DNA of 40,613 nucleotides. Origin: Leptolyngbya sp. FACHB-261 (GTDB taxonomy: Bacteria > Cyanobacteriota > Cyanobacteriia > FACHB-261). The notes under the pieces were generated by a model that saw only the letters and a program-made list of their open reading frames with translations, made no database searches and was not told where the DNA came from. Position numbers and translations under genes: made by a program. Where the stretch lies: contig NZ_JACJPL010000017.1 of the NCBI RefSeq assembly GCF_014696065.1, positions 1-40,613 on the forward strand, given 5' to 3'. Below, piece after piece: positions 1 to 40,613 of the stretch; position 1 is the stretch's first letter, and each line of letters opens with the position of its first letter.

Positions 1-2
1 CT

Positions 3-287
3 GATGGAGAACACGCGATTTCGGTTGACGGTGTGCTGTGCTCCAACAACGGTGAAGTGCTGAGAGATGCAGCAGTTCGAGGCTTGGGGATTACGCTACT
101 TCCCAAGTTCCTAATCGGAAAAGAACTTCAACAGGGAACGCTGCAAACTATTTTGCCTAGCTATCACCCATCTGAACTCTGGATCTATGTGCTCTATCCC
201 GTGAACCGCCATCTATCCACGAAAATCCGGTTGCTAGTTGACTTTTTACAGAAACAGTTTGGCCACCAAACCAACTGGGATTTATAA
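3..287 (+). CDS. LysR-family transcriptional regulator, C-terminal part (cut by window start)
   Basis: The frame is open from the window edge and ends at TAA 285-287, giving about 94 residues. They match the end of a LysR substrate-binding domain: a GEVLRDAAVRGLGITLLP stretch (the conserved 'G.Gi..LP' loop), then a short segment on ligand output (GTLQTILP), then 'LWIYVLYPVNRHLSTKIRLLVDFL', the usual final strand and helix of the family. The DNA-binding half lies outside the window, so target genes and effector cannot be inferred. The downstream cupin gene starts 250 bases later on the same strand and could be unrelated. The family call is firm; the exact regulator is not identifiable. Confidence 0.88.
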   Translation, partial: DGEHAISVDGVLCSNNGEVLRDAAVRGLGITLLPKFLIGKELQQGTLQTILPSYHPSELWIYVLYPVNRHLSTKIRLLVDFLQKQFGHQTNWDL

Positions 288-537
288 GTCAGCGTTGATT
301 TTTCGGGTGCTCACAAAGCTGAGGGGTGAAGCTGTGTAGAGTTCAGGGGCTCCGATAAGGGATATTATGAGGGGCAGCCTTGGCTAGTTTACTAACAGCC
401 TTGATCACACAGGGAGAAAAATCTTTCTTGCCGTTTATCGCCCGCTAGATTTAATCGTGGCTGACTTAGCAGGAGCTGTGGACTAGGCTGTGGCAGCAAC
501 TCGATAGATTTCTTGGTTTATACAAAAGGACATATTC

Positions 538-1008
538 ATGACCTTACCGATTATTCTGCAACCTGGCGAGGGTCGATCCGTCAAAATTCAAACCAGCACA
601 TGTACCTTTAAAGCTACTGGTGAAGATACACAGGGCCATTTTGGACTATTTGAATTTGTCATGGAACCTGGGGCAATCGGAGCACGCCCTCATATTCATA
701 AACAATTGACTGAAATGTTTTACGTGGTGGAGGGTGAGGTTGACCTGATGCTAGGACAAGACCAGGTCACTGCTTCACCAGGGGCATTCATGATTGTGCC
801 AGAAAACACACCGCATGGCTTTTCTAATCGTGGCTCACAGCCAGCAACACTGCTGATTATGTTTTGTCCAGCAGACCATCGGGAACAGTATTTTGAAGGA
901 CTAGCTGATTTGACGAGGGAGGGACGACAGCCTAGCCGAGAAGAGCTATTTGACTTGATGCAGAGATTCGATCAGTATCCTGTGCCCGAGCAGGCAAGCA
1001 ACGAATAG
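538..1008 (+). CDS. Small cupin-domain protein (quercetin-dioxygenase-like fold)
   Basis: This is a single-domain cupin of 156 residues, probably a cytoplasmic metal-binding enzyme or sensor. Cupin motif 1 is seen as H52-x-H54 and E59 followed by a glycine at about 66. Motif 2 has PGAFMIVPENTPHGFSN, with metal ligand H93. All four expected metal ligands are present, so it is likely an active metallocupin. The C-terminal 50 residues are an acidic, helical extension seen in many stand-alone cupins. AAAGGA lies just upstream of the ATG and supports this start. No signal peptide is visible. Substrate is unknown; dioxygenase, isomerase or pure binding roles are all possible. Confidence 0.85.
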   Translation: MTLPIILQPGEGRSVKIQTSTCTFKATGEDTQGHFGLFEFVMEPGAIGARPHIHKQLTEMFYVVEGEVDLMLGQDQVTASPGAFMIVPENTPHGFSNRGSQPATLLIMFCPADHREQYFEGLADLTREGRQPSREELFDLMQRFDQYPVPEQASNE

Positions 1009-1160
1009 TCGTAGCTAGCTCACTACTGGCTCACCTAACAGAAAATCATCTACGGCCCATTGCGAAACAGCTCCTATCAAAGAAAAATGAGGGCTTTACA
1101 ACGTTAACTACCAATGTTGTACGAAACTGAATATCAGAACGCTCGACAACCAACGCCATC

Positions 1161-1580
1161 ATGACTGAGAAGCTTCCCACTGACCAAATCATTCGAGTCC
1201 CAACACCACTGGTTCCAATACTTGAAGAACTCTCGAATTTATATACACAGGGGCACGAAGAGCAGACTCTAAAGGGGCTACAGGAGTTGACAGCAGCAAT
1301 TGGCAGAAAACTTGATGACAGCAGTACTGCTAACCCCAGCGCTGGCCCCGAAGTTATAGCAGACCTGCTTGCTCGGGTGAAGCGATTAGAGCAGGTGGTC
1401 GATCTTCTTCCGCCAGGATTGCGTACTGGCGGGTTTGCTCCACCCCTCAAGCATCATAACTCTGGATTTAACCAATCTGTTGTGGTTGGTTCTGTCCAGA
1501 GTTCCTCCGTTTACGAAGATGTTGAGGATGAGCCTGATGAGATCCTGTATGACTTCTTAGAGCCTGGGAGCAATCCTTAG
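1161..1580 (+). CDS. Small acidic hypothetical protein with N-terminal helical region
   Basis: This frame encodes 139 residues with no recognised catalytic motif. The N-terminus reads 'RVPTPLVPILEELSNLYTQG', a style common at the start of cyanobacterial DNA-binding or plasmid-type hypothetical proteins. A predicted coiled region (residues about 65-85, 'ADLLARVKRLEQVVDLL') follows, then a disordered Ser/Asn-rich segment and a very acidic tail (EDVEDEPDEI). The antisense frame at 1046-1450 is a shadow. No strong Shine-Dalgarno is visible upstream of the ATG. The function is unknown, and existence as a real gene is likely but not certain. Confidence 0.6.
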   Translation: MTEKLPTDQIIRVPTPLVPILEELSNLYTQGHEEQTLKGLQELTAAIGRKLDDSSTANPSAGPEVIADLLARVKRLEQVVDLLPPGLRTGGFAPPLKHHNSGFNQSVVVGSVQSSSVYEDVEDEPDEILYDFLEPGSNP

Positions 1581-1832
1581 GTTAGGGCTCTCTTCGATCT
1601 AGTGATAGGTAGCCTTGTTGTTTGAGTGTTAAGGGCGATCGTTAGGGACATTGAATTAAGGTGAGTTACATCTGATTCACCGCTCAGTTCATTGGCTTTA
1701 CAGGTGACTAGATATATGAAGCGTGATGTTCTGGCAGCGAGCAGTCTTGTTACCAGCAGATGTCTATAGCGGTTCTCAGATGCATGAAACATAGTAGGGG
1801 GTAGCCCAAGCCCCCTTTATGAATCGCCCCTT

Positions 1833-2150
1833 ATGAAAACATACTCGCTTGACCTGAGTCAAAAAGTAATTGAGGCTTACAACAGACAAAAAGGCTCCTA
1901 AAGTCAATTAGCCAAACGATTTAGCGTGAGTCTAGCCTGGTTTAAGATTTACTGAAGCAGTACCGGAGATGCACGATTGTCCCCAAAACAAGGCGGCGCG
2001 ACTGTCAAACTCAATGCTAAGCAAGCGAGGCTAGTGAAAAGTTAGTGGAGGAAGATAACGTCCAAGTCGATCTGCAGTCATCAAGATCTGGATTAAGCAG
2101 TTACAGAAGCATTGAATTTAGTGATGAGCAAAGACAGGGTGGATTAGTTT
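1833..2150 (+). pseudogene. IS630-type transposase remnant, N-terminal part
   Basis: Translation from ATG 1833 gives MKTYSLDLSQKVIEAYNRQ, then a TAA, then SQLAKRFSVSLAWFKIY, a TGA, and a segment rich in 'LSPKQGG' and 'KLNAKQARLV'. This is the typical N-terminal helix-turn-helix of IS630/Tc1-like transposases (xYSLDLRxKIVxAY...LAxxFxVSxxxV). After a TAG the similarity continues in the +1 frame ('KLVEEDN'). At least three stops and a frameshift make it inactive, and the DDE catalytic half is absent. No terminal inverted repeats or target duplication could be recognised. It marks an old insertion site between the small acidic gene and the short minus-strand genes. Confidence 0.75.
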
Positions 2151-2152
2151 AG

Positions 2153-2308
2153 CCATTGCTGTTACTATCCCCCTCTGAATACCTCAGGCTGTACTGTACT
2201 CTTATAGAACTGCTAAATTCAGAAGTGGCAAGGAAACAAGCACAGGAGTTAATAAGCTAGTTACAACCAGAACAGAGCGATAGTGTCACTTGGTCTGCTA
2301 CCTTCTAG
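2153..2308 (+). pseudogene. Possible decayed small ORF (helical, one internal stop)
   Basis: In one plus-strand frame the sequence reads 'SPSEYLRLYCTLIELLN', 'SEVARKQAQELIS', a TAG at 2258-2260, then 'LQPEQSDSV' and a second stop at 2306-2308. The residue pattern looks like a short helical protein broken by a single nonsense codon. It follows directly after the transposase debris and has no good start codon. The family is not recognised; this may be chance, so confidence is low. Confidence 0.25.
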
Positions 2309-2666
2309 CCATAGTTAGTTCCATATCGCTATGATGTTTTCTTCGTTCTATAGGAGCTGTTGATAGGGACAGTTCTTGCTTGAGGAAGTTTAGGACAAAG
2401 ACAATCTCTTGCTCTGAAAACCTAAATAAGCAACTTTCTCGTTCGCTTAGCAGCTGTGATATGAGCTGCGAGTCACTATATTGCTGGCAATTGCCAGTTT
2501 CTGTATAAGTTCCGTAGTTCCAGCATATTTTGGTTTTATCCCAAGATAAACAACCTTCAAATACCTCTGCAATGCCTCTAGCAGCAGCTACTAGAAAGGA
2601 TTGAGCAAATCTCTCTTCTAGGCTTTCTAACCGATGGAACTCTATAGAATTTGCTGAGATAGCCAT
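2298..2666 (-). CDS. Hypothetical protein, 122 aa
   Basis: This frame of 122 residues opens with an ATG at 2664-2666. No signal peptide or membrane helix is visible. The composition is ordinary for a soluble helical protein, with hydrophobic segments around residues 22-38 ('AQSFLVAAARGIAEVF') and 85-96 ('QEIVFVLNFLKQ'). Cysteines at about 39 and 48 have no clear motif. It lies 39 bases downstream of another short minus-strand frame, so the two could be co-transcribed. No family is recognised. The Shine-Dalgarno is weak and the neighbourhood contains transposon remains, so gene status is uncertain. Confidence 0.45.
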   Translation of the reverse strand: MAISANSIEFHRLESLEERFAQSFLVAAARGIAEVFEGCLSWDKTKICWNYGTYTETGNCQQYSDSQLISQLLSERESCLFRFSEQEIVFVLNFLKQELSLSTAPIERRKHHSDMELTMARR

Positions 2667-2705
2667 AGTCGCGTTCTTTCTAATGAGCTGATGAATGCAG
2701 ACAAG

Positions 2706-2996
2706 TCAATTCTTATACTTTCGTAAAGTCTTAGCATCCGCTGGAGCGCTCAGATTACTCTGACGTATGGCGCAGTATTCTTTCCTAAGAACTTGTCTAT
2801 AGCCAAGATCCTGACAAAGCTCCGGATCTCTTGATTTAGCGCAGAAGAACCCAGGGGAAACACTCCTGAGCCTGTCTAAAGTACAAAAAATTCTCTCGTC
2901 GTCAGGGTGATAGCAATTTATCAGGTTGTGGCACTCACAGAATCGAGAGTGCTCCTTCAAAAGGAATCTCACCTGCACAAGAAGTCCCTTGCTCAT
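2706..2996 (-). CDS. Hypothetical cysteine-rich protein, 96 aa
   Basis: This short basic frame has seven cysteines in 96 residues: FCECH near residue 20, then single cysteines near 28, 38, 50, 57 and 75. Such spacing could bind a metal, but no standard zinc-finger or ferredoxin pattern fits. There is no signal peptide, so extracellular disulfides are less likely. It precedes the 122-residue frame by 39 bases on the same strand. I do not recognise the family, and the call as a gene rests only on the open frame, ATG start and spacing. Confidence 0.4.
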   Translation of the reverse strand: MSKGLLVQVRFLLKEHSRFCECHNLINCYHPDDERIFCTLDRLRSVSPGFFCAKSRDPELCQDLGYRQVLRKEYCAIRQSNLSAPADAKTLRKYKN

Positions 2997-3165
2997 CTAG
3001 CGAGAAACCAAATTTCAGGTGAGCCATTTAGCCACTAGCCCTCCCATGCCGTGCTGAGCCAGCTAATGAGAGTAGCCGTGCCCACGACCGCTGTATAAAC
3101 TCGCTCGCTCGTAGAAATGAATATCAGGTTTCAGGGAATCTCATCCGTTCTACGTTGGTACTCTA

Positions 3166-6100
3166 TTAGTTCACTCTGGCTCGGAAGCGGATGAAGCCAT
3201 AGGAGGTGCTGGGAGTCCCAGGCCCAGTGGAGTTGGGTACATCTCCTAGGCTGATAATGACAGTACCGTTTGTGTTGCTTGCCGAACAATTCACTGACGA
3301 GGGTAAGGTGCCGCCGGAGGAGATAAATTGACCTCCGTCTGCATCTGTTCCAGTATTTGTCAGATTAGTAGCAGTAGCAGAGCCAAAGGCTTTTGCAATC
3401 CCCGATCCACTTGCAAAGGCATTAGGGGAGAATGTGGTATTGGTAGGAACTAGATCACACACGTTAACGCTTTGAGCAGTGCGACCACCATTAGAAAGAA
3501 AATAAATGGTGTACTCTACTTCATCTCCAGGCCTAGTCGCTCCACCATCAATGGCTCCTTTCAAATAGCCTGAGGGCCAGTTAGAAGCGTTGTCATTGGT
3601 AGTTCCTGGATCATCCACAAAACTAGTAGTATTAGCTCCGTTACTGGGGATGATTGCAGTGACCCGCTTAACAAGCAACAATTGAGGGTTACTGCTACCC
3701 AACGTTACGCTTGCTTGATCATCTTCGCCTACCACACTGTTGCCAGGTGTAGAGTCAGGATCAGGTTGATTCGAGGCTGTAACCTGAGCTGTATTAGTGA
3801 CGGGGGTGCTCCTAGTTATAATCGCCGTAACTTGCAAAGTTGCATTTGCTCCGCTAGCGAGATTACCAACAGTCCAGAGGCCTGTTGCGCTGTTATATGT
3901 GCCTTGGCTCGGCATTGCTAACCCAAGTGTTAATCCTGATGGCAGTAAATCGGTTACAGTTACACCCGTCGCTGAACTTGGCCCTGTGTTTCTAACCGTT
4001 ACTGTGAAGGTCACACTCTGTCCAACACCTAGATTAGTAGAATTAGCCGTTTTAGTTAAGGACAGGTCTGCACTAGGCGTGATACTGGTTGAGACTTGAG
4101 ACGCAGATTGAGTGCCATTGTTGTTTGCAGGTGTTGGGTCAGTTGTAGTGGCGGTACTAGAGGCTTTATTAAGCAGTGGTCCTCCACTCACTGGTGCTGT
4201 TACAGTTACAGTCCGAGTGACGCTAGTTTGAGGGGATAGGCTAGCGATAGTTGGCCAAGTGACAACCCCATTTGATACAGTACCGTTGTCAGAGGCACTA
4301 TTAAAGGTGACACCAGTTGGTAAGGTGTCTTGGATAACAACGTTAGTTGCAGTAGAGGGACCGTTATTTGTAGTCGTAATTGTATAAACAATGCTACCTC
4401 CAGCCACGACACTGTTCGGGCCAACTTTAGTCGTGATAACATCAGCACTGGAAGTCAATGTATTTTCATCAATGCCGGTGTTGTTGGCAGTGTTAGGATC
4501 AGTTGTACCCGTTGGTGCTGCCACCGTTGCTGTATTCCTCAAGCTGCTAGTAGCGCTGGGAGAGATGGAGCCAGTGACGGTGTAAGTGGCGGTGCCTCCA
4601 TTGAGTAGGTTTGCAGTGGTATTGATGGTGTTACCTGTTCCATTGGCAGCTCCACAACTCGAACCCACTGATGCAACACAAGCCCAGGTTATATTCGTAA
4701 TCGTGTTAGGCACTGTGTCAGTGACTATTGCACCAGTAGCGGTGCTGGGGCCGTTGTTCTTGGCAACGATAATGTATTGAATCTGACTGCCTGAAGTAGC
4801 TGTAGTTTGGTTATCAGTTTTAGTAATACTAAGGTCAGCATTGGCAGTCAACGTATTCTCATCGGTGCTACTGTTGTTGCCAGCATTGGGATCAGTTGTA
4901 CCCGCTGGTGCTGCTACTGTTGCTGTATTGCTCAAAGTGCCGGTGGCACTGGGAGAGATGGAGCCAGTGACAGTGTAAGTGGCGGTGCCTCCATTGAGTA
5001 GGTTTGCAGTGGTATTGATGGTGTTACCTGTTCCATTGACAGCCCCACAACTTGAACCCACTGATGCAACACAAGCCCAGGTTACATTCGTAATCGTGTT
5101 AGGCACTGTGTCGCTGACTATTGCACCAGTGATGTCGCTAGGACCGTTGTTCCTTGCAGTAATAGTGTAGCTAATTTGAGTACCAGTAACAGCTATGCTT
5201 TGACCATCCGTTTTGGTTGTGCTCAGGTCTGCTTGGGGAGGAAGAGCAGTTACTGCAAAGTTGTTAATCCCAGTGCCAACGTCAGCGTTGTAGTGGTAGC
5301 TGCTACCAGAAAAGTCGTAAATGATGTTACTGAGCGCACCACTACCTGTTGAAAGAACTTTGATAGTGTAAACCGTGGTGATATTGTCCCCTGCTTTGTC
5401 CCCCGTGTAGGTATCGGTAATTGCTGGGTTATTACAAGCTCCGTTATTGTGATAGAAGGTACTGCTTGGATCATTTTCCCAACCGCAAGCGTCAGCATAG
5501 ACAGAGTTATTGGTTGCTCCAGCAGGGGTTGAGTAAGTTGAGGAAGCAGAAATGACTTGAAAGAAAACCGGCAGGAGGGGTAAAACTGACAACTGTTCAT
5601 ATCCGCCAGGCGCAGTCGCCGCGTTGACTGTATATTGAACAGTTTGTCCTTGATAGACGGTACTGGGGCCTGTAATGCTCTTTACAGTATTTCGCGCTTG
5701 GGAGACTAATTTCTCTACATAAAGCTCTCGATTGATAGGGGTGCTTACAGTACCTGAGTTAGTTGCAGTGGCTTGAATGCGAAACTTTTGTCTGCTGCCT
5801 GGAGTATTTAAAGTTGAATAGGCACTCGTATTGCGGGCAACTTTCAGATTGAAATAGAAGTCGTAGCAATTGCCAGGTGTAGGACCTGTGTTGCCAGGTG
5901 GGTGGGATGTAGAACCAGCAGGTAGGAGAGGAATGGAAAGAGTACTTGCTCCTAATACACTGATAAAACTGTTGCCGCCATCATTAAAGAAGGTAGCCGT
6001 CACGTTAGTCGCAGCAGTATCGCCAACATTGCAAACACGGGCACCCGCTAAATACTGATCCGGTCCTTCAGTAACCTTGTTACTATCCAAACCAATCACG

Positions 6101-6375
6101 TTCCAGGTGATAGGAGTGATGGTGAGTGATGGGGCAGCGTTTGCAATAGAAAATGGCCACAGCGTAATACCACTGGAGACAATTATGAAAGCACAGGAGG
6201 TGAGAGCAGTAGCCAGGAACTTGAGCAGGCGCTGAGACCCAGGTAGCCTAACTCTTGAACTCCCCTTGGGGGCACAGGTCTTTTGAAGCCAGAAACTTAA
6301 TCTGGCAGGAAGAGTGCCCTGCAAATTCTGTAGCAGAAAAATTGCTTTTGAAAGAAGTTTAGATAGTAGGCTCAT
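3166..6375 (-). CDS. Large secreted DUF11-repeat surface protein, 1069 aa
   Basis: This is a secreted protein of Ig-like DUF11 repeats, a family found in bacterial surface and cell-wall proteins. A long basic N-terminus (1-50) precedes a hydrophobic segment (51-72), with a likely cleavage after ANA at about 80; the n-region is unusually long, so a downstream start is possible. Residues 81-380 are a distinct beta-rich region. Four DUF11 repeats follow at about 381-510, 512-642, 643-765 and 768-890, each with 'NNGPS.AT.....DT.P' and 'NTA.V' signatures. Residues 895-1069 form a C-terminal domain ending in GFIRFRARVN. The first two repeats are nearly identical. The gene is divergent from the plus-strand surface genes across a 970-base region and probably belongs with them. 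A structural or adhesive role is inferred; no enzyme motif is present. Confidence 0.88.
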   Translation of the reverse strand: MSLLSKLLSKAIFLLQNLQGTLPARLSFWLQKTCAPKGSSRVRLPGSQRLLKFLATALTSCAFIIVSSGITLWPFSIANAAPSLTITPITWNVIGLDSNKVTEGPDQYLAGARVCNVGDTAATNVTATFFNDGGNSFISVLGASTLSIPLLPAGSTSHPPGNTGPTPGNCYDFYFNLKVARNTSAYSTLNTPGSRQKFRIQATATNSGTVSTPINRELYVEKLVSQARNTVKSITGPSTVYQGQTVQYTVNAATAPGGYEQLSVLPLLPVFFQVISASSTYSTPAGATNNSVYADACGWENDPSSTFYHNNGACNNPAITDTYTGDKAGDNITTVYTIKVLSTGSGALSNIIYDFSGSSYHYNADVGTGINNFAVTALPPQADLSTTKTDGQSIAVTGTQISYTITARNNGPSDITGAIVSDTVPNTITNVTWACVASVGSSCGAVNGTGNTINTTANLLNGGTATYTVTGSISPSATGTLSNTATVAAPAGTTDPNAGNNSSTDENTLTANADLSITKTDNQTTATSGSQIQYIIVAKNNGPSTATGAIVTDTVPNTITNITWACVASVGSSCGAANGTGNTINTTANLLNGGTATYTVTGSISPSATSSLRNTATVAAPTGTTDPNTANNTGIDENTLTSSADVITTKVGPNSVVAGGSIVYTITTTNNGPSTATNVVIQDTLPTGVTFNSASDNGTVSNGVVTWPTIASLSPQTSVTRTVTVTAPVSGGPLLNKASSTATTTDPTPANNNGTQSASQVSTSITPSADLSLTKTANSTNLGVGQSVTFTVTVRNTGPSSATGVTVTDLLPSGLTLGLAMPSQGTYNSATGLWTVGNLASGANATLQVTAIITRSTPVTNTAQVTASNQPDPDSTPGNSVVGEDDQASVTLGSSNPQLLLVKRVTAIIPSNGANTTSFVDDPGTTNDNASNWPSGYLKGAIDGGATRPGDEVEYTIYFLSNGGRTAQSVNVCDLVPTNTTFSPNAFASGSGIAKAFGSATATNLTNTGTDADGGQFISSGGTLPSSVNCSASNTNGTVIISLGDVPNSTGPGTPSTSYGFIRFRARVN
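4558..5130. repeat. Two nearly identical 180-bp direct repeats inside the DUF11 gene
   Basis: Positions 4558-4737 and 4951-5130 align without gaps at an offset of 393 bases (131 codons, one DUF11 repeat). By eye they differ at seven positions. The other DUF11 repeats of the same protein are far more diverged at DNA level. This points to a recent duplication or gene conversion and gives a site where recombination could add or delete one repeat in frame. Confidence 0.9.
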
Positions 6376-7348
6376 AGCTGCTCAAAATTCCTGGTTCCAA
6401 CCGACTAGCAGAGACTGTTTGGCTTAGAGAGATACTGAATGTGAGATGAAGTTAATGAACTCTTAATGTTGGATACCCACTAGATCGAGCCTTACAGGAA
6501 CCAATCCGGTCTGCCTTAGCCCGATGATTTGAGCTAGGGGCCCCCTGATACTGATATCCTGGCGTCTGAATCTTGTTGTTAAGGAAGTCCTTATGCCCTG
6601 TTGCACCGAAGGCAACTGTTGGCAGATTCATAGAGAGAAATAGTATATCTATAGCGTTTAGAAAACTTCTCTTTTTAGTGCTTGGTCTGATTGACTGATG
6701 CAGCTCCACAGTTTTTTTTGCCCTTTAAGAACAGAATTTACAGACAAGTAGTTTCACTGAGACTCACACACCACTCAAGGACTAAAGCAGAAATCTCCAT
6801 TTCCGGAAGATAGCGAGAATATCTGAATTATGTTTCTAGATGCAGCCTTCCCTATCCAACGAGGAGCTATCACTAGCTCTTTTCCCTCATGAAGAGTAAA
6901 TGAAACAATAGAGATCATCAGAAATCCAAGCAGAAGATAGCCTGAGTGAAATCACGGCTTGTTCGAAGCGCGAGCGGCTAAACCCTGTGGCTCTCACTGA
7001 GAAATAGATCAGAGGCAATGTTGTTTCTGCTGAACAGCATTGCCTCTAACCACTCACATCAGCAGCATTACTGAGATAAGCGACAAGAGCAATTCAGCGC
7101 TCTAGTTGATATTTCCACCTATGGTTCTCTCTGTAATCTGGACCTCATTTTTAGTGGGCTCCGTGTTTTCCCCTTAGTGTCCGATCTGAAAGATAAAAAT
7201 TCAGTAAATTTCCTTTGTACTATTCAGCTTGCAATGGGCAACACTCTAATAGGTCGCCAAGGACTCTTCAACTTTTACGCCCTAATAGTTCAGGCCATCG
7301 CCTTGTTGTCTAGTTGCTCCCGGTGTTGGGGGTAGAGGAATAAATTCA
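6376..7348. other. Long intergenic region between divergent surface-protein genes
   Basis: There are 973 bases with no convincing gene. A short minus-strand frame at 6452-6709 exists but has no recognisable features. The region must hold the promoters of the minus-strand DUF11 gene and of the plus-strand surface block. The only strong structure is the 15-bp-stem hairpin at 7011-7047. GAGG at about 7335-7338 is the ribosome binding site of the next gene. Confidence 0.6.
7011..7047. other. Strong 15-bp inverted repeat / hairpin
   Basis: The left arm 7011-7025 (agaggcaatgttgtt) pairs with the right arm 7033-7047 (aacagcattgcctct) with one G-U pair and a 7-base loop (tctgctg). Neither side is followed by a T-run, so it is not a standard intrinsic terminator. 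It sits about 300 bases upstream of the surface block. It could be an operator, an RNA structure in a long leader, or the fold of a small RNA. Confidence 0.75.
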
Positions 7349-9841
7349 GTGAAGATGCTCAAGAAACCAAAAACAACGCTGCAATATTGTTATCGCCCCT
7401 TACTAGCAGCAGCATTTATTGTGGGAGGTAACTTCCAACTTTTAGCCCCGGCTTTTGCTGCCGGAACTGTGGCTGGAACATCCATTAGCAACACAGCTAC
7501 TGCAACTTATACAGATCCCAATAATCCAACCCAGCCAATTAACGCAACATCCAATACTGTTGTTATCAAAGTTGCAGAGGTAGCAGGTATCACGGTTACT
7601 TCTCTAGGAACAACTGACACCACTCCGGCTACCCCTTCCGTTGTGGGGGACACAATTAATTACGGCTACAAAGTCACCAACGTTGGTAACGACGCCACTT
7701 TATTCTTCGTTCCAGGTACAGCGACTGTCAGTGGCACTGCTACTGCTACTGCAGGAACTGTCCAGATTGTTGGCTATATGGATGCCAACGGGACGCGCAC
7801 TAATATTACTGCGGTCAATGTACCGGCGGGTGGTGCCAGCACAGCAGCGCTAGGCATACAGATTGGCACCAATCCTGTTGGCGCAATTCCTGCTGGCTAT
7901 TCGCTGATTGTTGAGGTTCCTGTCACGATTAATTCAGGAGCTACAAACTCCAGCATCACCGTCGTGCTGGGTAATACCGGCGCCAATACAAACGCTGCTG
8001 ATAGTCAGAACCAACCCTATCCTACTGCTCCTACTGGTAATGATCTCTACACCGTAGATGGCCCTGACGGAACTCCGACGGACGTTGAAGCGGATGGCGC
8101 TCCAATTAATGGTCAGCGTGAAGCTAGCGCCTCTGAGACTCTTCAAGTAGGAGCAACGCCGGTTGCCTTCGCGACCATTCTCAAAACCAATGGTGGCTAC
8201 AGCAACGCTGGTACCCCAGCTACGCTCAATGATGACCTGATCACCTATAGCTTGGGCTTGAACGTTGCTAATACGACTCCCACAGGTAGCACCGGAATTA
8301 GTTCTGCAAACCTGGTGGGGACGCCGATTAACATTACGGGTCTTCCTACTGGCAATTACATCCTAGTTTCCGACGCGATTCCATCCAGTACAGCTCTGAC
8401 AGGTACTCCCAGCGCCCCCTCTGGCTGGACGCCAATCTACACAACCACTGCCACCAGCACTCCAGCAAACCAGGCTCTGTGGACAACTACTCAACCAGCC
8501 TCTGGGGTTACCCGTGTTGGTTTCGTCAATAGCGGAACGGTTGCAGAAGGCGTCAATATCACTGGCTTTGCGTTCCAAGTCGTGACTAGTGGCATCAGCG
8601 GTAGCTCCACGATTGCCAACATTGCTCAGGTGTTTGGTCAGAGCCAAGGTGGTGGTACCACCCTGGTTTACGACGAATCCGGTGACCAAAACCCCAACAA
8701 CTACGAAAATAACGCCCCGCCTGCAACCAACAACCCGACCACTGGCGTTGCCAATCCAACTACTGATGGAATTGACAGCGGCAACAACACTGGTACTGGC
8801 CCTGGTGGTGAAGTCAACGTCTTTACGCTGAATGCTCCTGGTAATGTGCTCAACGGTCCTAATGCTCAGCCGGCAGCAATAGGTCCTAATAGCAGCAATA
8901 ATACGGACTTCACCAACAAGTCCACAGCCATTCCCGCTGGCACTGCTCCCGGTGGCAAATTTGATCCGGCGCCAGTCCAGTTCAACAACACAGTTAATAA
9001 TCCTGGCACCGGCACGCTTACTAATATCGTGTTGGCCCCTGATGCGACCAACTTTACCGCAAGCGCTGCTGAAAGCTTGCCACCAACAGGAACGCTAGTG
9101 ACGATCACCTATAACGGTCAAACAGCAACCTACACCTTTAACGGCACTGATTTTGCACTTAATACAGGCAATACACCCGTTATTGTTCCTAGCTTGGGAC
9201 CCAGCACATCGGCTAGTTACACCGTTTCTGTCGATTTACCAGTGGATACCACTCTATCTACGGATACAGGCAAAGGCTTTGCCATCCCGATCTATGCCTT
9301 CCTGGATTTGAATGGGGATAACCAACCAGACTCAAACACCCTGGAGCCCACTCAAAACACCACGATTGATCGGGTTTACACCGGCTTCTTGAAGTTGGTT
9401 AAGGACGCCCGTGTTCTCGATACTAACGGCACTACAGTGGTGCAGGATTATCCAGCCACACCTGGAAGCACCAACATTCCAGCTAGTGCAGTTCTAACGG
9501 GTCGCTTCATCGAGTACCGCATTACCTACACCAACATTTCCAGCCCAGCAACAGGCGCAACGGGCAGTATTGGGTTAGATGCAACTAACGTAACTGTTAC
9601 TGAGAAGGGCGATATTGGTGGTAATGGTGGTAACAACTGGGCACTGGATAACGATGGCAACGGTGTCATTGATACCAGCAACGTAGTTGGCTCAGCTAGT
9701 GCTGGCACCACCTTCTTACCTAGTGGCGACCAAAGTGGCATGACCGCAGGTACAGACGTGACGACGTACACCAACACCACGGGTACGACGATTCTGCCGA
9801 GCAGCACCGGTACCTTCATTTTCCGCCGTCGGATTAACTAG
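7349..9841 (+). CDS. Large secreted beta-rich surface protein with Ca-binding loops, 830 aa
   Basis: GTG at 7349 is chosen because AGAGGA lies about 10 bases upstream; an ATG two codons later is the alternative. A signal peptide covers residues 1-37 (cleavage near AFA-AG). The mature protein is rich in Thr, Asn, Gly and Ala with repeated beta-sandwich features of DUF11-type proteins ('INYGYKVTNVGNDA', 'PNNYENNAPPATNNPTTG', 'YRITYTNIS'). Two Asp/Asn-rich loops look like calcium sites: DLNGDNQPD at about 653-661 and DNDGNGVID at 767-775. The C-terminus is FIFRRRIN, resembling the end of the minus-strand DUF11 protein. It is the first of five co-directional surface genes. A structural surface role is inferred; no catalytic motif is seen. 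Confidence 0.87.
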   Translation: MKMLKKPKTTLQYCYRPLLAAAFIVGGNFQLLAPAFAAGTVAGTSISNTATATYTDPNNPTQPINATSNTVVIKVAEVAGITVTSLGTTDTTPATPSVVGDTINYGYKVTNVGNDATLFFVPGTATVSGTATATAGTVQIVGYMDANGTRTNITAVNVPAGGASTAALGIQIGTNPVGAIPAGYSLIVEVPVTINSGATNSSITVVLGNTGANTNAADSQNQPYPTAPTGNDLYTVDGPDGTPTDVEADGAPINGQREASASETLQVGATPVAFATILKTNGGYSNAGTPATLNDDLITYSLGLNVANTTPTGSTGISSANLVGTPINITGLPTGNYILVSDAIPSSTALTGTPSAPSGWTPIYTTTATSTPANQALWTTTQPASGVTRVGFVNSGTVAEGVNITGFAFQVVTSGISGSSTIANIAQVFGQSQGGGTTLVYDESGDQNPNNYENNAPPATNNPTTGVANPTTDGIDSGNNTGTGPGGEVNVFTLNAPGNVLNGPNAQPAAIGPNSSNNTDFTNKSTAIPAGTAPGGKFDPAPVQFNNTVNNPGTGTLTNIVLAPDATNFTASAAESLPPTGTLVTITYNGQTATYTFNGTDFALNTGNTPVIVPSLGPSTSASYTVSVDLPVDTTLSTDTGKGFAIPIYAFLDLNGDNQPDSNTLEPTQNTTIDRVYTGFLKLVKDARVLDTNGTTVVQDYPATPGSTNIPASAVLTGRFIEYRITYTNISSPATGATGSIGLDATNVTVTEKGDIGGNGGNNWALDNDGNGVIDTSNVVGSASAGTTFLPSGDQSGMTAGTDVTTYTNTTGTTILPSSTGTFIFRRRIN

Positions 9842-9953
9842 TCACTCAAAGGTTAGGGGATAGAGCGGGAAAACTGATTCAGTAACACCCCAACTGTCCC
9901 CTAGTTCTCACCTTCAATCTCGGTTAACTGTCCTGAATGCAAAGAGTGTCAAC

Positions 9954-10514
9954 ATGAAACGTCTGTCGATTAGTCTCGGTGCCCTGGTTCTGATTGCCAC
10001 GATTCCTTTTGTGGGTAGCACCCCAGTAATGGCTAGCTTGCAACAAGCAGGTCAAACCATTGCCCAGGCGGTTCGTCGTCCTCAAGTGCGGCTGAATCTG
10101 AGCGCTGAGAAACAAGTGGTCAGAGTAGACGCCAAAGGCCAAAGGCAAATCTCCTGGGAAGCTCTATCAGGCAGTGCGGTAGTTCATCCTAGCGATGTAC
10201 TGCGCTACACAATTCGTGGTGCCAATGCTGGCAATGAAGCGGCTAGAAATCTGGTCTTCACTCAGCCGATTCCTCAGCAAACTACCTATGTTCTAGAGTC
10301 TGCAACTAGCGCTAGCGGCGCGGGACTAACCTACAGCATCGACAATGGCAAGACCTTTGTTGAGAAGCCCATGATCAAAGTGACCCTACCCAACGGCAGA
10401 ATCGAAGAGCGTCCTGCTCCCGCAGAAGCTTATACCCATGTGCGCTGGAACTTCAGAGAAGCAGTTAATCCGGCAGCAGCTATCAATGCCTCTTATCAAG
10501 TGAGAGTTCGCTAG
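9954..10514 (+). CDS. Small secreted DUF11-like protein, 186 aa
   Basis: This is a short secreted protein with a signal peptide of about 27 residues (MKRLSISLGALVLIATIPFV... cleaved after MA). The mature part holds one DUF11-like sandwich: 'VLRYTIRGANAGNEAARNLVFTQPIPQQT' matches the usual 'v.Yti...N.G...a.nv...d.lP' pattern (residues about 82-110). It ends in ASYQVRVR, similar to the terminal strands of the two large DUF11-type proteins. AAAGAG is 8-9 bases before the ATG. It lies 112 bases downstream of the 830-residue protein and upstream of a hairpin. It could be a minor subunit or cap of the same surface structure (inference). Confidence 0.85.
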   Translation: MKRLSISLGALVLIATIPFVGSTPVMASLQQAGQTIAQAVRRPQVRLNLSAEKQVVRVDAKGQRQISWEALSGSAVVHPSDVLRYTIRGANAGNEAARNLVFTQPIPQQTTYVLESATSASGAGLTYSIDNGKTFVEKPMIKVTLPNGRIEERPAPAEAYTHVRWNFREAVNPAAAINASYQVRVR

Positions 10515-10523
10515 TCACTTTCT

Positions 10524-10556
10524 GGGGCGGTTATTAGTTCTTCTAGCAATCGCCCC
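10524..10556 (+). terminator. Hairpin after the small DUF11-like gene
   Basis: ggggcggtt (10524-10532) pairs with aatcgcccc (10548-10556) with one G-U pair and a 15-base loop. It begins 10 bases after the stop codon. No T-run follows, so it may slow, stabilise or partly terminate the transcript rather than end it fully. Confidence 0.45.
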
Positions 10557-10692
10557 ATCATTAAACAACTTCATTTTCTAATAAAGAGACAGCGTTTTGC
10601 TGACTCTCGGTTCCTAACGCAAAATAAGCCGTAATTCAAAGTTTCACAACTAAGCAAAGCTAAGAATTATCGGCTAGAAGGGGAAAGATTAG

Positions 10693-12222
10693 ATGAGCCA
10701 GCCCAGAAAAAGACATTCATCTCGCTTGCTACTTAGCTGCTTCAACCTACTAGCGGCAACTCTTCTAGCCAGAGGAACTTTTCCGATTTCAGTACCTGTA
10801 CTAGCTCAAAGTGCCCGAGCCACTTCAAACCGAGCAGCGATTGTTAACCAAGCTTCTTATAGTTACACCAGTTCAGGCGATAGCACTCAGATTACCGGAA
10901 CTTCAACCCAAGTTTTAACCACAGTTAATCGCTCCATCCTAGTCGATCCTCTCGGTCGCATCACCGACTGCGCTGGCTCAACCTTAGCTGACTATAGAGG
11001 ATTTAGGGTTGCCCTATACGAAGCCAACTCTAGTGATCCAACAGGCTCAGAAATTGGCAGACTTCTTCGTTTAACTCAGACTGAGCTACCCAATATCCCC
11101 AATAATGGTATTCCTGAAGGGATCACTCCTAACAGAGAAAATAGCAATCCCTTCTTCATCGCAGGTGGCGACGAGGGAACCTATAGTTTCCTGCTCAGCT
11201 CTGACGGAGGCCAACTAGATCCAGGCAGATCCTACATTTTGCTAATCAATCCGCCTGAAGGCTCGATCTACAGCCAGCGACGGGTAAAAATCACCATCGG
11301 TGCTCGCAATGGTAGAACCCTGCAATACACTGCAACTTCCTTAGACGGGAAGCCGATCAGTGCGACAGATAGGCGCACGTCAATGGTTCAAACCATCAAC
11401 ATTGAGGACGCAGAGAAGGTAGGGCTGAATCTGGCTGTTCTGGGCTTGAACACTAGTGTTTGCCAGAGTCAGGAGATCCAAATTATCAAAACAGGTGACC
11501 GGGCAGCCGCCGAGCCAGGAGATACCGTCATCTATCGCCTCTTAATTAAGAATCTAGCAAATTCAACTGAGAACAATATAGTTGTCACTGATCGCTTGCC
11601 ATTAGGGTTTAATTTTCTGCCGGATTCAGTTCGCGGTGAATTGCAAGGCCAGAGAATCCCTATTACAGCGGAGCACAATGGCTCAACCGTCACATTCCGC
11701 GCAGCTGTTCCCCTTCCCCCTAAAGCAGTCCTGAATATTGCCTACGCAGCTCAGGTTACCCCTGATGCCTTAAGGGGTAACGGACGTAATTCGGCAATCG
11801 TCAATGCTCGACGCAATGATAATAACCAGGATGTTAAGGATGGCCCTGCAGTTCATCAGTTACGGCTTCGCGGTGGTATCTTGACTGATTGCGGTACTTT
11901 AATCGGCCGAGTGTTTGTCGATAAAAACTTTGATGGCGAACAACAACCGGGTGAACCGGGTGTGCCTAACGCTGTGATCTTTATGGATGACGGCAATCGA
12001 ATCACTACCGACGCTAACGGCTTATTCTCTGTGGCTAACGTAATCTCTGGCCACCGCACAGGTGTTTTGGACCTTAGTAGCCTGCCAGGTTATACCTTAG
12101 CTCCAAATCTCTACTTTAGTGAACGGAACAGCCAATCTCGGCTAGTGCATTTAGCGCCTGGTGGTTTAGTGCGAATGAACTTTGCCGTGACGCCAACCTT
12201 CCAGGAACAAAGCAGCCGCTAG
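10693..12222 (+). CDS. Secreted DUF11 plus SdrD-B-like domain protein, 509 aa
   Basis: A signal peptide spans about residues 1-38 (cleaved after VLAQ or nearby). The N-terminal third is beta-rich without a named family. A DUF11 domain at about 262-370 shows 'GDTVIYRLLIKNLANSTENNIVV' and 'DRLPLGFNF'. After 'GTLIGRVFVDKNFDGEQQPGEPG' an SdrD-B-like (Cna-B type) domain follows, with the typical D-K-N-F-D-G acidic Ca loop, 'TTDANGLFSV' and a final strand 'RMNFAV'. AAGGGGAAAG upstream of the ATG supports the start. Third gene of the plus-strand surface block. Role: a surface scaffold or an adaptor to the barrel protein encoded next; this is inferred from context. Confidence 0.86.
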   Translation: MSQPRKRHSSRLLLSCFNLLAATLLARGTFPISVPVLAQSARATSNRAAIVNQASYSYTSSGDSTQITGTSTQVLTTVNRSILVDPLGRITDCAGSTLADYRGFRVALYEANSSDPTGSEIGRLLRLTQTELPNIPNNGIPEGITPNRENSNPFFIAGGDEGTYSFLLSSDGGQLDPGRSYILLINPPEGSIYSQRRVKITIGARNGRTLQYTATSLDGKPISATDRRTSMVQTINIEDAEKVGLNLAVLGLNTSVCQSQEIQIIKTGDRAAAEPGDTVIYRLLIKNLANSTENNIVVTDRLPLGFNFLPDSVRGELQGQRIPITAEHNGSTVTFRAAVPLPPKAVLNIAYAAQVTPDALRGNGRNSAIVNARRNDNNQDVKDGPAVHQLRLRGGILTDCGTLIGRVFVDKNFDGEQQPGEPGVPNAVIFMDDGNRITTDANGLFSVANVISGHRTGVLDLSSLPGYTLAPNLYFSERNSQSRLVHLAPGGLVRMNFAVTPTFQEQSSR

Positions 12223-12277
12223 TTCTAGCTATTTCTCAATTAACAAGCTTGTTCTGCCTCGTGACAAGGCTTATTCA

Positions 12278-12291
12278 CTCCCTAAAGGGAG
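12278..12291 (+). other. Short perfect hairpin between surface genes
   Basis: ctccct pairs perfectly with agggag around a two-base loop. It lies in the 140-base gap before the barrel gene, preceded by the palindrome aacaagcttgtt at 12242-12253. No T-run follows. It could be a weak attenuator or an mRNA processing site. Confidence 0.35.
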
Positions 12292-12362
12292 CTTGCGATT
12301 AGACAGGCCGTCACTCATAAATCTCTCAAGTAATTTCTAAGGTAGAAGGCTGGGACGCTCAG

Positions 12363-15300
12363 ATGAAGACCTCCTTAAAAACGATTCTCTATCTCAGCCT
12401 ATTTACGACAACCTTAGGAGTATTGGGCCTGGTTCCAAGAGCTTGTGCAGAAGAAAATACTAGTGTTGCTCCTATAACAGAAGCTGGCGATAATTCTGAG
12501 CCAGTATCGTCAAGTGCTACACCTGAGCCAGCTGTGGTGGATCCCACTAATAGTCAACCAGAAATTTTTGCTGAGCCTAGCCCCGCAATCGCAGCTCCAA
12601 CCAACATTCGGCCTGAGAGTTCTACTAATTCTGTCAGTGGTAGCTCGCAGTTAGCACCGTCAAGTGCTGCGCCGGGTCCAGCGATAGCAGCGCCAACTAA
12701 TATTCCACCTGAAAATTCTACATCTACTAATTCTGCTAATTCTCAATCAGAAAATTCTACAACCCCAAATATAAATTCAGCTCTAGGTCCGAATCAAGTA
12801 CGGATCTTAACTCCGACTGACAATTCCTTAGTAGATGTTCCAGCTACTACAGTCATCTTACAGTTTCAAACAGATGCTAAAGTCACCCTGAGAGTGAATG
12901 GTGTTGCAGTCGATCCTTCTGCAATTGGACGAACTGAGACCGATTCAACTAACAACCTCACTACTCAAACCTGGTACGGAATCGCGCTGAAGGATGGCGA
13001 GAATACCATTACTGCGCGGGCAGAGACAGCAGGAGTTACAGGTCCTATAGCCACCGTTAAAGTACAGGTTCGAGGAACTGTCAAGCAGATCACGGTAGAA
13101 ACAGTCGAAGCATACATTCCAGCTGATGGTCGGTCTACAGCTACGGTTCAGGGACAACTCTTAGATGAGCGGGGAAATCGCTCTAATCGAGATGCTGTTG
13201 TGACGCTGGTTGCCAGTGCTGGAGAATTCACTGGCGCTGATTATGACCTTGATCAGCCTGGATTTCAGGTACAGGCTCGACAAGGGCAATTTACAGCAGC
13301 ATTGCGCTCCAGTCTCCAAGCCAAAACTGCTCGTATCCGAGCTACAACAGGAGACCTGGAAGCATTTAGTCAAATTGAGTTTCAGACCAATCTGCGCCCC
13401 TCAATTGTGACGGGGGTTGTTGATTTGCGGATCGGTGGCCGTGGCACTGATTATTACGGCAGCTTCCGCGACTTCATGCCTCCCGATGGCGACAATGGCA
13501 CGAAAGTTGACCTCCGTACCGCGGTTTTCGCCACAGGCAGAATTGGCGAATGGCTGGTTACAGGTGCGTACAACAGCGAACGTCCACTCAACCAAACTTG
13601 TGATGGCGAAAACCGCTTATTCCGGGACGTTCAGTTTTGTGACCAGAATTATCCAGTCTATGGCGACAGTTCAACGGTCACAACTGTTACCCCTTCCACA
13701 GACCATCTCTATCTGCGCTTAGAACGTACCTCTCCTACACCGGGTGCAGGCACTGACTATGCAATGTGGGGAGATTACAACACCGAGGAGTTCGCAACCC
13801 AATCTCAACAGTTCACAGCCACCACCCGACAGCTCCACGGCTTCAAGCTCAATTACAACTTTGGCAATCTGCAACTCTCAGGCTTTTATGGCAACAATGT
13901 TGAAGGCTTTCAGCGCGACACGATTGCTCCTGATGGCACCAGTGGTTACTACTTTCTTTCTCGACGATTGTTAGTTGGTGGCAGTGAGAACGTTTTCATT
14001 GAACTAGAAGAGTTAGACCGTCCTGGTACTGTTCTTGAGCGTAAGGAACTCAACCGGGGTACTGACTATGAGATTGATTATGACCGCGGCGCCCTATTGT
14101 TTCGTCGGCCTTTGCTCAGAACTGATGTAGACGATGAGGGGCGAGTTTTGGTCCGCCGCATTGTTATTACTTACCAATACGAAAACTCAGGGGCTGATAC
14201 TAACATCTATGGAGGCCGCTTAAGATACCACTTTTCACGGGAGCTGAATCATGAAAGTTGGCTAGGGGCAACTTATTTGCGGGAAAATCAGGGAAGCCGT
14301 AAGTTCGAACTCTATGGAGCTGACGCCTTAGTTTCCTTTGGTCGAGATGGTCGCCTCATCGCTGAATATGCTCATTCCAGCAACGATTCTGAGGTTCTCG
14401 GACCTGTGAGTGGTTCTGCCTATCGGATCGAAGCAGAAAGCACTCTCATCGAAGGAATTAGAGGTCGAGCTTATTACCGTTCAGCTGACACAGGCTTTGC
14501 AAACAACGCCACCATTAGCTTTGTGCCCGGTCAAACCCGTTATGGGCTTCAGCTGGCTGGTCAAGTTTCATCGACAACAAACGTGCGTGTGCAATATGAC
14601 CACGAAGATAATCGTGGCATTGCGCCTCGTCCTCTAAACAATCTTAGAGATCTCTTTAATCCAGGTTCTGAAGCAATACCGGGTAGCCGGGTAGATAACA
14701 GCCTCACTACAATTTCTGTAGGGGTTCAACAGCGCCTTGGTGCTGCCAGCTTGGAGGTGGACTGGATCAATCGTCATCGCGAAGACCGGCTGGCAACCGA
14801 AGATAACGATATCACTTCCAGTCAGTTACGCTCCCGTCTGACGGTTCCCCTCGCTAGTAACCTCACGTTCCGAGCTCAAAATGAATTGAATCTGAGTTCA
14901 CAGGTTGACACAGTTTACCCAGACCGCACAATCTTTGGCTTAGCTTGGCAGGTTATGCCTGGTATCACTGTTGAGCTCAATCACCAATTCTTCTCGGGTG
15001 GTCAGTTCCGGAGTAACTCGATTACTAGCTTAGATATTAACGGCGATTACAAACTTGGCTCAGATACTACTGTTAGTGGGCGCTTTTCGATTATTAATGG
15101 TCAATCGATGGCAGGAGCTATCGGTATCCAGCAGGGTTGGACGATTGCGCCAGGGTTAAGGGCAGACTTCTCTTACGAGCACGTGTTTGGTGACATCTAT
15201 GGTCGCACAGGTGCAGGTGCTCGTTTTCCTCAACCTTATGCAGTGGGTCAGAGCGCTTCTGCGCTTGGTGTTCAAGGAGGAGATAGTTATAGCGTTGGCC

Positions 15301-16160
15301 TGGCTTATACTGACAACCCTGATTTCCAAGCGAGTGTTCGCTATGAGCACCGCAGTTCATCTGAAGGTTCCAACACAGTCATATCGGCCTCAGCAACTGG
15401 CAAAATCTCGCCTGCTATTACAGCTTTATTTCGTTATCAGCAGGCTAACTCTTCCAATCAATTGCTGCGGGGATTAGGGGATACAGTCAACCTGAGATTT
15501 GGCCTTGCCTACCGAGATCCCAATGACGATCGCTTAAATGTTTTGTTGCGCTACGACTATCGCAAAAATCCGGCCACAACCCCAGGTACTATTCTGCTAG
15601 GAACTGGTACAGGCTATGAGGATCATACTTTTGCGATTGAAGCTCTCTACGCGCCTGACTGGCGTTGGGAATTTTATGGCAAATATGCCCTTCGTCATAG
15701 CACCTCTCAACTGGCCCAGGATCTTGTTGGTACCAGCACAGTCTCTTTAACCCAGTTGCGAGCGACCTACCGTTTGAACTACAGAATGGATTTAGTTGGC
15801 GAAGCTCGCTGGATTAATCAACCTTCAGCAGGCTATAGCGAAACTGGTTTTACCGTTGAAGCTGGCTATTACCTAACACCTAATCTGCGGCTTTATGGCG
15901 GCTACAGCTTTGGTGGCGTGAATGACCGTGACTTTGATGGCACACGTTCGGGCGGGGGCTTCTACGGGGGTATCGTGGTCAAACTCAACGAATTGTTTAA
16001 TGGCTTTGGTTTGCAACGAGTAGCCCCTCGCCAGCAGCGGGAGTCTCAAGCCCAACCAGTTACAGCAGAACCCTCTCCTGCTAGCCAAACTGCAGCCTCA
16101 AACCTTATTCCAACCATGGCGACTGCGACATCTACCGCAGCAATTACTTCCACCCCATAA
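12363..16160 (+). CDS. Large outer-membrane beta-barrel protein with Ig-like domains, 1265 aa
   Basis: A signal peptide (1-29, ACA-E) is followed by a Pro/Ser/Asn linker (about 31-140) with repeats of 'APTNI.PE.ST'. Residues 145-237 form an Ig-like module ('VRILTPTDNSLVDVP', 'NGVAVDPS'), and 243-340 an invasin/Big_1-like module ('ADGRSTATVQGQLLDERGN'). From about 345 to 1205 alternating aromatic/polar strands look like a very large outer-membrane barrel. The segment near 545-600 (RGTDYEIDYDRGALLFRRPL) recalls a short module of giant barrels such as SprA of type IX secretion; that parallel is tentative. A Thr/Ala/Pro tail ends the protein, with no C-terminal aromatic. It is flanked by secreted DUF11 and beta-helix genes, with only 11 bases before the next one. 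Likely the anchor or export channel for these proteins. Confidence 0.82.
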   Translation: MKTSLKTILYLSLFTTTLGVLGLVPRACAEENTSVAPITEAGDNSEPVSSSATPEPAVVDPTNSQPEIFAEPSPAIAAPTNIRPESSTNSVSGSSQLAPSSAAPGPAIAAPTNIPPENSTSTNSANSQSENSTTPNINSALGPNQVRILTPTDNSLVDVPATTVILQFQTDAKVTLRVNGVAVDPSAIGRTETDSTNNLTTQTWYGIALKDGENTITARAETAGVTGPIATVKVQVRGTVKQITVETVEAYIPADGRSTATVQGQLLDERGNRSNRDAVVTLVASAGEFTGADYDLDQPGFQVQARQGQFTAALRSSLQAKTARIRATTGDLEAFSQIEFQTNLRPSIVTGVVDLRIGGRGTDYYGSFRDFMPPDGDNGTKVDLRTAVFATGRIGEWLVTGAYNSERPLNQTCDGENRLFRDVQFCDQNYPVYGDSSTVTTVTPSTDHLYLRLERTSPTPGAGTDYAMWGDYNTEEFATQSQQFTATTRQLHGFKLNYNFGNLQLSGFYGNNVEGFQRDTIAPDGTSGYYFLSRRLLVGGSENVFIELEELDRPGTVLERKELNRGTDYEIDYDRGALLFRRPLLRTDVDDEGRVLVRRIVITYQYENSGADTNIYGGRLRYHFSRELNHESWLGATYLRENQGSRKFELYGADALVSFGRDGRLIAEYAHSSNDSEVLGPVSGSAYRIEAESTLIEGIRGRAYYRSADTGFANNATISFVPGQTRYGLQLAGQVSSTTNVRVQYDHEDNRGIAPRPLNNLRDLFNPGSEAIPGSRVDNSLTTISVGVQQRLGAASLEVDWINRHREDRLATEDNDITSSQLRSRLTVPLASNLTFRAQNELNLSSQVDTVYPDRTIFGLAWQVMPGITVELNHQFFSGGQFRSNSITSLDINGDYKLGSDTTVSGRFSIINGQSMAGAIGIQQGWTIAPGLRADFSYEHVFGDIYGRTGAGARFPQPYAVGQSASALGVQGGDSYSVGLAYTDNPDFQASVRYEHRSSSEGSNTVISASATGKISPAITALFRYQQANSSNQLLRGLGDTVNLRFGLAYRDPNDDRLNVLLRYDYRKNPATTPGTILLGTGTGYEDHTFAIEALYAPDWRWEFYGKYALRHSTSQLAQDLVGTSTVSLTQLRATYRLNYRMDLVGEARWINQPSAGYSETGFTVEAGYYLTPNLRLYGGYSFGGVNDRDFDGTRSGGGFYGGIVVKLNELFNGFGLQRVAPRQQRESQAQPVTAEPSPASQTAASNLIPTMATATSTAAITSTP

Positions 16161-16171
16161 GGTGCAACGCA

Positions 16172-17776
16172 ATGAAGAGACAATGGACAACAACAGGTTT
16201 CGTAGCTGCAACCGTTCTTCTAATTCAGCAGTCAATAGGACTAGCTGCCTCTACAGCAACTGTCCCGCACCAATCTTTGCATCTACGAGTAGTTGTCAAC
16301 AGCAATCAAGATGGCCCTGTACAGCCGAATGAGGGGCTGACGCTGCGTGAGGCAATTGAGGTTGTAAACGGTACATTGTCCATTGACCAACTCAGTAACT
16401 TTGAAAAAGCCCAAGTCGAGCTGCTCAGTGCTGAGTCCCGATCACGGTTGGAATTTAACTTACCTACAACACAAACCACTATCCACCTGGTTAAGGAACT
16501 GCCTGCCCTAGCGAGTCCAGGTTTAATAGTCGATGGCACAACGCAGCCAGGTTATGCCAATACAGTTGCAATCCCAGAGCTTGCAACTCCAGCCCCTGTC
16601 GTGGCAATTACACCTGCTGAACAGGCAGAAGTGTTCCGAGGCCTCACTGTTGTTGCAGATGGCATAACTATTCGCGGTTTGAGTCTCTATGGTTTCACCG
16701 CAAGGCACCGCTCAACTGAAGTCACACCACCAGCCGACATCTTCATCTCCCATCAGCTGCCACCACCTGACACTAGTCAACAGCAGCCTCCAGGCGCTGA
16801 TTTTCCGTTCCGTGGTCGCGACATTGCGCCAAAAGACGTTGTGGTTGAGAACAATTGGTTAGGCGTCAGTCCTGATGGCCGTTCCCCTTCTGTGCCCTCT
16901 GCTTTCGGCGTTTCGATTTTTAATAGTTCAGGAACAACCATCCAACGCAACCAGATTGCTAACCATACTGGCAGTGGCATTATCACTTCAGTTCAGGCAG
17001 AAAATCTCCAGATCTCAAACAATGTCATTGCTAACAATGGTCTTGCTGGAATGCCTGATGCCATTCGTTTAGAGGGAAATATCCGTAATACTCAGATCAC
17101 GTCTAATTTGATCCAGAACAACAGTGGCAGTGCTATTTTCCTGTTTAAACCAGAAGGATCAGTTCAAATTCGAGACAATACAATTACCTTTAATGGACGA
17201 CGTTTGAATCGGGCAGCGATTTATTTAATGGGCAACGAGCATGAGGTGCTCAACAACCGTATCTCTGATCAAATAGGACCTGGCATCGTTGCTGCTGCCT
17301 ACCCTCAAACTCATGGCAACCGCATACAGGGAAACCAATTCTCTCGCCTCTCAGGGCTCAGCATTGATCTCGTTTCTCAATATAGTGCTAGCTCTCGGGA
17401 TTATCAGCAAGGAGATGGCCCCAATCCATTGACTAGTAGCTATCAGCAACGTCGTCAGACAGCAAATCTTGGTATTGAACCGCCACAGTTTATTAGCCCA
17501 GAGTTTTTTCTGAGCCAGCAGGATGACAGTCTCGCGTTAAGAGGTTCTGCAAGTCCAGGCTCACAGGTTGAAATTTATCGGGTTGGTGAGGGTGGCGCTC
17601 AAGGACCTTTGACTCAACCGCTTGCCACCGCGGAGGTGAGTGATAAAGGAGAATTCGCTATTACGCTGACAATGCTTAAGGCAGGGGACAGAATTAGCGC
17701 AACGGCGACTGCTCCTAGGCTGGGGACCTCGGAACCTGCCCCCAACGCTGTTGTACGGTCACTAGGCGTAAACTAG
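16172..17776 (+). CDS. Secreted CSLREA-like right-handed beta-helix protein, 534 aa
   Basis: A signal peptide covers about 1-25 (IGLA-AS). Residues 38-67 contain 'VVNSNQDG' and 'GLTLREAIEVVNGT', a variant of the CSLREA domain with the Cys replaced. Residues about 140-400 hold the spaced turns of a right-handed parallel beta-helix ('VVENNWLG', 'IQRNQIANHTGSGI', 'QISNNVIANNGLAG', 'QIRDNTITFNG', 'VLNNRISD'), as in NosD-like or pectate-lyase-fold proteins. A C-terminal Ig-like module ('GSASPGSQVEIYRVGEGG ... GEFAITL') spans about 455-530. Only 11 bases separate it from the barrel gene, with AAGGTG as ribosome binding site, so the two are almost surely co-transcribed. No lyase catalytic residues are evident; adhesion or scaffold is more likely. 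Confidence 0.85.
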   Translation: MKRQWTTTGFVAATVLLIQQSIGLAASTATVPHQSLHLRVVVNSNQDGPVQPNEGLTLREAIEVVNGTLSIDQLSNFEKAQVELLSAESRSRLEFNLPTTQTTIHLVKELPALASPGLIVDGTTQPGYANTVAIPELATPAPVVAITPAEQAEVFRGLTVVADGITIRGLSLYGFTARHRSTEVTPPADIFISHQLPPPDTSQQQPPGADFPFRGRDIAPKDVVVENNWLGVSPDGRSPSVPSAFGVSIFNSSGTTIQRNQIANHTGSGIITSVQAENLQISNNVIANNGLAGMPDAIRLEGNIRNTQITSNLIQNNSGSAIFLFKPEGSVQIRDNTITFNGRRLNRAAIYLMGNEHEVLNNRISDQIGPGIVAAAYPQTHGNRIQGNQFSRLSGLSIDLVSQYSASSRDYQQGDGPNPLTSSYQQRRQTANLGIEPPQFISPEFFLSQQDDSLALRGSASPGSQVEIYRVGEGGAQGPLTQPLATAEVSDKGEFAITLTMLKAGDRISATATAPRLGTSEPAPNAVVRSLGVN

Positions 17777-17844
17777 TGGCACCAAATTGCCCATAATGAT
17801 GCTATTGGTAGTGGTGCAACTGAGCTGCTCTCTAGTCACGCTAG

Positions 17845-19518
17845 TTATTGGCTAACCAAAACTCTAGCTGAATAAGGCTTTAGGCTGAGGGTCAAGCAGT
17901 TGTCTCTCAGCTCAACGGTTTGCTTTTCCAAGTATTCCTGCCAATGGTTGACGGCAGGAAGATCAGAAAGCTGATAGTCCTCAAGAGCTTGATCACTAAA
18001 ATTAGCTACTACTACTACACTTGAACCTTGTTCATCCCAGCGAATATAGCCTAGTACCTTAGTTTCGAGATCTTCGTGGAAGAATTCAATGTTTTCAGTT
18101 TGTAAGGCTGGATGGTGTTTGCGTAACTCGATCAAGCGTTGATAGTACTTGAACAAATCACGGTTGGGTTCTTGATCCAGTAGAGGCCATTGTATTTTGT
18201 TCGGCTCAGTTGTGGTTTCAGTCTTGCGCTTATACTCGCCGAACTCATCTCCCATCCAAATCATGGGCACGCCCATCGAGGTCAGCAACAGTACCGCGCC
18301 TAGCTTAGCTCGCTGAAAAGCTGCTTCATCGAAGATGCCATGCTCACCCAATTCTCTCAAAGTGTGCTCGCGATCGTGACTGGCCAGGTAATTGACTACA
18401 TTGGTCAGACTACCGTAACCTTGCCTTCTCGCATCCAACGCTTCCTTGAGCTTATCTAGGTCGAACTTGCCTCCAGCAATGTGGTCAATAGTAAAGATAC
18501 GGAAACTCTCATGCCAGCAGCCGTCCATTGGCCCTTCCGCACAGCAGGTAATGCAGATATCTTCAGGAATATGCTCGGCGATATTGTAGAACGGCTTGCC
18601 GGAAGCTGCATTTTTGGCTTCCTGGCCAATCCAATGCAAGAAATCGTAGTTGCCTAACTGCCGCACGGCATCGTAACGAATGCCGTCAACGTGATACTCC
18701 TCAATCCAGAAGCGAACAACATCGCCAATAAACTTCCAGGCTGGTTTGATGCTCAGAGTTTCATCATGGTATTCATAGTTGAATTCAGGGCCCCAATAGT
18801 TAGCCGGATCTTCCGGATAATGATGCCCGTGATAATACCAGTAGTCACGATCAATGAATATTAATGGGCTTTCTTCATCTGAGTGATTGTAAATGCCGTC
18901 AAGAAAGACGCGCATTCCCCGAGCATGGCATTCATCAATAAACTGCTTTAAGTCTTCCGGAGGACCATAGCTGGATTCAGGCGCAAAAAAGTAGCGTACC
19001 AAGTAACCCCAACGGTAGTCGCCTGTGTACTCGGTAACCGGCATGAGTTCAATGCCGTTGACCCCTAATTCTTGTAAGTAATCTAATTTCTCAATAGCAT
19101 GCTTGAACTGACCTCGTGGTTGCCCATCAGCTTCACCACCCGAGAAATCAGCAATATGCATTTCATAGATAACTAGTTCAGCATTACTGGGTAAGGGTTT
19201 GTCATCGTGTTGCCAGACATAGGTATCAATGACTCGATGCCCTTCTTTAACACGAGCCACAGAACGCTGAGTGTCATGGTCAATCTCGGTAGCATAGGGA
19301 TCGTTAACATCGACCCATTGATCCGGTTCCAAGAACCAGCTTTTGCTTTGTACACGGAATTGGTATTGATAAATGCCATCGTCAAGCTGAACCTGAGTTC
19401 GAAAGTAGCCATCTTGGGCTTTGCTCATTGGAATTGGTTGCCAGCCAGAGAAGGTTCCAATAACGGTAGCTTGTTGATTACGGGGAGCAAATAATTTAAA
19501 CTCGACTGACCCGGACAT
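17845..19518 (-). CDS. GH13 alpha-amylase-family enzyme with N-terminal CBM48-like domain, 557 aa
   Basis: This enzyme acts on alpha-glucans, most likely glycogen in the cytoplasm. Residues 1-90 are a CBM48-like sandwich ('FKLFAPRNQQATVIGTFSGW'). The TIM barrel contains all GH13 regions: I DGIYNH (207-212), II DGIRYDAVR with nucleophile D283, III YNIAEH with acid/base E315, IV ASHD with H381 and D382. The C-terminal sandwich ends at 557. The architecture resembles branching enzymes and maltooligosyltrehalose hydrolases but is shorter; the exact reaction is unclear. A cluster of cysteines (322, 325, 326, 334) lies just after the catalytic acid. AAAGGAG precedes the ATG. It is convergent with the beta-helix gene and has no operon partner. 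Confidence 0.9.
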   Translation of the reverse strand: MSGSVEFKLFAPRNQQATVIGTFSGWQPIPMSKAQDGYFRTQVQLDDGIYQYQFRVQSKSWFLEPDQWVDVNDPYATEIDHDTQRSVARVKEGHRVIDTYVWQHDDKPLPSNAELVIYEMHIADFSGGEADGQPRGQFKHAIEKLDYLQELGVNGIELMPVTEYTGDYRWGYLVRYFFAPESSYGPPEDLKQFIDECHARGMRVFLDGIYNHSDEESPLIFIDRDYWYYHGHHYPEDPANYWGPEFNYEYHDETLSIKPAWKFIGDVVRFWIEEYHVDGIRYDAVRQLGNYDFLHWIGQEAKNAASGKPFYNIAEHIPEDICITCCAEGPMDGCWHESFRIFTIDHIAGGKFDLDKLKEALDARRQGYGSLTNVVNYLASHDREHTLRELGEHGIFDEAAFQRAKLGAVLLLTSMGVPMIWMGDEFGEYKRKTETTTEPNKIQWPLLDQEPNRDLFKYYQRLIELRKHHPALQTENIEFFHEDLETKVLGYIRWDEQGSSVVVVANFSDQALEDYQLSDLPAVNHWQEYLEKQTVELRDNCLTLSLKPYSARVLVSQ

Positions 19519-20337
19519 CGCACTCCTTTGACTCAGGATTCACAGGATAATATATGTGTACTACCAAGATACATTTATGCTTTTATTCGCTCGTCTGCCG
19601 AGAGGACGAGTTAATTTTCTCACTTGGTGAACAGCCTGAAGATTCAACCTTTGAGTATTTAAAAAGAGCCGCTGGTTACACGTTTCTTGAAGCTGAACTT
19701 AGCTGAGACCCAATAAGAATGAGTGAAACCCGTTTCCTTTTGATGGCACAATAGAACAGTGCAAGGCAATGGTTGAAACCCAAAGGTTTAGAATAACCAA
19801 GCTATTTTTTTCGAGGTAAGATTCAGCAGTACACGTTGAAGGTCATCCAACACTTCCAAGTGCGCCCAAAGCGAGAACAGCTGTTAAACTGACCCGCTTC
19901 TATCTATGGAGTGAATTTGCTGACAAGGGGCCTGGCAACTAAGAGCACAGGATAATGCTACGCTCCTTAAACTTTGTTGCTAATCAGTCACGGGAAGGAT
20001 GAAACTGCCTGTCCAGACGTACTTTTATAAGGATTACATCACAATTGTCGCCAATGGTTGCAGTGAGCAGCTTTGAAAACAGGGCTCTTATTCTAGAGAA
20101 GGTGAACAACCAGTACAGGGTGGAGCCAAGTTAGCTCTTCGCAGTGAACGAAAGAAAAGCAGGAGCTGTAGGACTGTGCGAAGCAGAACTGTGCGAAGCA
20201 GTTTTAGGAAGAAGCAGTCCTCAAATTCTTCGGCAAAAATGAGCGGGATTCAGGAGTAACGCCCCTTGGTGTTGCATCAAAAATAGCCGTGACGCAGATG
20301 TCATTTTTAAATTCGATAAATACTTGGAGAGTTAACG
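19519..20337. other. Intergenic region upstream of cyanophycinase
   Basis: There are 819 bases between divergent genes. I see no full-length gene. A 25-codon frame (ATG 19999 to TGA 20076) and a short open stretch around 19829-19940 look like possible debris, but no family is recognised. The short direct repeat 'ctgtgcgaagcag' occurs twice near 20174-20204. A GGAGAG before the GTG at 20338 serves the cyanophycinase gene. No tRNA or strong hairpin was noticed. Confidence 0.5.
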
Positions 20338-21138
20338 GTGGACAACCAAAATCAGGGACAACTGGTTATTATTGGTGGGGCAGAAGATAAGGAAGGCGAG
20401 TGCACTATCTTAAGAGAGTTTCTGAGGCGTGCTGGTGGTACACAAGCTCGAATTGTGATCATGACAGTGGCAACAGAACTCCCACAAGAAGTTGGTGATA
20501 AATACACTCGAATATTCGAGCGATTTGGAGCGGAGGAAGTCCGAGTAGTAGATACGGCTGATCGCAAAGATGCTAGTGCCCCTAGCTACTTAGAAGCAAT
20601 TGAAAAAGCTACCGGTGTGTTTTTTACAGGGGGAAATCAAGCCCGGATTACAGAGACCTTGAAAGATACTGAACTCGATGCTTTACTCCACAAACGCTAC
20701 GCCGAAGGTTTGGTAGTGGGAGGAACCAGTGCAGGGGCAGCGATGATGCCAGACATGATGATTGTTGAGGGCGAACCTGGCACGAATCCCCGAGTTGAAG
20801 TCGCAAAAATGGACCGAGGCATGGGTTTCTTACCTGGCGTCGTCATTGATCAACATTTTGCTCAACGGGGACGACTAGGGCGTTTATTGTCTGCTGTGTC
20901 TCAGCAGCCTGTTGTCCTCGGTTTTGGCATTGATGAGAACACAGCAATCATTGTCAAGGGGAATGAAGTTGAGGTAGTTGGAGCAGGGGCTGTAACGGTT
21001 GTGGACGTTGCAGACATTATGCACACCAACGTGGACGAATCGTTGAAAGATGAAGCTTTAGCCCTATGTGGAGTAAAGCTACATATCCTTCCCCACGGTT
21101 ACCACTTTGACTTGAGTAAGCGAGTCGCGCTTGTCTAG
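20338..21138 (+). CDS. cphB: Cyanophycinase
   Basis: Cyanophycinase (peptidase family S51) cleaves cyanophycin, the multi-L-arginyl-poly-L-aspartate nitrogen reserve, to beta-Asp-Arg dipeptides in the cytoplasm. The 266-residue length fits the family. The nucleophile elbow GGTSAGA puts the catalytic serine at 131. DQHF (171-174) holds the catalytic His at 173, followed by the substrate-binding arginines 177, 179 and 182; E200 in GIDEN completes the triad. TGGNQ near 97-101 also matches. The start is GTG with GGAGAG upstream. cphA, the usual synthetase partner, is not in the window. Next to it lie a DUF4327 gene and a second S51 peptidase on the same strand. Confidence 0.96.
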   Translation: MDNQNQGQLVIIGGAEDKEGECTILREFLRRAGGTQARIVIMTVATELPQEVGDKYTRIFERFGAEEVRVVDTADRKDASAPSYLEAIEKATGVFFTGGNQARITETLKDTELDALLHKRYAEGLVVGGTSAGAAMMPDMMIVEGEPGTNPRVEVAKMDRGMGFLPGVVIDQHFAQRGRLGRLLSAVSQQPVVLGFGIDENTAIIVKGNEVEVVGAGAVTVVDVADIMHTNVDESLKDEALALCGVKLHILPHGYHFDLSKRVALV

Positions 21139-21163
21139 TCCTTTCTAAACCTCTGGTGCTCTA

Positions 21164-21418
21164 ATGAGAAGAGAAAATTCTGGTGAGCCTAGACCTGTAG
21201 TTTCGCCTAGCCTTTACTCTCTAGCTGTGATTCAAGAGGAAGTGTATCAGCTTGTACGAGAGGGGATTGTTAACCGACATCAGCCGATCTACGTCCTCTC
21301 TCAGTACATTTCAAAACAGGATTGGATCTGGATCGAGCGTGAGCTAGAGGCACGAAGCTTTGTGCTAAAAGACCATATTAGTGAGCTTCTAAGTAATGAA
21401 GTCTGGGAGAATGACTAA
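21164..21418 (+). CDS. DUF4327 family protein, 84 aa
   Basis: This small soluble protein fits the cyanobacterial DUF4327 family by length and by its core: 'YSLAVIQEEVYQLVREGIV', then 'QPIYVLSQYI', then 'WIWIERELE' and a final helix with 'SELLSNEVW'. It is helical with no membrane segment or catalytic motif. The family function is unknown. It starts 25 bases after the cyanophycinase stop, so the two are likely in one transcript, and the S51-type gene follows 73 bases later. A role linked to cyanophycin turnover would be a guess from position only. Confidence 0.85.
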   Translation: MRRENSGEPRPVVSPSLYSLAVIQEEVYQLVREGIVNRHQPIYVLSQYISKQDWIWIERELEARSFVLKDHISELLSNEVWEND

Positions 21419-21491
21419 AGTTCTTAGCCATATGGGGCTTAGCTATATGAGTTTAGTTAACACAGTGATAGTCTTCGAAGGTTGAGGCTCA

Positions 21492-22220
21492 ATGACTAAT
21501 AGCCCAACCTCTAAACTCAAGCAGATTATTGCAATAGGAGGTGTGTCTCTGGAGCCCAGTGGCCTCTTGGAGACCTACCTGCTCGCACAAACGAACAAGG
21601 CAAATCCCAAAGTTTGTTTTGTGCCTACAGCAAGTGGAGAGTCCCAGGAATACATCGACCGCTTTTATACGTCATTTTCGCAGCTGTCCTGCACGGCCTC
21701 TCACCTGTCGTTGTTTAAGCTACCAACCGCTGATCTCAGATCTTTCATTCTTGAAAAAGACCTAATTTATGTGGGAGGGGGAAACACTAAAAGTCTGCTG
21801 GCTCTCTGGAGAGAGTGGCACCTAGATAGCATTCTCCGAGAAGCTTGGGAGGCAGGCGTGGTTCTTGCTGGTTGGAGTGCAGGCTCCATTTGCTGGTTCG
21901 AGCAGGGCGTTACAGACTCCATTCCTGAGCGTCTAAGTGTACTGCGGTGTTTAGGCTTTCTGAAGGGTAGTAATTGCCCTCACTATGATGCAGAGCCAGA
22001 AAGAAGGCCCTCCTATCAGAAATTCTTGAGGGAGGATTCCATCAGCGAGGGATATGCTGCGGATAATGAGGCCGTTCTACATTTTGTGGGAGAAAAGTTG
22101 GTAAGAGTTATAAGTTCTCTCCCTCAAGCGAAGGCTTACAGACTTGAAAAGATGGGTGAGACTGTCCAGGAGACTCAGCTGGAGTCTGTCTACTTAGGAT
22201 TTCTTCAGAAAAGCTCTTAA
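21492..22220 (+). CDS. S51-family peptidase (dipeptidase E-like)
   Basis: This 242-residue cytoplasmic peptidase belongs to the S51 family of cyanophycinase and dipeptidase E (PepE). VGGGNTKSLL (94-103) is the oxyanion-side loop, GWSAGS places the nucleophile at S129, NCPHYD gives a His at 164, and DNEA a Glu at 193. PepE enzymes hydrolyse Asp-X dipeptides. Its proximity to cyanophycinase suggests, without proof, that it processes the Asp-Arg dipeptide released there; in most cyanobacteria that dipeptide is split by an unrelated isoaspartyl dipeptidase. It lies downstream of the DUF4327 gene on the same strand. Confidence 0.85.
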   Translation: MTNSPTSKLKQIIAIGGVSLEPSGLLETYLLAQTNKANPKVCFVPTASGESQEYIDRFYTSFSQLSCTASHLSLFKLPTADLRSFILEKDLIYVGGGNTKSLLALWREWHLDSILREAWEAGVVLAGWSAGSICWFEQGVTDSIPERLSVLRCLGFLKGSNCPHYDAEPERRPSYQKFLREDSISEGYAADNEAVLHFVGEKLVRVISSLPQAKAYRLEKMGETVQETQLESVYLGFLQKSS

Positions 22221-22279
22221 AATTCTAAGTGCTCGAATCTCAGCTGTAATCGCTTCAAAACGCTCAGCTTGGTGAGTGC

Positions 22280-22372
22280 CTAGAGCAAGTTGTAGCCTTG
22301 GCTGGCAAATAAAAGTGCCGTTGCCCTACCAATGCCCTGGGAAGCATCTGTGACCAGCACCATATCAGTCAT
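22280..22372 (-). pseudogene. N-terminal fragment of a short-chain dehydrogenase (SDR)
   Basis: From ATG 22370-22372 the minus strand reads MTDMVLVTDASQGIGRATAL followed by 'LFASQGYNLL' and a TAG. This is the SDR Rossmann start (VTGASxGIGxAxA), with the first Gly of TGxxxGIG changed to Asp. Only 30 residues remain and no continuation was seen downstream. It is a gene fossil in the 288-base gap between the S51-type gene and the next gene. Confidence 0.75.
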
Positions 22373-22508
22373 AACATTTTGCGAGTGTGATCTTGCTCGA
22401 CTAAGCTCTCTAATAGAAGTTGAGAAAGCTGCTAATTCTCATCAGACTTTAAATTTTGGCAGAAAAAGGAGGTCATCTGCACTGTGAAACCACTACTTAA
22501 GCTGAGAG

Positions 22509-23129
22509 TTAATCAAAAGAAATCTGGAAAGGGCCAACAGAGAGCGAAGTTGATTTTGCTGCTTCTTTGACAGCTTCTTTAACCGTAGGCATATCGATTA
22601 ACTGGCAAGCCTGGGGTGAGGTTAGCTCAATGGGTCCAGGTTCTTTGCCGCCTTCAGAAGTGACAACGAGTAGACGAAATTGATAAAGATCGTCTCGATT
22701 AAAAGGTCGCAGAGCCAGGTCTAATTCGGATTGTGGTTCAGCGAATGTCAATGGCTTGAGTTGCTTGACTAGATGTTGCCGATCTGGTGTTTGCCCCTCA
22801 ATGTAAATGGCGACGTCACCAGAGGATAAAGTGATTCCCAATTCGTATTCACCAAAATCCTGTCTGCTCTGGTTAGCGATTTGCACCTGAACAACATGCA
22901 AGTCCTCGTATTTATAGTCTCTTCTGCCATCGGAGACAGTAATTTGAGAGCGGAGGCAAGATGCACCAAAGGTATCTTCAAAGCTTGGGAAATTGTCTAC
23001 TCTTCGACCAATTCGGGGCTTGCGATTGCGATAGGCAGAAATCGCGGCATAAATTAGAGCCCCTATGCCCCCACTGATTGTGAGGGCGAGGGCGACAAGA
23101 GCTATCGTAAACCAGTGGAGATCAGGCAT
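22509..23129 (-). CDS. Membrane-anchored hypothetical protein, 206 aa
   Basis: One N-terminal membrane helix (about residues 5-32, 'WFTIALVALALTISGGIGALIYAAI') is followed by a basic stretch (RNRKPRIGRR), which would place the rest on the cytoplasmic side by the positive-inside rule. The soluble part is beta-rich ('VVQVQIANQSRQDFGEYELGITL', 'VAIYIEGQ'). The final 40 residues are helical and rich in Lys/Glu. No family is recognised. It lies about 110 bases downstream of the cytochrome gene's stop side on the same strand and could share its transcript. Function unknown. Confidence 0.65.
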   Translation of the reverse strand: MPDLHWFTIALVALALTISGGIGALIYAAISAYRNRKPRIGRRVDNFPSFEDTFGASCLRSQITVSDGRRDYKYEDLHVVQVQIANQSRQDFGEYELGITLSSGDVAIYIEGQTPDRQHLVKQLKPLTFAEPQSELDLALRPFNRDDLYQFRLLVVTSEGGKEPGPIELTSPQACQLIDMPTVKEAVKEAAKSTSLSVGPFQISFD

Positions 23130-23237
23130 TTCTGGGCAGGCATTTCTAAGTGGGTATTTTAAGCAGGCATTTTTAGACAGAAGGCTCTTAGAGGCTCAAC
23201 TTAACGACATCAAGTTAACGAGGTAACGGATTAGGAG

Positions 23238-25262
23238 TTAACGAGATGAGGTGAGAAGGACCTCTGGGTCATCATCCAGCGAAAGTAGAAACTGAATCAC
23301 ATCACTTTGCTCTTGAGGAGTGAAGTCTGCGTCGGTATCAATCCAGTAGGCATGGCCCTGACCATCCACATTTGACCGTTGCAAATCAGGGTTGGCTCGG
23401 TTAACAGCAACCATCGCTTGCCGCAGGTTCCGGTCGAGCAAGACGCGCAGACTGGCCTCAGGATCGGGTCCAATATTGCGCATTAGCGTACCCGCCATTC
23501 CCAGCTGGTCGGCATTAGCTACGGTGAAAGGTTCACTCTCACTCGCTTGCTCAAGCGCTTCTGGCCCTGCTGCTACGCCTCCATCGTGAAGATAAGGGGC
23601 TGTGACAGCCAAGCCAATTAAACTGGGCACCTTGTAGCCACCCCCTAGCTTATTAACACCATAGGCGAGCCGCTGCTCAGATAGGGGAGTAATATCCGTA
23701 GGCACATCGAGCACCAGTGCATTGTCGGGCACAGGAACTGGCATGTTGCTGGCATAGGTTTGGGGCTTGGTGAAGATGCGGGTGAACGCTGCCAGAGTTG
23801 GAGCGCGTGAGGGTTGAGTTCCCACTTCGGCTTGCGCAACCACCGCATGGTTAGTGAAGTAGCGTCCACTGTGACAGGTCGCACACCCAGCTCGATCAAA
23901 GGCTTTAGCTCCTCGCTGGAGCACTTCTAGGTTTTCGCTGTTTGGGTAAGGGGGCGGGGCCAGTGTGTTTTGCCAGGCTGACATGCCATTGAGTTGCTCA
24001 GCAACCGGTAAGCCTGGGGTGTTAGCCATCAGGCCATCCAACATGAATACCGAACCCTTGGGATAACCGGGCATCTTAATTGTTTGGTTAATGCCGGGTG
24101 CCCCTGGTGTAGGGTCAATTTGCTCAAAAAATTCAGATGGTTTTGCACCCTCTGGCAATCGGAAGGACGGGTCGGCTGCGTTTTGCAGAATCACTCCTAA
24201 ATAAGTTTCTTTATCAATGCCTAACAGCGGCAGACTCCCATCGGCGCCCGTTGTTGCGTCTGAATTGGTGGCATGAACGTTGTTATTCAAGGTCGTCAAG
24301 CCATGAAACCACCCTACCGAAGAGAAGCCGCTCCAACCGTAGGGCCAGGCTTCATAGGTGTAGGAAGATGGATTTTGGGAGGGATTATTAACAAGGGTCC
24401 CAGTGGAATCAAAGTTGCCTGGTGGCCAACTCAGCAATGCGGCATCAACAGCATCTTCCAAAGCTTTAGCATCCGGTAGACGGGTTTCTTGTCCATCTGC
24501 TTTGATATAAGAATGTTCCCCTGGCGGAATTTGGGTAGGATTGACATCTGTTTGCCGAAACATTGCCGCTGAGTTGGAGGCAAACGCCAGCACTAATCCC
24601 GTATTGACATCAGTGTTAGGAGCACCCTCTAGAATTCGCCCTGTTTTAGCGTTGACAGTGGCATGGCAGAGGGCACAGGTAATGCCAGCCCGAACCTTAC
24701 CATCGGCAATTTTGACTCGCATGCCTAGCGGTAAGAGTGAGCCTTTGGGCACATCAATGCCAGTGTTGAGCAGTGTGCCTGCCTTGAAATTACGGCCCCC
24801 AATTGTGACATCTTGATCCAAGGGGATCTGCAAGTTGGTGGTAGGTTTGCCGCGTAGTGACAGAATTGCCTTGGTCATGGTGACCAGATTAATCGGTCCA
24901 TCCAAGGCACCGACTACATCTGTTTGAAAGATTTCGTTGCCAAAGGTTTCCTCGTAAAAAGCCTTGCGCCCGAGCTGGATCAGGTCCTTGGTAACGGCAA
25001 CGGCTCCATTCTCAGGGGCTAACCTTTCGCGTCCTGCCTCAGTCTCTAAAAGGCGGTTTGCTTCGTCAGGATCAACGACATAACCTAAGACATCGTAAGA
25101 ACCAAGCATCTCTGGTGCAGGCTTGGTTATGGGTGTGTAGGTGTTGTTGATGTTTGGCGTAGCTGGAAGCGCGATTTCAACTCGGTAAGCGAAAAATCCA
25201 ATTACAAAGATCAATAAACCGAGTAGGGAAATTACACGTAGTGACTTGGATAAACCTTTCAT
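23238..25262 (-). CDS. Di-haem c-type cytochrome, membrane-anchored, 674 aa
   Basis: This exported redox protein has a signal-anchor at 9-30. Two CxxCH haem-c motifs are seen: CALCH at 196-200 and CATCH at 460-464. The second is followed by a typical cytochrome-c-peroxidase-like domain: 'AFDRAGCATCHSGRYFTNH', and near the C-terminus 'KVPSLIGLAVTAPYLHDGG', the usual distal methionine/His loop region. The 264-residue spacing and total length recall large di-haem proteins such as the RoxA-like group as well as MauG/CcpA-like enzymes; I cannot separate these. It probably acts in the periplasm or lumen in electron transfer or peroxide/oxygenase chemistry. The membrane-anchored hypothetical lies downstream on the same strand. 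Confidence 0.85.
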   Translation of the reverse strand: MKGLSKSLRVISLLGLLIFVIGFFAYRVEIALPATPNINNTYTPITKPAPEMLGSYDVLGYVVDPDEANRLLETEAGRERLAPENGAVAVTKDLIQLGRKAFYEETFGNEIFQTDVVGALDGPINLVTMTKAILSLRGKPTTNLQIPLDQDVTIGGRNFKAGTLLNTGIDVPKGSLLPLGMRVKIADGKVRAGITCALCHATVNAKTGRILEGAPNTDVNTGLVLAFASNSAAMFRQTDVNPTQIPPGEHSYIKADGQETRLPDAKALEDAVDAALLSWPPGNFDSTGTLVNNPSQNPSSYTYEAWPYGWSGFSSVGWFHGLTTLNNNVHATNSDATTGADGSLPLLGIDKETYLGVILQNAADPSFRLPEGAKPSEFFEQIDPTPGAPGINQTIKMPGYPKGSVFMLDGLMANTPGLPVAEQLNGMSAWQNTLAPPPYPNSENLEVLQRGAKAFDRAGCATCHSGRYFTNHAVVAQAEVGTQPSRAPTLAAFTRIFTKPQTYASNMPVPVPDNALVLDVPTDITPLSEQRLAYGVNKLGGGYKVPSLIGLAVTAPYLHDGGVAAGPEALEQASESEPFTVANADQLGMAGTLMRNIGPDPEASLRVLLDRNLRQAMVAVNRANPDLQRSNVDGQGHAYWIDTDADFTPQEQSDVIQFLLSLDDDPEVLLTSSR

Positions 25263-25668
25263 TGCAGATTGGTGCCTTGCTTCCTGCTAGACTGCCTCAT
25301 GCTTTAGCAGAGCCCCTGATTCAGCTGGTTTCAACAAGGTACCCGTAAACCTCTTGCTCAGCTTCTACCAGCTGAAGGAGGCGGTGCGAACCTATTTTGT
25401 GATGGTGACTACGGGAAACAGTCTTTAGATAGAAGTCAAGCAGGGATGCAACTGCTGATTTGGCATAATTTGAGAGTGATTATGAGCAAAGCCTACTGAA
25501 AAACACTGGGCGCAAAGACCTAATGAACTAGGATCCGCTTAAACGTTCCTAAGTTCTGAAAACCACTGAACTCGAAAATTTGGTTGAAAACAGTTACTTC
25601 AAGCGAGCTTACATTGAGGTAAGGTGCACCTAAGTTAAATTTGGAGAGAACTAAGCCCTCTAAACACC
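25263..25668. other. Intergenic region, nothing recognised
   Basis: These 406 bases lie upstream of the cytochrome gene on the minus strand and downstream of the small membrane protein. No ORF with coding character, hairpin with T-run or RNA gene was noticed. It should contain the cytochrome promoter. Confidence 0.5.
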
Positions 25669-25941
25669 TCACTTCTCGCCCTCAGCGAGAGCACCAACCT
25701 GAGGAGCTACCTGGGCCGGTGAAGAAGATGTATCAGAAGGAGCTGTCTGCTTCTGTGCTTGATTCACGCCCCAAGAGGAATAGGCCAACACTCCCATAAC
25801 CGCCAGCCTCACTAAGCCCATCATCGCACCTGCAATAAAAGCATTTCGGCCTAGCTTATTTTTATGAGGGCTTTTTTGTGACTGATCTTCTTGGTCTAGG
25901 GTCGCAGAGGTAACACCCTTATCGTTTAGTTGTAGGGTCAT
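25669..25941 (-). CDS. Small single-span membrane protein, 90 aa
   Basis: The ATG at 25939-25941 is chosen over an upstream TTG because AGGG lies 8 bases before it. The N-terminal 30 residues are polar ('LDQEDQSQKSPHKNKLGRN'). One membrane helix follows at about 33-56 ('AFIAGAMMGLVRLAVMGVLAYSSWG'), then a Pro/Ser/Ala-rich acidic tail. The basic residues before the helix suggest a cytoplasmic N-terminus and a tail in the periplasm or lumen. I do not recognise the family. A 27-residue membrane peptide is encoded just upstream on the same strand. Confidence 0.65.
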   Translation of the reverse strand: MTLQLNDKGVTSATLDQEDQSQKSPHKNKLGRNAFIAGAMMGLVRLAVMGVLAYSSWGVNQAQKQTAPSDTSSSPAQVAPQVGALAEGEK

Positions 25942-26004
25942 ATTAATCCCTAAAGGTTTGTGGCTTCGATAGGTGACGATCTCAGGTCGTGTCAAAAGCT
26001 AAGG

Positions 26005-26088
26005 CTAGAATCCAAGTTTTATGAGCAGCTGATCAGTGGCAAAAATTAAACCAATACCGATCAGGACGATCAGGAATAGGCCAAGCAT
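26005..26088 (-). CDS. Very small membrane peptide, 27 aa
   Basis: This frame encodes MLGLFLIVLIGIGLIFATDQ plus 'LLIKLGF' and stops at TAG 26005-26007. It is almost a single hydrophobic helix. AAGGGTG lies about 6 bases before the ATG, a good ribosome binding site. The frame is 63 bases upstream of the 90-residue membrane protein on the same strand. Peptides of this size are often subunits or regulators of membrane complexes; it does not match the photosystem or cytochrome b6f small subunits I know. Too short for homology by eye. Confidence 0.5.
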   Translation of the reverse strand: MLGLFLIVLIGIGLIFATDQLLIKLGF

Positions 26089-26386
26089 GGTTACACCCTT
26101 GCAAAAACTGGTGGCTTTTGAATAGAACCGTCTGAAATTTAAGGTGTCTCTAATTGCTCTTTAACTGAGGTGGATTAATTCAAACAGCTTCAGAACTAAT
26201 TATTTCAGTTGTAGGCTTTGATATTGAGAAGTATCTCTATCTGGGGTTTTGGTTTTAGGCTAGCCTCGTACCTCGAGGGAAGTAAGCTGTACTCTGTGTG
26301 CTTTGCACAATATTGAGATTACGAAGTTCTGTTATGGTTGTCTCGGCATAACGGGATTCAATCTCTGCTCAACTAGGTATTAAAAC

Positions 26387-27154
26387 CTAGGTTTTCAGCC
26401 TATGCTGAAGCGGTTGCTGCTGAAGAACTTGCTCGATGAATTGCTGCATCCGTTGGTAATGAGAACCCTGCCAGTAGATTTGGTCGCAACGGGGGCAGAG
26501 GCGAAAGTCCTCATAGTCCTGTCTAGTTTGAGGTGGTAACCGCTCCAGGATGCTGTCCTTAGCAACCAGTTCTAATTCGCTGTTGCAACTCAGACATCGC
26601 CGGAACGGCATAATCGCTCCAAACAGATTAAAGCGTCGTAGAACTTCAACTAACTGCTCTTGAGGATCAGTAGAGCGAACGCAATAACCGTGATTGACTA
26701 TACTGCGTTTTAGCAAGCCCCGGTCCCGGCTCAGTAGAATCCGCTCCTCATTACAGGAGAGGCGAGCTAAGTCCTCGTCTTGGCCATCGTTCCAGTACAA
26801 CACATCAAATCCCAGCATCCGCAGGTAGGTTGCTAGGCGACCAAGATTGATATCTAGGACAAAGCGAGCTTGAGGCAGAGGTTGGGGTTGCACTCGGCTA
26901 ACTGGTTCAATATCAATAGTCGTAAAGGCCGGGTAGATACTAAGCCAGTCTCCGTCTTGTACTGAATAGTAGAAGTCGGTTGATTCACCATTGACCAGAA
27001 TGAGGTTGACCTCTGGATGAGGGACACCTAGCGACTCAATTAAATCTTTGACTGACTCATGGCCTCTGAAGCAATGACTGAACCTCGCCTGTCTTCGCTC
27101 AGGAGCCAGAAAGTCATTGAGTTCAGCATAAAAGCGAAAGTGGGCTTTCCTCAT
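26387..27154 (-). CDS. Mut7-C RNase-domain protein with N-terminal ubiquitin-like domain
   Basis: ATG 27154 is taken rather than the TTG two codons earlier; the protein is 255 residues. Residues about 1-80 form a ubiquitin-like (beta-grasp, Mut7-C ubiquitin) domain ('GVPHPEVNLILVNGESTDF', 'DGDWLSIYPAF'). From about 97 the Mut7-C domain (PIN-like nuclease fold) has acidic residues at D101 ('FVLDINLGRLATYLRMLGFD') and D144 ('LSRDRGLLKR'). A zinc ribbon follows with CLSC (187-190) and CPRC (220-223). The family is thought to be an RNase, but its substrate is unknown. It is divergent from the exchanger gene. Confidence 0.88.
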   Translation of the reverse strand: MRKAHFRFYAELNDFLAPERRQARFSHCFRGHESVKDLIESLGVPHPEVNLILVNGESTDFYYSVQDGDWLSIYPAFTTIDIEPVSRVQPQPLPQARFVLDINLGRLATYLRMLGFDVLYWNDGQDEDLARLSCNEERILLSRDRGLLKRSIVNHGYCVRSTDPQEQLVEVLRRFNLFGAIMPFRRCLSCNSELELVAKDSILERLPPQTRQDYEDFRLCPRCDQIYWQGSHYQRMQQFIEQVLQQQPLQHRLKT

Positions 27155-27386
27155 AAACAAATGACCACCTGCAAAATCGAATGTGAACTTAACGAGAATT
27201 TCAGAAGCAAACTTTCAAGAAAATATGAGCAAGAAAAAACGGTGTTTAACTTCAAAAATATCCCAATCGAGCCGAACTACGAATCTCAATAAAATTCATG
27301 TCGAATTGTTGACGCGGCTCAAGATTTGTGTTCTCCGATTTCACACTCCTATAATGTCTTGATCAGTCAATATCTTCTGAACAAAC

Positions 27387-28475
27387 GTGAACATCACCGT
27401 GATTGTCTTGCTAGTGCTTGGTCTTGTGCTTCTTGTCGTAGGAGCAGAAGCTCTCGTGCGAGGTGCCTCGCGTCTGGCAGCCATCATCGGGATCTCGCCG
27501 CTGATTATTGGCCTCACCATCGTTGCCTACGGCACCAGCGCCCCTGAGATGGCAGTGAGTGTGCAATCCAGTCTGGCAGGTCAGGCCGACATCTCCCTGG
27601 GCAATGTAGTAGGCAGTAATATCTTCAACGTTTTGTTTATTCTTGGCGTTTCCGCTCTCATTACCCCTTTAGCCGTCTCTCGACAACTGATTCGCCTGGA
27701 TGTACCGATCATGATTGGCACATCTATCCTGCTATTGCTTTTGGGATTTGATGGCAAAATCAGCAGGCTCGATGGCGTGTTGCTCTTCATAGGGGGAGTC
27801 AGTTACACCGCTTTTCTGATTTATCAAAGTCGCAAAGAAAAAAGCAATATGACTGAGGATGAGTTTGCTCAGGAGTATGGCAACTCAGGTCGTATGTCTG
27901 CGCAACAGTGGCTGCTCAACGGTGCCTTAATCGTTGTTGGTCTGGCTTTGCTAGTCCTGGGCTCTCGTTGGCTAGTGGACGGAGCCGTTACCATCGCTCA
28001 AGCAGCCGGTATCAGTGAACTAGTCATTGGTCTCACCATTATTGCTGCGGGCACTTCATTACCGGAAGTTGCTACCTCGGTAATTGCCAGTATGCGGGGT
28101 GAACGAGATATTGCAGTAGGCAATGTGGTAGGCAGCAACATTTTCAATATTCTGGTGGTGCTGGGCCTCTCTAGTATGATTGCTCCTGATGGCATCCAAG
28201 TCTCAGCGGCTGCCTTACGATTTGACATTCCCGTGATGATTGCTGTGGCGATTGCCTGTTTGCCCATCTTCTTCACTGGCTGCATCATCACTCGTCGCGA
28301 GGGTGCCCTCTTTCTCGGCTACTACGTTGCCTACACCGTGTATCTGATTCTAGACTCGACTCAACACGAAACCCTGCCTATTTTCAGTGGTGCCCTGATG
28401 CTTTTTGTCATTCCTATCACCACTATCACTCTAGCTTTGCTCACTTTACGTTCGCTGCGGGCAAGGCGTAGTTAA
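27387..28475 (+). CDS. Sodium/calcium exchanger (CaCA family, YrbG-like)
   Basis: This 362-residue inner-membrane antiporter moves Ca2+ (or K+) against Na+ or H+. Two alpha repeats are clear: GTSAPE (49-54) with GNVVGSNIFN (72-81), and GTSLPE (222-227) with GNVVGSNIFN (245-254). Both carry the ion-binding Glu and Asn. About ten membrane helices flank a short cytoplasmic loop (148-172) with acidic residues, far shorter than in eukaryotic NCX proteins. The start is GTG with a weak ribosome binding site. The gene stands alone, divergent from the Mut7-C gene. Confidence 0.93.
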   Translation: MNITVIVLLVLGLVLLVVGAEALVRGASRLAAIIGISPLIIGLTIVAYGTSAPEMAVSVQSSLAGQADISLGNVVGSNIFNVLFILGVSALITPLAVSRQLIRLDVPIMIGTSILLLLLGFDGKISRLDGVLLFIGGVSYTAFLIYQSRKEKSNMTEDEFAQEYGNSGRMSAQQWLLNGALIVVGLALLVLGSRWLVDGAVTIAQAAGISELVIGLTIIAAGTSLPEVATSVIASMRGERDIAVGNVVGSNIFNILVVLGLSSMIAPDGIQVSAAALRFDIPVMIAVAIACLPIFFTGCIITRREGALFLGYYVAYTVYLILDSTQHETLPIFSGALMLFVIPITTITLALLTLRSLRARRS

Positions 28476-28625
28476 TGACAACTAACCACATCAGTAACTA
28501 GAAAAAACAGGAGATGATTGTGAGGGAGGAATCAATTTTCGCCTGAGAGAATGAGCCTATCGCTGATTCTTGGGTACCTATCAAGGTCGGCTACTCTCTC
28601 CAATAAAAGGCCGAAAAGATGGAGC

Positions 28626-29048
28626 TTAAGCTTGCAAGCAGCTTATCAACTGGCCCGCCATCGCCACTAGAGCATCCAGCTCCACAGGCTTAACAATATA
28701 GAAGTCGAAGCCTGCTGCTTGGGCATCCTCGGCATCTTGAACACCCAAAGGGTCTACAGCACGAATCTGTGCGGTTACCGCTACTGCGGGGATTTGCAAC
28801 CCGCGTGAGCGTACCTCACGTATGAAGCTATAACCATCCATCTCGGGCATAACGATGTCACAGAGCAGGGCGTTGGGGCTGAAGGTATGTATAGCTTTAA
28901 GGGCCTCTTCCGCCGAATGCTGGACTTGGACAGTGGCACCGAACAACTCAAGAATGGAACGATACAACATACAGGAGTCTTGGTCATCGTCGACGACTAG
29001 CACCCGCAAACCGCTCAAATTCATGACTTCTTGCTCAACGAGCGACAT
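28626..29048 (-). CDS. Stand-alone response regulator (receiver domain only)
   Basis: This is a single CheY-like receiver domain without output domain. Relative to a possible TTG start at 29075, the acidic pocket is DDD at 29-31, the phospho-acceptor is D73 in LLCDIVMPEMDG, and T101 and K129 (VKP) complete the site. ATG 29048 is preferred (140 aa); ATG 29024 with AAGAAG upstream is also good and would begin MNLSGLRVLVVDDD. The loop after T101 is slightly long (RAVDPLGVQDAEDAQ). No histidine kinase lies nearby, so its partner is unknown. The upstream region to the TetR gene carries a tandem repeat array. Confidence 0.88.
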   Translation of the reverse strand: MSLVEQEVMNLSGLRVLVVDDDQDSCMLYRSILELFGATVQVQHSAEEALKAIHTFSPNALLCDIVMPEMDGYSFIREVRSRGLQIPAVAVTAQIRAVDPLGVQDAEDAQAAGFDFYIVKPVELDALVAMAGQLISCLQA

Positions 29049-29073
29049 CTCTTTGGCATGAGCTGGAAAACTC

Positions 29074-29193
29074 AAGTTTCAAGGCTCCAAGTTTCAGTGT
29101 CCCAGGTTTCAGTGTCACAGGTTTTAATGCCCTGGAGCTTAAGGCTCTAGATTTTAATGCCCTGAGTTTTAATGCCCTGAGTTTTAAGGTAAG
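29074..29193. repeat. Eight 15-bp tandem repeats between response regulator and TetR genes
   Basis: Eight consecutive 15-base units fit this interval without gaps, for example aagtttcagtgtccc, aggtttcagtgtcac, aggttttaatgccct, agattttaatgccct and gagttttaatgccct. The core is 'gttt(t/c)a..g.cct'. The units diverge but keep the 15-base period, close to 1.5 helical turns. They lie directly upstream of the response-regulator start and downstream of the TetR promoter region. The spurious minus-strand frame with repeated 'ALK' residues results from this period. Confidence 0.85.
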
Positions 29194-29275
29194 TATCAAG
29201 GCTACCCCGGTTGCCCTCGCCTGAGCTGCCCTTAGAATATGACTATTCGTCACGTTTGTCGATAGCATCATAAGC

Positions 29276-29917
29276 ATGAACCGCTTGCTCTCTTCGTCAG
29301 CCGCCTTGCGTTGTCCACCCCGGCAGGCTCGCAGCCAGCAACGGCTCCAACAGATTCTAGATGCTGCTTTGGCGGTTCTCAGTGAGGTTGGCTACGAGGG
29401 TATGACGACTGAGGCAATTGCTCTCCGGGCTGGCACCTCTAAGGGGTCGGTGTACCGCTTCTTTCCAGACCGCGCTGCTGTTTTCGCGGCCCTCACCGAA
29501 CGCTGGGCCGCCCACATGCGTCAACTATTTGCTACAGCTGTTGGGCCAGATGCGGCGCAGATGCCGCTAGCAGAGTTTGTTACTCGCACGATTGATGTTT
29601 TGGATCGTTTCTACACTTCACAGCCTGAATATCAGGCTATACCCATTCAAGTTCGCCTCTCCCCAGAATTGCAGGGCATATACAGTGAGCTGAACCGAGA
29701 GTTGGCCCAACAGCTAGCGGCTTTCTTTGCGCTGCGTCAGGCCGATTTACCTTTGACTAAACGAACATTAATGGCGCAAGTGAGTGTAGAAATGGTCAGT
29801 GCTGTGCAATTACTCTCCTTCACGCAAGAGCCAGTCATTCAGCAGGAGATGGTCAATGAAATTAAAAGTGCAATATTTAACTACTTAAAACCCCATTTTG
29901 AACCTGAATTAACTTGA
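29276..29917 (+). CDS. TetR/AcrR-family transcriptional regulator, 213 aa
   Basis: The N-terminal DNA-binding domain (about residues 22-68) contains the classic TetR helix-turn-helix 'GMTTEAIALRAGTSKGSVYRFFPDRAAVF'. The C-terminal 140 residues are the helical ligand-binding/dimer domain, whose effector cannot be read. A 15-residue basic N-terminal extension precedes the domain. It is divergent from the response-regulator gene and separated from it by the 15-bp repeats, which may include its binding sites. It commonly would repress itself and a neighbour, but no efflux or enzyme gene adjoins it. Confidence 0.92.
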   Translation: MNRLLSSSAALRCPPRQARSQQRLQQILDAALAVLSEVGYEGMTTEAIALRAGTSKGSVYRFFPDRAAVFAALTERWAAHMRQLFATAVGPDAAQMPLAEFVTRTIDVLDRFYTSQPEYQAIPIQVRLSPELQGIYSELNRELAQQLAAFFALRQADLPLTKRTLMAQVSVEMVSAVQLLSFTQEPVIQQEMVNEIKSAIFNYLKPHFEPELT

Positions 29918-29961
29918 AAAGGTTTTAAGTTAACGTCTAGAACTAACGTCTTGAATTAATA

Positions 29962-30290
29962 TTATGGAGTTTTGCCTTGCTGCTGTAAGGCGCTGTTGAA
30001 CTGCTCACCGACGTAGGTCAAAGAATCTTTCAAATGTTTGTGGAAGTAGTTCCAACCGAAGTCGGGGCCAGAAAGGCCATGTCCTCCTGGGAAGGCATAG
30101 AAAACATTGGCAACGTTCAGTTGACCCAGCGCTTGGTGAAAGGCTTAAGTAGAAGCGAGCAAGTCAGTATCGCTCTTGCCTGCATCCAGGTAGACGTGAA
30201 TGCGCTTGAGCTCTGATGCAGGCAACTGTTGGACAAAGTCTTCAGGGCTATTCTGCGGACCAAACGGCTGCTGATCAGTGAAGGCTACGG
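29962..30290 (-). pseudogene. C-terminal fragment of an esterase (alpha/beta hydrolase), one nonsense codon
   Basis: The minus strand reads 'DQQPFGPQNSPEDFVQQLP', 'RIHVYLDAGKSDTDLLAST', TAA (30145-30147), and in the same frame 'AFHQALGQLNVANIVFYAFP', 'GGHGLSGPDFGWNYFHKHL', ending at TAA 29962-29964. The Asp in YLDAG and the His in GGHG match the catalytic acid and base of the putative-esterase (PF00756-type) family. The nucleophile half is missing, cut near 30290 where another gene fragment begins. One stop plus truncation make it non-functional. Confidence 0.8.
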
Positions 30291-30435
30291 GCCTAATCTG
30301 CCGGTCACAGGCTATTTCGGTGATGAAACGGCAGCTGCTGTTGAAAATTTTCAGCAAGCTGCGGGTTTAGCCCAAGACGGTGTTGTCGGTCCTGATACCT
30401 GGCAAGCGCTGATTGTGCCTACAGTAGCCAACTAG
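30268..30435 (+). pseudogene. Peptidoglycan-binding domain fragment (PG_binding_1)
   Basis: The frame reads 'RLLISEGYGPNLPVTGYFGD', 'ETAAAVENFQQAAGLAQDG' and 'VVGPDTWQAL', a complete or nearly complete PG_binding_1 repeat, the cell-wall-binding module of hydrolases. Upstream, the frame runs into the antisense esterase fragment, so no signal peptide or partner domain is present. It ends normally at TAG. It is the tail of a larger protein whose front was lost, unless the short frame from 30229 is itself translated. Confidence 0.7.
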
Positions 30436-30526
30436 GACCCCAATTAGATCTGTAATAGTGAGGGAACTTCAATCCATGCATTGAGGTTTCCTCATTGTCT
30501 AGATCGAAGAAAACTTTGCTCAATTC

Positions 30527-31363
30527 TCATGCCAAGATAGCTTTAGCTCGAATCCTAACGGCCAGCCAGCCAATGAACAATAGAGCTAACAGATTTGATG
30601 GCTCGGGCACAGTTTTGACACTTGCCTGATTGGAGTTCACTTCTACAATCGTTAGCCGAGTCGCGCTAGCAAAACTACGTTGCAGAGAGCCTTTTACCGA
30701 TGCCCCAGCAGATTCTTGCTTACTGCCAAAAGACTGTTGGAAGGACGGCGAGCCTAAGTCAAAAGTAATGTTTTGGCTTTTCTCAAAATTCAGAAAATCC
30801 CCAGCCCCAAAGGTTACCAGTTGACCAGAGATCACAAGAAAGTCTAATAGAGTTGGCTGAGCACTATTCGTACTATCAAATACCAAGAGAGAGAGACTAC
30901 CCGTAGCCCTAGCATGCTCAGATTGTGGGTTGTCTGTTGAGGTTGCCAGTGCCAGGGAACCCGCGAAGTTGAAAGAGAAAGATTGGCCTGCTTCTGTTAA
31001 GAAATCTCCCACAACTTGCGCTCGGCTCTGCGCTAGCCCTAAGTAGTTACTGCCGTCGCCGGTGACTTGGCTTAGGGATGTATTAGACGCCAGAGCTGGG
31101 AGATTGCTAAACAACGCGTCTGCTTGGGCTGAAGCATCGACAGTACCTGATGGTGCAATTGCTAGCGAGTTTACATCTGTGAAGGTTCTGACTGCGTTGG
31201 AGTTCTGATTAAAGTTATCAAGCTTAAATATCCCTTGGGAAGAAGCCAGGGTAGCAGCTTGGCTGGGTGAAGTAATGAAGAGGCCAAGCACAGAAGCTGT
31301 CAGCAGACTTAGGCGTCTGGCCGCCCTTTGACTGGGTATTGCAGAACCACAGGTAGTGTTCAT
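30527..31363 (-). CDS. PEP-CTERM secreted protein, 278 aa
   Basis: A signal peptide (about 1-36, cleaved after SQA) starts an exported protein with no cysteine in the mature part. At the C-terminus VPEPSNLLALLFIGWLAVRI (252-271) followed by Arg/Lys is a textbook PEP-CTERM sorting signal, processed by an exosortase, which is not in the window. The mature region is beta-rich and Ser/Asn-rich ('FSFNFAGSLALAT', 'GSLSLLVFDS'). It lies downstream of the sigma-DUF1822 pair on the same strand (82 bases gap) and may be part of that transcript. A surface or extracellular-matrix role is typical of the class. Confidence 0.88.
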   Translation of the reverse strand: MNTTCGSAIPSQRAARRLSLLTASVLGLFITSPSQAATLASSQGIFKLDNFNQNSNAVRTFTDVNSLAIAPSGTVDASAQADALFSNLPALASNTSLSQVTGDGSNYLGLAQSRAQVVGDFLTEAGQSFSFNFAGSLALATSTDNPQSEHARATGSLSLLVFDSTNSAQPTLLDFLVISGQLVTFGAGDFLNFEKSQNITFDLGSPSFQQSFGSKQESAGASVKGSLQRSFASATRLTIVEVNSNQASVKTVPEPSNLLALLFIGWLAVRIRAKAILA

Positions 31364-31445
31364 GTTTGAAGGTAATCTGCGACTGGTTTCGAAGTAATTC
31401 TTTGACTGAGAAGCACCAACTGAGAACTGAGAATCAACTGATAAT

Positions 31446-32660
31446 TTAGAACCGCAAAATTTCCCGCTCGTAATTTTCAGGTGTGGGCTCTACTTCCCAA
31501 ACCAGTGACTCGCCGGGTTCGAGGGCGACCTCAACGTAGAGTTGTTCTACAGCCTTAGTTGCAGTGGTTTCGTTATTCTCGAAGCCTTGCAAATCTTCGG
31601 TGAGCAACCTCAATTTGAAGCCGCTAGGAATGCGACCACCTAATGATGAGGCTCGCAGTTCGAAGCGCCAAGCTTGTACTGAATCGCCTTGCAGAACGCT
31701 GAGCTCGTAGGGTTCACCTGCAATCACCAAAGAGCGAGATAGAACGGTGAGGGGAGTGGCCTGTGCGGCTCCCCGCGATCCTAGGGGGTTGGCTTGCAGT
31801 TCCGCTCGTCCCCACCCAGACAATTCAGCCAGTTCTGAGACGCCAGCCTGTAGCCACTGCAGAATTGACCATTGCTCCTGTAGTCCTTGGCGACGTTCGT
31901 GTAGGCGCTGTCTCCAACCACCGTGAGCGATCAAAGCACCCCAAAGGGTAAAGGGCACAGCTAAACGGGGCAGGGCAAGCGATGGGTTCCCCAATCGCTG
32001 TAATAAATTTTCAGCCTGCGCCAAGGGCAGAACAGGTAGCGGTGCAATCGCCGCTCTCGTAACTTCCTCTGGGCAGCGCTGGCGGGCTATCAACAGCACA
32101 TTCAAGTCCGCGATTAGGGCATCTGCATCCAGGCTGTAGGTGCGATCAGCCGCGTCATAGTTTCCTAAAGTTTTCAATTGGTGATGGGTCGTGTATCCCC
32201 GCACTTGCATCCAGCCATCATCAGGGCTGACTGAACAGAAGAGGTAGTAGTCCGCTGCCCACTCGGGAATATCCACCCACTCCTGGGGCACACGCAGCTC
32301 GCTCATATCAATGCTTTCGCTGGGAATCAGCACCAGTCGCTCACCAGAGGGATGGGCAGAGGGAGCCTGAACGAATGGCAGCACCCTGCTTGCACTGAGT
32401 GTAATTGCTGTGCCAGTTGTGAATTGCCAGATGCTCGCTAGGGCTCTTGAACCTGGCCAGACCGTCGCTTCAGGGACCTGCTCCTGTAGCCAGGGCAGGA
32501 AAGCGTTTAAGCAAAGGCTGTTGATATAAGCGTTCCATCGATCCGAGGCGGCAGAGAGGCGCTGACTCTGCTGCCAAGCCTGCTCTTGCAGATCATCGGG
32601 GAGTTCCAATCCCAATTGGCTGGGATCGGCAAGTTCTAGTAAGGCTGGGTCAGAAGTCAT
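31446..32660 (-). CDS. DUF1822 family protein, 404 aa
   Basis: ATG at 32658-32660 is chosen because it overlaps the stop of the upstream sigma gene by four bases (ATGA), which implies translational coupling; a frame extension to 32717 is not needed. The protein fits cyanobacterial DUF1822: an N-terminal helical part ('AWQQSQRLSAASDRWNAYIN' then 'WL'), a middle with 'IDMSELRVPQEWVDIPEWAADYY', and a C-terminal beta region ('GIPSGFKLRLLTEDLQGFE' like). No catalytic motif or membrane segment is evident. DUF1822 genes often follow a sigma-like gene in cyanobacteria; a regulatory partner such as an anti-sigma factor is possible but unproven. Confidence 0.8.
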   Translation of the reverse strand: MTSDPALLELADPSQLGLELPDDLQEQAWQQSQRLSAASDRWNAYINSLCLNAFLPWLQEQVPEATVWPGSRALASIWQFTTGTAITLSASRVLPFVQAPSAHPSGERLVLIPSESIDMSELRVPQEWVDIPEWAADYYLFCSVSPDDGWMQVRGYTTHHQLKTLGNYDAADRTYSLDADALIADLNVLLIARQRCPEEVTRAAIAPLPVLPLAQAENLLQRLGNPSLALPRLAVPFTLWGALIAHGGWRQRLHERRQGLQEQWSILQWLQAGVSELAELSGWGRAELQANPLGSRGAAQATPLTVLSRSLVIAGEPYELSVLQGDSVQAWRFELRASSLGGRIPSGFKLRLLTEDLQGFENNETTATKAVEQLYVEVALEPGESLVWEVEPTPENYEREILRF

Positions 32661-33913
32661 GTCAAATCCTCTCTTGGCGTTTGAAGGGCAGGTTGGCGGT
32701 AGTAAACCTTCAACCATTCCTCCAGGGCTACACCGACATCTTTAATGAGGTCGGAAGTTAGAGGAGTATGCAGGGCACCCTGGCTCCACTGAACGAGCGT
32801 ATCGAGTAGGAACTGCCGGTGCTTGGTGAGCTGGCGAGAAATTGTGTACTGTTTGACGTCTAGCTGAGCGGCGATCTGTTGCTGGGTAAATTCCTGGCTG
32901 TAGTAGAGCTGAAGTAGTCTTTGCGCCTGGGGTTCAAGGCGACCCATCGCTTCAATCAAAACGCCAGTCATGTCAGCTCGCTGAGCTTGACGATGTTGCT
33001 CCTCTTCCTCAGCAATTTGAGCATCCAGACCTGAGATGACTGCTGGGTCGTTAGGTAAATTGTCGAGAAGTTCGCCTGAATTTAAGGAGTTAGGGGCATT
33101 GAGAGCGCTCACCTCAGGCGACATATACTGCCGTGCAGCTCTGGCACAGGCTTTGAGCCATTGTTCAAGCGTTTGGGCGGTCGGCAGAGGTTCGGACGAC
33201 GGTAGCTGCTCGTGACGTTGTTCCCGGTAGAGCGCGGCGATGGCCTCCCACACCGAGTCATCGGGCCGTGTCAGTTTGCGAGTGGCATTTGTGCGAGTTG
33301 GCGCGTAAACCGCATTGAAACAGCTCCAGGCCAGAAGATGGTAGGCAACTAGGGATGGTGCCAAGCCAGCATTTTGCAGAGACTCTACAAGCTTTTTCTT
33401 ACTCAGCTTGCGTAGCAAAGCCCAATCAGTGCAGATATCAACTTCTTGGCGCTGGCGCAGGAGCTCTCGGATAGCACTGCCGAAGACAGCACTAGCGTAA
33501 TTTTTCAGGGTCGCCCCCTGGCTGAGGTTAACTCCCTCTAAAACCTTGTCTATCTTACCAATGGCGATTTGAAAGCAGTCCGATAAAGCATATTGGTTAC
33601 TCGATAGGTTGGTAGCAATTTTGCGGGCAGCCCAATAACAGGTTTCTTGCAAATATGCAGATAGATGCGCTTTAGCCAGATCAGCCGCTTGAGCGCGAGG
33701 TTGCTCACTCAAGGCATCAGATATTTCAGCTTGCCAAGTCTTATGCCAGTAAAGGGCCCAAAAGTCCTCAGACTTTCTCGTTAGCTCAAGCTGCTCCAAA
33801 CAGTTCTTCATGCTACGACGCAGTTTGGCATCACTGACCCAAGTGCTGAAGCTGTCAGCATCAAACTGCACAAAGGTCGAAAAAATCTCAAGGATGCTTT
33901 GACGAGAGCGCAT
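32657..33913 (-). CDS. Sigma-70-like RNA polymerase sigma factor, 418 aa
   Basis: Residues about 95-160 look like a diverged sigma region 2 ('YALSDCFQIAIGKIDKVLEG', 'ATLKNYASAVFGSAIRELLR'). Residues 315-375 are a good region 4 helix-turn-helix ('GRLEPQAQRLLQLYYSQEFT', 'QQQIAAQLDVKQYTISRQL'). Between them a long linker (160-300) lacks an obvious region 3. The shape resembles group 3 or ECF-related sigma factors of cyanobacteria, but region 2 is weak, so it could also be a sigma-derived regulator. It overlaps the DUF1822 gene by 4 bp. Dense inverted repeats immediately upstream could be the control site. Confidence 0.75.
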   Translation of the reverse strand: MRSRQSILEIFSTFVQFDADSFSTWVSDAKLRRSMKNCLEQLELTRKSEDFWALYWHKTWQAEISDALSEQPRAQAADLAKAHLSAYLQETCYWAARKIATNLSSNQYALSDCFQIAIGKIDKVLEGVNLSQGATLKNYASAVFGSAIRELLRQRQEVDICTDWALLRKLSKKKLVESLQNAGLAPSLVAYHLLAWSCFNAVYAPTRTNATRKLTRPDDSVWEAIAALYREQRHEQLPSSEPLPTAQTLEQWLKACARAARQYMSPEVSALNAPNSLNSGELLDNLPNDPAVISGLDAQIAEEEEQHRQAQRADMTGVLIEAMGRLEPQAQRLLQLYYSQEFTQQQIAAQLDVKQYTISRQLTKHRQFLLDTLVQWSQGALHTPLTSDLIKDVGVALEEWLKVYYRQPALQTPREDLT

Positions 33914-34389
33914 GACAAATTGCTAAGTTTGAAGACTGGATCTAGGTGGACCTCCAAGGATCCTCATGGAGATCCAGGTTACCTGGAGTTTACGAACAGA
34001 GCCCAGTTCTTTAGAAAATCGCCTAAAGTCTTGACTGCTGCCGTTAAGACGGCAATATACAAATGGTCAGAATTCCAATTTGTCTCGTCAGGTGACTAGC
34101 CTTTGTAATTTATGATACAGCGTGTGGTATGTAAAGTCTTAGGCTAGTGGGATTTGCTAAGTGCAGAGGCGAAGCCAATAGGTTGTATGATAGCTCTCTT
34201 AAGAAGTACAATCCGCACAGGGAATTAATCTGTGGATTATGTACTCCCTCCAGCTCCTCATGGCTCCGTTGGCTCTTCGTCTCTTGCTTAACAGTAGCCG
34301 GCTGCATAACCTGCTCAACCGCAACCTCTATATCAGTGGTGTGCTAATGCCGTACTCAAGAGTGCGAACTTTTTTGAAGGACTAGATCC
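33914..34389. other. Intergenic region between sigma and haem-sensor genes
   Basis: These 476 bases separate divergent genes. Besides the nested repeats at 33936-33986 there is a perfect 6-bp hairpin, tgccgt-taag-acggca, at 34039-34054. Short frames on both strands (34110-34347) show no coding character. AAGGA about 10 bases before ATG 34390 serves the next gene. Confidence 0.5.
33936..33986. promoter_or_regulatory. Nested inverted repeats upstream of the sigma-like gene
   Basis: ctggatct (33936-33943) is repeated inverted as agatccag (33970-33977). Inside lie ctcca/tggag arms around the palindrome aggatcct (33957-33964). The right arm overlaps a second perfect inverted repeat, ccaggt-t-acctgg (33974-33986). 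The cluster begins 23 bases upstream of the sigma start codon. It is a good candidate for an operator or for a folded leader RNA. Confidence 0.55.
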
Positions 34390-35292
34390 ATGTTAAAAAT
34401 ATTGAAGGACGCTAAGCTTGGCACCAAGTTTAATTTGTTCTTAATGACTGTCTTTATTGGTGGCATCTTAGTCAGCGGGATTGCCCTGTCAAGAGTACTA
34501 GAGCAGGCCGCCCAGCAGGAGATGACCTCTAGAGCCCTCCTGCTGATCCAAAGCATGAACTCGGTCAGAACTTACACCAGTGAGCACATCAATCCACTCT
34601 TGGCACCGAGAGTAGAAACTGAACCGACGTTCACGCCAGAAACAGTGCCGGCCTATGCTGCCACCGAAGTTTTTGAGGATCTGCGCAAAAACAGCGATTA
34701 CAGCAACTTCTTTTATAAAGAAGCGACTCTCAACCCGACCAACCTGCGAGATAAGGCAGATGACTTTGAAGCTAAATTGGTAGAGCGTTTTCGTAGCGAG
34801 CCAGGACTCAAAGAACTGTCTGGTTTCCGTAGCCTCCCCGGCACAGAATCTTTTTACATTGCCCGTCCGCTAGCGATTACCAAAGAGAGCTGCTTGCAGT
34901 GTCACTCGACACCAGAGGCTGCTCCTAAGAGCCAGATTACGACTTATGGTACCGAGAATGGTTTTGGCTGGAAGCTCAATGAGATTGTTGCTGCCCAAGT
35001 TATCTCGGTTCCGTCTGGCGAAATCCTAAACAATGCTCAGCGGTCTCTTTCCCTGGTTATGGGGATTTTGATTGCGATCTTTACCATCGTCATTCTTCTG
35101 ATCAACCTCTTGCTGAGGCGAACGATTATCCGCAGGATCAGACGCATGAGCAAGGTTGCGCATGAGGTCAGCACTGGCAAAATGGATATCGACTTCGTAG
35201 ACGATACCAACGACGAAATTGGGGCCTTATCTAAGGCATTCGGGCGCATGAAGTCTAGCTATGAGATAGCGATGAAATTCATTAATCAGTAG
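34390..35292 (+). CDS. DUF3365 haem-binding sensor with HAMP domain, 300 aa
   Basis: This is a membrane sensor with no output domain. Helix 1 (about 15-35) leads to a periplasmic DUF3365 domain (45-215) with a haem-c motif CLQCH at 168-172. Helix 2 spans about 221-243, followed by a cytoplasmic HAMP linker (244-294; 'VAHEVSTGKMDIDFVDDTND', 'EIGALSKAFGRMKSSYEIAM'). The chain ends straight after HAMP, so a kinase, cyclase or methyl-accepting output is missing; the signal must pass to a separate partner, or the gene is truncated. It is convergent with the Ser/Thr kinase gene. Redox or gas sensing is typical of the family. Confidence 0.9.
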   Translation: MLKILKDAKLGTKFNLFLMTVFIGGILVSGIALSRVLEQAAQQEMTSRALLLIQSMNSVRTYTSEHINPLLAPRVETEPTFTPETVPAYAATEVFEDLRKNSDYSNFFYKEATLNPTNLRDKADDFEAKLVERFRSEPGLKELSGFRSLPGTESFYIARPLAITKESCLQCHSTPEAAPKSQITTYGTENGFGWKLNEIVAAQVISVPSGEILNNAQRSLSLVMGILIAIFTIVILLINLLLRRTIIRRIRRMSKVAHEVSTGKMDIDFVDDTNDEIGALSKAFGRMKSSYEIAMKFINQ

Positions 35293-35366
35293 AGAATTCC
35301 GAGGAAATCAGTAGGTTACCGGCTTGTTGAAGCAAATCTCCAAGCCTAAGCGATTCAACCAGAAAT

Positions 35367-36806
35367 TCAGAAGAGAAGCTGCCGACGAAACTCAGCCCTA
35401 CTAGCCTCAGGAATTTCTGCCATTAAGGTCTCTACCAGCTCCGTTGAGGAGATTTGAGGCTTAGACTTCAGAGCTCTCCGGACTAGAAAAGTTGCGATTG
35501 GCCCCACAAGCTCAGCCAAAGCTTGCTCACACTGGTTAATGAAATCCTTGCTGGCCTGATTATTGAAGCTTGATAATTGCTGGGTTGCTTCCCGGATACT
35601 CAGCTGCTGCGATCTGGACTGAGCTTGAGGCTGGGCTTTGGGCTCTAAAAATAGAGATGTTGCTCGCTGTTGGAATTCTCGTTGCTGGTCGGGACGGAGA
35701 TGCATCACTAAGCTGTCCACCACTTCCTGAAGACCAGGAGCCTTTGCCGAAACTTGTCGCAGCACAGTGGGCGCGATTGGCCCGACTAGGTCAGTAAAAA
35801 TTTGCTCGAGCTGCGAATATTGTTGTGCGGAAAGCTCCGAATGAGACTGCGGCTCTACTGAACTTAAGACAGGCGGAACCGAACCCCGGTCGGCTTCAGC
35901 AGGTAAGAATAGATCCGTTTCTGACCCCATTGGCAAGGGCTGAGACGCCTCCTGCTGGACAAAAGCCGAAGAAAGGTTAGGAGAAGCACGAACTAACGGC
36001 CGGAGCACTTCTAGAACTTCTGCCGCCGTTTGATAGCGGTCTTTAAAGTAGAAATGCACCATCCTGGTGATCACCGCTGCAAGCTCAGCGCTGACTTCAG
36101 CTTGGTGCTGCCAGAGAATCTCGCCAGTCTGAGCATCCTTCTCGAAGCGGGTGGGGTGCAACCCTATGAGGGCCTGAATCGCGATCATGCCCAAAGCATA
36201 GATATCGCTATTGGAACGGGGCATGCCATAGGCCTGTTCATTCGGCATATAGCCAGGTGTGCCAATGGCAACGGTCAAACTGTTCTGCCCCGGCGCTGTG
36301 AGTTGGGTCTGGATTTGCTTAACTGCCCCGAAATCAATCAAGACTAATTTGCTATCTTGTTGCCGTCTAAGAACGTTGGTCGGCTTGATATCTCGGTGGA
36401 TCATGCCGTGGCCATGCACAAACCCCAGAACGCTCAAAACCTCGTACAACAGGTGAGTAACCTGGCCTTCGGTCCAGCGCTGACCGCGTTTTAACTCTGC
36501 TTGCAGAGAATGGCCTTGAATGAATTCCTGCACCAGGTAAAACTCCTGGTTTTCCTCCAAGTAGGCCAGCAACCGAGGGATCTGATCATGACTACCCAGT
36601 TGTTCTAAAACGGTTGCTTCACTGATAAAAAGACGCCGAGCTGTTTGCAAGAACGCTGGGTCGTTACTAGCAGGTTTGAGATGTTTGACGACACAAATCG
36701 GACGACCGGGACGGCGAATATCTTCAGCAAGATAAGTTTGACCAAAGCCACCCTCACTCAAGACTTGGGTGATCTGATAACGTCCGTCTAGTAACTCTCC
36801 TTGCAT
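35367..36806 (-). CDS. Ser/Thr protein kinase with duplicated LVGPIA C-terminal module, 479 aa
   Basis: Residues 1-270 form a Hanks-type kinase domain: a Gly-rich loop (LSEGGFGQTY, 16-25), K41, HRD at 137-139 with 'HRDIKPTNVL', DFG at 158-160, and 'GTPGYMPNEQ' in place of the usual GTPxYMAPEQ. All catalytic residues are present. No membrane helix follows, so it is soluble. After a Ser/Pro-rich linker come two copies of a helical module: 332-386 ('LEQIFTDLVGPIAPTVLRQ') and 425-479 ('CEQALAELVGPIATFLVRR'). The same pair ends the upstream caspase-like protein. The gene starts 97 bases after the caspase gene on the same strand, so the two are probably co-transcribed and may bind each other through this module. 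Confidence 0.92.
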   Translation of the reverse strand: MQGELLDGRYQITQVLSEGGFGQTYLAEDIRRPGRPICVVKHLKPASNDPAFLQTARRLFISEATVLEQLGSHDQIPRLLAYLEENQEFYLVQEFIQGHSLQAELKRGQRWTEGQVTHLLYEVLSVLGFVHGHGMIHRDIKPTNVLRRQQDSKLVLIDFGAVKQIQTQLTAPGQNSLTVAIGTPGYMPNEQAYGMPRSNSDIYALGMIAIQALIGLHPTRFEKDAQTGEILWQHQAEVSAELAAVITRMVHFYFKDRYQTAAEVLEVLRPLVRASPNLSSAFVQQEASQPLPMGSETDLFLPAEADRGSVPPVLSSVEPQSHSELSAQQYSQLEQIFTDLVGPIAPTVLRQVSAKAPGLQEVVDSLVMHLRPDQQREFQQRATSLFLEPKAQPQAQSRSQQLSIREATQQLSSFNNQASKDFINQCEQALAELVGPIATFLVRRALKSKPQISSTELVETLMAEIPEASRAEFRRQLLF

Positions 36807-36903
36807 AGTGCAATTCGCCTACAGCGCCCTGCTGAGTATCTTGCAGCCAAACCTGAATCCTGGAGCACCTGAATCCTGAAATTTGTTTACCTCCAAGTAA
36901 GGT

Positions 36904-39072
36904 TCAAGCAATCAGGCGCTGACGAAATTCGGATGCCTTTTGAGGTTCAGAAATCGCCGTGACCAAAGACTCCACTAACTCGATCTGGGAAAGGCGAGGA
37001 TTAGTTTGCAGAACCTTCCGAACCAGAAAAGTCGCAATTGGTCCCACAAGCTCTGCCAGCTCTCGTTCGCATTGATGAACGAAGCCTTCAGAGATTGCTT
37101 GACCGCTTAGGGTTTGTGAGGCATGTAACCTTGAGTCCTGAGTTTTCAGACCGGTTGTTTTTGAAGCGGTCGAACTAGAGTGATCTGAGCGGGTCTGCGG
37201 TCGAATGGCACTGTTCTCTAGCAACGAAGTTGCCCACCACTCAAACTCGATTCGTCGCTTCGCAGGTAGGTAAGGCAACAAATTCTCAACTAGTTCTTTG
37301 GGGTTGGGAGCCCGAGCTGAGCCTTGACGCAATAGGGTGGGAGCAATCGGCCCGACCAAGTCTGCCAGTTCTTGCTCCAGGCTGGAGTATTGCTCTGGTG
37401 AAAGAGACCAACTAACTTGGGACTGTGACCTGGCTGGAGTGGAGGCCAGACCAGAAGACCCAGAAGGCTTTACTGCTTCCGAACTGTTGAGTTCTGACTT
37501 TGGGCCGGACAAGACTTCTATTAGACCTTGGTTTCCCGACAAGTAGGCGTGGAGCGTGATCTGCGTTTCGGCCAGATGGGTTTTGAGTTGGGCAATCCAT
37601 TCGGCAGCTAGAAGCCCAGTTTGTCGCTTCCCAATCACTAGGGTTTGTAAAAGGGCTTGGGCGAACTGGTCTGGTTCTGTGGCTGGAGCAGCGGCAGCAA
37701 TTAAACATTGTCCCTGCTCAGGCCCCTGTTTCAGGTCTTCTACCCAGTCAGCGAGGGTAGTGGCTCCAGGACAGTCCAGGATGAGGATCTGCTGGGTCAT
37801 GTCTGAGCGGCGTAGTTGTTGCCTCAACCAAGAGCGACTGATTTTCACGCCTTCGCTCAGGACAAGCCAGGCTTCGCCATTCTCGGTTTCCTCGATCTCG
37901 CCGCGTAGGTACAGTAATGCGGTTGCTGTCTTCTTGGTGGTAGTAAAGCTGGTAAATAGTTCGGTTTCAGAGGAACTTTGCCAATGCAGGCAAGTGTGAA
38001 TCGCTCGTTGAGGTTCTGCCTCTGACTTCGCCGGGGGGCACCAGTAGCCCAAATCGAAGCCGCCAATGCCAGCCAGTACTTTGCTCAGGGCGATGGCTTT
38101 CTGGTTGTCCGTTGATCCCTGCACCACCAGAGCTTGTCGGGGATGCTGGGGCCTCGTTTTGTCTGGCTTTAGGCCGAGAACCAGTTCGCCAATCCCTTCA
38201 ACGATCCGTTTTGGCGTTTGTTGCGAGTATTCGGGATAGAAGTCATTTTTCCCCTGACTCCGTTTTTGCTGATTGATCAGCCGAACCTGCTGGTTCGTCT
38301 TATCGATGTATTGCAGGGTTTGCTGGTAGACGTATTTGTAGAGGCCGTCTGCATCGATTACGCCTTGAGCATCTGCGGCTTCGCCCCTGAGTCCACGCAT
38401 CAGGTAGTAGGTAAAGACGCCGTGGCCTAGCTCAGGAAATTCCCAAGAGCGCTGCCCTTGATCGCAGGATAGTAAAGCATAAAACCCTTTGCTGCGAGCT
38501 GCCCGTTGCCGCAGGACATGCACAAGCGTAGGGGTTGGGTCAGGACGAGTCAGCACGGGAGCTGCCTCACCTCTAGCACCCCTCATGGTCATGTCGCCGC
38601 TGTGGCAGGCATCTAGCCAAACCAACTGCGCATGGGCTTCGCATTGGTCTAGAGTCTGTAATAAGCCTTGAACCGGTAATCCCGTGCCGACGAGGTTGCT
38701 CTTGTCAGTATCAGATAAGCAGAGAACGGACTGTTGGCTCTCAGCATCCAGCACCCCATGCCCGGAGAAGTAGAACAGGACAGTATCCTGCGCCTTGGCT
38801 TCTGCTACCACTCGCCTCAGGCTAGCTCGAACTGTTGCTAGCTTGGGAAGCTGTTCGGAAAAATCGTGGTGAGCAATGGTTTCTTTGTTAGGAAATGCCC
38901 TGGTTGCCTCAGCCAACGCCTTGCCTAGCCCCTGACAATCTGGAGCGGAGTAGCACAAGGCGGGCAGGCTGTTGTCCTGGTATTGGTTGACCCCTACCAG
39001 CAGAACCCAGAGTTTGGCCTCACCGGTTTCTAGGGCTTGTGTAGAGCAACTGGTTCTAAGACTAATAGGCAT
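36904..39072 (-). CDS. Caspase-like (peptidase C14) protein with pseudo-caspase repeat and LVGPIA module, 722 aa
   Basis: Residues 18-280 are a caspase-family (orthocaspase) domain: 'LWVLLVGVNQYQD', catalytic H105 in YFSGHG and catalytic C156 in WLDACHSG, so it should be active, probably with Arg/Lys specificity as in metacaspases. Residues about 300-550 repeat the fold in degenerate form: 'TALLYLRGEI' replaces FYFSGHG and 'ILILDCPGA' replaces WLDACHSG, so the second domain is likely inactive. Two helical LVGPIA modules end the protein (563-617 and 664-722), matching those of the kinase encoded next. No signal peptide or membrane helix is visible. Likely a cytoplasmic signalling or cell-death/conflict protease (inference). 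Confidence 0.92.
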   Translation of the reverse strand: MPISLRTSCSTQALETGEAKLWVLLVGVNQYQDNSLPALCYSAPDCQGLGKALAEATRAFPNKETIAHHDFSEQLPKLATVRASLRRVVAEAKAQDTVLFYFSGHGVLDAESQQSVLCLSDTDKSNLVGTGLPVQGLLQTLDQCEAHAQLVWLDACHSGDMTMRGARGEAAPVLTRPDPTPTLVHVLRQRAARSKGFYALLSCDQGQRSWEFPELGHGVFTYYLMRGLRGEAADAQGVIDADGLYKYVYQQTLQYIDKTNQQVRLINQQKRSQGKNDFYPEYSQQTPKRIVEGIGELVLGLKPDKTRPQHPRQALVVQGSTDNQKAIALSKVLAGIGGFDLGYWCPPAKSEAEPQRAIHTCLHWQSSSETELFTSFTTTKKTATALLYLRGEIEETENGEAWLVLSEGVKISRSWLRQQLRRSDMTQQILILDCPGATTLADWVEDLKQGPEQGQCLIAAAAPATEPDQFAQALLQTLVIGKRQTGLLAAEWIAQLKTHLAETQITLHAYLSGNQGLIEVLSGPKSELNSSEAVKPSGSSGLASTPARSQSQVSWSLSPEQYSSLEQELADLVGPIAPTLLRQGSARAPNPKELVENLLPYLPAKRRIEFEWWATSLLENSAIRPQTRSDHSSSTASKTTGLKTQDSRLHASQTLSGQAISEGFVHQCERELAELVGPIATFLVRKVLQTNPRLSQIELVESLVTAISEPQKASEFRQRLIA

Positions 39073-39110
39073 TAGAGTGATCTGAAACGAGAAAAGTTCA
39101 GACGAACCAA

Positions 39111-39341
39111 TTAAAAGGGATTTAAAAGAGATGTCTCGAAATATACCAGCCGTGGTAAGTAGCGTTCAAAAGCCTTTTCTTCTGCTACCTCTATTGTTTG
39201 TTCAAATCTCCCTATCTGTTGCAGTACCTCGAACCAGTCTATGTTTGAACCGATACATTTAACTTGCTCGGCGCCATTATTATATATCCAGTAGCAGAAC
39301 CGGGTACAAATATCCGAATCTGAGAATGCTGAGTCTTTACC
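39111..39341 (-). pseudogene. Open coding-like frame without start codon, upstream of caspase gene
   Basis: Between a TAG at 39342-39344 and TAA at 39111-39113 the minus strand is open for 76 codons with protein-like content: 'DICTRFCYWIYNNGAEQVKC', 'IGSNIDWFEVLQQIGRFEQ', 'TIEVAEEKAFERYLPRLVYF'. No ATG, GTG or TTG lies in the frame, so it is either the tail of a lost gene or uses a rare start. It ends 38 bases before the caspase ATG and runs in the same direction. The family is not recognised. Confidence 0.4.
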
Positions 39342-39536
39342 CTAAGAACTGTAAATGTTGGCTTGGGCTGTAACGGTGGCAACACTCAGGTAATTACATC
39401 AGGGAACTGAGGTTTGCAACTCCCCTAGTTGGATCACCTGAACGGGTGATTCTCGGTGATGTATAACTCCTCACTACTGGTTTAGCGAATTTGTATTGTT
39501 TTCGTAACACTTAAACGAATACTAAGCTCAATCCTC

Positions 39537-39569
39537 AAAAAAAGCATTCCCTCACCGTTACGGCGAGGG
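39537..39569 (-). terminator. Intrinsic terminator of the double-glycine peptide array
   Basis: On the minus strand the stem ccctcgccg / cggtgaggg (39569-39549, one G-U pair, 3-base loop) is followed, after a short spacer, by seven T (39543-39537). It lies about 47 bases after the last peptide stop codon. This is a clear Rho-independent terminator that separates the peptide array from the caspase gene downstream. Confidence 0.85.
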
Positions 39570-39615
39570 CTGCATTGAGAGCTGTATTTAGGAAGCTAGG
39601 CTTACCTACCTTGGC

Positions 39616-39840
39616 TTAGACTCCGATTGCCGTGGAAACCGAGGCGGCGGTACCAGCGTCAACACCAACTGCTGATGCTCCAATAGCTTGGCTGAAGTTA
39701 TCGCTGCCGGTCAGAACTAGGAAGTCGCCATCAGCGAAGGCTTGAGAGTCAGCGAAGGCTGCAGCAGCGCCACCGGCAACACCTTCAAGTTCAGCATCAG
39801 ACAGTTCAATGTTTTGGGCTTGGCTCAGTTCTGTGTTCAT
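39616..39840 (-). CDS. Double-glycine leader peptide 1 (bacteriocin-like), 74 aa
   Basis: The leader MNTELSQAQNIELSDAELEG then VAGG (24 residues) is typical of precursors cleaved after GG by C39-peptidase ABC exporters. The predicted core of 50 residues starts AAAAFADSQAFADGDF and is rich in Ala, Gly, Ser and Val with alternating small residues, no cysteine and no aromatic cluster. The leader is nearly identical to that of peptides 2 and 3, while the core is clearly different. GGAGC is placed about 7 bases upstream. No exporter, maturase or immunity gene is in the window. A secreted signal, bacteriocin or RiPP precursor are the options. Confidence 0.8.
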   Translation of the reverse strand: MNTELSQAQNIELSDAELEGVAGGAAAAFADSQAFADGDFLVLTGSDNFSQAIGASAVGVDAGTAASVSTAIGV

Positions 39841-39921
39841 TGGATTGCTCCTAGTAGTGAGTAAGTGAGTAAGTGAGACGAGTGAGGTTAACTAAAGCAG
39901 AGATAGAAGCTCTGTTCTAAC

Positions 39922-40140
39922 TTAAGCGCCGATAGAGGTAGAGTTACCTTTAGAACCAGCAGCATTGACGCCATCAGCTGAGATAGCAAAGGTTTCGTTG
40001 TTAACGTCAGTCGCAGCTACGAATTGACCGAAGGCGAAAGCATCGCCAGTTGCATTACCGAGAGCGACGCCGCCAGCAACGCCTTCGAGTTCGGCATCAG
40101 ACAGTTCAACACTTTGGGCTTGGCTCAGTTCTGTGTTCAT
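39922..40140 (-). CDS. Double-glycine leader peptide 2 (bacteriocin-like), 72 aa
   Basis: ATG 40140 is chosen over the open frame to 40215 because GGAGC lies 7 bases upstream and the leader MNTELSQAQSVELSDAELEG VAGG then begins exactly as in peptide 1. The core (48 residues) reads VALGNATGDAFAFGQFVAAT and continues with 'DVNNETFAISADGVNAAGSK'. It lacks cysteine. It differs from peptide 3 by only a few residues (Ala-Asp for Ala-Gly near the middle, and a different end). The 5' region matches the other copies, pointing to tandem duplication. Confidence 0.8.
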   Translation of the reverse strand: MNTELSQAQSVELSDAELEGVAGGVALGNATGDAFAFGQFVAATDVNNETFAISADGVNAAGSKGNSTSIGA

Positions 40141-40256
40141 TGGATTGCTCCTAGTAGTGAGTAAGTGAGTGAGATGGGTGAGGTTATCTGAAGCAGAGTA
40201 TTTTAACCGCTTCACTTTCTACAGAGGATTGACTCCTGCTGTTTATGCAGCTTGGT

Positions 40257-40475
40257 TTAAGCAGCGATGGAGGTAGAGCTACCTTTAGAACCAGCAGCAT
40301 TGACGCCACCAGCTGAGATAGCGAAGGTTTCGTTGTTAACGTCAGTGGCCGCTACAAATTGACCGAAGGCGAAAGCATCACCGGTTGCATTACCGAGAGC
40401 GACGCCGCCAGCAACGCCTTCGAGTTCAGCATCAGACAGTTCAACGCTTTGGGCTTGGCTCAGTTCAGTGTTCAT
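40257..40475 (-). CDS. Double-glycine leader peptide 3 (bacteriocin-like), 72 aa
   Basis: ATG 40475 gives the same 24-residue leader as peptide 2 and a nearly identical core, ending GSKGSSTSIAA instead of GSKGNSTSIGA. GGAGC is 7 bases upstream. The upstream non-coding segment (agtgagt direct repeats, then 'gaagcagag..ttttaaccgcttcac') is shared with peptide 2. The high DNA identity shows a recent duplication. Same functional options as for the other copies. Confidence 0.8.
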   Translation of the reverse strand: MNTELSQAQSVELSDAELEGVAGGVALGNATGDAFAFGQFVAATDVNNETFAISAGGVNAAGSKGSSTSIAA

Positions 40476-40582
40476 TGGATTGCTCCTAGTAGTGGGTAAG
40501 TGAGTGAGGTTATCTGAAGCAGAGTGTTTTAACCGCTTCACTTTCTACAGAGGATTGACTCTTGCCGTTTATGCAGCTTGGC

Positions 40583-40613
40583 TTAAGCAGCGATGGAGGT
40601 AGAGCTACCTTTA
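40583..40613 (-). CDS. Double-glycine leader peptide 4, C-terminal end only (cut by window end)
   Basis: The last 31 bases encode KGSSTSIAA and a TAA, identical to the end of peptide 3, and follow the same intergenic sequence ('gactc.tgc.gtttatgcagcttgg'). So a fourth copy begins outside the window and the array continues. Its leader and most of its core cannot be seen. Confidence 0.75.
   Translation of the reverse strand, partial: KGSSTSIAA

Follow-up and report, generated by a model that had tools for sequence, protein, structure and literature searches.

STAC is a four-helix domain of 60-70 residues in which a GPxxA-type motif joins helix 1 to helix 2, as in Af1502 (PDB 5A1Q) and the SLC5-STAC histidine kinases CbrA and CrbS. 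Stand-alone STAC genes are often found beside genes for HAMP-only receptors, and the gene of Af1502, a monomer in solution, adjoins that of Af1503, a receptor whose cytosolic part consists of HAMP alone (PMC4834066). In CbrA, STAC packs under the membrane transporter, and a relay of transporter motions has been proposed (PMC13022988). For the sCache_heme or Tll0287-like receptors (PF11845), the accessible part of the source describes fused outputs or stand-alone domains and names no separately encoded partner for the form that ends in HAMP (PMC12889525). Effector-associated domains (EADs) and bacterial Death-like domains are small helical modules that recur in neighbouring effector and signalling genes; their carriers include caspases and kinases, and they come with paralogues and a STAND or MoxR core (PMC7159879, PMC8195603). 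Cyanobacterial orthocaspases with C-terminal sensor tails have been described as well (PMC8283722), and in type VI secretion clusters Ser/Thr kinases are encoded together with TagF and a PP2C phosphatase. The locus described here, or in the last case its proteobacterial relatives, has features in common with each of these systems. It lies in a stretch of 40,613 nucleotides from Leptolyngbya sp. FACHB-261 (contig NZ_JACJPL010000017.1), referred to as the window, and its features are listed in Table 1.

Table 1. Features of the locus, with positions in the window, strand and supporting evidence.
Feature	Position	Strand	Evidence
DUF1822 protein gene	31446..32717	-	Pfam DUF1822 E 2.7e-107
Sigma-70-like protein gene	32657..33913	-	TIGR02937 E 2.1e-29; neighbour search
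Receptor gene	34390..35292	+	Pfam Tll0287-like E 6.5e-46, HAMP E 1.7e-9; motif positions; convergent with module proteins across genomes
Ser/Thr kinase with C-terminal module pair	35367..36806	-	Pkinase E 8.8e-36, residues 10-264
Kinase module copy 2 (type II, STAC-like)	35370..35552	-	profile match E 3.0e-23
Kinase module copy 1 (type I, STAC-like)	35649..35834	-	profile match E 7.5e-21
Orthocaspase	36904..39072	-	Peptidase_C14 E 1.6e-14
Caspase module copy 2 (type II, STAC-like)	36907..37095	-	profile match E 4.9e-23; top VIA-align PDB match 5A1Q
Caspase module copy 1 (type I, STAC-like)	37219..37404	-	profile match E 2.2e-22; AlphaFold2 mean pLDDT 94.7
Degenerate caspase-like repeat (tentative)	37483..38145	-	hhalign of two halves, 13 relatives, P 2e-4, probability 47%

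The orthocaspase and the kinase, encoded on the same strand with 97 bases between them, end in the same two-module unit, as a sequence-only reading of the window had claimed and as both the motif residues and the identity between the domains confirm. Both proteins contain LVGPIA at two places, residues 572 and 675 of the caspase and residues 340 and 433 of the kinase, and the expectation of about 0.0001 copies in both proteins together, calculated from residue composition, rules out chance or low complexity as its origin. The motif of the first copy is LVGPIAPTLLRQ in the caspase and LVGPIAPTVLRQ in the kinase, and that of the second is LVGPIATFLVR in both. Each copy is more than a motif, namely a domain of about 60 residues, and the ‘ELVE.L’ segment placed after the core in the earlier reading does belong to it, but as a later helix of the same domain and not as a separate element. 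Across 53 copies the motif is V/I-G-P-I/V/M-A, with G and P invariant and A nearly so.

The first copies of caspase and kinase are 55-56% identical. The best non-self match of the caspase copy is the adjacent kinase with 55.4 bits, compared to 46.9 bits for the next genome, in a set of 390 cyanobacterial genomes that represents the window's own family and order by the window's genome only. In the module tree, first and second copies fall mostly into separate clades across kinases, cyclases and caspases, so that the pair moved as a unit, which had also been proposed from the window alone. The type II copies of the window's caspase and kinase are sisters with a support of 0.80; copies from adjacent genes are generally not each other's closest relatives, and outside the window the tree shows no general tendency of caspase and kinase modules to evolve in concert within a genome. 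Scans of the 53 copies against Pfam, NCBIfam and PHROGs gave no coherent family, so that module carriers are likely annotated by their enzyme domain alone in databases of the versions searched. An assignment to DUF8082 (PF26309) was dropped, as this entry is absent from the Pfam version searched.

Structure prediction, proposed earlier as a check, yielded small helical domains. AlphaFold2 places the helices of module II at 107-121, 124-135, 141-151 and 155-166, while helices 1 and 2 of module I are read by DSSP as a single long helix. The top PDB match of the type II module is Af1502 (5A1Q; Z 7.5, 60 of 68 residues, rmsd 2.4 in VIA-align). The type I module matches the same entry with the highest Foldseek probability and a Z of 5.4 over 59 residues, but NorQ (Z 6.2 and 5.7, 11% identity) is level with or above it, so that the fold match of module I alone is not decisive. 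With the tandem model, Foldseek alone found no significant match in the PDB (all E >0.8), whereas VIA re-alignment ranked 5A1Q first. Among 177,635 PDB sequences, Af1502 was also the top match of two partly overlapping profiles, marginally so (E 0.006 and 0.02, 27 residues), and reads IGPIA where the module motif aligns.

The module thus resembles STAC in being a small bundle of four helices in two hairpins within about 60-90 residues, for which chance matches are possible among small helical folds, and in carrying an LGPx(x)A-type motif between helices 1 and 2. The resemblance is suggested by a marginal E-value, a small helical fold and Z scores in the range of common arrangements, and it is closer than that to any named EAD; profiles of the EAD and Death-like families did not match the modules in the libraries searched. 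Unlike STAC, the module mostly forms tandems of two or three at the C-terminal end of soluble enzymes. Since neither an SLC5 transporter nor a histidine kinase was seen among its carriers, it is named STAC-like here and not filed under the fused branch.

The stand-alone STAC branch is further characterised by genomic coupling to HAMP-only receptors, and such a coupling was found. The constant partner of the module is a Tll0287-HAMP gene, to which the earlier reading had drawn no link, and which in the window is convergent to the kinase gene. The encoded protein consists of an N-terminal transmembrane segment, a periplasmic Tll0287/sCache_heme (DUF3365) domain with the heme-c motif CLQCH at residues 168-172, a second transmembrane segment and HAMP, and it ends about 12 residues later without an output domain. 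The family domain, CXXCH and TM-HAMP arrangement are as in the NO-binding protein of Pseudomonas azotoformans; covalent heme and NO binding are reported for a proteobacterial homologue and not for the window's receptor (PMC12889525). With this heme-c Cache protein as receptor, the locus also differs from Af1502 and the SLC5-STAC histidine kinases.

A set of 45 genomes contains 68 Tll0287 genes of HAMP length, and for 42 of them a module protein is encoded no more than 4 kb away, in convergent orientation for 41 of the 42. None of the 38 other Tll0287 genes shows this linkage (fused 0/20, short 0/18; Fisher p 8e-12), and about 0.3 linkages would be expected by chance. A HAMP-length Tll0287 gene is present in 44 of 45 module-positive but only 6 of 60 nominally module-negative genomes; five of these six receptors have an extra tail after HAMP and the sixth adjoins a module protein missed by the scan. 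As a control, 61 related kinases with other tails, most of them 54-63% identical in the kinase domain, have neither module nor Tll0287 neighbour, and this holds for all 46 with at least 3 kb on both sides (0/46). On proteobacterial plasmids, the gene after a HAMP-ended Tll0287 gene encodes a two-module kinase in six of six cases, always in the same orientation and with a spacing from 8 bases of overlap to a gap of 42 bases. Among the 78 module proteins of the 45 genomes, 32 lack a Tll0287 neighbour at a distance of up to 4 kb, and some, such as the FHA protein and several single-module kinases, may have other partners. A mirror-tree comparison of receptor tail and module gave partial correlations of 0.38-0.43, barely higher than the 0.34 of the sensor domain, which shared phylogeny explains equally well, and was discarded as showing nothing specific.

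The effectors found ahead of the module comprise kinases A and B, cyclase, kinase-cyclase, caspase, CHAT, CHAT-kinase and FHA proteins. The window's kinase has the motifs VVKHLK, HRD and DFG. The orthocaspase consists of a caspase domain, a degenerate caspase-like repeat, a linker and the module pair; the His-Cys dyad of the p20 of active orthocaspases (C14) is kept, with SGHG at 103 and DACHSG at 154, and the caspase domain is predicted to be active, while in the tentatively assigned repeat LYLRGEI and LDCPGA replace the His and Cys segments. This caspase body is shared with proteins that carry nSTAND1-WD40 or GUN4 where the module pair stands; the pair itself is not among the accessory domains in the accessible part of the orthocaspase description (PMC8283722). 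Because it occupies the place of the STAND-NTPase/WD40 or GUN4 sensor of sister caspases, the pair is most likely the input and activation module of the caspase, acting through recruitment or clustering.

The linkage and the exchange of effectors are probably best explained by a split receptor, whose HAMP output would reach separate effectors through the STAC-like tails that these carry, with kinase and caspase as two clients in the window. The Tll0287-HAMP protein would sit in the membrane as the receptor, hold a covalently attached heme c on the periplasmic side and, as its family suggests, sense nitric oxide or redox state. The signal would pass through the HAMP coiled coil, where the receptor ends, to cytoplasmic proteins whose C-terminal pair of four-helix modules would dock on or near the HAMP or post-HAMP segment. 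The enzyme ahead of the pair would be exchangeable, and Ser/Thr kinase and orthocaspase would share one receptor. The module, its predicted structure, the linkage and the effector exchange are observed; the binding to the receptor, the signal, physical contact and the direction of control, including any control between kinase and caspase, are inferred.

The earlier reading had instead given the module the main task of joining kinase to caspase, so that one enzyme controls the other, for example by phosphorylation, which we consider unlikely. In its favour, the two genes adjoin, the type II copies of the window are sisters, and a CHAT-kinase-module fusion (L183) lies beside a Tll0287 gene. The gene-context search proposed with that reading did find a module-kinase within 10 kb of the module-caspase in four of eight genomes (G000, G126, G250, G047), but it identified the receptor gene as the constant partner. 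Most module-kinases have no protease neighbour, cyclases with the same pair also adjoin the receptor gene, and in four genomes (G126, G250, G196, G033) the caspase itself stands directly opposite the receptor gene, with no module-kinase detected in G033. In addition, the monomeric state of Af1502 leaves homotypic pairing without precedent in the family (PMC4834066).

Less probable still is a new EAD of a conflict system for immunity or cell death, acting by homotypic oligomerisation, with the Tll0287 linkage as secondary. The EAD-like logic noted earlier stands insofar as a small, helical, non-enzymatic module is shared by adjacent effector and regulator genes, has several paralogues per genome and recruits varied effectors, of which caspase, CHAT and kinase are typical of conflict systems (Kaur et al., 2020, PMC7159879); it does not stand for the domain itself, with its resemblance to STAC. 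Among the neighbours that were scanned in the window there was no STAND, MoxR-vWA, GAP1 or similar core, the module's constant partner in two phyla is a membrane receptor of the HAMP-only type, and cyclases are among the carriers. The relationships of adjacent-gene copies in the tree also argue against this explanation, as do the proteobacterial carriers, which are kinases mostly in secretion clusters. A general role of the module as a tail for membrane anchoring or scaffolding, with its Tll0287 neighbourhood due to co-inheritance and not to physical coupling, is highly improbable, as the module proteins unlinked to Tll0287 and the packing of CbrA STAC against the transporter and not HAMP (PMC13022988) would fit, but the linkage is limited to the HAMP-ended form and recurs in another phylum with a different gene order, a specificity not predicted by co-inheritance alone.

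Returning to the split receptor, it is possible, if somewhat short of probable, that it represents a general class of transmembrane receptors in Cyanobacteria and Proteobacteria, a counterpart of archaeal Af1503/Af1502, with receptors that end in HAMP and signal by docking the STAC-like tails of freely exchangeable enzymes. One heme receptor might then drive both kinase and caspase in the window as a gas- or redox-gated protease switch, and the module-bearing FHA protein might read the phosphothreonine output of the kinase. For a large set of bacterial receptors that end in HAMP and, like Af1503, have no recognised output so far, this would provide a partner that can be tested, and the module offers a defined unit with many natural effector swaps. 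It might also provide the input of a bacterial caspase, in a protease group with few known activation signals, and the trigger of kinases encoded in type VI secretion clusters. Most of the proteobacterial receptor-kinase relatives sit in such clusters, where these kinases stand apart by their STAC-like pair and by a Tll0287-HAMP gene immediately upstream; the cyanobacterial locus showed no secretion cluster.

Promoter and terminator scans were no better than those of shuffled sequences. Peptides encoded 5' of the Rippkaea caspase and the bacteriocin-like peptides of the window look unrelated by eye. The sigma-70-like gene is an accessory gene at seven of eight module-caspase loci in the neighbour search, and the DUF1822 gene is its partner at the same loci.

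The sequence-only reading placed two neighbouring genes, for a Ser/Thr kinase and an orthocaspase, on the same strand and claimed a duplicated C-terminal module for both. The open reading frames were confirmed on the minus strand with 97 bases between them, and each protein ends in two copies of one domain of about 60 residues with the near-invariant core G-P-x-A. The four copies were predicted with AlphaFold2 as confident helical domains (mean pLDDT 94.7), and a model of the tandem showed the copies as two distinct domains with a disordered linker between them. Since first copies (module I) and second copies (module II) fall into mostly separate clades across the carrier enzymes, the sequences indicate that the pair is old and has been passed between enzymes as one unit, as had been proposed.

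No family describing the module was found in Pfam, NCBIfam or PHROGs. Among all PDB sequences, Af1502 (5A1Q) ranked first for two partly overlapping module profiles, with marginal E-values of 0.006 and 0.02. The same entry was the best structural match of module II among all chains compared (Z 7.5, rmsd 2.4, 60 of 68 residues; runner-up Z 5.9 over 48 residues) and had the highest Foldseek probability for module I (0.60; Z 5.4 over 59 residues), although Z-scores of this size can arise by chance among helical bundles. The STAC domain has Af1502 as its structural representative, which its authors describe because it is encoded beside Af1503, a receptor with HAMP as its sole cytosolic part, and because coupling of such HAMP-only receptors to STAC proteins is frequent (PMC4834066). 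Sequence motif, fold and genome context agree, and the module is therefore called STAC-like. In the cryo-EM structure of CbrA, the STAC domain is packed below the membrane transporter, and a role in relaying motions to the kinase has been proposed for it by the authors (PMC13022988).

Of 390 cyanobacterial genomes, at least 117 have the module according to the profile search for gene contexts, in which up to 16 candidates were scored per genome. Four carriers are present in the genome of the window: besides the caspase and the kinase, these are another kinase, located on a different contig next to a second Tll0287 gene, and a single-copy FHA protein. Elsewhere the module is carried by Ser/Thr kinases of two kinds, by class III cyclases and fusions of kinase with cyclase, by caspases bearing two or three copies, and by CHAT proteases and a fusion of CHAT with kinase.

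Opposite the kinase lies a gene whose product has a Tll0287-like domain and then HAMP, where it ends; relatives of this gene are regularly found next to module genes in convergent orientation. In the 45 genomes with complete lists, a module protein lies within 4 kb of 42 of the 68 Tll0287 genes of HAMP-only length (41 convergent) and of none of the 20 fused or 18 short ones (chance expectation about 0.3; Fisher p 8e-12). A fused Tll0287 protein of Kovacikia likewise has no module neighbour. On the Rippkaea plasmid pP880101, caspase and Tll0287 genes that are distant in linear coordinates are separated by about 5.5 kb when counted across the start of the record. Only 6 of 60 genomes scored as module-negative have a Tll0287 gene of HAMP-only length; in five of these proteins HAMP is followed by a further conserved tail, and the sixth, which ends at HAMP, lies beside a module protein missed in the first scan. 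The tail reads EI.E.DYFQ.L..KA, and a similar stretch in the FHA-module protein of the window's genome is possibly another docking element.

The linkage tracks the module and not the kinase. The module is absent from 61 kinases found by similarity to that of the window, most of them 54-63% identical in the kinase domain, which end in different tails. A Tll0287 neighbour is likewise absent from all 46 of them that have 3 kb or more of sequence on both sides. The pairing also holds in another phylum with a different gene order: six plasmid-borne HAMP-ended Tll0287 genes of Alpha- and Betaproteobacteria are all followed on the same strand by a Ser/Thr kinase, at spacings from an 8-base overlap to a 42-base gap, and these kinases end in two module copies (profile E 4e-26 to 4e-17). 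Type VI secretion genes surround five of the six pairs (loci L267, L269, L270, L271 and L272), and in two of these clusters a PP2C phosphatase gene follows the kinase.

On the receptor side, a recent preprint describes Tll0287/DUF3365 as a Cache domain carrying covalently bound heme c and reports that a HAMP-bearing member binds NO and forms no stable oxy complex (PMC12889525). The window receptor shares its CXXCH motif and architecture. In HAMP-ended receptors the stretch that follows HAMP is well conserved (consensus DEIGxLAxAFNRMKxSLxIAM) and is a candidate docking surface. We propose that a signal perceived at the periplasmic heme would change the HAMP coiled coil, upon which STAC-like pairs would dock or be released and the attached enzymes would be altered in activity through recruitment or clustering; one receptor would thereby serve two clients, kinase and caspase. 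The sequence-only reading instead had these two meet through the module, one controlling the other. The two may also influence each other, since half of the genomes with a module-caspase have a module-kinase within 10 kb of it and there is a fusion of protease, kinase and module, but the module can be accounted for without such an influence.

None of the three components, STAC domains, sCache_heme receptors and orthocaspases, is new in itself. The open-licence PubMed Central literature, in the portions consulted, describes no STAC-like tail on a soluble kinase, cyclase, caspase or CHAT protease, and no separate output partner for Tll0287 receptors that end at HAMP; earlier reports may exist elsewhere.

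The window caspase has both catalytic His and Cys, and the second half of its body is tentatively read as a caspase repeat that has degenerated (hhalign P 2e-4, probability 47%). The same caspase body occurs with three tails, an nSTAND1 NTPase with WD40 (about 1750 residues), GUN4 or the STAC-like pair; as the first two are sensor or regulatory parts, the pair most likely has that role in the window caspase. Seven of the eight module-caspase loci also contain a sigma-70-like gene and a DUF1822 gene. Two of the three small ORFs upstream of the caspase, which reach near the contig end, were scanned and gave weak, below-cut-off matches to CTB-family bacteriocin precursors. Together with these peptides, the exporter genes adjoining the FHA protein hint at a possible connection of the module network with peptide export.

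Features of the window and of the loci compared with it
Feature	Location	Positions	Strand	Remark
Large DUF11/DUF7925/Invasin_D3-like/beta-helix proteins	window	3166-17776		run of genes; probably surface or secreted
Sigma-70-like and DUF1822 genes	window	31446-33913	-	also at second kinase locus of same genome
Tll0287-HAMP receptor	window	34390-35292	+	
Ser/Thr kinase	window	35367-36806	-	
Orthocaspase	window	36904-39072	-	
Three tandem small ORFs	window	39616-39840, 39922-40215, 40257-40541	-	ELSDAELEGVAGG leader
Locus of the FHA single-module protein	L160, C28 of same genome	7289-13486		adjoins two NHLP/NHLM-type bacteriocin exporter genes
FHA-module protein, tail-like stretch	L006, same genome	811-1656		
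Tll0287-HAMP proteins with post-HAMP tail	L202-L206			module-negative genomes
Same caspase body fused to GUN4	L263	7523-9724		GUN4 is a tetrapyrrole-binding domain
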